Below are positions 1-64,000 of a DNA stretch of 64,000 nucleotides, piece by piece. The stretch covers positions 930,001-994,000 of the forward strand of contig JAKVOM010000001.1 of assembly GCA_022482815.1 (NCBI GenBank), given 5' to 3'. Position numbers and translations under genes: made by a program. Source of the stretch: Acidaminococcus sp. GTDB taxonomy: Bacteria; Bacillota; Negativicutes; Acidaminococcales; Acidaminococcaceae. The notes under the pieces were generated by a model. That model was not told the origin of the DNA, made no database searches, and saw only the letters and a list, made by a program, of their open reading frames with translations. How positions within the stretch are numbered: position 1 is the stretch's first letter; every line of letters starts with the position of its first letter.

Positions 1-118
1 CGCCGAGGGGTTTATTGCTGATTTGGGCGACATAAACAGCTCCGCCGAGTCCGATACAGAAACCGGCACAAATTGCGGATAGTAAGAGTTTGAGAGGATT
101 TGTGGAAGCAGTCTTCAT
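1..118 (-). CDS. formate/nitrite transporter (FNT) family protein, N-terminal fragment
   Basis: Only the first 39 residues are in the window; the rest lies beyond the left edge. The peptide has a short polar start, then a hydrophobic first helix containing AGFCIGLGGAVYVA, which resembles the first membrane segment of FNT-family channels. The ATG at 118 is preceded on the minus strand by a taaggaga ribosome-binding site about 11 nt upstream. It lies downstream of hutD on the same strand, behind a hairpin. FNT channels move formate or nitrite. Formate is an expected product of the formimino-folate branch encoded next door, so export of formate is a reasonable inference. Identification rests on a short segment and is tentative. 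Confidence 0.55.
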   Translation of the reverse strand, partial: MKTASTNPLKLLLSAICAGFCIGLGGAVYVAQISNKPLG

Positions 119-282
119 TTACTTGTTGTCTCCTTATTGCCAACATGGATAAAAATAGGGATTGCTGCGTTTCGTCCTAAAAACGTCAAAAGCCTCAAAA
201 CAGGGCGGAATTTTTCCACGTCTTCTTTCTGTTTTAAGCCGGACGAATTTTGTTCAAGCCCGGTTTTTCGACGTTTGACTGT

Positions 283-314
283 AAAAAGGGGCTGCCGCAT
301 GGCGTCAGTCCCTT
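283..314 (-). terminator. Probable hutD terminator hairpin
   Basis: Read on the minus strand, an imperfect stem pairing AAGGGACTG with CAGCCCCTT is followed by a short T run, starting 8 nt after the hutD stop. It belongs to the GGGGCTG...CAGYCCC hairpin family seen elsewhere in the window. Confidence 0.5.
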
Positions 315-321
315 TACGTGG

Positions 322-885
322 TTAATCTACAGTTGTATAGATCAAGTCAACGCTCTTTTTCATCACTAAAGTAAATGCATCAGCCGGATTATCGGAAACG
401 TAGAGCGTATCCGGTGTCAAGGCTATTCCGTTTAATGTGCAGCCGGTAAGATTGGAAGCGTCAACCAGCGGTACGTAGAGAAAGCGATGGGGTGCCGGAA
501 GCATTTCTTTAGACGTGTTGACAATTTCATAGAAAGCTTTCAAGCCTTTCTTGTACATGACATTGAAATCAACGGCTTTGCCTTCGGAATGGGTATGCCA
601 GCCGCCGTCAAAAAAGGCTTCTTCCAGCGGCTTCAGTGTTTCGGACTTGCCGGTTTCGGCGTACGTCAGCGTAAAGCCTCCCTTCAGCGGCGTGATGATC
701 CGGTTGTAGTCAGGAAGCATTGTAAAGTCGGAGGCATCCAGATCGACGGTAGCCGAACTGATGCGGATTTCGAAGCGGCGGTCTTTGTAGGAACCATCCT
801 TTGGAAAAATGTAAAATTCCGTAGTCGTCCCGCCGGACCAGGTCGAAGTGGTGGCTTTGGAACGAGGAATTACGGATACTGTCAT
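322..885 (-). CDS. hutD: HutD/Ves family protein
   Basis: This 187-residue protein matches the HutD/Ves family. It has the N-terminal IPRSKATTSTWSGGTTTEFY segment, followed by the conserved cupin-like strands ISSATVDLDASDFTMLPDYN and the GGWHTH-like turn. HutD proteins occur in histidine-utilisation loci of many bacteria; a role in limiting the pathway or binding formiminoglutamate/urocanate has been proposed but is not settled. The ATG at 885 follows a gtgaggtga ribosome-binding site. The gene is divergent from the glutamate formimidoyltransferase gene, and a TTGACGTTTTT box lies in its own upstream region (937-927, minus strand), suggesting co-control with the hut genes. Confidence 0.85.
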   Translation of the reverse strand: MTVSVIPRSKATTSTWSGGTTTEFYIFPKDGSYKDRRFEIRISSATVDLDASDFTMLPDYNRIITPLKGGFTLTYAETGKSETLKPLEEAFFDGGWHTHSEGKAVDFNVMYKKGLKAFYEIVNTSKEMLPAPHRFLYVPLVDASNLTGCTLNGIALTPDTLYVSDNPADAFTLVMKKSVDLIYTTVD

Positions 886-980
886 AAAAAATCACCTCAC
901 ATATTAATCCATTGCTATGCTAGGCCAAAAACGTCAAATATTTGTCAAAAGAGAGCTTTTTTCAGTATTTTTTGTGTTCA

Positions 981-1010
981 GACGTTTTTTAGGCGAAGCA
1001 TTGGTACAAT
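981..1010 (+). promoter_or_regulatory. Promoter of the formimidoyltransferase-fhs-fchA unit with GACGTTTTT box
   Basis: GACGTTTTTT starts at 981 and a TACAAT -10 hexamer starts at 1005, 24 nt later. The same spacing recurs before the histidine permease gene and hutU. The position 17 nt before the -10 holds no good -35 hexamer, as expected for an activator-dependent promoter. A further box on the other strand (935-927) faces hutD. Confidence 0.65.
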
Positions 1011-1075
1011 GACCACGATGTTTGCGGCAGGGCAAGAAATGCCGCGTGTTCTTACAAATTTATGGAGGTGCTCAA

Positions 1076-1981
1076 ATGGCTAAGAAGTTAGTAGAATTTG
1101 TACCGAATTTTAGTGAAGGCCGTGACCTGGAGAAAGTTGAAAAGATTGTTGATGAAGCTCGTAAAATCAAGGGCTTGACGCTGCTTGACTATTCTTCCGA
1201 TCCTAACCATAACCGTTCTGTTGTAACCTGCATCGGTTCTCCGGAAGCAGTAACCGAAGCTGCTATCAATATGGCCAAGGTTGCCATCAAATTGATTGAT
1301 ATGAGAACGCACCATGGTGCTCATCCTCGTTTTGGTGCCGTCGACGTTGTACCGTTTACTCCGGTTATGGGCGTCACGATGGACGAATGCGTTGAAATCG
1401 CTAACAAGGTTGGTAAGGCTTATGGCGAAATGGGCATCCCTGTTTACCTGTATGAAGATGCAGCAACCTGCGAAGAACGCCGCAACCTGGCTACCGTCCG
1501 CAAAGGACAATATGAAGGTTTCTTTGAAAAGATTAAGGATCCGGCTTGGAAGCCTGATTACGGCCCCAGCGAAATGAACGCTGTTTCCGGCTGCTCTGCT
1601 GTAGGTGCTCGTGTACCTCTGGTTGCTTTCAACGTAAACCTCGGTACGGACAATGTAGAAGTCGCCCAGGCAATTGCCAAGAAAGTCCGCAATATTGGCG
1701 GCGGCCTGCATTATGTCAAGGCTATCGGCCTGAAGCTGGAAGAAAGAAATCAGACCCAGGTTTCCATGAACCTCGTCAACTACGAAAAGACCGCTGTTTA
1801 CAGAGCTTTTGAAATGGTTAAGATGGAAGCTCGCCGTTACGGTGTTCCTGTGGTTGGCAGTGAAGTCATCGGTACCGTTCCGATGAAGGCTCTGCTCATG
1901 GCTGCTGAATATTATCTGCAGATTGAAAACTTCGATATCAACGAAATTCTTGAAAAACGTCTGCTGGATGCAGAAGACTGA
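1076..1981 (+). CDS. ftcD: glutamate formimidoyltransferase
   Basis: The product transfers the formimino group of N-formimino-L-glutamate to tetrahydrofolate, releasing glutamate: the last histidine-specific step of this pathway. The 301-residue protein corresponds to the stand-alone N-terminal half of eukaryotic FTCD. It opens with VEFVPNFSEGRD and carries the conserved MRTHHGAHPRFGAVDVVPF segment, which holds the catalytic histidine region. The start is placed at the ATG at 1076, behind tatggaggtg; an upstream in-frame ATG at 1022 would add residues unlike the family and would lie almost on the transcription start. It is followed 21 nt later by fhs, and the cyclodeaminase partner FchA is encoded separately at 3744, so the two FTCD activities are split here. 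Confidence 0.95.
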   Translation: MAKKLVEFVPNFSEGRDLEKVEKIVDEARKIKGLTLLDYSSDPNHNRSVVTCIGSPEAVTEAAINMAKVAIKLIDMRTHHGAHPRFGAVDVVPFTPVMGVTMDECVEIANKVGKAYGEMGIPVYLYEDAATCEERRNLATVRKGQYEGFFEKIKDPAWKPDYGPSEMNAVSGCSAVGARVPLVAFNVNLGTDNVEVAQAIAKKVRNIGGGLHYVKAIGLKLEERNQTQVSMNLVNYEKTAVYRAFEMVKMEARRYGVPVVGSEVIGTVPMKALLMAAEYYLQIENFDINEILEKRLLDAED

Positions 1982-2002
1982 CCGAAAAGGGAGGGTAAGA
2001 CC

Positions 2003-3673
2003 GTGTTAAGTGATATTGAGATTGCTCAAAAAAATGTAATGGAACCGATCAGCAAGATTGCTGAGAAGCTCGATATTCATCCTGAAGAGCTGGAACAATA
2101 CGGCCATTATAAAGCTAAGATTTCCCTGGATGTCCTGAAACGCCTGGAAGATAAGCCCAACGGCAAGCTTGTGCTGGTAACGGCTATCACGCCTACGCCT
2201 GCCGGCGAAGGTAAGTCCACGACGAGTATCGGTCTGGTTCAGGCTCTGAATAAAATCGGTAAAAAGGCTATTGTAGCCCTCCGTGAACCGTCCCTGGGAC
2301 CTGTCTTCGGAATCAAGGGCGGTGCTGCCGGCGGCGGATATGCCCAGGTAGTTCCGATGGACGATATCAACCTGCATTTCACCGGTGATATGCATGCTAT
2401 TACGGCTGCTAACAACCTGCTTGCCGCAATGATTGATAACCATATCCAGCAGGGAAATGAACTGCGTATTGATGCTCGTCAGGTAACCTGGCGCCGCGTA
2501 ATGGATATGAACGATCGTGCCCTGCGTCATGTTGTTGTCGGTCTGGGCGGCAAACCCTGCGGGTACCCGCGTGAAGATGGCTTTATGATTACGGTTGCTT
2601 CCGAAATCATGGCTATCCTCTGCCTGGCAACGGATCTGCAGGACCTGAAGAAACGCTTCGGCCGCATTATCATCGGTCCGGATCTGGACGGCAATCCTGT
2701 TTATGTACATCAACTGGGCTGCGAAGGCGCTATGGCACTTCTGATGAAGGACGCCATTAAACCGAACCTGGTTCAGACACTGGAACATACCCCGGCCATT
2801 ATCCATGGCGGCCCGTTCGCCAATATCGCTCACGGCTGCAACTCCATCCTGGCTACCAAGATGGCCATGAAACTCGGAGATATCGCAGTGACGGAGGCAG
2901 GCTTCGGTGCTGACCTGGGTGCTGAAAAGTTCATGGATATTAAATGCCGGTACGGCAACATCTTCCCGGATGCGGTTGTTCTGGTAGCTACGATTCGTGC
3001 CCTGAAGATGCACGGCGGCGTCAAGAAACCCGATCTCGGCAAGGAAAACGTTCAGGCTGTCAGCGATGGCTTCTCCAACCTGGCAAAACAGGTCGAAAAT
3101 ATGAGAGCTTTTGGTCTCCCTGTACTGGTAGCTATCAATAAGTTTGCTACGGATACGAACGCTGAAATCGAAATGCTGCTCAAGAAATGCGAAAGCTACG
3201 GCGTAGAAGTTACCCTGAACGAATGCTGGGAAAAGGGCGGCGAAGGTGGTATCGATATGGCTAACAAACTGGTGGAAATCCTGGATGAAAGCCATACGAA
3301 ACCGACTACGCTGTATGATGTCAATGACTCTATTCCCGACAAACTGAAAACAATCGTGACCAAGATTTACGGCGGCAAGGGCGTTGAATTCACTCCTAAT
3401 GCCAAGAAGCAGATTAAACAACTGGAAGACTGGGGCGTTGACAAGCTGCCGATCTGCGTAGCAAAGACGCAGTACTCCCTGAGTGATAACCCGGCTCTTC
3501 TGGGTGCCCCGAAAGACTTCGATATCAGTGTACAGGATGTCCGTGTCTCCAACGGCGCAGGCTTCATCGTTGTACAAACGAGCAACATCATGGTAATGCC
3601 TGGCCTGCCTAAGAAACCGGCTGCCCTGAACATGGATATTGATGCCAACGGTAAGATTACCGGTTTGTTCTAA
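2003..3673 (+). CDS. fhs: formate--tetrahydrofolate ligase
   Basis: A 556-residue formate-THF ligase of typical length. The nucleotide-binding loop [12 protein letters not shown] is near residues 62-73, and other conserved stretches include [21 protein letters not shown] and the C-terminal [13 protein letters not shown]. The enzyme interconverts formate plus ATP and THF with 10-formyl-THF. In a histidine fermenter the reverse direction would recover ATP from the formimino carbon. The start is a GTG at 2003 behind aagggagggtaa; the gap from the previous gene is 21 nt, so the two are co-transcribed. A strong hairpin follows the stop before fchA. Methenyl-THF cyclohydrolase, needed to connect FchA with Fhs, is not in the window. 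Confidence 0.97.
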
Positions 3674-3685
3674 TAAAAATAGCAA

Positions 3686-3720
3686 TAAGACACTGATTCA
3701 CTTGTTGAATCAGTGTCTTA
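3686..3720 (+). terminator. Hairpin between fhs and fchA
   Basis: A perfect 15-bp inverted repeat (3686-3700 with 3706-3720, 5-nt loop) follows the fhs stop. The 3' side leads into only a few Ts, so it may be a leaky terminator or an RNA-stability element that sets the fhs:fchA ratio. Confidence 0.6.
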
Positions 3721-3743
3721 TTTGAGAGAAATGAGGAATTCAC

Positions 3744-4364
3744 ATGGAACTGAAAAAAATGACCGTAGCAGATTTTATCCAGGAAACCAGTTCTTCTTCT
3801 CCGGCTCCTGGCGGCGGCAGCATCGCTGCCCTGAACGCGGCTTCCGCAGCTGCTCTGATTGAAATGGTTGCTCATCTGACCATCGGTAAGGAAAAGTATG
3901 CCGCTTCCGAAGCTGAGATGAAAGAAGTCGCTGCAAAAGCTGCTGACCTGAAGAATCAATTCTTGTCTTTGATCGATGAAGACAGTACTGCTTTCAATAA
4001 GATTATGGCTGCTTTCAAGATGCCGAAGGGTACAGACGAAGAAAAGAAAGTTCGCCATGAAGCTATCCAGACAGCTACGAAAGGTGCTGCCCTGGTACCT
4101 TTTAAAGTCGGTGAAACCGCTAATAAGCTGTTTGCCCTCGCTGACGCTGTCATTATGCGCGGCAACCCGAATGCCGTAACGGACGGTGCGGTGGCTTCCA
4201 TGAACGCCCGTGCTGCCGTACGCGGTGCTTTCCTGAACGTTAAGATCAATCTGGGAAGCATCAAGGATGAAGCTTTTGTAAAAGATCTGACGGATAAAAT
4301 GTCTGCCATTGAAGCTGAAGTAGACGGCAAAGAACATGAACTTCTGAGCAAAGTAAATCTTTGA
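3744..4364 (+). CDS. fchA: formimidotetrahydrofolate cyclodeaminase
   Basis: A 206-residue FTCD C-terminal-domain protein. It shows the typical N-terminal glycine-rich element SSSSPAPGGGSIAALNAASAAALIEMV, and later GNPNAVTDGAVASMNAR, which is conserved in serine cycle/methenyl-THF cyclohydrolase-type proteins of this fold. It converts 5-formimino-THF to 5,10-methenyl-THF plus ammonia, following glutamate formimidoyltransferase. The ATG at 3744 is preceded by atgaggaattcac. It lies 70 nt after fhs, behind a hairpin, with no clear promoter of its own, and is followed by a good terminator. It is therefore probably the last gene of the unit starting at 1005. Confidence 0.93.
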   Translation: MELKKMTVADFIQETSSSSPAPGGGSIAALNAASAAALIEMVAHLTIGKEKYAASEAEMKEVAAKAADLKNQFLSLIDEDSTAFNKIMAAFKMPKGTDEEKKVRHEAIQTATKGAALVPFKVGETANKLFALADAVIMRGNPNAVTDGAVASMNARAAVRGAFLNVKINLGSIKDEAFVKDLTDKMSAIEAEVDGKEHELLSKVNL

Positions 4365-4383
4365 TTGCCTGATCTGAACACAG

Positions 4384-4427
4384 CGCCTGACATTTCCTAT
4401 GTGAATAGGAGATGTCAGGCGTTTTTT
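4384..4427 (+). terminator. Rho-independent terminator after fchA
   Basis: The stem CGCCTGACAT (4384-4393) pairs with ATGTCAGGCG (4412-4421), extended inward by partial pairing, and is followed by six Ts. It begins 19 nt after the fchA stop. Confidence 0.9.
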
Positions 4428-4943
4428 CGTATATGAAGCAAAGCGATACAGGAAATGCCGCTGTTTATAGTCTGTATTCATAATGATATGAATGATTCGT
4501 AAATGAAGTGCCATAGAATCTATTAATCTTAAAGAAAATTTTGCAATAAAATTACTTCTTTAATGAGCCGACGGTATGATGAGGCGCCTGAAAAGCCCTT
4601 TATCGCTTATAAATTTCCTGCAAATAAGGGCAAAAAAATGACCAGTGAACCAATACAATTCAGAATTATACAATTTGGAGAATCACTTTAACATACGATA
4701 AGGGCCGAATAATTTATTTGACGGTACAGAAGAGAAATGTCATAAAAAGACTCAAAATCTGTGTTGTGCTATCAATTTTAGAAAGTAAAAAAAGCGCATG
4801 AAACCTTGTATTTTCGCATACTGACAACAAAAAGTTACAATGTTTAGCAAAGTAAAACGGTAAAACGATAAATTCCGTCAAAAGTTTCAGAAAAGAAAAA
4901 GACAAAAGAATCAGAAAAATAAAAACTATAATCGCTGTTTTTT
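4428..4943. other. AT-rich gene-free stretch before the permease promoter
   Basis: No gene can be supported here. The stretch is AT-rich and holds scattered GACGG or CCGTC elements (for example 4720-4723, and 4876-4879 on the other strand) resembling the hut-region box, which may be auxiliary regulator sites. Confidence 0.4.
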
Positions 4944-4973
4944 GACGTTTTTCAGTCAGTCATGACGTACAAT
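4944..4973 (+). promoter_or_regulatory. Promoter of the histidine permease gene with GACGTTTTT box
   Basis: TTTGACGTTTTT (GACG at 4944) is followed exactly 24 nt later by TACAAT (4968-4973). A second TGACGT directly abuts the -10. The geometry is identical to that at 981 and 8460. Confidence 0.7.
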
Positions 4974-5051
4974 GGGGCCGTAATTTAAAAAAGAAGCTGA
5001 GCAGGCAGCTTCCGGACTCGGTAAAATTCATATAAAGGAGTTGAGAGTTTC

Positions 5052-6362
5052 ATGGGTATTTTGTCCAACCCAATTGTACTTTCCGTTATTGTAATGACAG
5101 CTTTATGCTTGCTGAAAATGAACGTGCTCTTAGCCATTCTGGTTTCAGCCGTTGTAGCCGGTCTCACCGGGGGCATGGATCTTCCCACCACGTTTTCTAC
5201 ACTGATTAAAGGTATGGGCGGCAACTCTGAAACAGCTTTAAGTTATATCCTGCTTGGTATCTTAGCTGTTGCCATTGGCCGTTCCGGTGTGGCGGACATT
5301 GCAGCCCGCAAGATTGCAAAGCTCGTAGGCTCGAAGAAAATTCTTTTCTGCTTTACCATTGCTTTCTTCTCTTGCTTCTCTCAGAACTTACTTCCGGTTC
5401 ACATTGCTTTCATTCCTATTCTGATTCCGCCTCTGCTGCACGTTATGAACAAGATGAAGCTGGATCGCCGTGCAGTGGCCTGTGCTTTGACATTCGGCCT
5501 GAAAGCTCCTTACGTTTCCCTTCCTGTTGGTTTTGGTCTGCTCTTCTTCACTATCATTAAAGACCAGATGGTTGCCAATAACGTTGACGTAGGAATTGGT
5601 GAGATTTCTTCCGTAATGTGGATTGCTGGTGTGGCTATGGTCGTCGGCCTGATCCTGGCTGTGTTCCTGTATTGCGCTCGTGACCGTGAATACAAAGATT
5701 TGCCGATTACCGGCGTGCAGGATGCCACCGAAAGTGAATCCAAGATGACTGCGGATTGCTGGAAAGCACTGGCAGCTGCTATTGTCGCTTTTGTAGCACA
5801 GCTTTACTTTGAATCCCTTCCTATCGGTGCTGCCTGCGGTCTTGCCCTGATGATTATTACTGGGGCTATCAAGTGGAAGAACATTGATGATTATGTCAAC
5901 GGCGGTGTTGCCATGATGGGCTTTATTGCCTTCGTAATGCTGGTAGCTGCCGGGTATGCCCAGGTACTGCGTGATACTCACTCTGTAGAAGCTTTGGTCA
6001 ACGCAACGACTTCCGTCATCAACACGAAGTTCGGCGGTGCTTTTGTAATGCTGGCTGTAGGCCTTCTCATCACGATGGGCATTGGTACTTCTTTCGGTAC
6101 GATTCCGGTTGTCGCTTCCATTTACATCCCGATGGGATATAAACTGGGCTTCTCCACCGGTTCCATCATCCTGCTGATTGGTATTGCTGCAGCTTTGGGC
6201 GATGCAGGTTCCCCTGCTTCCGACTCCACGCTGGGCCCGACTTCCGGTCTGAATGCGGATGGTCAGCATAACCACATTTGGGATACTTGCGTACCGACCT
6301 TCATTTTCTACGATATTACCCTGTTTATCGGCGGCTTGATCGGTGCCATGATTCTCGGATAA
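5052..6362 (+). CDS. yuiF: YuiF-type histidine permease, Na+/H+ antiporter superfamily
   Basis: A 436-residue multi-spanning membrane protein of the Na_H_antiporter (NhaC-like) superfamily that resembles Bacillus YuiF, a putative histidine transporter. It has about a dozen hydrophobic segments. The C-terminal signature runs from GIGTSFGTIPVVASIYIP to GDAGSPASDSTLGPTSGLNADG, followed by HNHIWDTCVPTF. Its position between fchA and hutH, and its hut-type promoter, support histidine uptake, probably with Na+ or H+ coupling; the substrate is inferred from family and context. The ATG at 5052 follows tataaaggagttgagag. A weak hairpin separates it from hutH 115 nt downstream, so the permease and lyase genes are probably transcribed together. 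Confidence 0.85.
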   Translation: MGILSNPIVLSVIVMTALCLLKMNVLLAILVSAVVAGLTGGMDLPTTFSTLIKGMGGNSETALSYILLGILAVAIGRSGVADIAARKIAKLVGSKKILFCFTIAFFSCFSQNLLPVHIAFIPILIPPLLHVMNKMKLDRRAVACALTFGLKAPYVSLPVGFGLLFFTIIKDQMVANNVDVGIGEISSVMWIAGVAMVVGLILAVFLYCARDREYKDLPITGVQDATESESKMTADCWKALAAAIVAFVAQLYFESLPIGAACGLALMIITGAIKWKNIDDYVNGGVAMMGFIAFVMLVAAGYAQVLRDTHSVEALVNATTSVINTKFGGAFVMLAVGLLITMGIGTSFGTIPVVASIYIPMGYKLGFSTGSIILLIGIAAALGDAGSPASDSTLGPTSGLNADGQHNHIWDTCVPTFIFYDITLFIGGLIGAMILG

Positions 6363-6374
6363 GAAAGATGACTT

Positions 6375-6405
6375 CGGCTGCTGTTCCTGTTAAACGGCAG
6401 CCGAT
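6375..6405 (+). terminator. Weak hairpin between permease gene and hutH
   Basis: TCGGCTGC (6375-6382) pairs with GCAGCCGA (6398-6405) across a 15-nt loop. There is no convincing U tract, so read-through into hutH is likely. Confidence 0.35.
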
Positions 6406-6477
6406 TTACTTGGAAAATTCACTTCGATGAAGTAAAAGAAATAAAGTTTTTAGAGGTTTAAGGAGGATGTATTTAAA

Positions 6478-8040
6478 ATGTTATTAAAGGATGTAAAGGC
6501 TATCAAAGAAGTTACGCTGAATGGCAATGACCTGACCCTGGAAGAATTGATTGCTATTTCCCGCTACGGCGCCAAGATCAAAGTTGATCCGGATGCTGTT
6601 GCCCGCATCAAAGCTTCTCGTGCTCTGATTGATGACATCGTTGAAAACGAAAAGGTTGTTTATGGTGTAACGACCGGTTTCGGTTCCCTCTGCCGCGTTT
6701 CTATTTCTAAGGAAGACTGCAGCCAGCTGCAGGAAAACCTGATTCGTACCCATTGCTGCGGCTACGGCAACCCGCTTTCCCGCGAAGTTACCCGCTGCGC
6801 TATGACGATTCGTGCTAACGCACTGGTTAAAGGTTACTCCGGTGTTCGTCTGGAAACCCTGAATACCCTGGTTGACATGATTAACAAAGGCGTTCATCCT
6901 TATATTCCTGAAAAAGGTTCCCTCGGTGCTTCCGGTGACCTGGCTCCTCTGGCTCACATGGTACTTCCGATGCTCGGCCTTGGCAAAGCAGAATATAAAG
7001 GCGTGCTGATGGATGGTAAGGAAGCTATGGAAAAAGCCGGCATTCCTATCATTAAACTGGTTGCTAAGGAAGGCCTGGGCCTCATCAATGGTACCCCGAT
7101 CCTGACCGCTATGGGCACCTTCGCTCTGTGGGACGGCATGATGCTCCTGAAACAAAGCGATATCGCTGCTGCCCTGACGATTGAAGCTAACCGCGGCATC
7201 ATTGATGCTTTCGATGAAAGACTGCATACGATTCGTCCGCATCGCGGCCAGCTCGATACTGCCTACAATATGCGTTCCCTGCTGAAGAACAGTACTTTCG
7301 TAACCCATCAGGGCGAACTCAAAGTTCAGGATCCGTACTCCCTCCGCTGCGTGCCGCAAATTCACGGCGCCAGCAAGGATGCGCTGGGCTTCGTAAAAGA
7401 AAAGGTAGACATCGAAATCAACTCCGCTACGGATAACCCGATTGTGCTTCCGGATGGCGATGTAATTTCCGGCGGTAACTTCCATGGTGAACCGATGGCT
7501 CTTCCGTTCGACTTCCTGGGCATTGGCCTTTCTGAAATCGCCAACGTTTCCGAACGTCGTCTGGAACGTACCATCAACAACTCTCTGTCCGGATTCCCAT
7601 CCTTCCTGGTTAAGCATTCCGGCCTGAACTCCGGCTTCATGATTACGCAATATGCAGCCGCTGCTCTCGTCAGCGAAAACAAAGTTCTGGCTCATCCTGC
7701 TTCCGTAGACTCCATCCCGAGCTGCGAAAACCAGGAAGACCTCGTTTCCATGGGTGCCTGCGCTGCCCGCAAAGCTGAAGAAATCTGCGGCAACGTTCGT
7801 CGTGTCGTCGCTACCGAAATCCTCGCTGCCTGCCAGGCCATTGACCTGCGCGACGGTGAAGGCTTCCATCTGGGCGATGGTACTCAGGCCGCTTACAACG
7901 CTGTTCGTAAATCCAACAAGTTCATTGAATACGATAAGGATATCCAGATGTTCGACGAATTGCAGAAGATCACCAAGACGGTTGCCGATGGTGATATCCT
8001 TGAAGCAGTTGAAGAAAAAGTCGATCTCAAGTTCTTCTAA
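6478..8040 (+). CDS. hutH: histidine ammonia-lyase
   Basis: The 520-residue enzyme deaminates L-histidine to trans-urocanate, the first step of the pathway. The Ala-Ser-Gly triad that cyclises to the MIO electrophile is at residues 151-153, within GSLGASGDLAPLAHM. Other family motifs are VYGVTTGFGSL near residues 61-71, NGTPILTA, and the C-terminal QEDLVSMGACAARKAEEI. The length is typical (about 510). The ATG at 6478 follows a strong aaggaggatgt ribosome-binding site. It lies downstream of the permease gene and ends in a clear terminator at 8054-8085. Codon choice is narrow (GCT, CTG, GGT, CGT), as in the other abundant fermentation genes here, suggesting high expression. Confidence 0.98.
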   Translation: MLLKDVKAIKEVTLNGNDLTLEELIAISRYGAKIKVDPDAVARIKASRALIDDIVENEKVVYGVTTGFGSLCRVSISKEDCSQLQENLIRTHCCGYGNPLSREVTRCAMTIRANALVKGYSGVRLETLNTLVDMINKGVHPYIPEKGSLGASGDLAPLAHMVLPMLGLGKAEYKGVLMDGKEAMEKAGIPIIKLVAKEGLGLINGTPILTAMGTFALWDGMMLLKQSDIAAALTIEANRGIIDAFDERLHTIRPHRGQLDTAYNMRSLLKNSTFVTHQGELKVQDPYSLRCVPQIHGASKDALGFVKEKVDIEINSATDNPIVLPDGDVISGGNFHGEPMALPFDFLGIGLSEIANVSERRLERTINNSLSGFPSFLVKHSGLNSGFMITQYAAAALVSENKVLAHPASVDSIPSCENQEDLVSMGACAARKAEEICGNVRRVVATEILAACQAIDLRDGEGFHLGDGTQAAYNAVRKSNKFIEYDKDIQMFDELQKITKTVADGDILEAVEEKVDLKFF

Positions 8041-8053
8041 AATCCATACCCTC

Positions 8054-8085
8054 GAACAAAGCTCCCGCTTATCGGGAGCTTTGTT
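8054..8085 (+). terminator. Terminator after hutH
   Basis: Inverted repeat GAACAAAGCTCCCG/CGGGAGCTTTGTTC (8054-8067 and 8072-8085) starts 14 nt after the hutH stop. The T tract downstream is short (caatttt). Confidence 0.8.
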
Positions 8086-8339
8086 CAATTTTGGAGGGAA
8101 ACGGAAAGTGCTGTACGAATTATGCTGCATCAGGTTACCAGGAGGCTGGCACGTGATGGCATGACAGCTCGGCGACCGGATTGGTTCATAATTTTGAGCT
8201 GACTGCCCGTACCGGAATAATATTAACTGTTGCTTTTTTGCAGGGATGGTTTTCCACATTGTGTTCAATGAGAATGCTGTAGACATTGCGTGACTGCGGC
8301 ATTCTTTTGTAGATTGAGTTATTTTAATTTTTGTTTTTT

Positions 8340-8489
8340 ATTGACGGAAAAGTTGTTTTTTGGACGTTTTTGGTCATTTCATTGACGTTTAGCTTCTATT
8401 TCCGTCAAAAAACGTCTAAAAAGATTATTTTAAAAATATGCTAAAAATTGAATAAATTAGACGTTTTTTTGATGTAGGCTTCGTACAAT
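8340..8489 (+). promoter_or_regulatory. hutU promoter with an array of GACG boxes
   Basis: The proximal box starts at 8460 and TACAAT is at 8484-8489, again 24 nt apart. Upstream are three more forward GACG copies (8343, 8363, 8384) and two in inverted orientation (first bases at 8406 and 8416, minus strand), most continuing as GACGTTT or GACGGAAA. Neighbouring copies are 20, 21 and 10 nt apart, close to whole helical turns, as expected for cooperative binding of one regulator. The rest of the gap (8086-8339) holds no supportable gene. Confidence 0.7.
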
Positions 8490-8557
8490 AAGGTCGTAAG
8501 AAACGAGAGAATGCGATTCCTCGTAAGTGATATAGAAAAAAGGAGTGGATTCAAATC

Positions 8558-10606
8558 ATGAAAAATGCTGACATTGCAAAGGCTATGACCATTAAACTGG
8601 AATTTCCTAACGGACTGCCTCCAAAGAAAAAATTTGTGGAAGGTATCCGCAGAGCTCCGGATCGTGGTTTCCGTCTGACCCCTGCTCAGACCGAAGTGGC
8701 TCTGAAGAACGCGCTCCGTTATATTCCGGAAGAATATCATGAAGAACTGATTCCTGAATTCCTGGAAGAATTGACGACCCGCGGCCGTATCTATGGTTAT
8801 CGTTTCCGTCCGGAAGGCCGTATTTATGGCAAGCCTATCAATGAATACAAGGGCAAATGCACTGAAGGTAAAGCTTTCCAGGTCATGATTGATAACAACC
8901 TGGACTTCGAAGTGGCTCTGTATCCGTATGAACTCGTTACTTATGGTGAAACTGGTTCCGTTTGCCATGACTGGATGCAGTATCTGTTGATTAAACGCTA
9001 TCTGGAAGAAATGACACCGGATCAGACCTTGGTTATGGAATCCGGTCATCCTGTAGGATTGTTCCATTCTAAACCGGAAGCTCCGAGAGTCATTATTACC
9101 AACGGTCTTATGGTTGGTGAATATGATAACCTGAAAGACTGGGAAATCGCTGAAGAAATGGGCGTTGCTAACTACGGTCAGATGACTGCAGGCGGCTGGA
9201 TGTACATTGGGCCGCAAGGTATCGTTCATGGTACGTTCAACACCATCCTGAATGCCGGCCGTCTGAAACTGGGCATTCCTAACGATGGTGACCTGAGCGG
9301 CAAACTCTTCGTAACGTCCGGTCTGGGCGGCATGAGTGGTGCTCAGGGCAAGGCTGCTATCATTGCTAACTGCGCTGCTATCATCGCTGAAGTTGATGAA
9401 TCCCGTATCAAGACCCGTCTGGATCAGGGCTGGATTACCGGCGAATCCGATTCTATTCCTGAAGTTATCAAACTGGCTCAGGATGCAATGGCTAAGGGCG
9501 AAGGCAAAGCCTATGCTTACCATGGCAACATTGTAGACCTGCTCGAATACATTGCTGACCATGATGTTCATGTAGACCTGGTTTCCGACCAGACTTCCTG
9601 CCACAACGCTTATAACGGCGGTTACTGCCCGCAGGGCCTGACCTTCGACGAACGTACGAAGATGCTGGCTGAAGATCCGAAACACTTCCGTGAACTGGTT
9701 GACAAGTCTCTCCATGCTCACTTCAATGCTCTGAAGAAAATCACCGCCAAGGGTGTATACTTCTTCGATTATGGTAACTCCTTCATGAAGGCTGTGTTTG
9801 ATTCCGGTGTCAAGGAAATCTCCAAGAACGGCATTGACGATAAAGACGGGTTCATTTGGCCGTCCTATGTAGAAGATATTATGGGACCGCAGCTGTTCGA
9901 CTACGGCTATGGCCCATTCCGCTGGGTATGCCTGAGCGGCAAACCGGAAGATCTGCATAAGACCGATATGGCTGCCATGAGCTGCATCGATCCGAACCGT
10001 CGTTATCAGGACCGCGATAACTATATCTGGATCCGCGACGCTGAAAAGAATAAGCTCGTTGTTGGTACCCAGGCTCGTATTCTCTATCAGGATGAAGTGG
10101 GTCGTGTAAATATTGCCCTGAAGTTCAACGAAATGGTTCGTAAGGGCGAAATCGGACCTGTCATGATGGGCCGCGACCACCACGACGTATCCGGCACGGA
10201 TTCTCCGTTCCGTGAAACTTCCAACATCAAAGATGGTTCTAACGTAATGGCTGATATGGCTGTACAGACCTATGCTGGCAACGCTGCCAGAGGCATGAGC
10301 CTGGTAGCTCTCCATAACGGCGGCGGTACTGGTATCGGCAAGGCTATCAACGGCGGTTTCGGCCTGGTACTGGACGGCAGCCATCGTGTAGACGAGATTA
10401 TCCGCAGTGCTCTGAGCTGGGATGTTATGAGTGGTGTTGCACGCCGCAGCTGGGCTCGCAACGAACATGCTATGGAAACGGCTGTTGAATTCAACAAGAC
10501 CCGTGCCGGCATTGGCCATCTGACCATTCCGTATCTGGCTGACGATAAGAAAGTCCATGATGCTGTAGCTAAGGTTTATCCGACCGCTCATGTCATCAAA
10601 GACTAA
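8558..10606 (+). CDS. hutU: urocanate hydratase, long form
   Basis: The product converts urocanate to 4-imidazolone-5-propionate using tightly bound NAD+. At 682 residues it is longer than the classical bacterial enzyme (about 555) and close to the eukaryotic-type length. The NAD-binding segment FVTSGLGGMSGAQGKAAIIA is near residues 251-270, and MTAGGWMYIGPQGIVHGT near 209-226 is family-typical. The extra residues include the N-terminal 100 or so (FRLTPAQTEVALKNALRYIP) and expanded C-terminal regions. The ATG at 8558 follows aaaaaaggagtggattcaaatc. It has its own promoter with the box array at 8340-8489 and is followed by hutI after 92 nt. Confidence 0.97.
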   Translation: MKNADIAKAMTIKLEFPNGLPPKKKFVEGIRRAPDRGFRLTPAQTEVALKNALRYIPEEYHEELIPEFLEELTTRGRIYGYRFRPEGRIYGKPINEYKGKCTEGKAFQVMIDNNLDFEVALYPYELVTYGETGSVCHDWMQYLLIKRYLEEMTPDQTLVMESGHPVGLFHSKPEAPRVIITNGLMVGEYDNLKDWEIAEEMGVANYGQMTAGGWMYIGPQGIVHGTFNTILNAGRLKLGIPNDGDLSGKLFVTSGLGGMSGAQGKAAIIANCAAIIAEVDESRIKTRLDQGWITGESDSIPEVIKLAQDAMAKGEGKAYAYHGNIVDLLEYIADHDVHVDLVSDQTSCHNAYNGGYCPQGLTFDERTKMLAEDPKHFRELVDKSLHAHFNALKKITAKGVYFFDYGNSFMKAVFDSGVKEISKNGIDDKDGFIWPSYVEDIMGPQLFDYGYGPFRWVCLSGKPEDLHKTDMAAMSCIDPNRRYQDRDNYIWIRDAEKNKLVVGTQARILYQDEVGRVNIALKFNEMVRKGEIGPVMMGRDHHDVSGTDSPFRETSNIKDGSNVMADMAVQTYAGNAARGMSLVALHNGGGTGIGKAINGGFGLVLDGSHRVDEIIRSALSWDVMSGVARRSWARNEHAMETAVEFNKTRAGIGHLTIPYLADDKKVHDAVAKVYPTAHVIKD

Positions 10607-10628
10607 TGTGTCAACTTTAAATTGAATC

Positions 10629-10666
10629 GGAAAGCGATTGCTGCCGCAGGGCGGCAATCGCTTTCC
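10629..10666 (+). other. Intercistronic hairpin between hutU and hutI
   Basis: GGAAAGCGATTGC-TG-CCGC pairs with GCGGCAATCGCTTTCC around a 3-nt loop with a small bulge. It is not followed by Ts, so it is more likely an mRNA-stability or processing element than a terminator. Confidence 0.5.
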
Positions 10667-10698
10667 ATGTATTCACAGGAATATGAAAAAGGAGCCGA

Positions 10699-11943
10699 AT
10701 GATGGGAAAAACTCTGTTGATTAAAAATGCGGCCCAGATAGTAACTCCGCAGGGAAAAGAAGCTCATTTCGGCAAAGAAATGAGCAATTTGAAGATTTAC
10801 GAAAACGCTTCTATCCTCGTTGAGGATGGCAAAATTGCTGCCATTGGCACCGATCCTTCCTGGGAAAAGAAAGTTCCGGAAGAAAATCAAATTGATGCGG
10901 CCGGCAAGGCCGTTTTGCCGGGCTTTGTAGACTCTCATACTCACCTCGTTTTTGGTGGTTATCGTCCGGATGAATTCCTGTGGCGCATGGGCGGTATGAG
11001 CTATATGGATATCATGAACCGCGGCGGCGGCATCGTAAATACCATGAAGGCAACTCGTGCTGCTTCCGAAGAAGAATTGGCTGATCATGCCATGGACCAT
11101 TTAAAAAAGATGCTTGCCATGGGCGTTACGACCGTGGAAGCAAAGAGCGGCTACGGCCAGGATTATGATACGGAAATCAAACAACTTCATGTAACTCAGA
11201 AACTCAATGCCTCCCAGCCCATTGAACTTGTTTCCACATTCCTGGGAGCCCATGCTGTACCGCCTGAATTTGCAGGACGGGGCGATGATTTCATCGAATT
11301 CCTGCTGAAGAAGGTTATGCCGACGGTGGCCAAGGAGCATCTCGCTGAATTTTGTGATGTCTTCTGCGAAAAAGACGTATTCTCTGTGGAACAAAGCCGT
11401 CACTTACTGACGGAAGCCCGCAAGATGGGCTTTAAGCTGAAAATCCACGCTGATGAGATTGTTTCTCTGGGCGGCAGTGAATTGGCCGGTGAGCTGCACG
11501 CTACCAGTGCTGACCATCTGCTGCACGCTTCCGACGCAGGGATTAAAGCAATGGCAGAGAACAAAGTCGTCTCTACGCTGCTGCCGACAACGGCTTTCTG
11601 CCTGCGTGAACCTTTCGCCCGTGCACGTGAAATGATTGATTCCGGCTGCGCTGTGGCACTTGCTACGGACTTCAACCCGGGCAGCGGCTTTACGTTCTCT
11701 GTACCATTGATGATTGGTCTGGCTGTAATCTATATGCACATGAGTGCTGAAGAAGCGATTACCGCACTGACTCTGAACGGTGCCGCCGCTGTTGACCGTG
11801 CGGACCGGATTGGTACGCTGGAACCGGGCAAACAGGCTGATATTGTTATTCTGCAGTATCCTTCTTACAAGTTCCTGCCATACCATACCGGCATCAATAT
11901 TGTCGAAAAGGTCATCAAGAAAGGTGAACTTGTCATCGGGTAA
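10699..11943 (+). CDS. hutI: imidazolonepropionase
   Basis: A 414-residue amidohydrolase-superfamily enzyme that opens the imidazolone ring to give N-formimino-L-glutamate. The metal-site motif SHTHLVFGGYRPDEF follows LPGFVD. The second metal-ligand region KIHADEI and the catalytic stretch ATDFNPGSG are present, and the length matches bacterial HutI (about 410-420). The start is the tandem ATG at 10699/10702 behind aaaaaggagccga. It shares the hutU transcript and ends in a strong terminator at 11964-12010. Its product is the substrate of the formimidoyltransferase encoded at 1076, which completes the route to glutamate. Confidence 0.97.
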   Translation: MMGKTLLIKNAAQIVTPQGKEAHFGKEMSNLKIYENASILVEDGKIAAIGTDPSWEKKVPEENQIDAAGKAVLPGFVDSHTHLVFGGYRPDEFLWRMGGMSYMDIMNRGGGIVNTMKATRAASEEELADHAMDHLKKMLAMGVTTVEAKSGYGQDYDTEIKQLHVTQKLNASQPIELVSTFLGAHAVPPEFAGRGDDFIEFLLKKVMPTVAKEHLAEFCDVFCEKDVFSVEQSRHLLTEARKMGFKLKIHADEIVSLGGSELAGELHATSADHLLHASDAGIKAMAENKVVSTLLPTTAFCLREPFARAREMIDSGCAVALATDFNPGSGFTFSVPLMIGLAVIYMHMSAEEAITALTLNGAAAVDRADRIGTLEPGKQADIVILQYPSYKFLPYHTGINIVEKVIKKGELVIG

Positions 11944-11963
11944 CCTATAATACTCTATATAAG

Positions 11964-12010
11964 AAGGGGCTGTGAAATAATGCACACGCATTATTTCACA
12001 GCCCCTTTTT
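11964..12010 (+). terminator. Strong terminator after hutI
   Basis: A perfect 20-bp inverted repeat, 11964-11983 with 11988-12007 around an ACAC loop, starts AAGGGGCTGTGAAATAATGC and ends in a T run. It is one member of a hairpin family dispersed over the window. Confidence 0.92.
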
Positions 12011-12094
12011 GCGTCTTATAAAACTCCCCGAAAGGATTTTCTTTTCTGTTTTCTTCCTGCTGCTATATTGAAACTGGTAAACTCGTTCTTTCCT

Positions 12095-12123
12095 TTGTTT
12101 TCTGTATGATTTTATATTATAAT
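12095..12123 (+). promoter_or_regulatory. Probable promoter of the SARP regulator gene
   Basis: A TATAAT -10 at 12118-12123 lies 17 nt after TTGTTT (12095-12100). No GACGTTTTT box is seen here, so the regulator gene itself does not appear to belong to the boxed set. Confidence 0.5.
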
Positions 12124-12165
12124 GTATAGGTATTATGGGGTAGTATGTTGTTTTTAACTGGAGAG

Positions 12166-12209
12166 GAAAATACTGAAATCAAAAGATTTTTAAACTTATC
12201 AGTATTTTC
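12166..12209 (+). promoter_or_regulatory. 11-bp inverted repeat in the SARP gene leader
   Basis: GAAAATACTGA (12166-12176) is repeated inverted as TCAGTATTTTC (12199-12209) with 22 nt between. It lies downstream of the -10 and upstream of the ribosome-binding site at about 12239-12247. It could be an operator, an attenuator stem or an autoregulatory site. Confidence 0.45.
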
Positions 12210-12250
12210 TACCGGTTGCCTGATTTTATTTGAACGGTGAGGAGGATGGC

Positions 12251-15200
12251 ATGTCTTGTAAGTTGGAAGCGCGCTTTCTTGGCGCACCGGTCATAAAAAA
12301 AGATGGGAAAGAAGTCTTTTTCCCGTACAACAAGGTCAATGCCCTTGTGTATTATATTCTCGTCAAGGGAACCGTCATGCGCGATGAGCTCAGCGGAATC
12401 CTGTGGGGTGATAAGTCGGATGCCGTTGCCAAAAAGAATTTGCGTAATGCGCTCTACGAGACCAAGAAGCTGCTTGGGAACGATGTCTTCGTATCTCCAC
12501 GAAAAGCCATTATCAAGGTCAATCCGGACGTTTCCTTTACTGTGGATGTCAAACAGTTTGAGGAGGATCCGGGCAACCATCTGGAAACGTATCAGGGAAG
12601 TTTTTTACAGGGGTTCTATATCAAGGATGCTCCCGAGTATGAAAACTGGTACCTGACGGAGCGCGATCGGCTGGAAGGCATCTATATCGATGCTCTTTTT
12701 CAAAAATTGAAGGAAGCTGTGGCCACGCGCAATATGGCCCATGTGTCCAGGTATGGAAAGCAGCTGATTGCACACAATCCATATGACGAAAGTATTTACA
12801 TTCTGCTTTTGAAGACGTATTGTGAATCCGGGAATATGCGCCAGGCTTTGGAACTGTATGACGAAATGAAGAAGCTTTTCCGTGAGGAACTGCAGAGCAG
12901 CGTACCTCCGGAAATCGAAGACATGATGAAACATGCCGAAGCCAGGGAGCGCAGTGCACAGGCTGAAACACAGCCGCAGATGGAAAATACGGCTACGGGC
13001 CGTGAGAAAGAGCAAAAGGCTGTAGCTGAAATCCTGCAGCATTTCCTGCGCGGTGACGGAGGAGACACACTGCTGCTTCGCGGGGATGCCGGAAGTGGCA
13101 AGACTATTGTGAAGGATATGGCACTCAAAACGCTTCCCCCTGATGTGGCTGTGATACAGTGTCACTGTTATCAGCCGGAGCAGAATATTTTGCTGCGCCC
13201 CTGGACGGACGTGATGGAAGGGCTGCGGAATATGATTCAGAAAGAACATATCCGCGTTCCCGATGTCGATGCGAATCGCCTGTACCGTCTTTTTCCACAG
13301 CTTGACCTGACGGAAGGCAGAGAAGTCGGACTCGGGGAAATCAAGGAACTTTTAAAGTTTGATGCAATTTTCCATACTCTTTATTCCGTGCTGGATGCTG
13401 TGACGACCAATCATCCCGTCGTAATCGTCTTTGAGGATGTGCAGTGGATGGATACGCTCAGCTTGTCTCTGCTGAGCAGTTTGATTCTTCACAAGAAATC
13501 GCGCCGTTTCATGTTTTTCCTGACGGCTCGGGAATCTCAGGAAAAGGAATTTCAGCAGTTTGAAACATCCGTTTCCATGTATGGTAAGATGCAGATTTTT
13601 GACTTGCAGACTCTTTCTTTGGAGGACGTGCGGCACTTGGCCGAGCAGCGTGACCTGGGGGTCAAGGTAGATGATAAGCTGGTGCAGCGTCTTTATGACG
13701 AGTCGGAAGGGAATTTATTCCTTCTGAATGAGTACATGATGGCTCTGAAGACGACGGGCAGTCTGGATAATCTGACCGAAAACGTCCGGGCGATCTTTAA
13801 GAGTGAGTGTATGACACTGAATGATGATCAGCGCAAGATCCTGGATTTTATTTCGCTCTTCTATGACGGTGCGCCGCTGGCCATGATTTCGGAATATATG
13901 CATATGAGTAATCTTCAGGTTTTGGAAAGCCTGGAAGTACTGGAAAAGAAAAACTTTATCCGTCCGATTCCGCAGCAGCCTGAGGTGCTCTATGAAATCG
14001 TTCAGCAGAAACTAAAGGACTATCTTCACTCCCAGCTGTCTCCGGAAAAATGCCGGATTTTGCATGGCTTTGTGGCTGAACTGTGGGAAAAGCGCCTGAC
14101 GCACTCCACTCAGGATATCCGGATTTATCGCCACCTTGAATATCATTACAAAGAAGCAGGCGAGCTGGTCAACATGGGGCGCTACAAACTGAAGACCCTC
14201 ATGTATTATCTGGACTTCAGCAACGAACTTTTCCCTGTTTTAAACAGCAGCGACGGCCAGGAAGACCGGGCGGAAAGCACTTCCATGGAGCTTCATCTGG
14301 ACGAATTTCTTGCCGAAGTCAATGAGATGATGCATACGATCCATCGGACCTACGGGGATACGGCCGAGGTCAAGGATCTGGAAATGACCTACATGCATCT
14401 CATGGGACGCCATTATATCCGGACCGGTGAATATGAAAAGGGTGTCCGCAACATTCTGAGTCTGCTGGAACTTGCCGGTGAAGTCCATAATCTGGATTAC
14501 CTGCTTATGGGTTACAAGCAGATGATTTATTATGATATCCAGATTGGCAATACGGAAGAAATGAAAAATTACCTGGAGCTTGCCCTCAATGTGGCTGATG
14601 AGTGCAACTACCACAAGGAAATGGGTATCCTGCTGAGACTGAAGGGCCTGAACATGATTATGCAGGGCGACTTCAAAGAGGCGGAACGTCTGCTCCGGGA
14701 ATCCATCTCGACGCTTATGGTTACACAGAGTGTCCAGCGCCGGTATGCTCTGAATATTGCCGGTGCCTATAATTACCTTGGTGAAATCCGCCGCGGTCAG
14801 GGCCGGCTGCAGGAGGCCCTTGATTTTTACAAAGAGGCAATGCAGTATGCTTCGAATCAAGACGCCTATAGTTCGTGGGTTGTTTTTTCCTGCAACGCCG
14901 GTATTGTGTCCTATGAAATGAAACAATATGACCTGGCGAAACAGTATTTTAATCAGGCTTATGAGCTCTTCCCCCGTTATAATTTCTATTGGCGGCACCC
15001 GATTGTTGAAGCGTATCTGGCGCTGCTTAATATGCAGGATGGAAAAGAGAAAGAAGCTCAAAAGTTTTTGGATGACGCCCTGGCTAAACTGGGGAAGATG
15101 AATAATCCCCGGGAAGCCGGATATGTCTATATGGTCATTGCTTTGGTCAAGCATGGTTACCCGGAATCGGCGCTGGCAAGTCATTATCCGGGAAGCATGT

Positions 15201-15298
15201 CAAGTTATGCAACGCGGGCCCTGCAGGTTCTGGACCAGTACCGGGATGCATGGGAACGCCAGGAATTAGAAAAATTGTTCTGTATTACCAGAAGGTAA
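12251..15298 (+). CDS. SARP-type transcriptional regulator: BTAD, AAA ATPase and TPR domains
   Basis: A 1015-residue cytoplasmic regulator. The N-terminal region has a winged-helix OmpR/SARP-like DNA-binding part (FFPYNKVNALVYYILVKG to LWGDKSDAVAKKNLRNALYE). It is followed by a bacterial transcriptional activation domain of helical repeats (to about 230). An AAA/STAND ATPase has a Walker A RGDAGSGKT at 277-285 and a Walker B VVIVFEDVQWMD near 390-401. The C-terminal third is rich in tetratricopeptide-like helices, a usual place for ligand or partner binding. The ATG at 12251 follows gaggaggat; a TTG at 12230 is possible but less likely. It is followed 19 nt later by the DRTGG gene, so all four genes to 17415 look co-transcribed. 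Placed right after hutI, it is the best in-window candidate for controlling the GACGTTTTT boxes, but this is inference. Confidence 0.85.
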   Translation: MSCKLEARFLGAPVIKKDGKEVFFPYNKVNALVYYILVKGTVMRDELSGILWGDKSDAVAKKNLRNALYETKKLLGNDVFVSPRKAIIKVNPDVSFTVDVKQFEEDPGNHLETYQGSFLQGFYIKDAPEYENWYLTERDRLEGIYIDALFQKLKEAVATRNMAHVSRYGKQLIAHNPYDESIYILLLKTYCESGNMRQALELYDEMKKLFREELQSSVPPEIEDMMKHAEARERSAQAETQPQMENTATGREKEQKAVAEILQHFLRGDGGDTLLLRGDAGSGKTIVKDMALKTLPPDVAVIQCHCYQPEQNILLRPWTDVMEGLRNMIQKEHIRVPDVDANRLYRLFPQLDLTEGREVGLGEIKELLKFDAIFHTLYSVLDAVTTNHPVVIVFEDVQWMDTLSLSLLSSLILHKKSRRFMFFLTARESQEKEFQQFETSVSMYGKMQIFDLQTLSLEDVRHLAEQRDLGVKVDDKLVQRLYDESEGNLFLLNEYMMALKTTGSLDNLTENVRAIFKSECMTLNDDQRKILDFISLFYDGAPLAMISEYMHMSNLQVLESLEVLEKKNFIRPIPQQPEVLYEIVQQKLKDYLHSQLSPEKCRILHGFVAELWEKRLTHSTQDIRIYRHLEYHYKEAGELVNMGRYKLKTLMYYLDFSNELFPVLNSSDGQEDRAESTSMELHLDEFLAEVNEMMHTIHRTYGDTAEVKDLEMTYMHLMGRHYIRTGEYEKGVRNILSLLELAGEVHNLDYLLMGYKQMIYYDIQIGNTEEMKNYLELALNVADECNYHKEMGILLRLKGLNMIMQGDFKEAERLLRESISTLMVTQSVQRRYALNIAGAYNYLGEIRRGQGRLQEALDFYKEAMQYASNQDAYSSWVVFSCNAGIVSYEMKQYDLAKQYFNQAYELFPRYNFYWRHPIVEAYLALLNMQDGKEKEAQKFLDDALAKLGKMNNPREAGYVYMVIALVKHGYPESALASHYPGSMSSYATRALQVLDQYRDAWERQELEKLFCITRR

Positions 15299-15317
15299 GG
15301 ATGAAGGAGGAACGAAT

Positions 15318-15686
15318 ATGATTACGTTACAGCAAGCTGTGGATGTGCTGCAGGCCCAGGTCGTTTCCGGAGAAAATCTGCTGAACCGGGAAGTCAAGAC
15401 GGCGTGCGGCAGCGATATGATGAGTGATGTGCTGGCTTATGCCAAGGAAAAGGCTATTCTGTTGACCGGTCTGCTCAATATTCAGGTTGTCAGAACAGCT
15501 GACGTCAGCGACGTGGCCGCACTTGTCTTTGTCCGCGATAAACATCCGGAACAGGATGTGCTGCGTGCCGCCAAGGCGAAGAATATCCCCGTTCTTTATA
15601 CCAAATGCACTATGTTTGAAGCCTGCGGCCGTCTGTACCAGTTGGGAATCCGCGGCTGTACGGCCAAAGACGCGGAGAAGCGCTGA
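15318..15686 (+). CDS. DRTGG domain protein
   Basis: A 122-residue protein made of little more than one DRTGG-type domain (GSDMMSDVLAYAKEKAILLTGLLNIQVVRTA, then IPVLYTKCTMFEACGRLYQLGIRGC). DRTGG domains accompany CBS and phosphotransacetylase domains; their ligand is not established here. Small DRTGG proteins of this kind are frequent next to RsbW-like ATPases and hydrogenase-like iron-sulphur proteins in anaerobic Firmicutes, as seen here. The ATG at 15318 is behind gaaggaggaacga, and the stop is 1 nt before the next start, implying coupled translation. The function is probably signalling; no reaction can be assigned. Confidence 0.8.
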   Translation: MITLQQAVDVLQAQVVSGENLLNREVKTACGSDMMSDVLAYAKEKAILLTGLLNIQVVRTADVSDVAALVFVRDKHPEQDVLRAAKAKNIPVLYTKCTMFEACGRLYQLGIRGCTAKDAEKR

Positions 15687-15687
15687 C

Positions 15688-16098
15688 GTGGAAAGAGAAT
15701 ATACAGTAGCTAAAGATGATTTTGAACGGGCAGGCGCAGCTTCTATTTCCCTGAAGGAGCTGCTGCAGAAACTGGGCCTTTCTCCGGAGCTGATCCGTCG
15801 GATTGCCATCGGGACTTACGAAGGGGAGATTAACTGCCTCATTCATGGGGGCGGTGGTACCGTGAAAGCCGAAATTGACGGAAAAGCGATCAAAATCATC
15901 ATCAGCGACCACGGTCCCGGTATTCCCGATGTGGGAAAGGCGATGCAGGAAGGGTGGTCTACGGCCTCCGAAGAAATCCGTGCCAAAGGGTTCGGAGCCG
16001 GTATGGGACTGCCGAATATGAAAAAGGTATCTGATGACATGGTCATCAATACGACACCGGGCGAGGGTACGACTGTAACAATGACATTTAATTGTTGA
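15688..16098 (+). CDS. RsbW/anti-sigma-like HATPase domain protein
   Basis: A 136-residue single-domain GHKL (histidine-kinase-like) ATPase. It has an N box near YEGEINCLIHGGGG, a G1-type motif ISDHGPGIPDVGKAM and a G2-type motif GFGAGMGLPNMKKVSDDM, ending in GEGTTVTMTF. The size and make-up resemble SpoIIAB/RsbW anti-sigma kinases. The usual N-box asparagine is present (EINCLIH), so ATP binding is plausible. The GTG start at 15688 lies 1 nt after the DRTGG stop, with cggagaag upstream. Family context suggests a phosphorelay or partner-switching role with the neighbouring sensor; no sigma factor or anti-anti-sigma gene is visible nearby. Confidence 0.8.
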   Translation: MEREYTVAKDDFERAGAASISLKELLQKLGLSPELIRRIAIGTYEGEINCLIHGGGGTVKAEIDGKAIKIIISDHGPGIPDVGKAMQEGWSTASEEIRAKGFGAGMGLPNMKKVSDDMVINTTPGEGTTVTMTFNC

Positions 16099-16119
16099 TA
16101 GAAAGTGCAGGTGAGGTCT

Positions 16120-17415
16120 GTGGAGAGTTCCTATCTGAATTCCGTTTATATCAACAAGGAGCGCTGTACCGGCTGTCTCCTGTGTGTCAAAAACTGTCTT
16201 GTCCAGGCTATCCGTGTTCGCCGCGGCAAGGCCGTAATCATTACGAATCGATGCATTGACTGCGGTGAGTGTGTCCGTCACTGTCCGACTCATGCCGTGG
16301 AAACTCTGGCGGAACCACTTTCGGAACTGGCCAACTATAAAGTTAATATCGCACTCGTAACACCGTCTTTTTACGCACAGTTCGGCAGTGATATTCCGGC
16401 TTCCGTGCTGTGGGCGGGCCTCAAAGAAATCGGCTTTGATTCGGCTTTTGACGTGCCTCTTGCCGGTGATTATATCAGCGAGGAGATGGAAAATTTCCTG
16501 AAGCACCATGAAGGACCGTTTCCGGTGATTTCTTCCGCTTGTCCTGCCGTACTGCGTCTGATTCAGACAAAGTATCCGGAGCTTCTGAAGCATGTGATTC
16601 CGGTGCTGGCACCGGCGGAAGCGGCGGCCATTTACGTCCGGAGGGAAACAAGCAAGCGCCTTCAGCTTGATCCTGACAAGGTTGGCATCTGGTTTTTGTC
16701 GCCTTGTCCGGCTAAAGGAACGAATATCCATCAATCCGTCGACGTGGCCCATACTGCTGTGACCGGTTCGTTTACACTGTCGTCTTTGTTTGCCCCGCTG
16801 ACCAAGGCAGTCAAAAAACTGCGGGCCGAGCGTAATGAGTTTCCCTCGATACCCCTTGGAACTTCCTACGGGCTTAGCTGGGGGGTGAAGACGGGAGAAG
16901 TAGAGGCTATGGGTGAAAAGAACGCCCTGGCTGTGAGCGGTCCACAGGATGTAGATGAAGTGCTCCAGCAGGTTATGCTCGGAAACCTTTCAGATGTGAA
17001 ATACATCTGCTGCTACATTTGTGCCGGCGGCTGTATTGGCGGGCCAAGTGTGGCTGTCAATAAGTTCGTCGCCCTGAAGAACCTGAATCGACGCATTGCA
17101 CTGCGGCGCGGCCGCGAGCTCGAAGACCGGAGAGAAGCCATGAGGGCAGCCCGCATTTGTGAAGATTTTCCAAAATCAGCCGCTTATATAAAACCGCTTC
17201 AGCCGAAACCGGCGCCGCCGCTGGATGCCGACTTTGGAAAAGCATTGGAGAAAATGGAGACTCTCACAGCGCTGGAAAAAGAATTGCCTCAGCTTGACTG
17301 CGGGGCCTGCGGCGCACCGACGTGCCGCAGCTTTGCCGAGGATGTAGTGCGCGGCTACGCCCGGAAGGAAGACTGCATTATGAAAAAGAGGGAAGCTTGC
17401 ACATGTTCTCCCTGA
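16120..17415 (+). CDS. [FeFe]-hydrogenase-like putative sensor protein (group C/D-like)
   Basis: A 431-residue protein with two N-terminal [4Fe-4S] motifs (Cys16/19/22/26 and 45/48/51/55), then an iron-hydrogenase large-subunit fold. C-terminally it has a further iron-sulphur motif, LDCGACGAPTCRS...DC (Cys394/397/402/419). H-cluster ligands can be placed at Cys141 (SSACPAV), Cys196 (SPCPAK), Cys301 and Cys305 (CAGGCIGGPS). The residue before Cys141 is Ala, where catalytic enzymes have the proton-transfer Cys of TSCCP; this change is typical of hydrogenases proposed to be sensors. No PAS domain is seen. The GTG at 16120 fits the family N-terminus best; a GTG at 16105 is also in frame. It overlaps no neighbour and closes the four-gene cassette. 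H2 or redox sensing is inference; an electron-carrier role is the alternative. Confidence 0.8.
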   Translation: MESSYLNSVYINKERCTGCLLCVKNCLVQAIRVRRGKAVIITNRCIDCGECVRHCPTHAVETLAEPLSELANYKVNIALVTPSFYAQFGSDIPASVLWAGLKEIGFDSAFDVPLAGDYISEEMENFLKHHEGPFPVISSACPAVLRLIQTKYPELLKHVIPVLAPAEAAAIYVRRETSKRLQLDPDKVGIWFLSPCPAKGTNIHQSVDVAHTAVTGSFTLSSLFAPLTKAVKKLRAERNEFPSIPLGTSYGLSWGVKTGEVEAMGEKNALAVSGPQDVDEVLQQVMLGNLSDVKYICCYICAGGCIGGPSVAVNKFVALKNLNRRIALRRGRELEDRREAMRAARICEDFPKSAAYIKPLQPKPAPPLDADFGKALEKMETLTALEKELPQLDCGACGAPTCRSFAEDVVRGYARKEDCIMKKREACTCSP

Positions 17416-17640
17416 TTTCTTCTATGTGAAGTTTGGGAAAATGTGATGGCCGTGTTTAAAAAAGTTTTTCTTTTTGCAGCGGCATTTCCCTTGCTAGTTG
17501 TCAGAAAAATTGTTATGATTGAGTATGCAGTTTTGAGGCAGTCGGGCGGCAGAAAAAATGCAATTTTCCTCTGTCGGACGGTGACGCGGATAAACGCAGG
17601 CACAAGTCATAGAATTATTCAAGGATTTTGTATAAAAAAC

Positions 17641-17670
17641 TTGTTAATGATTGAGCTTTTATGTTAGAAT
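17641..17670 (+). promoter_or_regulatory. Promoter of the decarboxylase alpha-subunit gene
   Basis: TTGTTA (17641-17646) and TAGAAT (17665-17670) are 18 nt apart, about 60 nt before the start codon. The upstream gap (17416-17640) has no supportable gene. Confidence 0.55.
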
Positions 17671-17728
17671 TGTGCTATTGCTTTAAGAGAATAGGACTGT
17701 ATGTTCTGTTGTCAGGGAGGTGCGTTAT

Positions 17729-19255
17729 TTGACTACAGCTGAAAAGATTCAGGATTTACTCGCACGTTATGAAAAGATCGAGGCCGGTGGTGGTGCCAAG
17801 AGAGTTGCCAAGCAGCATGATTCCGGTAAAATGACCGCACGGGAACGCATCGATGCTTTTCTGGATAAAGGAAGTTTTGTAGAACTCGATAAATTTGTTG
17901 AGCATCGCTGCTCTAATTTTGGCCAGGAAAAGAAATATCTGGCCGGTGACGGCGTAGTCACAGGGTATGGTACGGTAAACGGCCGTACGGTATTTGTCTA
18001 TGCCCAGGATTTTACCGTAGAAGGCGGCAGCCTTGGTGAAATGCATGCAAATAAGATTGCCAAGGTTCAGGCCATGGCACTCAAAGTAGGAGCTCCGATT
18101 GTTGGTATGTCCGATTCCGGTGGTGCCCGTATTCAGGAGGCTACGGATGCACTGGCCGGCTTTGGTAAGATGTTCATGCAGAACACCAAGGCATCCGGGG
18201 TTATTCCTCAGATTTCCGCTATTATGGGACCTTGTGCCGGCGGTGCGGTATACAGCCCGGCACTGACGGATTTCATCTACATGGTGAAAAAGAGCTCCAA
18301 GATGTTTATTACGGGGCCTGAGGTCGTAAAATCCGTTACGGGTGAAGACGTTGGTCAGGAAGACCTGGGCGGCACTTTTACTCACACCACGCGTTCCGGC
18401 GTTGCTGATTTCCCGGCGGAAAACGATGCGGACTGTTTGGAACAGATCCGTTATCTGTTGAGTTTCCTTCCGTCTAATAACCGTGAAAAACCGCCTGTGT
18501 ATGAAACTGGCGACAGTGCTTACCGGACGGATGAAAGTCTGAATACGATTGTTCCGGACGGATCCCATCTCCCGTACGATATGTACAAAGTAATCCGCAG
18601 CATCGTTGATAACGGTGAGTATGTAGAACCGCATAGAATGTATGCCCGCAATATCATTACCTGCCTTGCCCGCATGGACGGCAGCACGGTAGGTATCATT
18701 GCTAACCAGCCGCGCATCATGGCCGGTTGCCTTGATATTAACGCGTCCGATAAAGCGGCCCGTTTCATTCGTTTCTGCGACGCCTTCAATATTCCGCTGA
18801 TTAACATTGTTGATGTTCCGGGCTTCCTGCCGGGAACTGACCAGGAATACGGCGGCATTATCCGTCATGGTGCCAAGATGCTGTATGCATACTGCGAAGC
18901 CACGGTGCCGAAGATTACGCTGGTAACGCGTAAGGCTTACGGGGGTGCTTATCTGGCTATGTGTGCCCAGGATCTGGGTGCGGATCACGTCATTGCATGG
19001 CCGACAGCCGAAATCGCTGTCATGGGGCCTCAGGGCGCTGCCAAGATTATTTTCCGTCATGAAGACGACGTGGAAGCAAAGACCCAGGAATATATTCAGA
19101 ACTTTGCTACTCCGTACTATGCTGCCAAGCACGGTATGGTTGAAATGGTTATCGAACCGAAGGTTACTCGCCCGACGCTGATTAAAGCTCTGCGTATGTT
19201 AAAATCAAAGCAGGAAGACCGACCAGAAAAGAAACATGGTAACATTCCTCTGTGA
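17729..19255 (+). CDS. mmdA: methylmalonyl-CoA decarboxylase-type carboxyltransferase alpha subunit (GctM/MmdA-like)
   Basis: A 508-residue biotin-dependent carboxyltransferase, closely resembling Veillonella methylmalonyl-CoA decarboxylase alpha (about 509 residues) from TARERID near the N-terminus to the C-terminal KKHGNIPL. Acyl-CoA and carboxybiotin loops are visible in GAPIVGMSDSGGARIQEA, MGPCAGGAVYSPALTDF and AYGGAYLAM. It would move CO2 from an acyl-CoA to the biotin of GcdC. In A. fermentans the 3' end of such a gene (gctM) was reported just upstream of gcdDCB; here the gene is complete. The start is taken as TTG at 17729, 8 nt after gggagg; the GTG at 17720 lies inside that ribosome-binding site. 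It is a different protein from GcdA at 39394. Whether the substrate is methylmalonyl-CoA is not shown by sequence. Confidence 0.9.
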   Translation: MTTAEKIQDLLARYEKIEAGGGAKRVAKQHDSGKMTARERIDAFLDKGSFVELDKFVEHRCSNFGQEKKYLAGDGVVTGYGTVNGRTVFVYAQDFTVEGGSLGEMHANKIAKVQAMALKVGAPIVGMSDSGGARIQEATDALAGFGKMFMQNTKASGVIPQISAIMGPCAGGAVYSPALTDFIYMVKKSSKMFITGPEVVKSVTGEDVGQEDLGGTFTHTTRSGVADFPAENDADCLEQIRYLLSFLPSNNREKPPVYETGDSAYRTDESLNTIVPDGSHLPYDMYKVIRSIVDNGEYVEPHRMYARNIITCLARMDGSTVGIIANQPRIMAGCLDINASDKAARFIRFCDAFNIPLINIVDVPGFLPGTDQEYGGIIRHGAKMLYAYCEATVPKITLVTRKAYGGAYLAMCAQDLGADHVIAWPTAEIAVMGPQGAAKIIFRHEDDVEAKTQEYIQNFATPYYAAKHGMVEMVIEPKVTRPTLIKALRMLKSKQEDRPEKKHGNIPL

Positions 19256-19267
19256 TTTTGATATAAT
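19239..19267 (+). promoter_or_regulatory. Internal promoter of gcdDCB
   Basis: A perfect TATAAT at 19262-19267 lies just after the mmdA stop, with a weak -35 (GTAACA, 19239-19244) inside the mmdA 3' end. This matches the distinct gcdDCB transcript reported for A. fermentans, so the beta, gamma and delta subunits can be made without the mmdA product. Confidence 0.6.
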
Positions 19268-19299
19268 TCATTCATCAACAGGAAAGAGAGGTGACATTC

Positions 19300-19623
19300 A
19301 TGACTGAAAACCCTTGGTTAATTGCACTAATCAACATGACGATTGTGTTCGGCGTGCTGATTGTCCTGGGTATTCTGATGAAGATTATTTATTGGATTGA
19401 CCCGACAAAGAACAAGAAACCGCAGGCCAAAAAACCGGTTCCGGCTAAACCTGCTTCTGCAGCAGCTGCTGCAAGACAGGAAGAGGAAAAGGTGGCTGCT
19501 ATCGCAGCTGTATTAGCACTCGTACAAGATGAGGACGATGCAATGGCCGCGGCCCTGGCAGCTGCAATTGCCGAGCATAAGAAAAAGATGGAGCCGATGG
19601 CTCTGCCTCATCACTTTTTCTGA
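19300..19623 (+). CDS. gcdD: glutaconyl-CoA decarboxylase delta subunit
   Basis: A 107-residue small subunit, the same length as I recall for A. fermentans GcdD. One N-terminal transmembrane helix (about residues 6-31, LIALINMTIVFGVLIVLGILMKIIYWI) is followed by a Lys/Pro/Ala linker (residues 36-60) and an Ala-rich helical tail ending HHFF. Delta subunits of this family anchor the carboxyltransferase subunit to the membrane-bound beta subunit. The ATG at 19300 lies behind gagaggtgac; the GTG at 19291 overlaps that site. The gene heads gcdDCB. The delta subunit could serve both GcdA and the MmdA-like subunit. Confidence 0.93.
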   Translation: MTENPWLIALINMTIVFGVLIVLGILMKIIYWIDPTKNKKPQAKKPVPAKPASAAAAARQEEEKVAAIAAVLALVQDEDDAMAAALAAAIAEHKKKMEPMALPHHFF

Positions 19624-19647
19624 TAAACAGAGGAGGGCTGTTTATCA
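19621..19647 (+). other. Hairpin overlapping the gcdD stop, AGGAGG in its loop
   Basis: TGATAAACAG (19621-19630, beginning with the gcdD stop codon) pairs with CTGTTTATCA (19638-19647), leaving loop AGGAGGG. About 20 nt downstream is ATG-TGA (19658-19663), a start codon followed at once by a stop. This could set the ratio of the abundant biotin carrier to the other subunits. Confidence 0.5.
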
Positions 19648-19727
19648 GGGGAAAAGTATGTGAATGCCGCTTGAGCGGATAAAACAATAAACATCAAGCA
19701 AGTAAGGAAAATTAGGAGGTTATTGTA

Positions 19728-20171
19728 ATGAGAAAATTTAATGTAAACGTTAATGGTACTGTTTACCAAGTAGAAGTTGAAGAAGTTGGCGGCGCCGTTT
19801 CCGCTGCTCCTGTTGCTCCGGCTGCTCCTGCTGCCGCTGCTGCCCCTGCTGCTGCTCCTGTAGCTGCTGCTCCTGCCGCTGCTCCTGCTGCTGCTCCTGC
19901 ACAGGCTGCTCCTGCTGCTGCTCCTGCTCCTAAGAAGGAAGCTGCTGCTGCACCTGCCGGCTCTGTAACTGTAGAAGCTCCTATGCCTGGTAAGGTTCTG
20001 TCCGTTAACGTTAAACCCGGCGACAAAGTTGAAGCCGGTGATGTCCTGCTGATTCTGGAAGCTATGAAGATGCAGAACGAAATCATGGCTCCGGAAGACG
20101 GTACTGTTTCTGACGTCCGTGTAAGCGCTGGCGATACCGTTGCTACCGGTGACGTGATGGTTGTTCTCTAA
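19728..20171 (+). CDS. gcdC: glutaconyl-CoA decarboxylase gamma subunit, biotin carrier
   Basis: A 147-residue biotin carrier protein. The N-terminal 20 residues form a short beta segment. Residues about 26-68 are almost only alanine and proline, a flexible arm. The C-terminal biotinyl domain carries EAMKM with the acceptor lysine at 114. The arm swings carboxybiotin from the carboxyltransferase (GcdA or the MmdA-like subunit) to the Na+-pumping beta subunit. In A. fermentans the arm is likewise about 50 residues of Ala/Pro. The ATG at 19728 follows attaggaggttattgta, a strong ribosome-binding site that fits the need for excess carrier. The repetitive gctgctcctg-type DNA here is prone to length change. 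Confidence 0.95.
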   Translation: MRKFNVNVNGTVYQVEVEEVGGAVSAAPVAPAAPAAAAAPAAAPVAAAPAAAPAAAPAQAAPAAAPAPKKEAAAAPAGSVTVEAPMPGKVLSVNVKPGDKVEAGDVLLILEAMKMQNEIMAPEDGTVSDVRVSAGDTVATGDVMVVL

Positions 20172-20208
20172 TCTCACGCCACCTGCTTAATAAGGAGGAC
20201 GTAAGAAT

Positions 20209-21339
20209 ATGGATGCTTTTCTTGTAGCTCTGCAGTCTATTATCACAGACAGCGGATTTACAGCTTTTACGATGGGCAATGCCATCATGATGCTGGTAGG
20301 CTGCATCCTGCTCTACCTTGCCATTGTAAAAGGGTTTGAACCGCTGCTTCTGACCCCGATTGCCTTCGGGTGCCTGCTGGCTAATATTCCTAAAACCGGG
20401 TTCGAAACCGATCCTGGTGTTATGAAGCTGATCCTGGCTGGTATCAAATACGAAGTCTTCCCTCCGCTCATTTTCATGGGCGTAGGTGCTATGACTGACT
20501 TTGGCCCACTGATTGCTAACCCGAAGACGCTGCTCCTTGGTGCTGCTGCTCAGGCCGGCGTGTTCGTAGCGCTGCTGGGTGCCATGCTGCTGGGCTTCAA
20601 TGTCCGCGAAGCTGCTGCTATCGGTATCATTGGCGGTGCTGATGGCCCGACTTCCATTTATCTGGCCACTAAGATGGCTCCTCATCTGTTAGGTGCAATC
20701 GCTGTTGCCGCTTATTCCTACATGTCTTTGGTCCCTCTGATTCAGCCGCCTATTATGAAGCTGTTTACTTCCAAAGAAGACCGTAAGATTAAGATGGCTC
20801 AGCTGCGTACGGTTTCCCACTTTGAAAAAGTGGTATTCCCGATTGTCTGCACCATTTTCATTTCCCTGCTTCTGCCTTCCGTATGCTCTCTGATCGGTAT
20901 GCTGATGCTGGGTAACCTCTTCACCGAAGCTGGCTGCCTCGGACGTTTGTCCGATACGGCTCAGAACGCTTTGATGAACACCGTTACTATCATGCTGGCA
21001 ACTGGTACAGGTCTTACCATGAAGGCTGAAAGCTTCCTGACTTATCAAACCATCCTGATTATCTTCCTGGGTCTGGTTGCCTTTGCCGGTGGTACCGCCG
21101 CTGGTGTTATCTTTGGTAAACTTATGTGCATCCTTGACCACGGCAAGACGAATCCGCTGATTGGCAGCGCCGGCGTATCTGCCGTTCCTATGGCTGCCCG
21201 CGTATCTCAGGTTGTAGGTCAGAAAGCCAACCCAAGTAATTTCCTGTTGATGCATGCTATGGGCCCGAACGTGGCTGGCGTTATCGGTACGGCTGTTGCC
21301 GCCGGTACGATGTTGGCTATGATTGGACCTGCAAAATAA
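20209..21339 (+). CDS. gcdB: glutaconyl-CoA decarboxylase beta subunit, Na+-translocating
   Basis: A 376-residue integral membrane protein with about 11 hydrophobic segments. It decarboxylates carboxybiotin and uses the energy to export Na+. The family signature [17 protein letters not shown] is near residues 142-160; its Asp is among the residues linked to Na+ transport in homologous oxaloacetate decarboxylase. A second polar stretch, [20 protein letters not shown], is near the C-terminus. The ATG at 20209 follows taaggaggacgtaag. The gene ends the operon, with a strong terminator 11 nt later. The protein should be shared by whichever alpha subunit is present. Confidence 0.96.
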
Positions 21340-21350
21340 GGTCGGTCTTG

Positions 21351-21388
21351 AACAACGTCCTTCCCAAATGGGAAGGACGTTGTTTTTT
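21351..21388 (+). terminator. Terminator after gcdB
   Basis: AACAACGTCCTTCCC (21351-21365) pairs perfectly with GGGAAGGACGTTGTT (21370-21384) and is followed by more Ts. Confidence 0.93.
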
Positions 21389-21495
21389 ATATTAATTAAG
21401 GGGCTGTCGCAAGTGACCGATTTTTAATCCCTGAAATAACTTGCTAAAGGCCCCAATTTGCCTTATTTTTTAGTTGAATATGTTTTGAGATGAAA

Positions 21496-21545
21496 AAAGG
21501 GCGCACGAAATTAAGCAACCCTAAGTTGCTTTTTTCGAGCGCTCT
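21496..21545 (-). terminator. Hairpin after the transposase gene
   Basis: An imperfect inverted repeat centred on AGCAAC...GTTGCT, with flanking GCGC pairs, lies just beyond the transposase stop (minus strand). It ends in a T run in that direction and probably terminates the transposase transcript. Confidence 0.5.
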
Positions 21546-21556
21546 TTTTGTATCTT

Positions 21557-23185
21557 TTAGGCCTCTTTTTTCAGCGGATACAAGTGCAAATCCTCTTTGC
21601 CGTCTTGAACTTTGTGATGAACCTTCAAGACATTCCGTGCCATGGCACATATTCCCACTGTTACCAGGGCATTTCCTTTGCCTCGGGTTTCTAGTCTTCT
21701 GACATTTAATGAATCCTTGAGATCCGCAAAGGCTCCTTCTGCCTGTATACTGCGGTTCATCCTCAGTTCCTTACCATATTCGGAAGTAATGTTCTTCAGG
21801 GATTCTGCCCTCAATGCAGCAAAATTCTTCGAGACCACTAATTTCTTGTTTCTTTTCTCCATGGGTGTCCTGCAATTGTTCCCATGGATGCACTGTTCCT
21901 TGTAGGGACAACCGCTGCAGTCCTTACATTCGTAATATGTTTTCTCTGACACATATCCCGACCGGTTCTTTACCTGGGTTACTTTGCTGACTTTCAGCAG
22001 TCTCCTGCCTTTACAGATATACATGTCTTGATCAGGCAAATATGTCATGTTTTCTGCTTTGCCGATGTCGTTCTTATACTTTTTCCTCTTGCTTCTTTCA
22101 TAATTGTTAGGCTTGATATATGAAGTATACTGATTCTTCTTCAGCCAGACCAAGTTCTCTTCGCTTTCATAGCCTGCATCGGCTACAATGTTTGCAAATT
22201 TCTGACCGAAGTGGGCTTCAAATCCTTCAAGAAAAGGAATGAGTGTCCGCATGTCTGTTGGATGTGCACTTACATCTGCAAACAAGGTAAAACCGGAATT
22301 GTTTGCATATTGGACATTGTATCCCGGCTTTAAGGCGCCATTAAGCATGGCGTCTTCTTTCATCCTCATAAAGGTAGCATCCGGGTCTGTTTTGGCAAAG
22401 CTGTTCCGTTCCCCACAGATATGAAGCTGCTTCGTATACACCTTAAGCCGTTTGAGATAGTTAGCTAAAATCTCATAGTACTTCTGTAGGATGGTCTTTC
22501 TTTTCCCACATCCGTGAACAAACTCGATTCCCTCAGCCCGCTTTATGACAAGCAGTTTTTTTAGGAGCTTCTTTAAATGACGGATGTGGAAAGTGTTTCC
22601 GTAACAGACCTTGATTCCGAAACGTTCCTCGATTTCGGGAACCAGTTGCTCCAGTTTCTCTATGAGTTTGTTCTGGCTGCCTAAGACTCTGTTTTTCCAA
22701 ACAAATTTGTATTTGTTTGCCACAGATTCAATTTTTGTCCCATCGATGAACAGGCTATCCAGCGTGATGAACCCGCGAGCCAGCAGCCATTTATCCATCT
22801 GAATCATGAGCTCCTTGATACATGGTTTTAGATGGAGGGAACAAAATCTTGCAATGGTTGCATTATCCGGAGCTTTTTTCCCATCTAAGAGGAACATGAA
22901 ATGAGTGTCTCTTTTACAGGATTGCTCTATCTTACGCGAACCACGAATTCCTTCCATACATGCATAAATGACGATTTCCAGCAGCTGAATTGGTGACGTT
23001 AATTTATTTTCGACATGAGAATACGTGTCATACAATGCCTTTACATCCATCCCTTCTACCATGGCACGCACCAAGCGAACAGGATCGTCATTAGGGATTT
23101 GTACTTCAAAATTTAGAGGAAGAAAAAGTTGATAAGAACTGCCAATTTTTGTATAATCCTTTTGTGTAGGTTTCTTTTTTGGCAT
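21557..23185 (-). CDS. IS1182 family DDE transposase
   Basis: A 542-residue transposase with no frame breaks. Candidate DDE residues lie in LFIDGTKIES, NIVADAGYESEENL and QAEGAFADLKDSLNVRRLETRG. A Cys-rich insertion (CKDCSGCPYKEQC) precedes the last motif, as is usual in this family. The N-terminal part (FLPLNFEVQIPNDDPVRLVRAMVEGMD) and the CMEGIRGSRKIEQ segment are also family-typical. The ATG at 23185 is preceded on the minus strand by a region with a strong hairpin at 23202-23236 that would block outside transcription. The gene looks potentially active. No second copy occurs in the window. Confidence 0.93.
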   Translation of the reverse strand: MPKKKPTQKDYTKIGSSYQLFLPLNFEVQIPNDDPVRLVRAMVEGMDVKALYDTYSHVENKLTSPIQLLEIVIYACMEGIRGSRKIEQSCKRDTHFMFLLDGKKAPDNATIARFCSLHLKPCIKELMIQMDKWLLARGFITLDSLFIDGTKIESVANKYKFVWKNRVLGSQNKLIEKLEQLVPEIEERFGIKVCYGNTFHIRHLKKLLKKLLVIKRAEGIEFVHGCGKRKTILQKYYEILANYLKRLKVYTKQLHICGERNSFAKTDPDATFMRMKEDAMLNGALKPGYNVQYANNSGFTLFADVSAHPTDMRTLIPFLEGFEAHFGQKFANIVADAGYESEENLVWLKKNQYTSYIKPNNYERSKRKKYKNDIGKAENMTYLPDQDMYICKGRRLLKVSKVTQVKNRSGYVSEKTYYECKDCSGCPYKEQCIHGNNCRTPMEKRNKKLVVSKNFAALRAESLKNITSEYGKELRMNRSIQAEGAFADLKDSLNVRRLETRGKGNALVTVGICAMARNVLKVHHKVQDGKEDLHLYPLKKEA

Positions 23186-23201
23186 ATTTAAATTCTACAC
23201 C

Positions 23202-23236
23202 AAGGCGCGGTCTCATTCAATGAGGCCGCGCCTTGC
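23202..23236. terminator. Bidirectional hairpin upstream of the transposase gene
   Basis: CAAGGCGCGG...CCGCGCCTTG with further pairing inside (CTCATT/AATGAG) forms a stable stem just before the transposase start. Such stems often shield IS transposase genes from read-through. Confidence 0.6.
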
Positions 23237-23292
23237 TTTTACCTTGTTTTTGATACAAAAGGGGCCGTCGCAAAATGCGACAGTCCCATTCC

Positions 23293-23351
23293 TCTGCCAC
23301 CTCCTTCCACGAAGTCGGAAGGAGGAGAATCGCGCAGCGATGGAGGATAGT
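23293..23351. repeat. Dispersed repeat copy 1 (CTCCTT-C-ACG-AGTCGG-AGGAG type)
   Basis: The segment ends in GATGGAGGATAG and contains an inverted CTCCTTCC/GGAAGGAG core. It closely resembles 44647-44702. The DNA from 23352 to about 23760 has no gene I can support. Confidence 0.55.
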
Positions 23352-23765
23352 TTTTAGGTTTTATATCATATTTCACTTGAATCAAAAGCTTTAACACACT
23401 GTCGCAGACGAGGCTATATGCCATAGGCCAAAAGCGCTTTTTATTTTTTCACAGCTTCTTACCCATAAACAGACGGAGGGGGTTGGAAAGATACTGCCGC
23501 CGTGGGACGCCAGCCGCAGACAGGATTGGAGAAAGTAAACCAATAAACCGGTTTGCAGTGAACTAAAAGGCTGACTGCTGCCTGTATTCTCTTTTCAGAA
23601 TCAGCTAAGGCAGATGTTTGCAGGATTGTACTAACCACCACACGCTAACCACTTTTTGTTCAGAGAGGGCAGGCTAATGATTATATGCACTTTTTTATGT
23701 TTTTGCTGTCTCTCTCTTCCAATTTCGTGTCAAACTGATTTCCAGTATGAAAACTGTGCAAAGTT

Positions 23766-23774
23766 TGTTATAAT
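23766..23774 (+). promoter_or_regulatory. Extended -10 promoter of the membrane-protein gene
   Basis: TGtTATAAT at 23766-23774 is an extended -10 element without a good -35. It lies about 84 nt before the next start codon. Confidence 0.45.
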
Positions 23775-23857
23775 AAAATGATGTCTCTAAGAGAGTGTAT
23801 TTTTTCTGCCTGAAGTAACCCATTTTTGTTCGGGCAATGTACAATGAGGAGCAGTTC

Positions 23858-24358
23858 ATGGAAAAAGAAATCAAAGAAATGTCAACAGTCAGCCCGGCAC
23901 GCCGGCCGTTCCAATACGTGGCACTGGCACTTATTGTGCTGGATTTTGTTTATGAAGGTTATCGTACTTTCGGACTTTACGAGTTCAGCCTTTTGGGCTG
24001 GGGATATGCTGTTCTTTTTCTGGCCCTCTGGCTGTGGCGCTGTGCGTTCCAATATTCCTATGCGCTGACGGATCGGTCTTTTACTGTCATTATGTTCGGT
24101 CTTGGTATCGAACGACGGATGACTATTCCCTTTGCGGATATGGAAAGCTTCAGTAATCACTACAAGAAGCGGTTCTTCCGTAAAACAAAGGTCAGTATGT
24201 ATACTTACCGCTATTCGTCGCTGGATGGGAATCCGGTCAGAATTCTGGTGTACCGTCACGGAACAAAGCTGCGCGGATTGCTCTTTAAATGCAGTGACAC
24301 TATGATCGATGAACTGCGCCGGCGCTATCCGGATCGCTTTATCGATCTCACAAGTTGA
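23858..24358 (+). CDS. membrane protein with PH-like C-terminal domain, function unknown
   Basis: A 166-residue protein with two predicted membrane segments (about 20-40 and 47-68: YVALALIVLDFVYEG and GWGYAVLFLALWLW). They are followed by a cytoplasmic part that starts YALTDRSFTVIMFGLGIERRMTIPFADMESF, a pattern seen in bacterial PH-like domains. I cannot assign a function. The ATG at 23858 is chosen because aatgaggagcag precedes it; an ATG at 23837 would add seven residues. The stop overlaps the next reading frame closely, and the gene leads a run including RseC-like, DUF4321, maf and radC genes. Confidence 0.65.
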   Translation: MEKEIKEMSTVSPARRPFQYVALALIVLDFVYEGYRTFGLYEFSLLGWGYAVLFLALWLWRCAFQYSYALTDRSFTVIMFGLGIERRMTIPFADMESFSNHYKKRFFRKTKVSMYTYRYSSLDGNPVRILVYRHGTKLRGLLFKCSDTMIDELRRRYPDRFIDLTS

Positions 24359-24372
24359 TTAAGAGGTGGATT

Positions 24373-24813
24373 GTGACGTATTTTGTAGGTAAAGTGGTTT
24401 CGCGGAATGGGCAGCGTGCGACGGTATCTGTCGAACGCAAGAAAACTGATGGTACCAACGTGCCGCGTTTTCTTGACTGCTGGAACGTCTGTGAAGCAAA
24501 ACCGGGAGCCCGCGTCCGTGTAGAACGGCAGACGCTTGACGAAAGTAAGGGAAAGTGGATCGTGCGTGGAATTCCGATTCTCTGTATTCTGGCCGGAGCG
24601 GCCTTTGGCAAAGCGGTTTCCCATTATTTGCCGCTGAATCCATGGATAACCATCGCTTTGAGTACACTTATCTGGCTGCTCATTGGCTGGAACTATGCCC
24701 ATACTTTTGCCCGTGATGTTTCACACCGCGGTGAGCAGTGGTCTATTACGGGTTATTACAGTGAAGGGGAGATTCCCGACGAGGAGAAAGCGGGAAAAGA
24801 CGGGGTGAAGTAA
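24373..24813 (+). CDS. SoxR-reducing/RseC family protein
   Basis: A 146-residue protein resembling the RseC/MucC family. An N-terminal beta domain (GKVVSRNGQRATVSVER to CWNVCEAKPGARVRVE) is followed by two hydrophobic segments (residues about 66-80 and 90-108). In Rhodobacter and related bacteria, RseC proteins work with the Rnf electron-transport complex to reduce SoxR; in E. coli RseC is linked to sigma-E control. No rnf gene is visible here. The GTG at 24373 is behind aagaggtgg. It ends one base before the next start, so it is co-translated with the DUF4321 gene. Confidence 0.65.
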   Translation: MTYFVGKVVSRNGQRATVSVERKKTDGTNVPRFLDCWNVCEAKPGARVRVERQTLDESKGKWIVRGIPILCILAGAAFGKAVSHYLPLNPWITIALSTLIWLLIGWNYAHTFARDVSHRGEQWSITGYYSEGEIPDEEKAGKDGVK

Positions 24814-24814
24814 C

Positions 24815-25081
24815 ATGTTTGGTTCCAAAAATAACTTTTGGTTTTTTCTGTTTCTTGCGGCGGGAGCGATTATCGGCGGTCTTTTGGGAGACGCGCTGCA
24901 GGCTTCCCAATTTTTCGGTGAGGGAACAGAATTTCTGGTTCATAAATACCAGGTACTTTCCATTCCGCCCGTAACGATTGATTTATATATTGCCCAATTG
25001 AGTGTAGGTTTTAGTTTTTCACCGAATCTGGTATCCATTATTGGGATGGTTCTTGCCATGATTCTGTTTAAGCATCTCTAA
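24815..25081 (+). CDS. DUF4321 family small membrane protein
   Basis: An 88-residue protein with an N-terminal hydrophobic helix (NFWFFLFLAAGAIIGGLLGDALQ) and a second one at the C-terminus (NLVSIIGMVLAMILFKHL). A central stretch, VTIDLYIAQLSVGFSFSPNLVSIIG, matches the DUF4321 pattern. Function is unknown. Genes of this family are often found just before maf/radC/mreB in Firmicutes, as here. The ATG at 24815 lies 1 nt after the previous stop; the gap to maf is 10 nt. Confidence 0.75.
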   Translation: MFGSKNNFWFFLFLAAGAIIGGLLGDALQASQFFGEGTEFLVHKYQVLSIPPVTIDLYIAQLSVGFSFSPNLVSIIGMVLAMILFKHL

Positions 25082-25091
25082 GGAGGAAGTC

Positions 25092-25727
25092 ATGAATGTA
25101 ATTTTGGCGTCGGCCTCCCCGCGGCGCCGGGCTTTGCTTCGGCAAGTCGGAATCAATCCGATTGTAAAAATAAGTCATGTCAAGGAATTTTCCTCGGCGG
25201 AGTCTCCGGAGGCTTTGGTCAGGGAGAACGCGCTGCTGAAAGGCCGGGCTGTAAGCCTTACCACAAATAAGCAGGATTTGGTCATCGCGGCGGATACAGT
25301 TGTCGCGCTGGATGGGAAAATCCTTGGTAAACCGCATTCTCCCGAAGAAGCGGCGGCCATGCTTGAGCTTTTGAGCGGCCGAACCCATCAGGTTCACACG
25401 GGACTTGCCGTTTTTTATCAGGGACAGGAAAAATGTCTGGTCGAAACGACGGATGTCACTTTTGCACCGTTGTCTCCGAAGCAGATCAAGTATTACGTCG
25501 CTTCCGGAGAACCGGCCGATAAGGCAGGGGCTTATGGCATTCAGGGTATTGCCGCCCTTTTTATTCCGGCAATCAGAGGATCCTACAGTAATGTAGTAGG
25601 GCTTCCGTTAGCAACACTATTCGCAGCATGTAACGCACTAGGAGTGAATTTTTATGACGCAGTACAAAATCAAAGATTTAGCACCGGAGGAACGCCCCCG
25701 GGAGCGTCTGATGACGCAGGGGCCTGA
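25092..25727 (+). CDS. maf: Maf family nucleotide pyrophosphatase
   Basis: A 211-residue Maf protein. It starts with the diagnostic ILASASPRRRALLRQVG and has AADTVVALDGKILGKP, GRTHQVHTGLAV and PADKAGAYGIQGIAALFI. Maf enzymes hydrolyse non-canonical or canonical nucleoside triphosphates to monophosphates and affect septation in Bacillus. The ATG at 25092 follows taaggaggaagtc. The last 25 or so residues (NQRFSTGGTPPGASDDAGA) lie in the 74-nt overlap with radC and look unlike the family core, so the original stop may have been lost. Confidence 0.93.
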   Translation: MNVILASASPRRRALLRQVGINPIVKISHVKEFSSAESPEALVRENALLKGRAVSLTTNKQDLVIAADTVVALDGKILGKPHSPEEAAAMLELLSGRTHQVHTGLAVFYQGQEKCLVETTDVTFAPLSPKQIKYYVASGEPADKAGAYGIQGIAALFIPAIRGSYSNVVGLPLATLFAACNALGVNFYDAVQNQRFSTGGTPPGASDDAGA

Positions 25728-26340
25728 GTCTCTGAGTCTTTCTGAACTATTGGCTATTTTAATCGGTTCCGGTACGCGGGGCCGCTCGGCACTCAGCATC
25801 GCCCGGGAACTGACGAACGGGAGCCTTGATGAACAGCAGCTGGCACGTGTCCGGGACATTCACGAGCTTACCGGCATAAGCGGACTTGGTCCGGCACGGG
25901 CTGCCGTAATTGTAGCGGCCCTCGAAGTAGGACGCCGTCTTTCAGGTGCTCAGAAGCAGCGGGGTACGGTCGTCCGTAGTCCGCAGGACGCAGCTCAGTT
26001 CATTATGGACCGGCTTCGTTATGAAATGCAGGAACACTTTTTGACGATGCTTCTCAGCAGTAAAGGCAAAGTCATGGCCGTCAAGGAAATTTCGCGGGGG
26101 TCGCTCAATGCAACCGTAGCTCACCCGCGGGAAGTGTTTGCTCCGGCCCTTGTTCATCACGCCGCTGCGATTTTAGTGATTCATAATCATCCGTCAGGTG
26201 ATCCGACGCCCAGCAGGGAAGATGAAAAACTGACCCGTAAATTGGAAGCGACCGGGAGAGTCATGGATATTCCGCTTCTGGATCACGTAGTTATTGGTGA
26301 CGGGATTTACTATAGTTTTAAGGAACATGGATTGTTATAG
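25654..26340 (+). CDS. radC: RadC family JAMM-domain protein
   Basis: A 228-residue RadC homologue. An N-terminal helix-hairpin-helix part (ELTGISGLGPARAAVIVAALEVGRR) is followed by a MPN/JAMM metalloprotease-like domain with HNHPSGDPTPSRED. The E...HxH...S...D ligand set is complete. The biochemical role of RadC is unsettled despite its name. The ATG at 25654 follows cactaggagtga and lies inside the 3' end of maf. The next gene, mreB, begins 17 nt after the stop. Confidence 0.95.
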   Translation: MTQYKIKDLAPEERPRERLMTQGPESLSLSELLAILIGSGTRGRSALSIARELTNGSLDEQQLARVRDIHELTGISGLGPARAAVIVAALEVGRRLSGAQKQRGTVVRSPQDAAQFIMDRLRYEMQEHFLTMLLSSKGKVMAVKEISRGSLNATVAHPREVFAPALVHHAAAILVIHNHPSGDPTPSREDEKLTRKLEATGRVMDIPLLDHVVIGDGIYYSFKEHGLL

Positions 26341-26357
26341 AGAAAGAGGGATGCAGG

Positions 26358-27392
26358 TTGTTAGGGTTATTCAACTCTTTTTCCGTGGATATGGGTATCG
26401 ACCTGGGAACGGCCAATACCTTGATTTGCTCAAAAACTGCAGGAATCATCCTGCGTGAGCCATCCGTTGTGGCTGTGCACAAGAAAACAGGGAAAGTTAT
26501 CGCCGTGGGAAGCAACGCCTATCGGATGATCGGAAGGACACCGGAATACCTGACAACGGTTCATCCTTTGAAGGACGGAGTCATTGCCGATTTTGATATG
26601 GCCCGCATCATGCTTCATGCTTTTTTGAAAAAAGCACTGCGGGGACGCTCGTTTGTGCATCCCCGGTTTGTCATCAGTATTCCCTGCGGCGTGACTGCCG
26701 TCGAACGCAGGGCGGTCATTGACACGGCCATTCAGGCCGGCGGCAGGGAAGCTTTTCTTATTGAAGCACCGCTGGCAGCCGCCATGGGGGCCGGTATGTT
26801 CATTCGTGAAGCGGCCGGCAATATGGTTGTCGATATCGGCGGCGGCACGACCGAGGCTGCTGTGATTTCCCTGGGCTCCATTGTTCAGTCCAGGACACTG
26901 CGCATCGGGGGCAATCGTCTTGATGAAGCACTTGTGCGATATATCAAGAGAAAGTATAATCTCCTTATCAGTCTGCCCATGGCAGAAATGATGAAAGTAG
27001 AAATCGGGACCATTCTGGAAACTACACGGCCGGCTTCTATGGAAGTCAGCGGCCGGGATCTCGTTTCCGGACTGCCCAAAACGCTGACCATCAATCAAAA
27101 CCAGGTGATTCCGGCACTGGCCGATACAGTCCGGGAAATCGTGGATGCTGTGAAAACAACAATCGAGCAAACACCTCCGGAACTGGCTTCGGATATCATG
27201 GATCGGGGAATTGTTCTTACCGGCGGGACAGCACTTTTGCGTAATTTGGACCGCGTGCTTTCCCGGGAAACAGGTATGCCGGTTGCGGTGGCTGAAGACG
27301 CGCTTTCCTGTGTCGCTCTCGGTACGGGAAAAGCAGCAAAGAATTTGAATTATGTACGGCGGACGGCGGGTGTGCCGGCCCATAAAAAATAA
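26358..27392 (+). CDS. mreB: rod shape-determining protein MreB
   Basis: A 344-residue actin-like protein. Phosphate-1 motif DMGIDLGTANTLI is near residues 11-23, the phosphate-2 and connecting motifs appear as NMVVDIGGGTTEAAVISLG, and GIVLTGGTALLRNLDR is the adenosine motif. MreB filaments guide the elongasome along the inner membrane. The TTG at 26358 is the start, behind agagggatgcagg. It heads the conserved mreB-mreC-mreD-mrdA-rodA series. Its presence is noteworthy because cultured Acidaminococcus are cocci; the full set may still be used for zonal growth. Confidence 0.96.
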   Translation: MLGLFNSFSVDMGIDLGTANTLICSKTAGIILREPSVVAVHKKTGKVIAVGSNAYRMIGRTPEYLTTVHPLKDGVIADFDMARIMLHAFLKKALRGRSFVHPRFVISIPCGVTAVERRAVIDTAIQAGGREAFLIEAPLAAAMGAGMFIREAAGNMVVDIGGGTTEAAVISLGSIVQSRTLRIGGNRLDEALVRYIKRKYNLLISLPMAEMMKVEIGTILETTRPASMEVSGRDLVSGLPKTLTINQNQVIPALADTVREIVDAVKTTIEQTPPELASDIMDRGIVLTGGTALLRNLDRVLSRETGMPVAVAEDALSCVALGTGKAAKNLNYVRRTAGVPAHKK

Positions 27393-27406
27393 GGAAGTCT
27401 GGAAGT

Positions 27407-28294
27407 ATGATGCAGGATAAGAAAATCAAATTGGCTTTGCTCGTCGGAGGAGTACTGCTTGTTTGTGGAATTATTTGGGATGCAGTGTCCCATTTTCCCG
27501 CGACAAACAGTGTCTTGTCCACGATAGCGCGGCCAATCTATTTTGTCGTAGGAGGCGTGGCGAAAGGAGTTCGTAGTACGTCTGATTTCTTTACGACAAG
27601 ATCTGCTTTAGAAAAAGAGAATAAGGCGCTGAAATCCGAAAATGAAGACTTGCGCCAGACCAATGTGGAACTCATTGCCATGAAGGCAGAAAATGAGCGT
27701 TTGGCCAAACTGCTCAAATTTACCCAGCTTCATCCGAAGTACGAAACGCTGCCGGTCAAGGTTATCAGCCGGGACCTTGGCGATTTTAAAGATGTCATTC
27801 TCATTGATAAAGGGAGTGTAGAAGGTCTGCGTGTCAACATGCCGGTCGTCAATGCATCAGGTTTGATCGGGATTATTGATAATGTCTATCCCCATATGTC
27901 CAAAGTGCTTCTTATCACAAGTTCGCGCAGTAGTATCGGCGGGCTCAATCTGCGCGGTGATTCCCGTGCACCCGGTATTGTTAACGGTGTAGGAGGCCCC
28001 GATCTTTCCCTGGAAATGAAGAATCTTGCGCGCAATGCCGATATTCTGCCCGGTGATACGATTGTAACAAGCGGCTACAGCGGGTACCATCCCGAAGGGC
28101 TGGTCATCGGTACCGTGGAAGAAGTCCAGATGGATGCCGGCGGACTTACCAAACGGGCCATGATTTCTCCTGCCGTGGATTACAGTCACCTGGAGGAGGC
28201 TCTTGTTATTACTAACTATGCAGGATTTGCCGATTTCCTGAAACAGGAAGGGAAGGATCCGGAGTATAAATCTTCCCGAGGGGGCAAAAAGTGA
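27407..28294 (+). CDS. mreC: rod shape-determining protein MreC
   Basis: A 295-residue bitopic protein. An N-terminal membrane helix (IKLALLVGGVLLVCGIIWD) is followed by a coiled coil (about 62-105, LEKENKALKSENEDLRQTN) and a periplasmic beta-barrel pair with LITSSRSSIGGLNLRGDSRAPGIVNG and GDTIVTSGYSGYHPEGLVIG. MreC scaffolds the elongasome between MreB/MreD and PBP2. The tandem ATG at 27407/27410 follows aaggaagtctgg. The stop overlaps mreD by 4 nt or fewer, consistent with coupled translation. Confidence 0.95.
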   Translation: MMQDKKIKLALLVGGVLLVCGIIWDAVSHFPATNSVLSTIARPIYFVVGGVAKGVRSTSDFFTTRSALEKENKALKSENEDLRQTNVELIAMKAENERLAKLLKFTQLHPKYETLPVKVISRDLGDFKDVILIDKGSVEGLRVNMPVVNASGLIGIIDNVYPHMSKVLLITSSRSSIGGLNLRGDSRAPGIVNGVGGPDLSLEMKNLARNADILPGDTIVTSGYSGYHPEGLVIGTVEEVQMDAGGLTKRAMISPAVDYSHLEEALVITNYAGFADFLKQEGKDPEYKSSRGGKK

Positions 28295-28800
28295 TGAATG
28301 TACTAGCCTTTTTGCTCTTGAATCTTGTTCTTTTTTCGATTCAAAATCATTGGTTTATGGCTTTTACGACATGGCAGTCTCCTGATTTGCTGCTGCTCAT
28401 GTTGATTTTGTATGCCCTGAAGAACGGGGGCAAGAAGGGTGCTCTCTACGGATTGGGCATCGGGACCTTTTTGGATGTAGTCACGTTCAGTTATTTTGGC
28501 TACCATATCGTGACCCGTACTTTTTTGGGAGCGGTCATCGGCAAGAACAGGATGAATATTTTTGCCGACCGGCTGCCTACGTATTTGATTCTTACAGCCA
28601 TGACGACACTGCTGCTGCAGGTCTCCCATGGGCTGTTTCTGTGTGTGGCAACTCGGCGCTGGCTGCCCTTTTTTCCTTTTGTGGGCATGACACTTCGCAG
28701 TATCGGATGGAATCTTGTGTGTGCTCCTCTGGTCTGGGTGCTGTATCATAAACTGCAAAAGCGTCTGCAGCGCCGGGATACGTATTATTATCATTTCTAG
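28294..28800 (+). CDS. mreD: rod shape-determining protein MreD
   Basis: A 168-residue membrane protein with five or so hydrophobic segments (NVLAFLLLNLVLFSIQNHWF, SPDLLLLMLILYAL, GTFLDVVTFSYFGYHI and others). The DVVT-containing loop is typical of MreD. It connects MreC with the rest of the elongasome. The start is ATG 28294 (a GTG at 28291 is also in frame). The last base of the mreC stop is the first base of this start codon. Sequence similarity in this family is always weak, so the call rests partly on gene order. Confidence 0.9.
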   Translation: MNVLAFLLLNLVLFSIQNHWFMAFTTWQSPDLLLLMLILYALKNGGKKGALYGLGIGTFLDVVTFSYFGYHIVTRTFLGAVIGKNRMNIFADRLPTYLILTAMTTLLLQVSHGLFLCVATRRWLPFFPFVGMTLRSIGWNLVCAPLVWVLYHKLQKRLQRRDTYYYHF

Positions 28801-28812
28801 GAAGGATTTAAC

Positions 28813-30618
28813 GTGCTGAATAAAAAATATGCTTATCGGCTGGAGTTCATGCTGGTGGCTTCGGCGCTTATTATTTTCCTCCTGATTGGCCGTATGTTCT
28901 ACCTGCAGATTATTCGCGGCAGCTACTACAGCAGGCAGGCCGAAGGAAACCGGACGCGGTATACGCGGATTGCGGCGCCCCGTGGGATTATCTATGACTG
29001 TAATGGTGAGGAACTGGCAAATAATAAGCCGGGATTCATGGTTTCCCTGGCCCACCGCAATGACGGGTACAAAGAGGAGACGCTGGATCGCCTGTCCACG
29101 CTGATTCATATGCCGGTTTCCAAAATTAAAGAAACGATAGAACTGCATGGCGGCAGTGCCGAACCGATTCGTTTGGTACGCAATGCGTCGCCTGATGTCG
29201 TAGCTCAGGTGGAGGAGAATCTGCGGTATTTGCCGGACGTCATGCTGGAAGTGCAGCCGGTCCGGAACTACCCGAATAAAGATCTGGCTGTCCATGCCCT
29301 GGGCTATGTAGGCGAAGTGAGTGAATACGAAATCAGCCAGGGCGTGTACAGTGACTTGAAGGTTGGCGATACGATCGGTAAATTTGGCCTTGAAAGTTAC
29401 TACGACTCCTATTTGCGCGGGACAGACGGCAGTTATCGCGAAGAAGTCGACGTCAATGGCCGCGTTATACAAATTATGGACAGGGTGGAACCTAAGCCCG
29501 GACAAGGCCTGGTACTTACAATTGATGCCAAACTGCAGCGCATCACCGAACAGGCTGTGGACCGCCAGTTAAAAGCAATTGGTGCCAGAGGCTGCGCGGT
29601 TGTTGTCCTTGACCCGAATAATGGTGAAGTCAAGGCGCTTGTCTCCCGCCCGGGATTTGATCCTAACTGGTTCGTCAACGGTATCAGTGAGAAAAACTGG
29701 AAATATTTGACGACAGATCCGTTCCATCCCATGATAGATAAGGCAATTACCGGTGAATATCCGCCCGGTTCTACCTTTAAGATTGTTACCGGCTCGGCGG
29801 CGCTCGAAGAGAAGAAAGTGACGCCGGATGAACTCATTTATGACTCCGGCCGGCACTGGCTCGTTGATATGAGAAACGCCGGAGGTGAGGCACTTGGCTG
29901 GATCAATTTCAAACGAGCGCTGTCTGCTTCGGATAACGTATACTTCTACGAAATGGGTAACCGTCTCGGCATCAAGGCTCTCGATAAGTATGCTGAGGAG
30001 TTCGGTTTCGGTGCAAAGACCGGTATTGATTTGAACGGCGAGGCATCGGGACTTATCGCTACGCCGGCCTATAAGAAAAAGGTATTCGGTGAAGAGTGGT
30101 ACCTCGGTGATACCTTTAACACGGCTATCGGTCAGGGCTTTACCCTTGCAACTCCGATGCAGGTAGCTGAGATGCTGGCTGCTGTGGCTACGGACGGCAA
30201 GCGGTATAAACCGCACCTGGTGAGCAAAATCATTAACGACGACGGCAGTGTAGCCAAGCGCTTTGATCCACAGGAAGAGGGATCCCTGCCTGTGTCTGAG
30301 GAAACATTGAATCTGGTTCAGGAAAGCCTGCAGGCTGTAACAGAAGAAGGCGGTACGGCTTCTTCCCTGAAGAACCTGCCTGTCGAGGTGGCCGGCAAAA
30401 CCGGTACGGCAGAAAACCCGCATGGACTGGAACATGGCTGGTTTATTGCCTATGCCCCGGCCAAAAAAGCACAGCTTGTGGTTGTCTGCATCGTTGAACA
30501 GGGCAGTTACGGCTCCATTTCTGCCGCGCCTATTGTTAAATCTATCCTGGAATATGCCTTTACGACTCCGGGTGTGAAGAGAGCTAATACCGCTTCGGGT
30601 ACGAAGAGAAAGAGTTAA
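28813..30618 (+). CDS. mrdA: penicillin-binding protein 2 (elongasome transpeptidase)
   Basis: A 601-residue class B PBP. An N-terminal membrane anchor (residues 12-30) is followed by the pedestal domain (RIAAPRGIIYDCNGEELANN), then the transpeptidase with SxxK at Ser320 (PPGSTFKIV), SxN as SASDNVYFYEMG, and KTG as VAGKTGTAENP. It cross-links peptidoglycan with RodA during side-wall growth. GTG 28813 is the start behind aggaaggattta. All three catalytic motifs are intact, so the enzyme should bind beta-lactams. It is followed at 9 nt by rodA. Confidence 0.96.
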   Translation: MLNKKYAYRLEFMLVASALIIFLLIGRMFYLQIIRGSYYSRQAEGNRTRYTRIAAPRGIIYDCNGEELANNKPGFMVSLAHRNDGYKEETLDRLSTLIHMPVSKIKETIELHGGSAEPIRLVRNASPDVVAQVEENLRYLPDVMLEVQPVRNYPNKDLAVHALGYVGEVSEYEISQGVYSDLKVGDTIGKFGLESYYDSYLRGTDGSYREEVDVNGRVIQIMDRVEPKPGQGLVLTIDAKLQRITEQAVDRQLKAIGARGCAVVVLDPNNGEVKALVSRPGFDPNWFVNGISEKNWKYLTTDPFHPMIDKAITGEYPPGSTFKIVTGSAALEEKKVTPDELIYDSGRHWLVDMRNAGGEALGWINFKRALSASDNVYFYEMGNRLGIKALDKYAEEFGFGAKTGIDLNGEASGLIATPAYKKKVFGEEWYLGDTFNTAIGQGFTLATPMQVAEMLAAVATDGKRYKPHLVSKIINDDGSVAKRFDPQEEGSLPVSEETLNLVQESLQAVTEEGGTASSLKNLPVEVAGKTGTAENPHGLEHGWFIAYAPAKKAQLVVVCIVEQGSYGSISAAPIVKSILEYAFTTPGVKRANTASGTKRKS

Positions 30619-30626
30619 GGAGTTTT

Positions 30627-31742
30627 ATGCTGAGAAGTGCTAAAAAATATTTGCAAAATATGGACAAGGTGCTTTTGGGCAGCGTCCTGGCTTTGATTTT
30701 TATCGGGATTCTGCTGATTGCCAGTGCCACGCACGCCAATATTCCGGGGCCCCGGCGCTACAGCTATGTACTCCGCCAGGCAGCTTTTGTCGCTATCAAT
30801 CTGGTTCTGGGAGCTTATCTGCAGCGGTTTGACTACCGCGTCTTGAAGCATCTGGCCAAGCCGCTATACATTTTTAATCTGGTCATGCTGCTGGCTGTTA
30901 TGTTCTTCGGTAAGTCTGCCCTGGGTGCACAGCGCTGGCTGCAGATTGGTCCTATCAGCCTGCAGCCCAGCGAATTTTCCAAGGCGATTATGATCATATC
31001 GCTTTCCGCTTTTGTGGATCAGAGACTGCCAAAACTCGGCACTTTTAAAAGCTGGCTGCCTGTTTTCGGGTTTGTCTTTGCACCATTTTTTCTCGTAATG
31101 CGGCAGCCGGATTTAGGGACATCCCTGGTCTTTTTGGCGATTCTTCTGGGTACCATGGTCATGTGTGGATTCCGGATTCGTTATTTCCTGGCGATGGGCG
31201 GTCTGGGACTTGCATCGGCACCTCTTGTCTGGCGCCTGCTTCATGAATACCAACGGAACCGGATTCGCGTGTTCCTGAATCCTGGTCTGGAACCGTATGG
31301 CAGCGGCTATCACGTCATCCAGTCCATGATTGCCATTGGCTCGGGGCTCTTTTTCGGCCGCGGACTGTTTGGCGGGACGCAGAGCCAGCTGAACTTCCTT
31401 CCGGAAAACCATACGGACTTTATCTTTGCCGTGGCCGGTGAAGAATTCGGCTTCGTCGGAGTCACGATTATCCTGATTCTCTATTTTATTGTGATTTACC
31501 GCGGCATCTCTATTGCGATGCATGCTGCGGATGATTTTGGAACATTGCTCGCCGTAGGTGTCGTTTCCATGTTGTCTTTCCATATTCTGGTCAATGTCGG
31601 TATGACGAGCGGCGTAATGCCTGTTACCGGCGTGCCGCTGCCTTTTATGAGCTACGGGGTCAGCTCGCTGACGACAAATATGCTTATGATTGCACTGCTG
31701 CTGAACATTCATGCTCATCCGCAGAAATTACGTTTTATATAA
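30627..31742 (+). CDS. rodA: RodA SEDS-family peptidoglycan polymerase
   Basis: A 371-residue SEDS protein with about ten membrane helices. Conserved stretches include GAQRWLQIGPISLQPSEFSK, RQPDLGTSLVF and FLPENHTDFIFAVAGEEFG. The last two contain the Asp and Glu positions associated with glycosyltransferase activity, and PLPFMSYGVSSL is near the end. It is the partner polymerase of PBP2. The ATG at 30627 is behind ttaaggagtttt. The gene is probably co-transcribed with the radical-SAM gene 9 nt downstream. Confidence 0.96.
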   Translation: MLRSAKKYLQNMDKVLLGSVLALIFIGILLIASATHANIPGPRRYSYVLRQAAFVAINLVLGAYLQRFDYRVLKHLAKPLYIFNLVMLLAVMFFGKSALGAQRWLQIGPISLQPSEFSKAIMIISLSAFVDQRLPKLGTFKSWLPVFGFVFAPFFLVMRQPDLGTSLVFLAILLGTMVMCGFRIRYFLAMGGLGLASAPLVWRLLHEYQRNRIRVFLNPGLEPYGSGYHVIQSMIAIGSGLFFGRGLFGGTQSQLNFLPENHTDFIFAVAGEEFGFVGVTIILILYFIVIYRGISIAMHAADDFGTLLAVGVVSMLSFHILVNVGMTSGVMPVTGVPLPFMSYGVSSLTTNMLMIALLLNIHAHPQKLRFI

Positions 31743-31751
31743 GGAGATTTT

Positions 31752-33614
31752 ATGCGCAAGGAATTACCCATTGATATTTTGAGTGCCGTCGAAAAACCGG
31801 CCCGTTATACGGGAATGGAGTTCGGCAGCATTGTGAAGCCCGAAGGAACGACGGATGTTTCCTTCTGTCTTGCTTTTCCTGATACTTACGAAATCGGGAT
31901 GAGCTATCTGGGTTTCAAAATTCTCTATGCGATTTTGAATAAACGATCCTACATCCAGGCGGAACGCGCTTTTGCGCCGTGGGTCGATATGGAAAAGAAA
32001 ATGCGGGAGCGGAAGATTCCGCTTGCTTCGCTTGAAACGATGCGTCCTCTGGGTGAGTTTGACCTTGTCGGGTTTACACTCCTTTACGAGATGTCTTATT
32101 CCAATATTTTGAATATGCTGGATATGGGGGGCATTCCTATCTGGCAAAAAGACCGTGGCATTGACGATCCTTTTGTCTGTGCCGGCGGGCCTTGTGTTTT
32201 TAATTCTGAACCGCTGGCTGATTTCTTCGACTTTTGCATGCTGGGGGATGGAGAACATATCATCCTTGAAGTGACAGAGTGCTACCGGGAATGGAAAAAG
32301 GCCGGCAAGCCAGGCGGCAGGAATGAATTCCTGCATCGCGCTGCCCGCATCCAGGGTGTCTATGTGCCGTCCTTTTATGACGTGACCTATCGGGAAGATG
32401 GGACACTGGCGGCAGTAAAGCCGAATACAAGCGACGCTCCTGCCGTCGTTTACAAACGGGTCGAACCGGATATCAATACGCTGGAATACCCGACACATCC
32501 GGTCGTTCCCTATGGGGATACGGTTCATGACCGAATCATGCTGGAACTTTTCCGCGGCTGCAGCCGTGGCTGCCGGTTCTGTAATGCCGGTATGATTTAC
32601 CGTCCTGTGCGGGAACGTAAAATGGAAAATGTGCTTAAACTCGCGCGGGAACTGGTACCGGCTACCGGTTATAACGAGATGTCACTGTTTTCTCTGAGTA
32701 CAGCGGATTATTCCCATCTGGATCCGCTTATCCATAAACTGATTGACGAATTTAAAGATGACAAGGTGAGTGTCTCCCTGCCGTCACTGCGCATTGACAG
32801 CTTTTCAGTCCGTCTAGCCAAGGAAGTGCAGGCTGTGCGCAAGAGTGGTCTGACTTTTGCGCCGGAAGCCGGCAGTCAGCGGATGCGTGATGTCATCAAC
32901 AAGGGCGTGACGGAGCAGAATCTGATGGATGCCGTGGGGGCCGCTTTTGAAAACGGCTGGTCCACGGTCAAGCTATATTTTATGATTGGTCTTCCGACTG
33001 AAACTGATGAGGATGTCCTGGCCATTGCTAAACTGGCTCAGGCTGTGCAGCGCAAGTACAAGGAAGTGACCGGTCATTACGGGGCTAAAGTGACGGTCAG
33101 CGTGTCGAACTTTGTCCCCAAGCCGTATACGGCTTTTCAATGGGTAGGCCAGAATACGAAGGCAGAGTTTGACCGGAAGCATAATCTGCTGAAGGAAGCT
33201 TTTTCTTATTTGAAGAACGTACATTACCAGTATCATGACTCCCTGACGAGCCTCATGGAAGGGGTTCTGGCGCGCGGGGACCGGCGCCTTTCACGCCCCA
33301 TTTATATTGCCTGGGAAAAAGGTGCCCGCTTTGACGGGTGGGGTGAACTATTTTCTTTTGAGCGGTGGCAGGAGGCTTTTACGGAAGCCGGAGTGGATAT
33401 GGCATTTTATAATCAGCGGGAACGCGGCAAGGATGAAATTTTTCCGTGGGAGCATACGAGCTGCGGCGTGAACCGTGCTTTCCTCGCTAAGGAGATGGAA
33501 CGGGCAAAGGTGGCTGCTCTGACGCATGACTGCCGCCGCTCAACTTGTACGGGCTGCGGAGTCTGTCAGAACCTGGGAGTAAAAATTATCGACTGGGAGG
33601 ATGGGACGAAGTGA
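31752..33614 (+). CDS. TIGR03960-family B12-binding-like radical SAM protein
   Basis: A 620-residue protein. The N-terminal 200 residues resemble the cobalamin-binding-like region of this family (FCLAFPDTYEIGMSYLGFKILYAILN). The radical SAM domain has CSRGCRFC near residues 274-281, supplying the three cluster cysteines, and SLSTADYSHLDPL and FAPEAGSQRMRDVINKGV are family-typical. A Cys-rich tail (HDCRRSTCTGCGVC) could hold another metal. The reaction is unknown. It is nearly always paired with the next gene, and the two sit before rng in many Firmicutes. The ATG at 31752 follows aaggagatttt. Confidence 0.9.
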   Translation: MRKELPIDILSAVEKPARYTGMEFGSIVKPEGTTDVSFCLAFPDTYEIGMSYLGFKILYAILNKRSYIQAERAFAPWVDMEKKMRERKIPLASLETMRPLGEFDLVGFTLLYEMSYSNILNMLDMGGIPIWQKDRGIDDPFVCAGGPCVFNSEPLADFFDFCMLGDGEHIILEVTECYREWKKAGKPGGRNEFLHRAARIQGVYVPSFYDVTYREDGTLAAVKPNTSDAPAVVYKRVEPDINTLEYPTHPVVPYGDTVHDRIMLELFRGCSRGCRFCNAGMIYRPVRERKMENVLKLARELVPATGYNEMSLFSLSTADYSHLDPLIHKLIDEFKDDKVSVSLPSLRIDSFSVRLAKEVQAVRKSGLTFAPEAGSQRMRDVINKGVTEQNLMDAVGAAFENGWSTVKLYFMIGLPTETDEDVLAIAKLAQAVQRKYKEVTGHYGAKVTVSVSNFVPKPYTAFQWVGQNTKAEFDRKHNLLKEAFSYLKNVHYQYHDSLTSLMEGVLARGDRRLSRPIYIAWEKGARFDGWGELFSFERWQEAFTEAGVDMAFYNQRERGKDEIFPWEHTSCGVNRAFLAKEMERAKVAALTHDCRRSTCTGCGVCQNLGVKIIDWEDGTK

Positions 33615-34309
33615 AACTGAGAGTGCAGATTACGAAGGAACGGGGTATCCGTTTCATTTCCCATCTGGAATACCAGAAAACCATCGAAAAGGCGATCCGG
33701 CGGGCACGGATTCCTGTCGCTTATTCTCAGGGTTTCAATCCGCATATGCGCTTTTCCCTGGCTTCGGCTCTGGGCGTGGGCGTGACGAGTCAGTGCGAAT
33801 TTATGGAACTGAAATTGCGGGAAGAACGCCCCCTTACGGATCTCGTGGAAGCGCTTTCCGCTAACCTTCCCATGGGGATTCACGTGGTAGCAGCCGATTT
33901 GGCGGATGATAAGGCTCCCAAGCTGATGGCAAGGGCTGCCGGCGCGTCCTATCACGTCAGCGTGCCCTGTTCGGAAGATCCGGCAGCGGCACTCAGAACC
34001 TATGAAATCACACCGGAAGTTACTTTTACCAAGGAACACACTAAGAGTAAGGGAAAACCGCGGACGATTGACGTCAAGGACTTTATTTCTGAGCTGCACT
34101 ATGCCTGGGACGGGAAAGCACTGGAGCTCACTTTTGACTGCAAAATCACGCCTACAGGCAGTATGAAGGCCCGGGAATTTCTGCAGGTCCTCAGGGAACA
34201 ATTTGGCCTGGCGCTGAACCTCGACGCGGCGGATATCGGCCGTACCGATCTTTATGCCCGCGATGACGGCGGACGCAAAGTACCGCTCCTTGCAGCTTCC
34301 AGGGCCTGA
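33611..34309 (+). CDS. TIGR03936-family radical-SAM-associated protein (DUF2344)
   Basis: A 232-residue protein starting VKLRVQITKERGIRFISHLEYQ, then the characteristic RARIPVAYSQGFNPHMRFSLASALGVGVTSQCEFME. It is thought to act with the radical SAM protein encoded just upstream; the reaction is unknown. GTG 33611 overlaps the preceding stop in GTGA and is served by gggaggatggga, so the two proteins are translationally coupled at matched amounts. An in-frame ATG at 33545 would create a long overlap with the upstream gene and is less likely. Confidence 0.88.
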   Translation: MKLRVQITKERGIRFISHLEYQKTIEKAIRRARIPVAYSQGFNPHMRFSLASALGVGVTSQCEFMELKLREERPLTDLVEALSANLPMGIHVVAADLADDKAPKLMARAAGASYHVSVPCSEDPAAALRTYEITPEVTFTKEHTKSKGKPRTIDVKDFISELHYAWDGKALELTFDCKITPTGSMKAREFLQVLREQFGLALNLDAADIGRTDLYARDDGGRKVPLLAASRA

Positions 34310-34325
34310 ACAGAAGGGTGTTGCC

Positions 34326-35726
34326 ATGAAGACCATTTACGTAAGTGTGAGACCGGAAGAAACCCGGATGGGCCTTGTTGAAGATGGCAGACTGCAGGAC
34401 TATGCCGTCGAAAGGCGCAGCGGGGAAAATCTTGTCGGCAACATATATCGCGGCAGTGTCCGTAATGTGGTGCCGGGTATCCAGGCGGCGTTCATCGATC
34501 TTAATCTCGGGAAAAACGGATTCCTGACGCTGCGCAGTGAAGATCATCTGACTCAGGGACAAATGATTCTGGTACAGGTCGTCAAGGACTGCCGCGGCAA
34601 CAAGGGCCCCGGTGTGACGAGAAATATTACCCTTCCCGGCCGTTATGTAGTGCTGGAGCCGTTTGGCAAAAAAGTTTCCCTGTCGCGGAAACTTACGGGA
34701 CGAACCAGACGCAACCGCCTCCGTGAGCTGGCGGAACGCTGTCTGCCCGATGGTATGGGGCTTGTCGTGCGTACCGCTGCCGCAGATGCGGAAGATGAGG
34801 AAATTCAGTCGGACGTGGAACAGCTTCTCCATAACTGGGAGGTTATCCAGAAACGGAGCAAGGTGGGGCGCGGACCGCAGCTCCTTTACCGCGAACTGGA
34901 TCTTTCTATCCGCATGATCCGGGACTATGTGACGGATGAAATCCATAAGATTATCGTGGATGATTCTGCAACCTATCGTACCGTGCGGGAACTCCTGGAG
35001 AATATGGGACTGCAGTCGGTACATACCGAGCTGTACATGGAAGCAGAAGATCTTTTTACCCATTATGGCCTGGATAACGAAATTGCAGCTGTTTCCGACC
35101 GGATTGTCTGGCTTCCCGGCGGTGGATACCTGGTTTTTGACTATACGGAAGCGATGACGGTCATCGATGTGAACAGCGGGCACTATGCTGAAGGCGAAAG
35201 CCGCGAGGAAACTTCACTGCGGACAAACCGGGAGGCAGCGGTGGAAATTGCCCGCCAGCTGCGTCTGCGGGACATCGGCGGCATTGTTGTAGCCGATTTT
35301 ATCGACATGGATACGCAGGAAGCACAGGAAGAAGTCCTGCAGCTCTTGAAAAGAGCCTTCGCTTCGGATAAGATGAAACCGAGGGTACTTGGATTTACCC
35401 GGCTGAATCTTGTTGAAATGACGCGGCGGAAAGCCCGGCGCAATCTGGCAGGAGCCCTTTATACGACCTGCCCTATGTGTCAGGGCAGCGGACGCGTGGA
35501 ATCCCCGGAAACGGTTTATGTGGAAATCAGGCGCCGCCTGCGCGGCCTGTACTCGCAGCACGCCATGGCAAGAAGTCTGCTTGTCACGGTGCACCCGCAG
35601 GTGTATGAATGGCTGACAATCCGCGGTGTCCGTGATATGGAAGAGGAGTTCAAGTGTCATATTCGCATAGCCAGTGACCCGGCCCTGACAGCCGGTACGT
35701 TTACTATCCTGAACCATTCTGCTTAA
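34326..35726 (+). CDS. rng: ribonuclease G/E family protein
   Basis: A 466-residue RNase E/G-type endoribonuclease. An S1-like N-terminal part (NIYRGSVRNVVPGIQAAFIDLNLGKNGFL) is followed by the DNase I-like catalytic part with MTVIDVNSGHYAEG and GGIVVADFIDMD, containing the two metal-binding Asp residues, and the zinc-link TCPMCQGSGRVES. RNase E's long C-terminal scaffold is missing, so it is RNase G-like. It processes rRNA and mRNA. The ATG at 34326 was preferred over the in-frame ATG at 34254, which lies inside the previous gene. Confidence 0.93.
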   Translation: MKTIYVSVRPEETRMGLVEDGRLQDYAVERRSGENLVGNIYRGSVRNVVPGIQAAFIDLNLGKNGFLTLRSEDHLTQGQMILVQVVKDCRGNKGPGVTRNITLPGRYVVLEPFGKKVSLSRKLTGRTRRNRLRELAERCLPDGMGLVVRTAAADAEDEEIQSDVEQLLHNWEVIQKRSKVGRGPQLLYRELDLSIRMIRDYVTDEIHKIIVDDSATYRTVRELLENMGLQSVHTELYMEAEDLFTHYGLDNEIAAVSDRIVWLPGGGYLVFDYTEAMTVIDVNSGHYAEGESREETSLRTNREAAVEIARQLRLRDIGGIVVADFIDMDTQEAQEEVLQLLKRAFASDKMKPRVLGFTRLNLVEMTRRKARRNLAGALYTTCPMCQGSGRVESPETVYVEIRRRLRGLYSQHAMARSLLVTVHPQVYEWLTIRGVRDMEEEFKCHIRIASDPALTAGTFTILNHSA

Positions 35727-35741
35727 GGAGTACGAAAGGGC

Positions 35742-37199
35742 GTGAGGACAATGAAACTGACGTTTCCCGATTATGTAGTGACGGTAATGAAGCTTCTGGA
35801 GGCACAGGGCTTTGAGGCCTATGTCGTAGGTGGTGCTGTCCGGGATATGCTGCTCGGCCGTACACCGGAGGACTATGACATTGTAACCAACGCCCGCCCG
35901 GATGAAATCAAACTGGCTGCCGGACGGAGCGGCCTCGATGTCATCGGAACCCTGGGGCAGAACTTTGGCGTGGTCAACCTGAAGCTGGGACGTCATACCG
36001 TGGAAGTCGCTTCTTACCGCAATGAAACGTATGGCAGTGATGCCCACCGGCCCGCTGAGGTCTGGTACTGTGAGCGGCTGGAAGATGATCTGGGAAGGCG
36101 CGACTTTACTATTAATGCCATGGCAGCTGATCGCAGCGGACGTATCATCGACTGTTTTGATGGAATGAATGACCTGCGGGAACGCGTCCTTCGGACCGTA
36201 GGCAATGCACAGAAGCGCTTTCAGGAAGACGCCCTGCGTATGTTCCGTGCCTGCCGTTTTATTGCACAGCTTGGTTTTACGCCTCACGAAGGAATTCTGC
36301 CTGCCATTGAGGCTAACCTGGACCGCGTCAGTGGTCTGTCCCTGGAACGTGTGCGCTCTGAGCTCAATAAACTGCTTTGCGGCGCCTGGGCGGGGCAGGG
36401 CATGGATCTTATGGTAAAGAGCCATTTGGCGGCGCAGAGCTGCCGTATCAAGGCTCATGGAGCCTATGTGCCTGTGCCTATTCTCCCCGAATTGGAAGCA
36501 CTTGTCGGTGTGCCCCAGAATCCGGCCTTCCATCCTTATGATGTCTGGACTCATACGGCAGTGGCTCTCAATAAGACCGACCGTCAGCTGGCAACCGGGT
36601 GGGCCGTGCTGCTTCATGACATCGGGAAGGGGCGGGAAGGCGTCCGGACCTATAACGAGGAAGGACTGCCCCATGATAACGGTCATGAAAAGGTGGGCGC
36701 TGTCATGGCCCGGACCATTATGGAGCGTCTGCGTCTCCCGGAACCGCTGACTGACCGGGTTGCCTGGCTGGTGCGCAGTCATATGCACTTCGGCTTTGCG
36801 AGTGCTCTTGAAGATGAGGCTACCTGGCGCTGGCTTCGGAAAGAGGCAAGAAGCGGTCACTTCCGGCTTAATAAGGAAATGGCTGAGGCTTTTAAGCAGC
36901 TGACCGCTGTCTGTGTAGCTGACGTGGCTGCTACTGCCGCGACACGCAGCGATGTCATTCACGCCCAGATGTATGGCGAGCGGCTGATCAGGATGGCCTA
37001 TCTGATGCCTGTCCATACGTCTGACCTCAACATCAACGGCAGGCAGCTCCTGGAAATGGGCGTGCCGCAGGATCAGCTTTCACGGATTCTGCCGCTTTTT
37101 CTGCAGCGTATCCAGGATCGGACGTTGAAAAATGATCCGGAGGAGCTGCGGAAGACGGTAAGACATATTTTAGAACGGCAGGAAAAAAGAAAGTCCTGA
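35742..37199 (+). CDS. cca: CCA tRNA nucleotidyltransferase with HD domain
   Basis: A 485-residue class II nucleotidyltransferase. The head-domain signature AYVVGGAVRDMLLGRTPEDYDIVTNARPDE holds the GG and DxD motifs. ERLEDDLGRRDFTINAMA, RFQEDALRMFRACRF and an HD domain LLHDIGKGREGV...HDNGHEKVG follow. It adds or repairs the 3' CCA of tRNAs; a poly(A) polymerase role cannot be excluded by eye. The start may be GTG 35742 or ATG 35751 (behind gtgagg). It ends the housekeeping run. The 240-nt AT-rich gap after it holds no recognisable gene. Confidence 0.92.
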   Translation: MRTMKLTFPDYVVTVMKLLEAQGFEAYVVGGAVRDMLLGRTPEDYDIVTNARPDEIKLAAGRSGLDVIGTLGQNFGVVNLKLGRHTVEVASYRNETYGSDAHRPAEVWYCERLEDDLGRRDFTINAMAADRSGRIIDCFDGMNDLRERVLRTVGNAQKRFQEDALRMFRACRFIAQLGFTPHEGILPAIEANLDRVSGLSLERVRSELNKLLCGAWAGQGMDLMVKSHLAAQSCRIKAHGAYVPVPILPELEALVGVPQNPAFHPYDVWTHTAVALNKTDRQLATGWAVLLHDIGKGREGVRTYNEEGLPHDNGHEKVGAVMARTIMERLRLPEPLTDRVAWLVRSHMHFGFASALEDEATWRWLRKEARSGHFRLNKEMAEAFKQLTAVCVADVAATAATRSDVIHAQMYGERLIRMAYLMPVHTSDLNINGRQLLEMGVPQDQLSRILPLFLQRIQDRTLKNDPEELRKTVRHILERQEKRKS

Positions 37200-37421
37200 A
37201 AATGAGATGAATTGTCTTCCTATAGAGGAATATGTCCTGCTTTTTGTGCTCGATTTGCAATATTTATGTGATTTTTTGAGCCGTTTTACGTGATTTTTTG
37301 GGAGTTGTATACAGAATTTAATAAACTAAAGAGAAAAATACGAAAGTATTTAACATAGCACAATTAAATTTTTAGAATTCATAAAAAACTTATAAAAATC
37401 GAAGAATATGGCCTAAAAGAA

Positions 37422-37450
37422 TGTAAAAAAAATGTTATTTGTGTTATAAT
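37422..37450 (+). promoter_or_regulatory. Promoter of the hydroxyglutarate operon
   Basis: TATAAT at 37445-37450 is preceded by TG at the extended -10 position. The -35 (TGTAAA, 37422-37427) is weak. The leader to the gctA start is about 140 nt and includes a short ORF. Confidence 0.65.
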
Positions 37451-37518
37451 CCAAATGTACTATGGAGACGTAACCTTTGGAATTCCACTTCGATAATTTC
37501 TGAACAAAAGGGGGATGG

Positions 37519-37602
37519 ATGATTTTTATTAAAGGAGAATTCCGAAATCTTCAGCAAGGATTGGCAAAAGAATATATTTTTGTAAGGAGGTTTTTGCTTT
37601 GA
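37519..37602 (+). CDS. Putative 27-codon leader ORF before gctA
   Basis: ATG 37519, four nt after an aaaaggggg ribosome-binding site, opens a reading frame of 27 codons (MIFIKGEFRNLQQGLAKEYI, then FVRRFLL). Its TGA stop (37600-37602) overlaps the gctA TTG start (37599-37601) as TTGA, and the gctA ribosome-binding site taaggagg lies inside it. This layout would allow translational coupling or leader-peptide control of the operon. No homologue is known to me, so it may be chance. Confidence 0.35.
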   Translation: MIFIKGEFRNLQQGLAKEYIFVRRFLL

Positions 37603-38561
37603 GTAAAGTAATGACGTTACATGACGCTATTGCAAAGTATGTCCACACTGGAGACCACATCGCGTTAGGTGGTTTCACTACTGACCGTAAACCGTATGCT
37701 GCTGTATACGAAATCCTGAGACAAGGGATTACCGACCTGACGGGCCTTGGTGGTGCAGCCGGCGGTGACTGGGATCTGCTCATCGGCAATGGCCGCGTAA
37801 AAGCTTACATCAACTGCTATACTGCAAACTCTGGCGTAACCAACGTTTCCAGACGTTTCAGAAAATGGTTCGAAGGCGGCAAGCTGACTATGGAAGACTA
37901 TTCCCAGGATGTTATTTACCTGATGTGGCATGCTGCTGCACTGGGACTTCCGTTCCTGCCTGTTTCCCTGATGCAGGGCTCCGGTCTGGAAAAAGAGTGG
38001 GGCATCAGCAAGGAAGTCCGCAAGACCCTGGATAAGGTTCCTGATGACAAGTTTGTAGAAATTGAAAACCCCTTCAACAAGAACCAGCGCGTCCTGGCTA
38101 TTCCTGTTCCTGAAATCGATGTAGCTATCATTCACGTACAGCAAGCTTCTCCGGACGGCACTGTCCGCATCTGGGGCGGTAAGTTCCAGGATGTTGATAT
38201 TGCTATGGCTGCTAAGCACACGATTGTTACGTGCGAACAGATTATCAGCAATGAAGAAATCCGCAGAGATCCGACTCAGAACGATATCCCCTGCATGTGC
38301 GTAGACGCCGTGGTACAAGCTCCTTATGGCGCTCATCCGTCTCAGTGCTATGGCCTGTACGACTACGATAATCCGTTCCTGAAGGTTTACGACGTCGTCA
38401 GCAAGACTCAGGAAGACTTCGATAAGTTCTGCAAAGAATGGATCTTCGACGTAAAGGATCATGACGAATACCTGAACAAGCTCGGTGCTACCCGCCTGAT
38501 CAACCTGAAGGTTGTTCCTGGTCTGGGCTATCACGTTGATATGACGAAGGAGGGCAAATAA
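37599..38561 (+). CDS. gctA: glutaconate CoA-transferase subunit A
   Basis: A 320-residue CoA-transferase alpha subunit, the same length as I recall for A. fermentans GctA. It begins VMTLHDAIAKYVHTGDHIALGGFTTDRKPYA and has the typical glycine-rich GLGGAAGGDWDLLIG. With GctB it moves CoA from acetyl-CoA or glutaconyl-CoA to (R)-2-hydroxyglutarate. The start is a TTG at 37599, behind a very strong taaggagg, and overlaps the stop of the short upstream ORF. It is the first gene of the hydroxyglutarate operon. gctB begins 2 nt after its stop. Confidence 0.97.
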   Translation: MSKVMTLHDAIAKYVHTGDHIALGGFTTDRKPYAAVYEILRQGITDLTGLGGAAGGDWDLLIGNGRVKAYINCYTANSGVTNVSRRFRKWFEGGKLTMEDYSQDVIYLMWHAAALGLPFLPVSLMQGSGLEKEWGISKEVRKTLDKVPDDKFVEIENPFNKNQRVLAIPVPEIDVAIIHVQQASPDGTVRIWGGKFQDVDIAMAAKHTIVTCEQIISNEEIRRDPTQNDIPCMCVDAVVQAPYGAHPSQCYGLYDYDNPFLKVYDVVSKTQEDFDKFCKEWIFDVKDHDEYLNKLGATRLINLKVVPGLGYHVDMTKEGK

Positions 38562-38563
38562 GG

Positions 38564-39367
38564 ATGTCTGATTACACGAATTATACCAACAAAGAAATGC
38601 AGGCTGTGACCATTGCCAAGCAGATTAAAAATGGTCAGGTTGTCACTGTAGGTACCGGTCTTCCTCTGATTGGTGCCAGCGTTGCAAAGAGAGTCTATGC
38701 TCCTGACTGCCATATCATCGTCGAGAGCGGCCTGATGGACTGCTCCCCTGTTGAAGTACCTCGTTCCGTTGGTGACTTGAGATTCATGGCTCACTGCGGT
38801 ACGATTTGGCCTAATATCCGCTTCGTAGGTTTCGAAATCAATGAATACCTGCATCATGCAAATCGTCTGATCGCTTTCATCGGCGGTGCTCAGATTGATG
38901 CTTACGGCAACGTAAACTCCACTTCCATTGGTGATTATCATCATCCGAAAACCCGTTTCACCGGTTCCGGCGGCGCTAACGGTATCGCTACCTACTCCAA
39001 CACCATCATCATGATGCAGCATGAAAAACGCAGATTCATGAAAGACATTGACTATGTCACCAGCCCTGGCTGGATTGATGGCCCTGGCGGACGTGAAAGA
39101 CTGGGTCTGCCCGGCGATGTAGGTCCTCAAATGGTTGTTACCGACCGCGGCATTCTGAAATTCGACGAAAAGACGAAGAGAATGTATCTGGCTGGTTACT
39201 ATCCGACTTCTTCTCCTGAAGATGTCATTGAAAACACCGGTTTTGAAATTGATGTTTCCAGAGCTGTTGAACTGGAAGCTCCGGATCCTGCTGTTATTAA
39301 ACTGATCCGTGAAGAAATCGATCCGGGCCAGGCTTTCATTAAGGTTCCTGTAGAAGAAAAGAAATAA
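38564..39367 (+). CDS. gctB: glutaconate CoA-transferase subunit B
   Basis: A 267-residue beta subunit carrying the catalytic glutamate. Glu54 in CHIIVESGLMDCSP coincides with the residue known to form the CoA thioester in A. fermentans GctB. Other conserved stretches are GTGLPLIGASVAKRVYAPD and VTSPGWIDGPGGRERLGLPGDVGP. The ATG at 38564 uses a weak ribosome-binding site (aaggagggcaaataagg) and is probably coupled to gctA. gcdA follows after 26 nt. The pathway position is activation of 2-hydroxyglutarate. Confidence 0.97.
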   Translation: MSDYTNYTNKEMQAVTIAKQIKNGQVVTVGTGLPLIGASVAKRVYAPDCHIIVESGLMDCSPVEVPRSVGDLRFMAHCGTIWPNIRFVGFEINEYLHHANRLIAFIGGAQIDAYGNVNSTSIGDYHHPKTRFTGSGGANGIATYSNTIIMMQHEKRRFMKDIDYVTSPGWIDGPGGRERLGLPGDVGPQMVVTDRGILKFDEKTKRMYLAGYYPTSSPEDVIENTGFEIDVSRAVELEAPDPAVIKLIREEIDPGQAFIKVPVEEKK

Positions 39368-39393
39368 CTCAATCATAGGGAGGACAACCAATA

Positions 39394-41151
39394 ATGGGTT
39401 TTTATTCAATGCCTAGATATTTTCAACAGATGCCTCAAGTCGGCAAACCGTTGAAAAAGGCAAATCCTGAAAATGAAGAACAATTAAAGAAGATTGAAGC
39501 AGAGATTCATGAGCTGATTAAGGCCGCTCAGTCTGCGGGCCGCAGCGATGAATCCCTGAACGAATCCGGCCAATTGACCGCACTGCAGCGTATTGAAAAG
39601 CTGGTTGAACCGGGCACTTTCAGACCGTTGAACTCCCTGTTTAACCCACAAGACAACAAGAACGGCTCTGTCAGCATCATCAAGGGCCTGGGCCGTATTA
39701 ACGGCAAATGGGCAGTGATTGTAGCTTCCGATAACAAGAAGCTGGCCGGTGCCTGGGTACCGGGCCAGGCTGAATGCCTGCTCCGTGCTTCCGATACGGC
39801 TAAGACGCTGCATATTCCTCTGGTATATGTCCTGAACTGCAGTGGTGTTAAATTCGATGAACAGGAAAAGGTTTATCCTAACCGCCGTGGTGGTGGTACT
39901 CCGTTCTATCGCAACTCTGAACTGAACCAACTGGGTATTCCTGTCATCGTCGGCATCTATGGAACCAACCCTGCCGGCGGCGGCTACCATTCCATCAGCC
40001 CGACCATCCTGATTGCTCATGAAAAAGCCAACATGGCTGTCGGCGGCGCCGGCATCCTGGGCGGCATGAGCCCGAAGGGCTACATCGATATGGAAGGTGC
40101 AGAACAGATTGCTGATTCCGTAGCTAAGAGCAAGAAGGTAGAACCTCCTGGAGCTGTAGATATTCACTACACCGAGACCGGTTTCTTCCGTGAAGTATAT
40201 GCTTCCGAAGAAGGCGTTCTGGAAGGCATCAAGAAATACATCGGCATGCTGCCGAAGTATGACCCCGAATTCTTCCGTGTAGATGATCCGAGAGAACCGG
40301 CTCTGCCTCTGGATGATCTGTATTCTCTCGTTCCTCTGAACGATAAGAGAGCCTATGATATGTACAATGTCATCGGCCGTCTGTTTGATAACAGTGAATT
40401 CAAGGAATACAAGAAGGGCTATGGCCCCGAAATGATTACCGGTATGGCTAAAGTCAACGGCCTGCTCGTTGGTGTAGTTGCCAACTTCATGGGCCTCTTG
40501 ATGAACTACCCTGAATACAAGACGGGTGCTGTAGGCATGGGCGGTAAGCTTTATCGTCAGGGTCTCGTTAAGATGAACGAATTTGTTACCCTGTGCGCCA
40601 GAGACCGTCTGCCGATCATCTGGATTCAGGATACTTCCGGTATCGATGTAGGCAACGATGCAGAGAAGGCTGAACTGCTTGGCTTAGGTCAGTCCCTGAT
40701 CTATTCCATCCAGAGCTCCCATATTCCGCAATTCGAAATTACCCTGAGAAAAGGTTCCGCCGCTGCTCACTACGTACTGGGCGGTCCTCAGGGCAGCACG
40801 AACGCATTCTCCATTGGCACGGCTGCTACCGAGATTTATGTAATGAACGGTGAAACCGCTGCTGTGGCTATGTACTCCCGCAGACTCGCAAAGGATAAGA
40901 AAGCCGGCAAGGATCTGCAGCCGACCATCGATAAGATGAACAACCTGATCCAGTCTTTCCACACCAATTCCCGTCCGAAGATCTGCGCAAAACTTGGTCT
41001 GGTAGACGAAGTGGTAGACTTCTCCAAGTTGCGTGACTATGTAGTAGCATTCACTGAAGCTGCTTATCAGAATCCGCAGTCCATTTGCCCGTTCCATCAG
41101 ATGATGCTGCCTAGAGCTATCAGGGAATTTGATACGTTCGTGAAAAAGTAA
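39394..41151 (+). CDS. gcdA: glutaconyl-CoA decarboxylase alpha subunit (carboxyltransferase)
   Basis: A 585-residue carboxyltransferase, close to the 587 recalled for A. fermentans GcdA and longer than ordinary propionyl-CoA-type subunits. A distinctive N-terminus (MGFYSMPRYFQQMPQVGKPLKK) is followed by two crotonase-like halves with TNPAGGGYHSISPTILIAHEKANMAVGGAGILGGMSP and IWIQDTSGIDVGNDAEKAELLGLG. It transfers CO2 from glutaconyl-CoA to the biotin on GcdC, giving crotonyl-CoA. The ATG at 39394 is behind tagggaggacaacc. The other subunits are encoded at 19300-21339, and a second alpha-type subunit is at 17729. Confidence 0.97.
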   Translation: MGFYSMPRYFQQMPQVGKPLKKANPENEEQLKKIEAEIHELIKAAQSAGRSDESLNESGQLTALQRIEKLVEPGTFRPLNSLFNPQDNKNGSVSIIKGLGRINGKWAVIVASDNKKLAGAWVPGQAECLLRASDTAKTLHIPLVYVLNCSGVKFDEQEKVYPNRRGGGTPFYRNSELNQLGIPVIVGIYGTNPAGGGYHSISPTILIAHEKANMAVGGAGILGGMSPKGYIDMEGAEQIADSVAKSKKVEPPGAVDIHYTETGFFREVYASEEGVLEGIKKYIGMLPKYDPEFFRVDDPREPALPLDDLYSLVPLNDKRAYDMYNVIGRLFDNSEFKEYKKGYGPEMITGMAKVNGLLVGVVANFMGLLMNYPEYKTGAVGMGGKLYRQGLVKMNEFVTLCARDRLPIIWIQDTSGIDVGNDAEKAELLGLGQSLIYSIQSSHIPQFEITLRKGSAAAHYVLGGPQGSTNAFSIGTAATEIYVMNGETAAVAMYSRRLAKDKKAGKDLQPTIDKMNNLIQSFHTNSRPKICAKLGLVDEVVDFSKLRDYVVAFTEAAYQNPQSICPFHQMMLPRAIREFDTFVKK

Positions 41152-41175
41152 TCCTTGTGGAGGAACAGGCAACTA

Positions 41176-41958
41176 ATGAGTATTTATACACTTGGCATTG
41201 ATGTCGGATCCACGGCATCCAAATGCATTATCCTCAAAGATGGAAAAGACATCGTCGCCAAATCCCTCGTGGACGTTGGGGCCGGTACTTCCGGCCCGTC
41301 TCGGGCGATTTCTGAAGTCCTCGAAAATGCGCACATGAAGAAGGAAGATATGGCGTATACCCTGGCAACAGGGTATGGCCGTAACTCCCTGGAGGGCATT
41401 GCGGACAAGCAAATGAGTGAATTGTCCTGCCATGCCAAGGGCGCATCTTTCATTTGGCCGAATGTCCACACCGTTATTGATATTGGCGGTCAGGATGTAA
41501 AAGTTATCCATGTGGAAAACGGCGTAATGACCAACTTCCAGATGAACGATAAATGTGCAGCTGGTACGGGACGTTTCCTTGATGTAATGGCTCGTGTGCT
41601 CGAGGTCAAGGTGGAAGATCTGGCTAAGCTTGGTGCTCAGTCCAAGAAGCGTATTGCCATCAGCTCCACGTGCACGGTATTCGCTGAAAGCGAAGTAATC
41701 AGCCAGCTGTCGAAAGGTACGGACAAGATTGATATTATTGCCGGTATCCATCGTTCAGTGGCCAGCCGCGTGATTGGTCTTGCCAACCGCGTTGGTGTGG
41801 TGAAGGATGTCGTCATGACCGGCGGCGTTGCTCAGAATTACGGCGTAGTAGATGCCCTGCGGGAGGGTTTGGGTGTAGAAATCCACACGTCCCCGCTGGC
41901 CCAGTACAATGGTGCTCTTGGTGCTGCGCTGTATGCCTATCGTAAAGCATCTAAATAA
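41176..41958 (+). CDS. hgdC: 2-hydroxyglutaryl-CoA dehydratase activator (archerase)
   Basis: A 260-residue ASKHA-fold ATPase. The phosphate loop TLGIDVGSTASKC is near the N-terminus. Cys127 (NDKCAAGTGRF) and Cys166 (SSTCTVF) sit exactly where the dimer-bridging [4Fe-4S] cluster ligands of A. fermentans HgdC lie. It injects one low-potential electron, driven by ATP, into HgdAB to start the radical dehydration. The ATG at 41176 follows tggaggaacaggcaact; an in-frame ATG at 41155 lies at the end of the gcdA spacer and is unlikely. It is strongly oxygen-sensitive in known relatives. Confidence 0.97.
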   Translation: MSIYTLGIDVGSTASKCIILKDGKDIVAKSLVDVGAGTSGPSRAISEVLENAHMKKEDMAYTLATGYGRNSLEGIADKQMSELSCHAKGASFIWPNVHTVIDIGGQDVKVIHVENGVMTNFQMNDKCAAGTGRFLDVMARVLEVKVEDLAKLGAQSKKRIAISSTCTVFAESEVISQLSKGTDKIDIIAGIHRSVASRVIGLANRVGVVKDVVMTGGVAQNYGVVDALREGLGVEIHTSPLAQYNGALGAALYAYRKASK

Positions 41959-41990
41959 GCTTTTTACTTATAAAAGAAGGAAGGATAATT

Positions 41991-43427
41991 ATGGCGAAAG
42001 TTGTAAGCCCTGGCGTCCAGGCTTTAAGAGATGTAGTAGAAAAGGTTTACAGAGAACTGCGTGAAGCAAAAGAAGCAGGCCAGCCTGTAGGTTGGTCCTC
42101 TTCCAAATTCCCCTGCGAATTGGCTGAATCCTTCGGTCTGCACGTAGGCTATCCTGAAAACCAGGCTGCCGGCATTGCCGCTAACCGCGACGGCGAAGTA
42201 ATGTGCCAGGCTGCTGAAGATATTGGCTATGATAACGATATTTGCGGCTATGCCCGTATTTCCCTGGCATATGCTGCCGGTTACCGTGGCGCCAACAAGA
42301 TGGACAAAGACGGTAACTATATCATTAACCCGAACAGCGGCAAGCAGAAGAAAGATGCAAACGGCAAGAAGATGTTCGATGCCGATGGTAAGCCTGTCAT
42401 CGATCCGAAGACCTTGAAGCCTTATGCAACCGTAGATAATATCTATGAAATTGCTGCTCTGCCCGATGGCGAAGAAAAGACCCGCCGTCAGAATGCACTG
42501 CATAAGTATCGTCAGATGACGATGCCGATGCCGGACTTCGTACTGTGCTGCAACAACATTTGCAACTGCATGACGAAGTGGTATGAAGACATTGCTCGTC
42601 GTCATAACATTCCTTTGATCATGATCGACGTTCCTTACAACGAATTCGACCATGTCAACGAAGCCAACGTAAAGTATATTCGTGCTCAGCTCGATACGGC
42701 TATTCGTCAAATGGAAGAGATTTCCGGCAAGAAGTTCGATGAAGATAAGTTCGAACAATGCTGCCAGAACGCAAACCGTACCGCTAAGGCTTGGTTGAAA
42801 GTTTGCGATTACCTCCAGTACAAACCGTCTCCATTCAACGGCTTCGACCTGTTCAACCACATGGCCGACGTCGTTACGGCTCGTGGCCGTGTAGAAGCTG
42901 CTGAAGCTTTCGAACTGCTGGCCAGCGAACTGGAACAGCATGTCAAGGAAGGTACCACGACGGCTCCGTTCAAAGAACAGCATCGTATCATGTTTGAAGG
43001 TATTCCTTGCTGGCCGAAACTGCCGGCTCTGTTCAAACCTCTGAAGGCCAACGGCCTGAACATCACCGGTGTTGTATATGCTCCGGCATTTGGTTTCGTT
43101 TACGACAACCTGGATGGACTCGTAAAAGCATACTGCAAGGCCCCGAACTCCGTCAGCATCGAACAAGGTGTGGCATGGCGTGAAGGTCTGATTCGCGACA
43201 ACAAGGTTGACGGCGTTCTGGTTCACTACAACCGTTCCTGCAAACCTTGGAGTGGTTACATGCCTGAAATGCAGCGTCGTTTCACGAAGGATCTGGGTAT
43301 CCCGACCGCCGGCTTCGACGGCGACCAGGCTGACCCGAGAAACTTCAACGCTGCTCAGTATGAAACCCGTGTACAAGGCTTGGTCGAAGCCATGGAAGCA
43401 AATGACGCAAAGAAGGGGAATAAATAA
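41991..43427 (+). CDS. hgdA: (R)-2-hydroxyglutaryl-CoA dehydratase subunit A
   Basis: A 478-residue dehydratase subunit (A. fermentans about 477). Cysteine-rich stretches VLCCNNICNCMTKWYEDIARRHN and YNRSCKPWSGYMPEMQRR supply cluster ligands of the type described for this family. It also has an insert with repeated KDGN/DANGKKM motifs around residues 104-140 (MDKDGNYIINPNSGKQKK). With HgdB it eliminates water from (R)-2-hydroxyglutaryl-CoA to give glutaconyl-CoA through a ketyl radical. The ATG at 41991 follows agaaggaaggataatt. The stop shares a base with the hgdB start. Confidence 0.97.
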   Translation: MAKVVSPGVQALRDVVEKVYRELREAKEAGQPVGWSSSKFPCELAESFGLHVGYPENQAAGIAANRDGEVMCQAAEDIGYDNDICGYARISLAYAAGYRGANKMDKDGNYIINPNSGKQKKDANGKKMFDADGKPVIDPKTLKPYATVDNIYEIAALPDGEEKTRRQNALHKYRQMTMPMPDFVLCCNNICNCMTKWYEDIARRHNIPLIMIDVPYNEFDHVNEANVKYIRAQLDTAIRQMEEISGKKFDEDKFEQCCQNANRTAKAWLKVCDYLQYKPSPFNGFDLFNHMADVVTARGRVEAAEAFELLASELEQHVKEGTTTAPFKEQHRIMFEGIPCWPKLPALFKPLKANGLNITGVVYAPAFGFVYDNLDGLVKAYCKAPNSVSIEQGVAWREGLIRDNKVDGVLVHYNRSCKPWSGYMPEMQRRFTKDLGIPTAGFDGDQADPRNFNAAQYETRVQGLVEAMEANDAKKGNK

Positions 43428-44566
43428 TGGCTATCAGTGAACTTATTGAAGAGTTTAAGAAAGTATCTGCCAGCCCGAAGACCATGCTGGCCAAATATAA
43501 AGCTCAAGGCAAGAAGGCTATCGGTGTTCTGCCTTACTATGTTCCTGAAGAACTGGTTTATGCAGCTGGAATGGTTCCTATGGGTGTATGGGGCTGCAAC
43601 GGTAAACAGGAAGTTCGTTCCAAGGAATATTGCGCTTCCTTCTACTGCACAGTAGCTCAGCTGTCCCTGGAAATGCTGCTGGATGGTACGCTGGACGGCC
43701 TGGACGGCATTATTACGCCTGTTCTGTGCGATACCCTGCGTCCTATGAGCCAGAACTTCAAAGTCGCTATGAAGGGTAAGATGCCGGTTATTTTCCTGGC
43801 ACATCCTCAGGTTCGTCAGACTGCAGCCGGCAGACAGTTCACCTATGACGCTTACAATGAAGTAAAGGGTCATCTGGAAGAAATCTGCGGCCATGAAATC
43901 ACTAACGATGCCATCCGCGATGCCATCAAAGTGTATAACAAGAGCCGTGCTGCCCGCCGTGAATTCTGCAAACTGGCAAATGCTCATCCTGACCTGATCT
44001 CTGCTTCCACTCGTGCTGCCATCCTGCGTGCTGCTTACTTCATGCTGAAGGATGAATACACCGAAAAGCTGGAAGAACTCAACAAGGAACTGGCTGCTGC
44101 TCCTGTCGGCAAGTTCGATGGCCATAAGGTCGTTGTTTCCGGCATCATCTACAACATGCCTGGCATCCTGAAGGCTATGGATGACAACAAACTTGTCGTT
44201 GCTGCTGATGACTGCGCTTATGAAAGCCGCAGCTTTGCAGTAGATGCTCCGGAAGATCTGGATAATGGCCTGGCTGCACTGGCTGTACAGTTCTCCAAGC
44301 AGAAGAACGATGTGCTGCTGTATGATCCGACCTATCGTGAAAATACCAGAAGCGAACATGTCTGCAGCCTCGTAAAGGAAAGCGGCGCTGAAGGCGTTAT
44401 CGTTTATATGATGCAGTTCTGCGACCCTGAAGAAATGGAATATCCTGATCTGAAGAAGGCTCTGGATGCTCATCACATTCCTCACGTCAAGATTGGCGTA
44501 GATCAAATGACCCGTGACTTTGGTCAGGCTACGACCGCTCTGGAAGCATTCGCAGAAAGCCTGTAA
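43427..44566 (+). CDS. hgdB: (R)-2-hydroxyglutaryl-CoA dehydratase subunit B
   Basis: A 379-residue partner of HgdA, the same length as in A. fermentans. Conserved elements include GVLPYYVPEELVYAAGMVPMGVWG, KEYCASFYCTVAQLSLEMLLDG and VIYMMQFCDPEEMEYPDLK, with cysteines for a second iron-sulphur cluster. The ATG at 43427 overlaps the hgdA TAA in TAATG, so equal amounts are expected. It closes the operon, with a terminator 14 nt beyond the stop. Confidence 0.97.
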   Translation: MAISELIEEFKKVSASPKTMLAKYKAQGKKAIGVLPYYVPEELVYAAGMVPMGVWGCNGKQEVRSKEYCASFYCTVAQLSLEMLLDGTLDGLDGIITPVLCDTLRPMSQNFKVAMKGKMPVIFLAHPQVRQTAAGRQFTYDAYNEVKGHLEEICGHEITNDAIRDAIKVYNKSRAARREFCKLANAHPDLISASTRAAILRAAYFMLKDEYTEKLEELNKELAAAPVGKFDGHKVVVSGIIYNMPGILKAMDDNKLVVAADDCAYESRSFAVDAPEDLDNGLAALAVQFSKQKNDVLLYDPTYRENTRSEHVCSLVKESGAEGVIVYMMQFCDPEEMEYPDLKKALDAHHIPHVKIGVDQMTRDFGQATTALEAFAESL

Positions 44567-44580
44567 TTCTCAAAATAAAA

Positions 44581-44613
44581 AGACTGTCGTCCGTTGGGCG
44601 GCAGTCTTTTTTT
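44581..44613 (+). terminator. Terminator of the hydroxyglutarate operon
   Basis: AGACTGTCGTCC pairs with GGCGGCAGTCT (44581-44592 with 44597-44607, one bulge) and is followed by a T run to 44613. Confidence 0.88.
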
Positions 44614-44646
44614 GAGGCAAACCGACGCAGGTGGTTTGTATTCTTC

Positions 44647-44702
44647 TACAACATCCTTTCACGTAGTCGGGAGGAGGGATGTAGACGTGATGGAGGATAG
44701 CT
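44647..44702. repeat. Dispersed repeat copy 2
   Basis: This copy resembles 23293-23351. Both have an inverted core around TCACGTAGTCGGGAGGA and end in GATGGAGGATAG. It lies between two convergent terminators. A GGTTCGAACC stretch just after it (44706-44715) resembles a tRNA T arm, but no tRNA can be folded. Confidence 0.5.
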
Positions 44703-44752
44703 TCAGGTTCGAACCTTGAGCAATCTGCGACCAGTGTCCGGCGACATGCGAA

Positions 44753-44793
44753 AAAGAGACTGTGAAAAATGAAGGTTTTTTCACAGTCTCTTT
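44753..44793 (-). terminator. Terminator of the LysR gene
   Basis: AAAGAGACTGTGAAAA pairs with TTTTCACAGTCTCTTT around a short loop, immediately beyond the LysR stop (44799). A member of the dispersed GRGRCTGTGAAA hairpin family. Confidence 0.85.
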
Positions 44794-44798
44794 ATATT

Positions 44799-45724
44799 TT
44801 ACAAAATTTTTTTCGCGGAAGCTTCCAACAGGTGAAGCAGTTGTTTGATATGTGGGTTCTTTTTTTGATTGGGAAGATAGCATACCATCAGCCACGGGGT
44901 ATTTTTAGGAGTATCGGTGCGGAAAAAACGAAGGTTTTTAAATTGTGTGACTGACCCTACATAAGATTCCATCAGAAAACCAACGCCGCTCTCGCCTGAC
45001 ACGAGACGCATTGCATTTGGCGTACTATCGATTTCAAAAGTAGAGAAATTCTTGATTTTTCCGGAATGGAGCAGTTTATCTTCCTGCCAGCGCAGTTGTT
45101 GGGCAGGCTGCTGAATAATGAATCGTTCGCCTTCCAGTTCATGTATTGGCAGGTAAGGGAAACGTTCTCCGGGAATGGAAATCGCTTTTTGACATGCTGG
45201 ATGATTTTCCGGAAGTACCAATAGCAGGGGAACCTGTTTTAGCAGTTTTGTCTTGACCCCGGGATCCGGTTTATCTTGGATGCAGAGGATGGCATCATAG
45301 CGGCCTTCACGCAAACCCTTTCTGAGTGCTTCGTTATGTTCATGCTGTAATTTCAGCGTAAAAGGCAGTTGTGTAGTATTTACTTTAGGCAAAAAAGAGT
45401 CCAGAAGCAGGAAGTACAGCATGGCGTAAGTTCCGACATGGAGTTCTTGTTTTTTCTCTTTACGGAAGGCCCCAGCCTTTCTTCCAATTCCTCATCAAGG
45501 GACAGCATTTTTTTGGCGTAGTCAATGACAAGTTCGCCGGCTTTTGTCAGTTCGATTCCTTTACTGGAACGTTCAAAGAGTGGGAATCCCAGGTGGTCTT
45601 CTAACTTTCTGACCGCGATACTCAGCGTAGGCTGCGTGATAAAGAGCCGGTCTGCGGCAGCGTGATAACTGTGTGTTTCGGCTAGTGTCGTCAGATACAG
45701 AAGCTGGCGCAGGTTTAGTATCAT
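44799..45724 (-). pseudogene. LysR family regulator split by a -1 frame break at an A AAA AAC heptamer
   Basis: Two overlapping frames together make one LysR protein of about 308 residues. The first (start 45724) holds the winged helix-turn-helix (NLRQLLYLTTLAETHSYHAA to LEDHLGFPLFERSSKGIELT) and then runs into a non-family tail that stops at 45380. The second holds the effector domain, from ELHVGTYAMLYFLLLDSFLP to the stop at 44799. The frames join exactly if reading slips back one base at A-AAA-AAC (minus strand, 45455-45449), the classical -1 slippery heptamer in the correct phase. It could be a programmed frameshift, a one-base deletion in a poly-A run, or a sequencing error. The gene is divergent from the YfcC/M20 pair it probably controls. 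Confidence 0.85.
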
Positions 45725-45785
45725 TCTGGGTCCCTCCTTACAAATAAATTTCCTTTATTATAAACTAGTTTTCTGTAAATTAATA

Positions 45786-45847
45786 GATAAAATTTATCAG
45801 GCAATGAAATTAAACAATTGGAAAAGTCAGATAATTTTCATTACAAT
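45786..45847 (+). promoter_or_regulatory. Divergent control region: LysR-type dyad and YfcC promoter
   Basis: GATAAA-A-TTTATC (45786-45798) is a short dyad of the AT-rich kind bound by LysR proteins. TTGGAA (45818-45823) and TACAAT (45842-45847), 18 nt apart, form a likely promoter for the gene at 45907. Confidence 0.45.
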
Positions 45848-45906
45848 AAAATCATCAAAATAGAATTGATGCCAGGAAGTATTGTAGGGAAGGAGTCTGA
45901 ATAACT

Positions 45907-47319
45907 ATGAAAACTACAACAGCGGCACCTGTGAAAAAAGTGACTGTACCGCATACCTTTATCATTATTTTTGTGATGATCCTGGCTGCGGTATTGCTGA
46001 CGTGGATTGTTCCGGCCGGCTCCTATGAGTTTGTAAAGAACGCATCGGGCCAGAAAATGGTGGACCCGGCTACTTTCAAATTTGTGGCCAGCTCAGCGGT
46101 CAATCCTATCAAAATTCCTCTGTATATCGTAAAGGCGTTTTCCAAACGTATTTCGCTGTTGATGGTTATCTTCATGGCCGGGTCCGTGTTCCATATTGTG
46201 ACGAAGACCGGCGCTCTGCAGGCACTGCTTGCCCGCGGTGCTCGTAAGTTCTCGGACCGTCTGTACGTATTTATTCCGGTTCTGATGCTGATCTTTGGCC
46301 TGATTTGTACAACGCAGGGTGTAAATACGTTCATCCCGTTTGCACCGGTTATGGTTATGCTCAGTATGGCTATGGGATTGGACAGTATTACAGGTGAAGC
46401 TATCATGGTGCTCGGCGGTGCTATCGGGTTCTCTACGGGGACTCTGAATGTTTTCACCACACTCGTTGCCCAGAATATTGCTGGGCTGCCGCCTTATTCC
46501 GGATTGGGGTACCGTTCGTTCTGCTTTGTCGTATTCTACATTGTAACGAGTATCTACGTAGTTCGCTATGCGCTGAAAATCAAGAATAAACCGGAACTCA
46601 GCCCGATGTATGAACTCGATAAGGAAAGAGAAGAAAATACCTCCGGCGGCATGAATCTTGATGAAGCCAGCCATTTGACAGGCCGTATGCTGCTTGTAAT
46701 TGTGCTTCTGGTGGCCATGTTTGCCCTTGTCATTTACGGTTCTATCTTCTGGAAATGGAACATGGACTATATGTCTGCGGCCTTCTTGGTCTATTCGGTT
46801 GTAGCGGATGCGATTGCCGGAGCAAGTCCCAATCAGATTTGCAAGGATATCATTGATGGCAGTAAGAAGATGCTCGGCGCTGTTTATATCATCGGAATGG
46901 CTACGGCCATTAGCAGCATTATGACGGATGGCAAGATTACCTACACCATTGTGCATTACCTGACTGACATGATGGCGGGGCTTCCGGCTGTACTCATTGC
47001 TCCAGGTATGGTCATTGCCAATACGATTATCAACGTGTTCCTGACTTCCGGCTCCGGACAGGCCGTAGCCGTAATGCCTATCATGCTCCCTATTGCCGAT
47101 GTGCTGGGAGTTACTCGCCAGACGGCGATTCTTGCCTTTAACTTTGGCGACGGCTTCTGCAACTTTATCCTGCCGACTTCTACGGCACTGATGGGAACTC
47201 TGAGTGTCACCAATATTCCTTACGACCGTTGGATTAAATTCATGTGGAAATTGTTCCTGATCTGGCTGGTAACGGGATGCCTCCTGACCACGCTGGCACA
47301 AGTCATTCACCTGGCTTAA
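45907..47319 (+). CDS. YfcC family membrane carrier
   Basis: A 470-residue carrier with about 12 membrane segments, of the YfcC/DcuC-related group. It opens with VPHTFIIIFVMILAAVLLTWIVPAGSYE, and GFSTGTLNVFTTLVAQNIAGLP and FLTSGSGQAVAVMPIMLPIADVLG are the polar re-entrant-like stretches of the family. Members carry amino acids, peptides or C4-dicarboxylates. The next gene encodes an M20 amidohydrolase 20 nt downstream, a pairing like abgT-abgB. An N-acyl amino acid or aminobenzoyl-glutamate-like substrate is therefore plausible, but this is not shown. The ATG at 45907 follows gaaggagtctgaata. Confidence 0.8.
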   Translation: MKTTTAAPVKKVTVPHTFIIIFVMILAAVLLTWIVPAGSYEFVKNASGQKMVDPATFKFVASSAVNPIKIPLYIVKAFSKRISLLMVIFMAGSVFHIVTKTGALQALLARGARKFSDRLYVFIPVLMLIFGLICTTQGVNTFIPFAPVMVMLSMAMGLDSITGEAIMVLGGAIGFSTGTLNVFTTLVAQNIAGLPPYSGLGYRSFCFVVFYIVTSIYVVRYALKIKNKPELSPMYELDKEREENTSGGMNLDEASHLTGRMLLVIVLLVAMFALVIYGSIFWKWNMDYMSAAFLVYSVVADAIAGASPNQICKDIIDGSKKMLGAVYIIGMATAISSIMTDGKITYTIVHYLTDMMAGLPAVLIAPGMVIANTIINVFLTSGSGQAVAVMPIMLPIADVLGVTRQTAILAFNFGDGFCNFILPTSTALMGTLSVTNIPYDRWIKFMWKLFLIWLVTGCLLTTLAQVIHLA

Positions 47320-47339
47320 ATGAGAGGAGTTAGTCTGAA

Positions 47340-48539
47340 ATGGAAGAAGAAATGCAGCAGCAAGTAAATACCTGGATTGAAAAAGAATTACCTGTCCTGA
47401 CCGCAATGGCCGATGATATTTTTGATCATCCTGAAATCGGACCCCATGAGGTATATTCCCACAAGGTACTGACTTCGTATCTGGAAGCCCATGGCTTTAC
47501 GGTAACGCATGGCCTGGGAGGTCTTGAGACGGCTTTTAAAGCTGTTTGGCAGCATGGTGAAGGCGGCCCCAATATTGGTCTTTTATGCGAATTTGATGCG
47601 CTGGCCGGAATGGGCCATGGCTGCGGGCACCACATGCAGGGACCTGCTATTTTAGGCGCTGCCTGCGCTTTGAAAGAGGCCGCCGGGGATAAACCTTTTA
47701 CTTTGACCGTATATGGCACGCCAGGAGAAGAAAATATAAGCGGCAAATATATCATGATCCAAAATGGAATTACTTTCGAAGAACTGGATGTGGCACTGAT
47801 GATGCACGGCGGACCGGCCACTCAGACAGATATTAAGTGCCTGGCCTGTGCGGATATCAATCTGGTCTTTCACGGTAAGGCGGCTCATGCTGCACTGAAA
47901 CCGGAAGCCGGCAGAAGTTCCCTCGATGCGACGATGCTTGCTTTTCATGCGCTGGAATGCCTGCGGGAACACGTTCCGGGAGATGTTAAAATTCACTATA
48001 ACATTATGGATACGGGCGGGACGAAGGCTAATGTTGTTCCCAGTTATACCCAGACTGATCTTTACGTGCGCGCCGATACGGTGGGGACAGTCAAATCTGT
48101 GCTGCAAAGGGTTGAAAAGATTGTGCGCGGCGCTGAATTGATGACTGAAACGACGGCTGATTTTACGGTGTCGAAGATTCTGGATAACAAAATTCCCAAT
48201 CTGACCTTAAATGATATCCTGATGAAACATGCCTGTTCTTTAGGGGCCCCGAATTGTCAGGAACCCAGAAAAAGGACGGGTTCTACAGATTTTGCCAACG
48301 TTATGCATCGGGTCCCCGGTTCCTGTATCCGTGTGGCTTTTGTGCCTGACGGAACTGCATCCCATTCGCAGGCATTTATCGATGCCGGTAAATCAGAAAA
48401 AGCCCATCAGGCCGTTAAATTTGGTGCTCAGATTCTTGCGGATACCTGTCTTGAACTAATTTATCATCCGGAAGAATTAAAGGTCGTAAAAGAAGAATTT
48501 CAAACGCGTCTTGCCAAAGAGCAGGCTGGCGAAGCGTAA
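47340..48539 (+). CDS. M20 family amidohydrolase, AbgB/aminoacylase-like
   Basis: A 399-residue metallopeptidase-fold hydrolase. Metal-site motifs are GLLCEFDALAGMGHGCGHHMQG (Asp and His) and PGEENISG (Glu pair), and AHAALKPEAGRSSLDA is in the dimerisation part. The GHGCGHHM pattern is that of the AbgB/peptidase M20D group that cleaves N-acyl amino acids or p-aminobenzoyl-glutamate. With the YfcC carrier upstream, a scavenging route releasing glutamate or another amino acid is likely. The ATG at 47340 follows gagaggagttagtctgaa. Confidence 0.87.
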   Translation: MEEEMQQQVNTWIEKELPVLTAMADDIFDHPEIGPHEVYSHKVLTSYLEAHGFTVTHGLGGLETAFKAVWQHGEGGPNIGLLCEFDALAGMGHGCGHHMQGPAILGAACALKEAAGDKPFTLTVYGTPGEENISGKYIMIQNGITFEELDVALMMHGGPATQTDIKCLACADINLVFHGKAAHAALKPEAGRSSLDATMLAFHALECLREHVPGDVKIHYNIMDTGGTKANVVPSYTQTDLYVRADTVGTVKSVLQRVEKIVRGAELMTETTADFTVSKILDNKIPNLTLNDILMKHACSLGAPNCQEPRKRTGSTDFANVMHRVPGSCIRVAFVPDGTASHSQAFIDAGKSEKAHQAVKFGAQILADTCLELIYHPEELKVVKEEFQTRLAKEQAGEA

Positions 48540-48601
48540 AGCTGCTGGCCGCGGATCACTTGTAAAGGAAAAATGACGCGGCGCTTTTGCTTTTAATGGG
48601 T

Positions 48602-48643
48602 TAAAACAGCTGTAGTCCCTAATGTAGGTCTGCAGCTGTTTTA
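48602..48643 (+). terminator. Terminator-like hairpin after the M20 gene
   Basis: TAAAACAGCTG (48602-48612) pairs with CAGCTGTTTTA (48633-48643). It has A and T runs on its two sides, so it may work in both directions. Confidence 0.65.
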
Positions 48644-48720
48644 GTATTTTCGGGCAAAGCCACGTATATTCGTAACATGGACTTTTAGATTTTTTGCTCA
48701 TGGCATCTGCTTCTTTGGAA

Positions 48721-48747
48721 TTGTGAAAAATGTCCATTTTTTCACAA
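48721..48747. repeat. Short hairpin, divergent member of the dispersed family
   Basis: TTGTGAAAAA and TTTTTTCACAA form a stem around a short loop. The remaining stretch to the nrdD promoter (48748-48960) is AT-rich, with no supportable gene. Confidence 0.45.
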
Positions 48748-48994
48748 CCCTGTTTTCATCAAATGATTCGGGAGAAAATATTCGAAAAAATTCTGCTTGT
48801 CCATAAAAAGTTGTAAACAATAGGAATTCCTGTTTAAAGGCTCAGAAAGGGCATTACTGTTTCCTTTCCTCCTCTTTTTAAAGGAAAACGGGAAAAATTA
48901 AAATAAGCAAAAAAATAAGTAAAACGTAACGCCTGTCTGTTTACCATGTGCAAAACTACCTGTTGTGTATATTTGTCGAAAAATGACATAAAAA

Positions 48995-49036
48995 CCACAA
49001 TATATAGTTGCACAGGCTCCCTTTTTGGTGTATTCT
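48995..49036 (+). promoter_or_regulatory. nrdD promoter with NrdR box
   Basis: CCACAATATATAGTTG (48995-49010) matches the NrdR consensus at about 13 of 16 positions and overlaps the -35 TTGCAC (49008-49013). The -10 TATTCT (49031-49036) is 17 nt further. About 31 bp upstream (48964-48979) is a weak second half-match. NrdR would repress when (d)ATP is plentiful. Confidence 0.65.
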
Positions 49037-49135
49037 ATTAATGCGGTTCCGAAAGGGAACTGTATTTATTTCTGTTTTCTTTTAGATTGGAATATCAATT
49101 TTTACTATTTATCAATTGAATTTGATGGGAGGAAG

Positions 49136-51283
49136 ATGGAAGTGGCGCCGTTGGGGAAGCAAGTCATCAAACGTAATGGGACTACTGTAGCTTTTGACCG
49201 CAATAAGATTGTCGTCGCCATTCAGAAGGCAAACAAAGCTGTGGATGAGACAGAACGCCTGCCTCAGGAGGATGTGGAAGCAATTGCTTCTTACGTGGAA
49301 GGAAAGAAACGTAAACGTTTGCTTGTAGAAGATATTCAGGACATGGTGGAAAAGCAGATTATGAAGCGCGGCCGTTATGAACTGGCCAAAGCATATATCA
49401 TTTACCGCTACAACCGCGCCCTTGTACGTAAAGCCAACACGACGGATGAATCCATTCTTTCCCTTATCAGTAATAAAAATAAGGACGTCATGGAAGAAAA
49501 CTCCAATAAGAATGCCGTCATGATTTCTACACAGCGTGACCTTATTGCCGGTGAGGTATCCCGTGATTTGACGCGCCGTGTGATGCTGCCGGAGAAAATT
49601 TCCAAGGCCCATGATGAAGGCATTTTGCATTTCCATGATTCCGATTATTTTATTCAGCCCATGATCAACTGCTGCCTGATTAATATCGGTGATATGCTGG
49701 ATAACGGTACTGTGATGCATGGCAAACTGATTGAAACCCCAAAGAGCTTTCAGGTAGCCTGCACGGTGATGACACAGATTATTGCTTCCGTGGCTTCTGC
49801 TCAATATGGCGGTCAGTCTGTCGATGTGTCTCATCTGGGCAAATACCTGCGCCGCAGCCGTGAAAAATTTAAGAAACGCCTGCTCGAAGCCTCCCACGGC
49901 AAGATGGGAGAAGAGGAAATGAAAGCAGTGCTGGATGCCCGCATGAAAGAAGAACTCTCAAGCGGTGTCCAGACCATTCAGTACCAGATTAATACCCTTA
50001 TGACGACCAATGGCCAGTCTCCGTTTGTTACTCTCTTCCTCCATTTGGATCCGAATGATGAATACATTGAAGAAAATGCCCAAATCATCGAGGAAATTCT
50101 GAAGCAGCGTCTGGAAGGAATTAAAAATGAAGCCGGTGTGTATGTCACGCCTGCTTTCCCGAAACTGGTTTATGTACTGGACGAAAATAACTGCCTGAAC
50201 GGCGGTAAATATGATTATCTGACGAAGCTGGCCGTGCGCTGCTCCATCAAGAGAATGTATCCGGATTATATCTCCGCTAAGAAGATGCGCGAAAACTACG
50301 AAGGAAACGTGTTTTCTCCGATGGGCTGCCGTTCTTTCCTGATCCCTTGGAAAGATAAAGACGGCCACTACAAATTCGAAGGCCGTTTCAATCAGGGCGT
50401 CGTTTCCATCAATTTGCCGCAAATCGGTATTATTGCCAAAGGTGATGAAGATAAGTTCTGGAAGCTGCTCGATGAACGCCTGGAACTCTGCCGCGAGGCA
50501 TTGATGGTACGCCATAACCACCTGAAAGGCATTAAGAGCGATGTATCTCCGATTCATTGGCAGTATGGTGCCATTGCCCGCCTGAAGAAGGGTGAGACCA
50601 TCGATAAGCTCCTGGAAGGCGGTTATTCTACGCTGTCTCTGGGATATATCGGTCTCTATGAGTGCACGGTAGCCATGAAGGGAGTCAGCCATACGACTCC
50701 GGAAGGCGAAGAATTTGCTCTGCGCGTGATGAAGCATCTGAATGAAGCCTGCAAGAAATGGCGTAAGGAAACCGGTCTGGGTTTCTCTCTTTACGGAACA
50801 CCGGCTGAATCACTTTGCTATCGCTTTGCACGCATCGATAAAGCTCGTTTTGGTACAATCAAAGATATTACCGATAAAGGGTACTATACGAATTCTTACC
50901 ATGTGGATGTCCGCGAAAAAATCGATGCATTCAGCAAGTTTACTTTTGAAAATCAGTTCCAGCCGATTTCGACGGGTGGCTGCATTTCCTATGTGGAAAT
51001 TCCGAACATGAAGAAAAACCCGACTGCCATCGAAGACCTGGTTCATTTTATCTATGATAATATCCAGTATGCTGAATTCAATACTAAGTCCGATTATTGC
51101 CAGGTCTGCGGCTTTGACGGAGAAATCAAGATTAATGATAATCTTGAATGGGAATGCCCGCAGTGCCACAATAAGGACCAGCGTAAGATGAACGTAGTAC
51201 GCCGGACCTGCGGCTATCTTGGAGAAAATTTCTGGAATGTGGGGAAAACCAAGGAAATTAAAGCCCGGGTATTACACTTATAA
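49136..51283 (+). CDS. nrdD: anaerobic ribonucleoside-triphosphate reductase
   Basis: A 715-residue class III reductase. An N-terminal ATP-cone (KQVIKRNGTTVAFDRNKIVVAIQKAN to IIYRYNR) is followed by the barrel (FHDSDYFIQPMINCCLINIGDMLDNG), the zinc site CQVCG...CPQCH near the end, and the glycyl-radical loop RTCGYLG. It reduces NTPs to dNTPs in the absence of oxygen after NrdG forms the glycyl radical. The ATG at 49136 is preceded by atgggaggaag; an in-frame ATG at 49025 would overlap the promoter -10 and is rejected. nrdG follows after 15 nt. Confidence 0.97.
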   Translation: MEVAPLGKQVIKRNGTTVAFDRNKIVVAIQKANKAVDETERLPQEDVEAIASYVEGKKRKRLLVEDIQDMVEKQIMKRGRYELAKAYIIYRYNRALVRKANTTDESILSLISNKNKDVMEENSNKNAVMISTQRDLIAGEVSRDLTRRVMLPEKISKAHDEGILHFHDSDYFIQPMINCCLINIGDMLDNGTVMHGKLIETPKSFQVACTVMTQIIASVASAQYGGQSVDVSHLGKYLRRSREKFKKRLLEASHGKMGEEEMKAVLDARMKEELSSGVQTIQYQINTLMTTNGQSPFVTLFLHLDPNDEYIEENAQIIEEILKQRLEGIKNEAGVYVTPAFPKLVYVLDENNCLNGGKYDYLTKLAVRCSIKRMYPDYISAKKMRENYEGNVFSPMGCRSFLIPWKDKDGHYKFEGRFNQGVVSINLPQIGIIAKGDEDKFWKLLDERLELCREALMVRHNHLKGIKSDVSPIHWQYGAIARLKKGETIDKLLEGGYSTLSLGYIGLYECTVAMKGVSHTTPEGEEFALRVMKHLNEACKKWRKETGLGFSLYGTPAESLCYRFARIDKARFGTIKDITDKGYYTNSYHVDVREKIDAFSKFTFENQFQPISTGGCISYVEIPNMKKNPTAIEDLVHFIYDNIQYAEFNTKSDYCQVCGFDGEIKINDNLEWECPQCHNKDQRKMNVVRRTCGYLGENFWNVGKTKEIKARVLHL

Positions 51284-51298
51284 AAGGGAGTGTTGGCG

Positions 51299-51832
51299 TT
51301 GAATTACGCAGCCATTAAAAAAACAGACGTAGCAAACGGACCCGGAGTGCGGGTGTCCCTCTATGTGAGCGGGTGCCGGCATCACTGTAAGGGCTGCTTC
51401 AATCAGGAAACATGGGATTTTGCCTATGGTCATCCTTTCGGGCAAGAGCAGGTTCAGGAAATCCTGGAAGCACTGGCGCCGAGTTATATCAGAGGATTTT
51501 CCCTGCTTGGCGGGGAACCGTTCGAACCGGAAAATCAACTTGTCCTTGTTGGATTGCTCCGGCACATACGGGAACGTTACCCGAAGAAAACCATCTGGTG
51601 TTACAGCGGGTATTTACTCGATTCCCAAATCCTTTCCGGAAAACTCGGTGATCCCGAAGTTACACGGGAAATGCTGGGATATATCGATATTCTTGTGGAT
51701 GGTGAATTTGTCGAGGCCGAAAAGGATATCAACCTGCGGTTTAAGGGGAGCCGAAACCAGCGGATCATTAATGTACCGGAATCTTTAAAAGAGGGCACGG
51801 TGGTTCTCTGGGGCGGCCAGGAGTATGCGTAA
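51299..51832 (+). CDS. nrdG: anaerobic ribonucleoside-triphosphate reductase activating protein
   Basis: A 177-residue radical SAM activase. The cluster motif is CRHHCKGC (CxxxCxxC), and LLGGEPFEPENQ is the GGE element that binds SAM's amino group. It abstracts a hydrogen from the NrdD glycine to create the stable radical. The start is taken as TTG 51299, about 10 nt after aaaagggag; a GTG at 51290 falls on that site. The operon ends in a hairpin 9 nt beyond the stop. Confidence 0.94.
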   Translation: MNYAAIKKTDVANGPGVRVSLYVSGCRHHCKGCFNQETWDFAYGHPFGQEQVQEILEALAPSYIRGFSLLGGEPFEPENQLVLVGLLRHIRERYPKKTIWCYSGYLLDSQILSGKLGDPEVTREMLGYIDILVDGEFVEAEKDINLRFKGSRNQRIINVPESLKEGTVVLWGGQEYA

Positions 51833-51840
51833 ATAGTCAA

Positions 51841-51884
51841 GGGGCTGTGGAAAATGAAATTTCATTTTTCACAGTCTCTTTTTT
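51841..51884 (+). terminator. Terminator after nrdG
   Basis: GGGGCTGTGGAAAATGAAA pairs with TTTCATTTTTCACAGTCTC, followed by a T run. A member of the dispersed family. Confidence 0.88.
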
Positions 51885-51924
51885 AAAGGCCGCAGGCCGC
51901 AGAATTCAGGACTGTGGCTCCTTC

Positions 51925-51952
51925 TTGCAAACCATGGGTAAAATGTTAAAAT
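51925..51952 (+). promoter_or_regulatory. Promoter of the M20-PanE-SGNH-thioesterase unit
   Basis: TTGCAA (51925-51930) and TAAAAT (51947-51952) are 16 nt apart, 35 nt before the start codon. Confidence 0.5.
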
Positions 51953-51986
51953 ACGTTATATAGTGGTCATTTTAGGAGGTACCCTC

Positions 51987-53195
51987 ATGGACGTTCTGCA
52001 TATGACAGAGGAAGAGTTGGAACAACAATGTATTGAATGGCGGCGCTGGTTCCATCGTCATCCTGAAGTCAGTACAAAAGAAGAGCATACATCGGAAAAG
52101 ATTTTTGGTATATTATCTGACTTAGGGCTCAATCCTGTGCGCGGCAAAGGTCATTACGGCATTGCGGCGACACTCAAGGGTGACAAACCGGGACCGATGA
52201 TTGCCCTGCGGGCCGACATGGATGCTTTATCCGTCAAGGAAGAGACAGGGCTGCCTTTTGCTTCTGAAAGTGAAGGCGTGATGCATGCCTGTGGTCATGA
52301 TGTTCACATGGCGACACTGCTCGAGACGATACTCCGCCTGCTTCGCCGCAAGGACGAAATCGAAGGCAGTATCCGTATCCTTTTTCAGCCTTCGGAAGAA
52401 CTTTCTCCGACTGGCGGTGCCCGTTATATGATGAATGACGGCTTCCTGAAAGATGTGAAGGGCGTATTTGGCCTGCACGTATGGCCGAATTATCCTGTAG
52501 GTAAAATTGGAGTGAAACCGGGAGCTCTTATGGCCGGTTCTGACCGGTTCCGGGTGGAAATCAAAGGCCGCACTTCCCATGCCGGACACCCTCATGAAGG
52601 TATCGATGCGATCATGGCAGCGGCAGATTTCCTCGAACAGGTCAACCATATTGTAGCCCGCCGGGTCAGCCCGCTGGATACAGCGACTATCAATATCGGT
52701 ACGATTCACGGCGGCTCGCGCTACAATGTAGTTCCCAGTTCTGTGGTAATGGAAGGCACTATTCGGACGTTAAACGAGACAACCCGCAATCATATTCCGG
52801 AATGGCTCAAAGGGATGCTGGAAGGACTGAAATTATCTGCGGGAGTTGACTATCAATTCGACTACTATCGCGGCTATCCTGTCGTAATGAATTGGCCGGT
52901 TCCTGCCAAACTCGTCGCAGATACTGCGCGGGAAGTGCTCGGGGAAGATGCTGTGGAACCCCACGTCAATCCCGACCTGACGGCGGAAGATTTCGGCGTA
53001 TATCTGACTGAGGTGCCGGGTTCTTTCTTGTGGCTCGGTGTTGGTACTCCGGGAGAGCCCGTCTACGGACTGCATAGTTCAAAATGCTGTCCAAACGAAA
53101 AGGCGCTTGTTGTAGGATCCAAATTGATGAGCCAGGTGGCGGTCAATGCACTGAAAGCTTTGAACGCCGGTGCAGATTTCAGTAAGGATATTTAA
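51987..53195 (+). CDS. M20D family amidohydrolase (aminoacylase/IAA-amino acid hydrolase-like)
   Basis: A 402-residue hydrolase. WRRWFHRHPEVSTKEEHTS is near the N-terminus, then RADMDALSVKEETGLPF, ACGHDVHMATLL, FQPSEELSPTGGARYMM and SHAGHPHEGIDA. These are the metal-binding and dimer motifs of the M20D group, which removes acyl groups from amino acids or amino-acid conjugates. The substrate is not predictable. The ATG at 51987 follows ttaggaggtaccctc. It is only about 25-30% alike by eye to the other M20 protein at 47340, so it is not a recent duplicate. The next gene is 56 nt away. Confidence 0.9.
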   Translation: MDVLHMTEEELEQQCIEWRRWFHRHPEVSTKEEHTSEKIFGILSDLGLNPVRGKGHYGIAATLKGDKPGPMIALRADMDALSVKEETGLPFASESEGVMHACGHDVHMATLLETILRLLRRKDEIEGSIRILFQPSEELSPTGGARYMMNDGFLKDVKGVFGLHVWPNYPVGKIGVKPGALMAGSDRFRVEIKGRTSHAGHPHEGIDAIMAAADFLEQVNHIVARRVSPLDTATINIGTIHGGSRYNVVPSSVVMEGTIRTLNETTRNHIPEWLKGMLEGLKLSAGVDYQFDYYRGYPVVMNWPVPAKLVADTAREVLGEDAVEPHVNPDLTAEDFGVYLTEVPGSFLWLGVGTPGEPVYGLHSSKCCPNEKALVVGSKLMSQVAVNALKALNAGADFSKDI

Positions 53196-53251
53196 TGCAG
53201 ATGTCTTGAAATGACGTGCGGTCGGCATCGGAAGTACAAGAGGTGAAGTAC

Positions 53252-54181
53252 ATGAAAATTATGGTAATTGGCGGCGGCGGTGTCGGCGGCTACATCACTG
53301 CGTATTTAGATAAATATTGTCCCGGGGAAGTTACTTTGGTAGAACGGGGCGAACATAAGGAATATCTGGAAGCCCATGGCCTTTCCGTATACAGCGAGGC
53401 ACTGGGAGACCGGCATGTGGAGGTTCCCGTATTGGGACAGGCTGCTGATGCAGGTGTACAGGATGTCATCTTCATCTGTGTCAAAGCAGATGCTCTTGGA
53501 GAGGCACTCAGAAATATCAAACCGGCAGTAGATGAACATACGATTCTGGTGCCGCTGATGAACGGTGCGGAACATGAAAGATGGATTCGCCGCGTGCTGG
53601 ATAAAGGAATTGTTGTGGACACTGCTCTCTACATCAATAGTGAAGTGGCATCAGACTATTCCATTCACCAGCGTGGCCATGTAGTACGTATTTATGTTGG
53701 TTCCGAAGATCCGGCAGCCCTGGAGGAAATTCATGACTTGCTTAATCATCCGGGTATGAGAGCTTACCAGGCAGTCGATATCCGTCTGGAGACGTGGGAA
53801 AAATATGTCTTTAATTTTGCCTACAACCTGATAACCGCTTATTACGGCATGACGCTGGGTGAGGTGCTCGCCCAGGAGGGCAGCCATACGATTATCCAGC
53901 GACTTCTTGAAGAAGTGTGCTCCGTAGCAGATGCTATGGGTGTCATCCTGCCTAACCGAATCGGAGAAGCTCAGTACAACCGGATTTGTACCAAAGAAGA
54001 TAAAACGGTAAGCAGCTCGCTGGCTCGTGACATTGCAATGGGCAGAGAAGGTGAGCTCGATATGTTTTCCGGCTTTCTTATCCGTATGGGCAAGCGTTAT
54101 CATGTGCCTGTACCGATGACAGAGAAAGTCGATCAAGTCATCCGCGAACGGTTGACAGCTGTCCAAAAGGAGAAAAAATGA
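53252..54181 (+). CDS. ketopantoate reductase (PanE/ApbA) family protein
   Basis: A 309-residue NADPH-dependent reductase. The Rossmann motif IMVIGGGGVGGYITAYL is at the N-terminus, VKADALGEALRNI and LVPLMNGAEHERWI follow, and the C-terminal helical domain includes WEKYVFNFAYNLITAYYG and the S-x-x-x-D-like SSLARDIAMGREGELD. PanE reduces 2-dehydropantoate to pantoate for CoA biosynthesis, but many paralogues act on other 2-keto acids. The surroundings (M20, SGNH hydrolase, thioesterase) are not pantothenate genes, so the substrate is open. The ATG at 53252 is behind aagaggtgaagta. Confidence 0.8.
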   Translation: MKIMVIGGGGVGGYITAYLDKYCPGEVTLVERGEHKEYLEAHGLSVYSEALGDRHVEVPVLGQAADAGVQDVIFICVKADALGEALRNIKPAVDEHTILVPLMNGAEHERWIRRVLDKGIVVDTALYINSEVASDYSIHQRGHVVRIYVGSEDPAALEEIHDLLNHPGMRAYQAVDIRLETWEKYVFNFAYNLITAYYGMTLGEVLAQEGSHTIIQRLLEEVCSVADAMGVILPNRIGEAQYNRICTKEDKTVSSSLARDIAMGREGELDMFSGFLIRMGKRYHVPVPMTEKVDQVIRERLTAVQKEKK

Positions 54182-54774
54182 TGAAATTCGTTTTTGTCGG
54201 AGACAGCCTTGTGAGCTGTCCCAATGTGAGACTTGCAGAATCCTGGCCGGAAGCAGCTGCCCAAAAAGTTGGGTTTAAAGCCGTCAATAGTGCGGCTGGA
54301 GGTCGTCTGACCCTGATTATGCGCGGCATGTTCCGGACCGATGTGATTGCAGAAAATCCAGATGGTGTGTTTATCCTGTGCGGTACCAATGATGTGCTGC
54401 TTGATGAACCTCTGGAAAAGATTAAAGAAAATATTAAAGTAACGCTTGATCAGGCAGAAAATGCCGGTATTAAAATGATTGTACTGGGACAACCCAGCTT
54501 TACGCGGCCTGAGAGTGCTGATGCAGGCTGGCAGATTCCCAGTGAAGTAGATAAGCATAATAAAGTACTGGAAGAGTACAGGGCCTGGCTTGAAAAAGAA
54601 GCACAACGCCGCCGGATTCCGACACTGGATCTTGAAAAAGTTCTGGCAGCTGGGGAGAAAGCGGCCGGTCACTCTTTATTTATTGACGGACTGCATCCGA
54701 CAGCCGAAGGAAATGGCCTCATTGCGGACGCTTTTGTGACGCTTCTTAAGAAGCACTTCGGAGATCAATTATGA
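54178..54774 (+). CDS. SGNH/GDSL hydrolase
   Basis: A 198-residue esterase/lipase-like protein. It carries block I FVGDSLVSCPN (nucleophile Ser in GDS), the block II glycine region SAAGGRL, block III GTNDVLL and block V DGLHPT with the catalytic Asp/His pair. It has no signal peptide, so it should act in the cytoplasm on small esters or acyl compounds. The start overlaps the preceding stop (ATGA) and uses ccaaaaggagaaaaa, so it is translationally coupled to the PanE-like gene. The next gene overlaps in the same way. Confidence 0.85.
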   Translation: MMKFVFVGDSLVSCPNVRLAESWPEAAAQKVGFKAVNSAAGGRLTLIMRGMFRTDVIAENPDGVFILCGTNDVLLDEPLEKIKENIKVTLDQAENAGIKMIVLGQPSFTRPESADAGWQIPSEVDKHNKVLEEYRAWLEKEAQRRRIPTLDLEKVLAAGEKAAGHSLFIDGLHPTAEGNGLIADAFVTLLKKHFGDQL

Positions 54775-55175
54775 TGCAGCACGAAAAACCGCTTGCAGTG
54801 ATGGAACGCTCCGTCATGCTTTCCATGGCAAATTCTTCCGGCCATCTTTTCGGCGGACGGCTGATGGCCTGGATGGACGAACTTGCCGGCATTACAGCGC
54901 ACCGTTTTGCCTGGACGCGGGTCACGACAGCTGCCGTCAAATCCATGAATTTTTATGTGCCCATCCATTACGGCAGGGTGCTGAAGCTGGAAGGACGAGT
55001 CGTCCGCGTCGGCGGCTCCTCGATGGATATCGAAATTCAGGTCTTTTTGGAGCCTGAAGAAGAAAATGGCATTTGGGTCAAAGCGGCTGATGCTGTTTTT
55101 GTGTACGTTTCTTTGAATGATGCGGGAAGACCCATCCGAATTCGCCGTAATCTTGATGGGTCCGGCAGAGTATAA
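54771..55175 (+). CDS. acyl-CoA thioesterase, hotdog fold
   Basis: A 134-residue hotdog-fold thioesterase of the YciA/BFIT type. MANSSGHLFGGRLMAWMDELAGITAHRFA carries the conserved asparagine and Asp/Glu region, followed by AVKSMNFYVPIHYGRVLKLEGRVVRVGGSSMDIEIQV. It hydrolyses acyl-CoA esters. The start overlaps the SGNH hydrolase stop. With the SGNH and PanE-like enzymes it forms a tightly coupled set that probably handles an acyl-CoA or acyl ester intermediate. Confidence 0.85.
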   Translation: MMQHEKPLAVMERSVMLSMANSSGHLFGGRLMAWMDELAGITAHRFAWTRVTTAAVKSMNFYVPIHYGRVLKLEGRVVRVGGSSMDIEIQVFLEPEEENGIWVKAADAVFVYVSLNDAGRPIRIRRNLDGSGRV

Positions 55176-55192
55176 GATCGAGGGATGCTAAG

Positions 55193-55948
55193 ATGATATA
55201 TTATTTTTCCGGGACAGGTAACTCCTACCACCTGGCTAAAAAATTGGGTGAAGCCCTGAACGAGCCTATTGCTTTTATAAGTCCAATGGGCGTGGACTGT
55301 CAGGACGAAGAGGTAACAGGACTTGTTTTTCCGGTATATTTTGGAGAAATCCCCGGACCGGTCCGGGCTTTTTTGAAAAATAGTACATTTTCCCCAAGGG
55401 GTTATTTCTTTGGCGTCGCTACCTGCGGGACGACGATTGGTTCTTCTCTGAAGACCGTCGATACGCTTCTTCAGGCAAAAGGCAGACGTCTTGATTACGG
55501 CGCAATGATCGCTATGGTGGCAAACAGTACGCCCGCAATCCGCAGTCATATCCGGTATGCTGTGGAAAAACTAGATAATGAGCCGCTGGTGGTAGAAGGT
55601 ATTGCGGAAGGAGTCAGAAATCGCAAGGAAGATCGCAGCCTCTGTAAGTCCTCCTTGATGGGAATCCTGTTCCAAACCGGCCCGGGACAGGATTTTTCTC
55701 ATTGGTATTTTAACCTGGGCGTAGACAACGATATTTGTACGGGATGCGGCCTTTGTGCACGCCTCTGCCCGGTGCATAATATCGTTATAAAAGACGGGAA
55801 GGCTGTGCACGAGGATCACTGCGCCGAGTGCCTTGCCTGCCTGCATGCTTGTCCTGTTCAGGCGACGACGGTTCGCGGCCGGCACATCTTAAAAGAAGAT
55901 CAATACCATCATCCCGAAGTTACGTGGAAAGAATTGGTAAAAAGATAA
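55193..55948 (+). CDS. EFR1 family ferrodoxin (flavodoxin-like plus two [4Fe-4S])
   Basis: A 251-residue electron carrier. The N-terminal flavodoxin-like domain starts MIYYFSGTGNSYHLAKKL, with the FMN phosphate loop SGTGNS. The C-terminal domain has two cluster motifs, CTGCGLCARLCP and CAECLACLHACP. EFR1 proteins are common and uncharacterised in anaerobic Firmicutes and probably serve as internal electron-transfer proteins. The ATG at 55193 is behind agatcgagggatgctaag. It ends 3 nt before a long perfect hairpin. Confidence 0.9.
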   Translation: MIYYFSGTGNSYHLAKKLGEALNEPIAFISPMGVDCQDEEVTGLVFPVYFGEIPGPVRAFLKNSTFSPRGYFFGVATCGTTIGSSLKTVDTLLQAKGRRLDYGAMIAMVANSTPAIRSHIRYAVEKLDNEPLVVEGIAEGVRNRKEDRSLCKSSLMGILFQTGPGQDFSHWYFNLGVDNDICTGCGLCARLCPVHNIVIKDGKAVHEDHCAECLACLHACPVQATTVRGRHILKEDQYHHPEVTWKELVKR

Positions 55949-55951
55949 GAA

Positions 55952-56007
55952 AAAACGAGCGAAGCCGTGGAAAATGAGCTTTCATTTTCCACGGCTTCGC
56001 TCGTTTT
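55952..56007. terminator. 26-bp perfect hairpin after the EFR1 gene
   Basis: 55952-55977 and 55982-56007 are exact inverse complements around a 4-nt loop, with A and T runs on the two sides. It can terminate the EFR1 transcript on the plus strand and the Tat-ferredoxin transcript on the minus strand. Confidence 0.9.
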
Positions 56008-56043
56008 AAAGGGAAACTATTCTATAGTTCTCTCCAGCGGGGG

Positions 56044-56319
56044 TTAATTTTTCTCAATCGCCTGCCTTGGACATATATCGAAACAAGTTCCGCAATGGCG
56101 GCACAAAATTTGATCAATGACGGCTTTTCCATCTTCAATTCGGATTGCGTTTGCAGGACATTCGGCAGCGCACTGACCGCAGCCGATACAGTTGTCGCCT
56201 GCAAAATAGTGAATTTCAGATGCCAGTGCGGCTGCAGGAAAGGCGGAGAAGAGCGTAGTCAAACAAAATAATTTTCCCGAACCGATTACACAGGTTTTTA
56301 AGAATTCTCTTCTATTCAT
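56044..56319 (-). CDS. Tat-exported two-[4Fe-4S] ferredoxin-like protein
   Basis: A 91-residue protein. The N-terminus NRREFLKT is a twin-arginine (Tat) motif, followed by a hydrophobic core and AAALAS, a good signal-peptidase site near residue 33. The mature part is a bacterial ferredoxin with Cys44/47/50/54 and Cys73/76/79/83 for two clusters. Folding before export through Tat suits a metalloprotein. It follows the flavodoxin gene at 18 nt on the same strand with a poor ribosome-binding site, so translation is probably coupled. Location outside the membrane suggests a partner for an exported or membrane reductase that is not in the window. Confidence 0.8.
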   Translation of the reverse strand: MNRREFLKTCVIGSGKLFCLTTLFSAFPAAALASEIHYFAGDNCIGCGQCAAECPANAIRIEDGKAVIDQILCRHCGTCFDICPRQAIEKN

Positions 56320-56337
56320 TTGACTATTTTTGCTTTC

Positions 56338-56805
56338 TTATTTTATTGCGGCAAGGGCCCAGTTTCTGATATCAGCCGCCGAATAACCATTCAGCATAGT
56401 GCCTTTTTGAACCTTGGCACCCTTGCATATTTTCTTGAGCGCCGTATCAGAACCGCTGATGCCGCTTCCTCCGGACACGGCAAAGGGGATGATTCTTTTA
56501 TTGCTGAAATCAAGGGATTCCGCGAAACTATAGATGATCATCGGGGCATTATACCACCAGATAGGATAACCGATAAAAATCGTGTCATACGTTTCCAGCT
56601 GGGCCTGTGTAAGCTGGACTTTCATCTGAGGGCGGCGGCTGATGCTCTCCTCATCCCGTGCCCTTGTGAGGCACTCATTATAACTGGCGGGATAGGCAGC
56701 GGCAGGCTCGATGGGAAAAAGATCGGCTCCCACGGCTTTTGCAATTTGCTCTGCAGCCCGCTTGGTATTCCCGCTGTAAGAAAAATAAGCGACCAGTGAT
56801 TTCAT
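56338..56805 (-). CDS. flavodoxin
   Basis: A 155-residue flavodoxin-fold protein. KSLVAYFSYSGNTKRAAEQIA has the FMN phosphate-binding S-x-S-G-N-T loop, FIGYPIWWYNAPMIIYSF has the aromatic isoalloxazine-stacking residues, and FAVSGGSGISGS follows. It is probably a cytoplasmic electron carrier or a quinone-reductase-like flavoprotein. The start is ATG 56805 (minus strand), 10 nt from aaagga; an ATG at 56814 lies too close to that site. It probably forms a two-gene unit with the Tat ferredoxin. Confidence 0.87.
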   Translation of the reverse strand: MKSLVAYFSYSGNTKRAAEQIAKAVGADLFPIEPAAAYPASYNECLTRARDEESISRRPQMKVQLTQAQLETYDTIFIGYPIWWYNAPMIIYSFAESLDFSNKRIIPFAVSGGSGISGSDTALKKICKGAKVQKGTMLNGYSAADIRNWALAAIK

Positions 56806-56990
56806 TGTTATCATATCCTTTCATGCTTTTATGACGCTCTATCGAAAAAACGTATCCATGGGATGATTTAGCTGGCATTCAATCCCTTTGACACTATTAT
56901 ATTTTTAAAAAGAATATCGAGAAAATACTTGTTTTTCATAGAGCACCATGCTGAAAAGGTATGGAAATTTGAATCACCGTGGCACAAAAA

Positions 56991-57032
56991 AGGGGCTGTG
57001 AAAGTAATATACACGCATTATTTCACAGCCCT
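56991..57032. terminator. Intergenic hairpin of the dispersed family
   Basis: AGGGGCTGTGAAA pairs with TTTCACAGCCCT around an imperfect centre, with an A run on the left side; it would terminate minus-strand transcription. The rest of 56815-57171 holds no supportable gene; a second small hairpin (GACAAAATTG/CAATTTTGTC) is at 57120-57145. Confidence 0.6.
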
Positions 57033-57171
57033 TAAGGATAATTGCAGATTGCGGATAGCTTTAGGACGAAAAGCGCTTTTGTTCTATGGCTTGAATTCAG
57101 GAAACCGTTTTTATTTTAAGACAAAATTGTGGCGGCAATTTTGTCTCCAGCGGCAATTCGCAGTCTATGGG

Positions 57172-57216
57172 AAAAGGCCGTAAGACAATGATCCATCACT
57201 ATTTTACGGCCCTTTT
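57172..57216 (-). terminator. Terminator of the citDEF operon
   Basis: On the minus strand, AAAGGGCCGTAA pairs with TTACGGCCTTT and is followed by a short T run, about 40 nt beyond the citF stop. Confidence 0.75.
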
Positions 57217-57254
57217 CTTCCAGTTCTGACAGATTCTCTATTCTTTTCCCAGCG

Positions 57255-58814
57255 TTACTCTTTTAACTTGCGGATAACGTCGACAACGGTACCGTCGCGA
57301 TACTCAACGATGCAGACGACGTCATCGGTCGTTTCAATTGGTTTTGGCACGCCGGTCAGATCTTCGGCCATCTTTTGCAGCTCTTCAATGGAAACAAGAG
57401 GCAGGCTGGTCTTTTTCAGATCCTCTTTCAGCATTTGATAATTTTTGTGACGCGGGTTCAGGGCAATGCCGGCTTCGGTAACGACAACAGCTACCGTTTC
57501 GCCAGGCGTGCAGGCCGTAAACACGTGCTTGACGATGGAAGGCGTCCGCCCACGAATCAGGGGAATGGTGACAATGGAAACCTGTGCGCCGCCTGCAACA
57601 TCCGGGCCGCCGCCAAGACCGCCGCGCATTTCACCGGATGAACCGGTCAAAATGTTGACGTTGAAATCAGTATCAACTTCTAGGGCACCCAGGATACCGA
57701 AAGTTTCGCGGTTCAGGAAACCACCTTTTGTATAGGCACTGGCGTAGTCTTCTGTGTCAATTTCCACTACACCCGGACGGTCGTTGATGGCTTTGGCAGC
57801 TACCGAGTCGAAAGACTGGTTGCATTCAACTGCACGAACCAGGCCTTCATCGTACATATCAATGATGGCAGAAGTAATCCCACCGAGGGCGAAGCTGGCT
57901 TTTACACCTCTGGCGCGCATGCAGTCGGCCAGGTACTTGGTCGTAGCAATGCTGATGGCACCGGCACCCGTCTGGAAGGAGAAACCATTCTTGAAGAAAC
58001 GGGAAGCGGCCATAACTTTGGCTGCGCGTTCTGCAATCATCAAGTCACGCGGATTCTTGGTTAAACGAGCAGCACCGGATCCGATTTTTGCGGGATCCCC
58101 GATACTGTCAACCTTGACGACATAATCCACATACTGCTGACTGATACTTGCCGGGATGCAGGGATATTCGACGAGGTTATCCGTAATTACAATTACACAG
58201 CCGGCATTGTGCACATCGACGAAAGAATAGCCAAGTGCGCCGCAGGCATTCGGACCAATGAGCCCCGTGCTGTTGCCATAGTCATCAGAAGCAGAGGCAC
58301 CAATGAAGGCAACATCAATCTGCAGTTCGCCCGTTTCAATAGCGCGGGAACGGGCACCATGCGTTCTCAGGATAACCGGTTCAGAAAGGGCACCATGAAG
58401 TACAGCATCACCTAACGAGCCGCGGATACCACTGGCTTCAATGCGGTTGATTGTGCCGGATTTAACGAAATCGACAATAGAAGGATTCTTCAGGTCTACA
58501 ACGGCACTCGGAGCAAAACGCAAGTTTTTGATGCCCAAGTCGCGGATTGCCGTCAGAACCTGACCAATCACCTTATCACCGGAACGGAAACTGTGGTGGA
58601 AAGAAATTGTCATGCCGTCTTTCAGCCCGGAAGCCTTGATAGCTGCTTTTAAATCGGGAAGCAGTTTTGACTCACCGGGAATGCGCAGACGCTGTGTTCT
58701 TTTGGTTACAACAGGTGTAGTCGGGGCTGGGGTAACATGTGCGCCGGCATAAGGCTTTACCTTATAAGTTCCAATTGTTTCAGGCAGTTCGCGCCCTAAT
58801 TTATTTACAATCAT
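57255..58814 (-). CDS. citF: citrate lyase alpha subunit (citrate:acetyl-ACP transferase)
   Basis: A 519-residue CitF. The N-terminus (VNKLGRELPETIGTYKVKPYAG) and the CoA-transferase-like core (GMTISFHHSFRSGDKVIGQVL, FLNRETFGILGALEVDTDFN, GGGPDVAGGAQVSIVTIPLIRGRTPSIV) are typical. It exchanges the acetyl group on the CitD prosthetic group for citrate. The ATG at 58814 overlaps the citE stop by 4 nt and is served by aggaggttcgg. It is the last gene of the cluster on the minus strand; citC, citX and citG are not in the window. Confidence 0.96.
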   Translation of the reverse strand: MIVNKLGRELPETIGTYKVKPYAGAHVTPAPTTPVVTKRTQRLRIPGESKLLPDLKAAIKASGLKDGMTISFHHSFRSGDKVIGQVLTAIRDLGIKNLRFAPSAVVDLKNPSIVDFVKSGTINRIEASGIRGSLGDAVLHGALSEPVILRTHGARSRAIETGELQIDVAFIGASASDDYGNSTGLIGPNACGALGYSFVDVHNAGCVIVITDNLVEYPCIPASISQQYVDYVVKVDSIGDPAKIGSGAARLTKNPRDLMIAERAAKVMAASRFFKNGFSFQTGAGAISIATTKYLADCMRARGVKASFALGGITSAIIDMYDEGLVRAVECNQSFDSVAAKAINDRPGVVEIDTEDYASAYTKGGFLNRETFGILGALEVDTDFNVNILTGSSGEMRGGLGGGPDVAGGAQVSIVTIPLIRGRTPSIVKHVFTACTPGETVAVVVTEAGIALNPRHKNYQMLKEDLKKTSLPLVSIEELQKMAEDLTGVPKPIETTDDVVCIVEYRDGTVVDVIRKLKE

Positions 58815-59710
58815 TTTTCCGAACCTCCTACTTTGATACCGGCAGCAATGGCCTTAGCCAGCGTCTGGCGGGCTCGTAGTTCCATGGGCTTATCAACCAT
58901 GGCGCCGTCCAGGGTGCAAACACCTGTATGATTACGAGCAGCTTCGTCCAATACTGCAAGAACGCGCTGTGCATTTCGGATTTGCTTCATGCTGGGCGTG
59001 AAGCATTCGTTAACAGCCTCAATCTGACGCGGATGGACACAGGTCTTGCCGTCAAAACCAAGCGAACGAGTCATCTTCAAATCTTCGGCTAATCCGTCGG
59101 CATCATTGATATCCGCAAATACGGCATCTTGTGCACTGATGCCAGCGGCCCGGCAGGCCATCAGGATAGCATTTCGCGCATAAAAGATTTCCCAGCCTTT
59201 TTTCGTACGCTCTGCACCAATACTGGCCGTCAGATCTTCAGCACCGATAGCCATAGCGGCTACTCTGGGGCTTGATTTAGCGATTTCCAGTGCATTGATG
59301 ACCCCCATATAGGATTCAATGTTGCACCAGAACTGAATTTTACCCGGCTCGACACCTGCTTTTTTCTCGATTTCCGTTACTTTGGCATCGAGTTTTTTGA
59401 CTTCATCAGCGTACTCTACTTTCGGAATACGGATAGCATCAGGCTGTGCCCGGACGGCCATTTCCAGATCTTCGTCAATAAAATCGGAATAGATGCCGTT
59501 GACACGGATGATTACATATTTATTATTGGGACGATGGTTTTTAATCAGGTTGTAGATGAGAAAACGGGCTGCGTCTTTTTCACCGACTGAAACAGAGTCT
59601 TCCAAGTCGTAGACCAGGCAGTCTTCTCCATAGAAACCAGCCTGAATCATGCGAGCCGGACTGGTTCCGCCTGCGTACAAAGTAGTTCTCATTAATCTGG
59701 TTTCAGACAT
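58811..59710 (-). CDS. citE: citrate lyase beta subunit (citryl-ACP lyase)
   Basis: A 299-residue TIM-barrel lyase of the HpcH/CitE family. MRTTLYAGGTSPARMIQAGFYGEDCLVYDLEDSV at the start contains the conserved metal and CoA-site residues, followed by IRVNG, AMAIGAEDLTASIGAERTKKG and FDGKTCVHPRQIEAVN. It cleaves citryl-thioester to acetyl-thioester and oxaloacetate. The start is ATG 59710 (minus strand) behind aaaggaggatgcaggcc; the longer frame to 59782 runs back into citD and is not used. It overlaps citD by 8 nt. Confidence 0.96.
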   Translation of the reverse strand: MSETRLMRTTLYAGGTSPARMIQAGFYGEDCLVYDLEDSVSVGEKDAARFLIYNLIKNHRPNNKYVIIRVNGIYSDFIDEDLEMAVRAQPDAIRIPKVEYADEVKKLDAKVTEIEKKAGVEPGKIQFWCNIESYMGVINALEIAKSSPRVAAMAIGAEDLTASIGAERTKKGWEIFYARNAILMACRAAGISAQDAVFADINDADGLAEDLKMTRSLGFDGKTCVHPRQIEAVNECFTPSMKQIRNAQRVLAVLDEAARNHTGVCTLDGAMVDKPMELRARQTLAKAIAAGIKVGGSEK

Positions 59711-60008
59711 GGCCTGCATCCTCCTTTGACCAGTCATACGGCTGTTCGGCAGCCCTGGTGATGGCGCATTCAAGTCTGGCACGAATCACGCAGTCAAGTG
59801 CGCCTTTGTCCTGTATTTCTACCTTGGCATCTTTTACTTGAAATTGAGAAAGTACGTCTTGTACAGACTCCACAATGGAGTCTCCAAACATGGCCTTGAC
59901 ATCACTTTCCAGGTTAATGTCGATTCCTTTGCCGGCCTGGGGATAAATTGTAATCATGGCGTCACTGGATTCCAGGGTTCCAGCGACGGCTGGCTTTTTG
60001 AGTTCCAT
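59703..60008 (-). CDS. citD: citrate lyase gamma subunit (acyl carrier protein)
   Basis: A 101-residue citrate lyase ACP. The N-terminal KPAVAGTLESSDAMITIYP places Ser14 at the attachment site of the 2'-(5''-phosphoribosyl)-3'-dephospho-CoA prosthetic group. It carries the acetyl/citryl thioester between CitF and CitE. The ATG at 60008 (minus strand) is behind taaggaggtgctcttctct; 11 more in-frame residues upstream are unlike the family. A gap of about 300 nt with no gene and one short dyad (60283-60302) separates it from the amidohydrolase gene upstream. Confidence 0.95.
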   Translation of the reverse strand: MELKKPAVAGTLESSDAMITIYPQAGKGIDINLESDVKAMFGDSIVESVQDVLSQFQVKDAKVEIQDKGALDCVIRARLECAITRAAEQPYDWSKEDAGHV

Positions 60009-60311
60009 AAGAGAAGAGCACCTCCTTAAAAATTTATCCAATTCATCTTTGCTGCCATCACCTTACCATCCGGCTGTTTCTTTGTTAAATACAGGTTCTA
60101 CATGGGGATATAAGGATTTTATTTAAACTCCCTTGCTGCGTCGTTATAAATTGATATCGCTGCTTCATATACACGACTAGGGAAAGTGACGGTAACAATC
60201 CGCAAAAAATACATTTCATTGGTTCATTGGACTGTAATAATAAGAGTTGAGTTATATCCGGATATTATTTCTTATCTTGATAGAGCCAGTCAGCACTGGC
60301 TCAGTGAAAAA

Positions 60312-61145
60312 CTATTTTCCAAAGCCGTAAAGTTCTTCCGGGTTTTTGACAAGCGCAAGTTCGCGAGCGTGCGCGGTTGGGAACCAAGAGGCGGCCAATT
60401 CTGTCAGTTCTATTTCACTGGGTTTTATTTTTTCTGTTGTATGTGGAAAATCGGTACCAAAAACAACACGTTCCGGTGCGTAAGAAGCAATTGCCTTGGC
60501 TACTTTGGCTGCATCAGGCCAAGGTCTTCCTACCGTTGTGTTTAAATAGGGACCGCTGAGTTTTACCCAGGTGTGTCCTGCATCGATCAGGGAACAAATA
60601 AAACGGAACGCCGGGTCATCTGTGCCTTTAGCAGGGTCAAGGCGCCCCATATGGTCAATGACGATAGGGCAGGGCAGACTTTTGAGGTCGTCAGCATGTT
60701 CCAATAATTGAGCAGCACCCATGTGTAGTTGAACATGCCATCCCATATCGGCAATGCGTTTTGCAAGTGGTAAACAGTCCTCATAGGAAACAACTGCATT
60801 TTTGGGGTTCCAAAGACTGAAACGCAGCCCTACGACGCCTTTCCTCTCCAAATCCCGGAGTTCAGCATCGGAAATGCTGTTGTTTACGACTGCAATTCCC
60901 TTGGCTTTACTGCGGCCGTAAGCAGCGATGGCGTCAGTTAAGCAGGTGTTGTCGGTACCAAATACTTTTGCTTGTACAAATACAGCCCGCTCAAAGCCCA
61001 ATTTTTCAGCAATTTTGCGATATTCTTCTACTGTCCCCTTTTGGGCGGCTGCCTTGCCATTATTGGGATACTTGGGATCAATAATGTGCAGATGAGAATT
61101 GCAGGCATTTTTTGGCATCTGAAAGGACAAGATTGAACTTTCCAT
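60312..61145 (-). CDS. amidohydrolase 2 family TIM-barrel hydrolase (lactonase-like)
   Basis: A 277-residue COG3618-type metal-dependent hydrolase. The metal-site element NSHLHIID is near residue 16, IVIDHMGRLDPAKG in the middle, and VVFGTDFPHTT near the end. Relatives open lactones such as 2-pyrone-4,6-dicarboxylate or galactaro-lactone. Lying upstream of citDEF on the same strand and divergent from a LysR gene, it may act on a lactone or ester of a tricarboxylic acid, but the substrate is unknown. The ATG at 61145 follows taaaggaggttcagttt. Confidence 0.75.
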   Translation of the reverse strand: MESSILSFQMPKNACNSHLHIIDPKYPNNGKAAAQKGTVEEYRKIAEKLGFERAVFVQAKVFGTDNTCLTDAIAAYGRSKAKGIAVVNNSISDAELRDLERKGVVGLRFSLWNPKNAVVSYEDCLPLAKRIADMGWHVQLHMGAAQLLEHADDLKSLPCPIVIDHMGRLDPAKGTDDPAFRFICSLIDAGHTWVKLSGPYLNTTVGRPWPDAAKVAKAIASYAPERVVFGTDFPHTTEKIKPSEIELTELAASWFPTAHARELALVKNPEELYGFGK

Positions 61146-61199
61146 AAACTGAACCTCCTTTAATTTATTTTGTCTAAGTCAAATATATCGGAGAATTCA

Positions 61200-61221
61200 A
61201 ATAATGGATAATATCATTATT
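61200..61221. promoter_or_regulatory. Candidate LysR operator between divergent genes
   Basis: AATAATG (61200-61206) and CATTATT (61215-61221) form a 7-bp dyad with an 8-nt centre. It lies in the space between the amidohydrolase start and the LysR gene, where LysR regulators usually bind. Confidence 0.5.
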
Positions 61222-61271
61222 GCCTGGAGACATAAAGTTCTCGTATATCTTCTTTATTTCTCTGTTCCAAA

Positions 61272-61301
61272 TAGACAGGTGATTATAAAACTAGATATAA
61301 T
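61272..61301 (+). promoter_or_regulatory. Promoter of the cit-cluster LysR gene
   Basis: TAGACA (61272-61277) and TATAAT (61296-61301) are 18 nt apart, 25 nt before the start codon. Confidence 0.6.
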
Positions 61302-61326
61302 AGAACTAGAGAGAAGGGATGTATTC

Positions 61327-62241
61327 ATGAAAATTCAAAATTTGAAATACATGATGGTAGTTGCACAGGAAAAGAGCATCACAAAGGCTGCGAATAAGCT
61401 TTTTATTGCTCAGCCGGCGCTTTCTCAAATTATTAAGCAAGTTGAAAAAGAAGTAGGAGCTTCCATATTCGTCAGAAACACCAGTGGCGTAACCTTAACG
61501 GAAGAGGGGCGCATCTTTTTAGATTTTGCCGAAAATGTGGCACGCGATGAATATCGTTATAAAAAACGGATAGAAGAAGTTCGGAGTAATGCAGCCCGGG
61601 AAGTACGAGTGGGGCTTACGGGTACTCAGGGAACTTATAGTCTTCCTTATTTTCTGCCGCAGTTCAAAAAGAAATATCCTATGGCGCGTGTTACCCTTGT
61701 TGAAAACAATAGTGGAATCATTGAAAGAAAAATCCTGGATGGCACTGTAGATATTGGTTTGATTCACCCTCCTATCCAGGTGGATGGATTGGAAAATTTT
61801 GAAATCAGCCATGACGATTTTGTTATCATTCCTACGGAACAAAGTCATTACCAGCGGTATATTTATTATCGAGAAGGAGATGATCGTCCTTATCTCGATT
61901 TAAAATTTCTGCAAGATGAACCTATAGCGATTACCACACCGCAGCAGCGCAGCCGGCGACTATGTGACGAAGTTTTCCTGCGTGCGGGCATAGAACCTCG
62001 AATCCTCCAGGAGTCTAAAAATCTTATTACCCTGGATGCGCTTGCACAAGTTAACTATGCTACCGTGCTGCTTCCGCGAAAACAGCTGTCAGCCGAGCTG
62101 AAACGACGTGCTTATTTTTTTATTGATCCTAAGTACGCTGCCTATTATCCGCTATATGTGTCGGTAGCTAAAGGTGCTTATCGCTCATCAATGACTGAAA
62201 AATTACTGGCTTTTCTCCGCAGCTTGATTTATACGTTTTAA
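61327..62241 (+). CDS. LysR family transcriptional regulator
   Basis: A 304-residue LysR protein, intact. The helix-turn-helix (MKIQNLKYMMVVAQEKSITKAANKLFIAQPALSQIIKQVEKEVG) is followed by the effector-binding domain (VRVGLTGTQGTYSLPYFLPQFKKKYPMARVTLVE, VDIGLIHPPI, PIAITTPQQRSR). The ATG at 61327 follows agaagggatgtattc; the longer frame from 61204 overlaps the promoter. It is divergent from the amidohydrolase-citDEF genes and followed by the MatC-like carrier. It probably senses citrate, aconitate or a related acid, which is inference from context. Confidence 0.9.
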   Translation: MKIQNLKYMMVVAQEKSITKAANKLFIAQPALSQIIKQVEKEVGASIFVRNTSGVTLTEEGRIFLDFAENVARDEYRYKKRIEEVRSNAAREVRVGLTGTQGTYSLPYFLPQFKKKYPMARVTLVENNSGIIERKILDGTVDIGLIHPPIQVDGLENFEISHDDFVIIPTEQSHYQRYIYYREGDDRPYLDLKFLQDEPIAITTPQQRSRRLCDEVFLRAGIEPRILQESKNLITLDALAQVNYATVLLPRKQLSAELKRRAYFFIDPKYAAYYPLYVSVAKGAYRSSMTEKLLAFLRSLIYTF

Positions 62242-62333
62242 ATAGGTGAGACCGTAAAAAATAAAAAGATGTCTTGGCATTTAGCCTCACGTGCGTTGAC
62301 ATAATGAACTTTGCGGATGATGAAAGGCAAAAA

Positions 62334-62378
62334 AGGGACTGCGAAAGAATGAATTTTCATTTTTCGCAGCCTCTTTTT
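62334..62378 (+). terminator. Terminator after the LysR gene
   Basis: AGGGACTGCGAAAGAATGAA pairs with TTCATTTTTCGCAGCCTCT, then a T run. A member of the dispersed hairpin family. Confidence 0.88.
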
Positions 62379-62521
62379 TATTTCCGCTAACTGATGATGT
62401 TCGTTTAAATTATATAAAAATCCATATGCCCCTATATAGATTCTGTATTTTTCAACGAAGTATTTATGGTGATACTGTTTAATAAACAAAAATTAAATGG
62501 CGGATTAGAGGGGGGATGACA

Positions 62522-62758
62522 ATGAAGATAAATAAAAAGAATATTAAAACAAGTAAGAGTCGAATTATACTGAAATGCGGTAAGTAACTTTTTACTAGAG
62601 AAGGATTTGAAGCATCTGTCTGCTGCATGTTGCTTCTGGGATATGCCGCGGCGGGGACCGGTTCGGAAGAAGTTGTTGGGTTACCTGCAGTAAATCAGAC
62701 AGTATGCCGCGCTGTTACGTATCGTAAGGATAGCGTAATGATGTTATTCGTGAGGTAG
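62522..62758 (+). pseudogene. Short ORF with one in-frame TAA before the MatC-like gene
   Basis: ATG 62522, behind gaggggggatgaca, opens a frame of 78 sense and stop codons to the TAG at 62756-62758. It is interrupted once by TAA (62585-62587) after 21 residues (MKINKKNIKTSKSRIILKCG, then K). The second part, LFTREGFEASVCCMLLLGYA and onward, reads like a signal or export sequence. It ends 4 nt before the next start codon, and the next ribosome-binding site lies in its last codons. It could be a decayed small exported protein, or a 21-residue leader peptide plus chance frame. I do not recognise a family. Confidence 0.35.
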
Positions 62759-62762
62759 AAAA

Positions 62763-64000
62763 ATGATTAACATAATTATCGTCATCAGTATTGTCATCGC
62801 TATTGTTTTAGGCTTTAAAACAAAATATAACATTGGCTTCTTCGCCATGACGTTTGCCTATTTTATTGGCTGTTTTGGCTTGGGAATGAAGCCAAAAGCC
62901 ATTATTGCGCTTTGGCCTATCAGTACGTTCTTTGTCATTTTTTCCGTCGGTTTATTTTATAATTTTGCCGTTGTTAACGGCACGATGGAGAAAATTGCCG
63001 GCTACGCATTGTACGCGACTCGCAAATTCCCTGATTTCTTGCCGCTGATCATTTACTTAGCCAGTGTTTTTGTTGCTGCTTTAGGTGCCGGCTTCTTTAC
63101 TGTTATGGCTGTTTTTTGTCCTATGACGCTGATTCTCTGCGAAAAAGCACACCAGAATAAGTTGATAGGGGCTTCAGCCGTTAACTGGGGAGCCTTGTCC
63201 GGAGCCAATCTTATGACGAGCGGATCTGGTGTTGTCTTTCAGGGGCTCATTAAAGATGCCGGCTACGAAGAACAGGCTTTTGTCATGGGGATTCCTCTTT
63301 TCGTGGTCACGGTTGTCTACCCTATCGTTGTTTTGTTAATTTATATTCTTGGTAAACGCTTGTTAGGAAAAGGCGTGCGGGGAAGTTTGGAAGTGCCTCG
63401 TCCCCAGCCGTTTGACGCAACGCAGAAAAAGACACTGATGCTGATGGCACTTACCATTGTATTAGTTCTGATTTTCCCAATTATGCATATCATAATGCCT
63501 GGTAATGCTGTTATTTCACGAGTCAATGCCAGCATAGATATTGGTCTGGTCTGCATTGTTATGTCGGTTGTTGCGTTGTTTATGCATCTGGGTTCCCAGA
63601 AAGCCGTTGTAGATAAAGTGCCCTGGAATACCATCATCATGATTTGTGGTGTCGGGATGCTGATTAAAGTGGCAGTTAAGGCTGGTCTGATTGATATTAT
63701 TGGTGCCTGGATCGGTGGAAATATTCCTATTTTCTGGCTGCCTGTGGCCTTTGCGTTTATCGGTGCCGTGATGTCCTTCTTCAGCAGTACGCTGAGCGTG
63801 GTAGCCCCGGCCCTGTATCCGGTGGTAGGTGCTATGTGTGCGGCGAATCCGGCTCTCAATCCTGCTGTTCTTTTTGCAGCTGTTGTCTGCGGAGCACAGT
63901 CTTCCAATATTTCCCCATTTTCGTCCGGAGGTTCGCTTATTCAGGGCTCTTGCCAGAACGATGAAGAACGTGACTGGCTTTTCCCACGACAGATATTTAT
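62763..64000 (+). CDS. MatC-like dicarboxylate carrier (partial, runs off the right edge)
   Basis: 412 codons are present without a stop. The protein is highly hydrophobic, with 10-12 membrane segments. It resembles the MatC/dicarboxylate carrier group of the ion transporter superfamily: NIGFFAMTFAYFIGCFGLGMKPKAII near the N-terminus, SAVNWGALSGANLMTSGSGVVF and VVCGAQSSNISPFSSGGSLI near the end. Such carriers move malonate, malate or similar acids with Na+ or H+. Being downstream of the LysR gene and citDEF, a tricarboxylate or C4-dicarboxylate is plausible. The ATG at 62763 is behind gtgaggtagaaa. The 3' end lies outside the window. Confidence 0.75.
   Translation, partial: MINIIIVISIVIAIVLGFKTKYNIGFFAMTFAYFIGCFGLGMKPKAIIALWPISTFFVIFSVGLFYNFAVVNGTMEKIAGYALYATRKFPDFLPLIIYLASVFVAALGAGFFTVMAVFCPMTLILCEKAHQNKLIGASAVNWGALSGANLMTSGSGVVFQGLIKDAGYEEQAFVMGIPLFVVTVVYPIVVLLIYILGKRLLGKGVRGSLEVPRPQPFDATQKKTLMLMALTIVLVLIFPIMHIIMPGNAVISRVNASIDIGLVCIVMSVVALFMHLGSQKAVVDKVPWNTIIMICGVGMLIKVAVKAGLIDIIGAWIGGNIPIFWLPVAFAFIGAVMSFFSSTLSVVAPALYPVVGAMCAANPALNPAVLFAAVVCGAQSSNISPFSSGGSLIQGSCQNDEERDWLFPRQIF

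Follow-up and report, generated by a model that had tools for sequence, protein, structure and literature searches.

A predicted SARP-type activator of histidine breakdown adjoins a probable group D [FeFe]-hydrogenase module retained in Acidaminococcus

The window, a 64,000-nucleotide stretch of an Acidaminococcus genome, carries four genes in a row that encode a large SARP regulator and a trio composed of a DRTGG-domain protein, a GHKL ATPase, and the hydrogenase-like protein HydS (Table 1). Judging from comparative sequence analysis, we consider it highly probable that the locus consists of two abutting modules, a hut-linked SARP and a group D trio left behind after the loss of hydABC. The new part is a predicted hut activator together with its predicted operator. 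A role in histidine fermentation is very probable for the SARP, most likely that of switching histidine breakdown on.

The first-pass annotation had joined the four genes into one redox-responsive switch for histidine/glutamate fermentation. Their common plus strand, their gaps of 19, 1, and 21 nt, and their identities were found as it gave them. The SARP matched Pfam BTAD (PF03704, 47.2 bits; cut-off 22.1) and, as a NOD/STAND ATPase with TPRs, AAA_16 (63.7 bits) and TPR_12 (62.9 bits), each above the curated cut-off. The trio matched DRTGG, HATPase_c_2, and Fe_hyd_lg_C with Fer4 and a C-terminal FeS domain, likewise all above curated cut-offs. The flanks also agreed, with hut genes ending in hutI upstream and Na+-decarboxylase-type genes downstream. 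Only the start was amended, since position 12095 falls in the SARP upstream region and not in the gene itself. The -10-like element in that region was conserved across five aligned Acidaminococcus upstream regions.

Table 1. Features of the window. Ranks are among 127,934 positions; cut-offs for TIGR01225, TIGR01228, and TIGR01224 are NCBIfam equivalog cut-offs.
Feature	Coordinates	Strand	Remarks
hutD	322..885	-	PF05962, 82.7 bits
SARP box with -10 (predicted), 65 nt upstream of hutD	917..950	-	Rank 4; divergent from the ftcD site
SARP box with -10 (predicted), 99 nt upstream of ftcD-fhs-fchA	977..1010	+	Rank 2
ftcD, formiminotransferase	1076..1981	+	
fhs, formate-tetrahydrofolate ligase	2003..3673	+	
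fchA, formiminotransferase-cyclodeaminase family	3744..4364	+	
SARP box with -10 (predicted), 112 nt upstream of gntP-hutH	4940..4973	+	Rank 1
Na+/H+-antiporter-family permease, labelled gntP	5052..6362	+	Candidate histidine transporter, from gene context
hutH, histidine ammonia-lyase	6478..8040	+	TIGR01225, 647 bits, cut-off 539
SARP box with -10 (predicted), 102 nt upstream of hutU-hutI	8456..8489	+	Rank 6
hutU, urocanate hydratase	8558..10606	+	TIGR01228, 438 bits, cut-off 375
hutI, imidazolonepropionase	10699..11943	+	TIGR01224, 482 bits, cut-off 298
Inverted repeat between hutI and SARP, terminator-like	11964..12007		20 bp, 4-nt loop; spotted by eye, absent from the scan output
-10-like element of the SARP promoter	12110..12123	+	TATAAT at 12118-12123
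Large SARP: BTAD, STAND ATPase (AAA_16), TPR	12251..15298	+	1015 aa; predicted hut activator
Junction of SARP and trio	15299..15317		19-nt gap
DRTGG-domain protein, first gene of the trio	15318..15686	+	122 aa; Pfam 35.7 bits, cut-off 25.2
GHKL ATPase/kinase-like protein	15688..16098	+	136 aa; GTG start; HATPase_c_2
HydS, [FeFe]-hydrogenase-like, group D (M2e) layout	16120..17415	+	431 aa; GTG start; alternative start at 16105
gcdA-D-C-B-type Na+ decarboxylase genes	17720..21339	+	Old downstream neighbours of the trio's cluster

The recurrent neighbours of the SARP gene were hut genes. Among its 80 closest named relatives, nearly all from Firmicutes, 70 had hutH, hutU, or hutI within 10 kb, and 5 more had only folate-branch hut genes nearby. 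Among these relatives, the trio stood near the SARP gene in Acidaminococcus only. In the class sample, hutU was present in 36 of 42 SARP genomes (within 15 kb of the SARP gene in 28), compared with 68 of 380 genomes overall. The SARP was absent from 32 of these 68 hutU genomes, which we counted against the best explanation, as we did the frameshifts that break the SARP frame in two of the nine Acidaminococcus genomes (G006 and G007).

The predicted operator is a direct repeat with an 11-bp period just before a -10 box, and it marks four hut promoters in the window. Its geometry agrees, as sequence, with the SARP promoter rule given in the available text of PMC10936776, by which direct repeats with 11-bp spacing adjoin the -10 box. 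When 64 held-out loci were searched, the locus-wide best site lay upstream of a hut-type gene in 27, with 2.1 expected; these loci, like those of the other locus counts, are related and hence not independent. In the remaining 37 the best site lay elsewhere, which again counts against the best explanation. Shifting the period by 1 or 2 left only 1-4 of the 64. A generic promoter was rejected as the cause of the box, since in a 62-locus comparison the -10 alone gave 2 loci and the repeats alone 7, and the full element with the linker masked gave 24. The element without its second heptamer gave 14 and without its first 9. No streptococcal locus was among the 21 operator matches of this comparison, a further point against the best explanation. 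In the genome's own whole sequence, the exact consensus had three matches, two of them hut promoters, and the reversed control also had three; therefore, the consensus is too loose for defining a genome-wide regulon.

It could be argued that the repeat belongs to some other regulator, such as a HisR-like or a global factor, and that the SARP merely lies beside hut. The box was not the best site in some SARP-bearing hut loci, strong box-like sites lay away from the searched genes in several loci (one 337 nt before glmL), and a hisR paralogue lies beside hutH in Oscillibacter according to the available part of PMC9413887. However, the box has SARP geometry, with the 11-bp period before the -10, and its signal depended so sharply on this period and on the 10-nt gap that it was gone when either changed by 1. 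Moreover, the box was recovered beside SARP genes of 24-38% identity. We regard another regulator as unlikely.

The linkage of SARP to hut and the predicted operator are drawn from comparison across loci; the activating role and the ligand we infer. The large SARP would bind the direct repeat upstream of the -10 box and recruit RNA polymerase to the promoters of hutD, ftcD-fhs-fchA, gntP-hutH, and hutU-hutI. Its STAND/TPR part may be freed by a histidine-derived metabolite or by a lack of glutamate. A 2026 preprint (PMC13320830, in its available part) reports that in one gut species glutamate shuts down transcription of hutHUI and that it reduces the use of histidine by A. intestini, which is relevant to imidazole propionate; neither "regulator" nor "transcription factor" occurred in its main text as searched.

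In the SARP fold search, a STAND-TPR protein was the top match, and the maltose-system structure 8bob was also matched. The strands and helices predicted for residues 4-98 were compatible, at modest confidence, with an OmpR-type winged helix; no Pfam winged-helix match was obtained at E 0.01. AfsR (structures 8k60 and 8jke) was matched modestly by the profile search (E 7e-8) and was not among the best 50 matches of the fold search. The SARP is not an AfsR equivalog, with 20.8 bits to NCBIfam NF053617 versus a cut-off of 1430.

The second module is putatively a sensory, group D [FeFe]-hydrogenase set. HydS carries two N-terminal [4Fe-4S] motifs, the H-domain, and a C-terminal Cx2Cx4Cx16C (C394, C397, C402, and C419), with no PAS match, which is the group D (M2e) layout as defined in the available text of PMC8163306. 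Residues were placed by motif and by offset from TamHydS numbering in an 11-sequence alignment. This gave the H-cluster cysteines C141, C196, C301, and C305, A140 (for C299), S194 (for M353), and the relay E260; the H-cluster and C-terminal cysteines were invariant in all 11 sequences. The first-pass interpretation was borne out in part, and the nature of the trio belongs to the supported side. HydS fits most published marks of the putatively sensory group D, but it has Y299 instead of the TamHydS Leu at the M497 position, a column variable among the 11 sequences, and it does not lie upstream of a bifurcating hydrogenase, HydB being absent from all nine Acidaminococcus genomes. It fell short of group B (B1) (TIGR04105, 148 bits vs cut-off 450). 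The closest solved relatives of the GHKL protein were the SpoIIAB anti-sigma F structures 1tid, 1th8, and 1l0o; nevertheless, SpoIIAB identity was rejected at 57.6 bits versus the TIGR01925 cut-off of 135. No PDB relatives of the DRTGG protein were found at E 0.01.

Outside Acidaminococcus, the recurrent neighbours of the trio were hydABC and a CoA-transferase/decarboxylase cluster. HydB lay within 6 kb of HydS in 60 of the 71 other HydS genomes of the class, where the trio heads hydABC. In the family, the order is DRTGG-GHKL-HydS-DRTGG2-PHP-HydC-HATPase-HydB-HydA-CoA-transferase-mutase-gcdA/mmdA. Among the 10 family genomes with both genes on one contig, the distance from HydS to the gcdA-like gene was 12.1-12.3 kb in 9 and 6.5 kb in 1. 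Since the hyd cluster of these relatives continues into the same CoA-transferase and gcdA-like genes, the trio apparently never moved, and its relocation was rejected. A CoA-transferase gene 71-73% identical to the copy in a relative (G034) persists between HydS and gcdA in five of the nine Acidaminococcus genomes; it was the only hyd remnant in that interval in the nine, all other matches being at E 0.014 or worse. Of the decarboxylase subunits in the window, beta and delta/gamma types scored above family cut-offs, and alpha scored best with mmdA (859.5 bits, under the cut-off of 998.8).

Acidaminococcus thus apparently lost hydABC (9/9 genomes) and retained the trio under purifying selection. 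The segment from DRTGG2 to HydA would have been lost, the trio would have stayed beside the CoA-transferase/gcd genes, still under selection, and the hut cluster ending in SARP would now lie directly upstream of it. The probable role of the trio is still to report H2 or redox state. That it is a decaying, functionless leftover is very improbable, for although hydABC is gone in every genome and the trio's own upstream region is lost, no compared trio gene has an internal stop codon in the nine genomes, dN/dS is 0.08-0.12 (two unsaturated pairs), the metal-ligand cysteines are invariant, and HydF is kept, although HydF serves the other HydA as well.

The SARP-DRTGG-GHKL-HydS-gcdADCB order is found on one strand in all nine Acidaminococcus genomes; therefore, it is not due to chance. 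It is thus not limited to this genome, but it is confined to one genus. Since SARP and DRTGG are 18-60 nt apart in eight of the nine, a spacing that fits co-transcription, transcription of the trio would most likely start at the SARP promoter or inside the SARP gene. In the ninth (G008, A. provencensis), a gntP-type permease gene is inserted between them. HutI adjoins SARP in eight genomes; G001 has a LacI-type regulator gene upstream of SARP instead, and its hutU is on a different contig.

The joint switch of the first-pass annotation would have HydS sense H2 and signal via GHKL/DRTGG to the SARP, which would tune hut and gcd. The conserved adjacency, the purifying selection on the trio, and HydF in all nine genomes speak for it, as does G001, where SARP remains beside the trio without adjoining hut genes, a case counted against the SARP-hut module. 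However, none of the 10 other genomes with both genes in the class sample has SARP and HydS within 10 kb, and a cassette shared across Negativicutes found no support. The old hyd cluster accounts for the trio's neighbours on the gcd side, and a permease gene splits SARP and trio in A. provencensis. Furthermore, box control of SARP, the trio, and gcdA was rejected, the best upstream sites ranking 460 (SARP), 502 (DRTGG), 466 (HydS), and 31 (gcdA) of 127,934. Since no notable box was present there, the sequence does not place the trio or gcd genes under the SARP protein, and nothing ties the trio to that protein. The hut linkage upholds the histidine part of the switch, and the trio/gcd part found no support; a switch that joins redox state and histidine could exist but lacks support, and we think it improbable. 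The same doubt applies to an orphaned H2/redox sensor rewired into amino-acid fermentation through its new place behind the hut SARP gene, with HydS acting through GHKL/DRTGG on the SARP STAND domain or the gcd genes. If this were true, histidine and glutamate use in Acidaminococcus would be set by both substrate and H2.

The preferred reading, two abutting modules, points to a regulator and an operator that can be tested in the histidine breakdown of many Firmicutes, among them Acidaminococcus, Veillonella, Clostridium, Peptoniphilus, Enterococcus, and Vagococcus. Among the literature matches listed, no paper linked hut genes with a SARP/BTAD regulator, or HydS of Acidaminococcus with DRTGG/GHKL. 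The biological role of group D HydS is called unknown in the available text of PMC8163306. Acidaminococcus represents a natural uncoupling, in which the group D HydS module is kept under selection after hydABC loss, and this argues against a mere HydABC accessory.

Several known systems can be compared. MalT is a STAND regulator with an ATPase, a TPR sensor, and a C-terminal LuxR-type DNA-binding part. The SARP shares the ATPase and TPR sensor, which makes inducer control a natural guess by analogy, but its DNA-binding part is N-terminal and BTAD-type. HutC, a GntR repressor, and HutP, an RNA-binding antiterminator, control histidine genes. HisR, the DNA-binding factor of the his operon in the available text of PMC9413887, is alike in this respect; unlike the regulator here, none of them is a SARP. 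SpoIIAB shares the GHKL fold with the trio's ATPase, and their ATP-site motifs align. According to the available parts of PMC8163306 and PMC11803613, TamHydS (group D/M2e) resembles HydS in domain layout, H-cluster ligands, Ala for C299, Ser for M353, relay Glu, C-terminal Cx2Cx4Cx16C, and an adjoining kinase-like ATPase gene; it differs in Leu versus Tyr at the M497 position, and the genus here is without hydABC, with HydS adjoining hut/gcd genes. The AfsR-type large SARPs of Streptomyces, as described in the available text of PMC10936776, likewise have a SARP/BTAD part, then a nucleotide-binding domain and TPRs, and their direct repeats, 11 bp apart, immediately precede the -10; in contrast, the SARP described here is from Firmicutes and tied to amino-acid catabolism, not to antibiotic genes.

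The first-pass annotation had read the regulator SARP and the DRTGG-GHKL-HydS trio 3' of it as a single redox-responsive switch for histidine/glutamate fermentation. The four genes were present as claimed, their intergenic gaps of 19, 1, and 21 nt were confirmed in the sequence, and each domain identity was backed by Pfam; however, SARP, claimed to start at 12095, starts at 12251. The window is contained in one 3.06-Mb contig and, judged by its named relatives, belongs to Acidaminococcus. The own genome is 3.06 Mb, compared to 2.2-2.7 Mb for eight congeners.

The order SARP-DRTGG-GHKL-FeFe-gcdADCB was kept in all nine Acidaminococcus genomes. A gntP-type permease (Na+/H+-antiporter family) was inserted between SARP and DRTGG in A. 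provencensis, and the SARP-DRTGG gap was 18-60 nt in the remaining eight. Since eight of the nine genomes leave no space for another promoter outside the SARP gene, the trio would be transcribed from the SARP promoter. Two genomes had a disrupted SARP reading frame: G007, and G006, where the break falls at a run of C.

SARP relatives were collected by a profile scan of genome contigs, and 80 named loci, the best 80 of 178, were kept. Among these 80, hutH, hutU, or hutI lay within 10 kb of SARP in 70; in five the hut-type genes were limited to ftcD, fchA, or fhs, whether or not a gntP-type permease was present, and the last five had none of these genes. In each of those last five, the contig extended less than 4 kb from SARP on one side or both. 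The closest outside relatives in this set, from Veillonella seminalis, ratti, and magna (58-60% identity), showed a SARP-gntP-hutH arrangement, and the trio was absent from their SARP loci. In a quick tree of 72 rows (6 loci with broken or partial frames left out; 6 redundant streptococcal rows removed beforehand), the Acidaminococcus SARPs grouped with these Veillonella ones (SH-aLRT 92), apart from three other Negativicutes SARPs. Three further Veillonella loci (L098-L100) carried a SARP of 38% identity beside fchA, fhs, and a gntP-type permease; hutH, hutU, and hutI were not found within them. In the sample of 380 Negativicutes genomes, SARP was found in 42 (E <= 1e-30), hutU in 68 (E <= 1e-100), and both in 36, with hutU within 15 kb of SARP in 28 of the 42. 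The 32 hutU genomes without SARP at E <= 1e-30 count against a universal SARP role in hut.

Aligned upstream regions revealed an element common to Acidaminococcus and Veillonella before the gntP-hut operon: TTTTGAC, 4 nt, a second heptamer ending G-N-C, 10 nt, and a -10 box. The SARP rule, in the available text of PMC10936776, places repeats 11 bp apart and the 3' repeat 8 bp from the -10; the repeat end can be set differently, which would account for 10 versus 8. Nine sites were used to build a weight matrix, which was then applied to loci belonging to neither genus; a locus counted as a success if its best site, over its whole length and both strands, preceded a hut-type gene by 30-350 nt. 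Success was obtained in 27 of 64 held-out loci, against 2.1 expected by area, although loci share ancestry and are thus non-independent trials. Over the same loci, 200 column-permuted matrices gave a mean of 1.7 and a maximum of 12; repeat periods of 9, 10, 12, and 13 gave 3, 3, 4, and 1, and gaps to the -10 of 8, 9, 11, and 12 gave 7, 6, 2, and 2. A previous test on a smaller set of target genes succeeded in 21 of 62 loci, against 1.0 expected, and in 24 once the linker was masked; none of the 21 was streptococcal. When the window was scanned with its own gntP site removed from the matrix (the near-identical L091 site was retained), the sites before gntP, ftcD, hutD, and hutU ranked 1, 2, 4, and 6 of 127,934, whereas those before SARP, DRTGG, HydS, and gcdA ranked 460, 502, 466, and 31. 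The strict consensus had three matches in the whole own genome, two of them hut promoters; a reversed control likewise had three.

Features located in the window and in compared loci
Sequence	Position	Strand	Feature
Window	12251-15298	+	SARP
Window	21557-23185	-	IS1182-family transposase right after gcdB (314 bits; cut-off 270)
L059 (G001)	13319-14314	-	LacI-family regulator in the hutI position of the other eight genomes
L066 (A. provencensis)	4441-4617		Additional gcdD-like fragment
L066 (A. provencensis)	10432-11733		Second gntP-type permease, between SARP and DRTGG
L078 (own genome, G000:C1:330000-346000)	2463-14181		Second hut set: hutH, hutU, hutI (above NCBIfam cut-offs), gntP-type permease, SARP paralogue interrupted by ISL3-type transposase
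L098-L100 (Veillonella)	~5900	-	Near-consensus SARP box upstream of a gene
L132 (Vagococcus allomyrinae)	14817	-	Strong SARP-box-like site 337 nt upstream of glmL
L132 (Vagococcus allomyrinae)	13095-14480	-	glmL, glutamate-mutase accessory gene
L122, L144, L151, L155	~2 kb past SARP	-	Comparable SARP-box-like sites

The domain layout was that of a large SARP, and the profile search retrieved AfsR. In a fold search with the predicted model, a STAND-TPR protein was the top match and a maltose-system structure the sixth. The comparison shows SARP associating with hut genes and the repeat operator, as a module separate from the trio. SARP probably activates hut via the direct repeats, under the control of glutamate or of a ligand from the histidine pathway. 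According to the available text of a 2026 preprint (PMC13320830), one gut species represses transcription of hutHUI in response to glutamate, and glutamate suppresses histidine use in A. intestini.

HydS (E <= 1e-80) was found in 80 of the 380 genomes. Outside Acidaminococcus, HydB lay within 6 kb of it in 60 of 71; for the other 11, HydB was on another contig in six and not found at E <= 1e-120 in five. GHKL-HydS-DRTGG2-PHP-HydC-HATPase-HydB-HydA was on one strand in all 16 hyd loci inspected, with the first DRTGG in 15; within the stretch covered, a CoA-transferase came after HydA in 12, and methylmalonyl-CoA mutase next in 8. In the family outside Acidaminococcus, HydS and a gcdA-like gene shared a contig in 10 genomes, 12.1-12.3 kb apart in nine and 6.5 kb in G034, which is without hydABC; they were on separate contigs in 8 other genomes, and no gcdA-like gene was above the cut-off in a further 8. 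In Acidaminococcus this distance was 0.3-1.8 kb. HydB was not found in any of the nine genomes; in eight the match was limited to a ~100-residue stretch, and the one such stretch that was scanned belonged to a different flavoprotein. In five of the nine, HydS and gcdA had between them a CoA-transferase with 71-73% identity to the G034 one. Because HydB is absent and the same CoA-transferase/gcdA neighbours remain, the trio most likely kept its position as the hyd genes disappeared. In another genus, four genomes (G034, G070, G069, G066; L205-L208; 60-92% complete) showed trio-DRTGG2-CoA-transferase without hydABC, which may be a second, independent loss.

The comparison resolves the locus into two modules, SARP with hut and its operator, and the trio as a remnant. 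The joint switch proposed earlier is improbable. The trio was found in six of the best 80 of 178 SARP loci, every one Acidaminococcus. What keeps the joint switch alive is G001: hutI is directly upstream of SARP in the other eight Acidaminococcus genomes, whereas in G001 hutU is on a different contig and SARP remains beside the trio, not beside hut.

In the two-module reading, HydS probably still signals H2 or redox state. The trio genes had dN/dS of 0.08-0.12 (three genes, two unsaturated pairs), the maturase HydF was found in all nine Acidaminococcus genomes, and the own genome has a further HydA adjoining a GltD-like flavoprotein. The HydS model took an [FeFe]-hydrogenase fold (mean pLDDT 77, query TM about 0.58). 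That group D genes lie ahead of bifurcating hydrogenases and close to kinase-like genes is already on record in published work, and the available text of PMC8163306 calls their role unknown. As far as the available text of PMC8163306 and PMC11803613 describes TamHydS, HydS resembles it in two N-terminal clusters, four H-cluster cysteines, a C-terminal Cx2Cx4Cx16C, Ala replacing the proton-relay Cys, a relay-site Glu, Ser at the M353 position, and no PAS domain; at the M497 position, however, TamHydS has Leu and the HydS of the window has Tyr.
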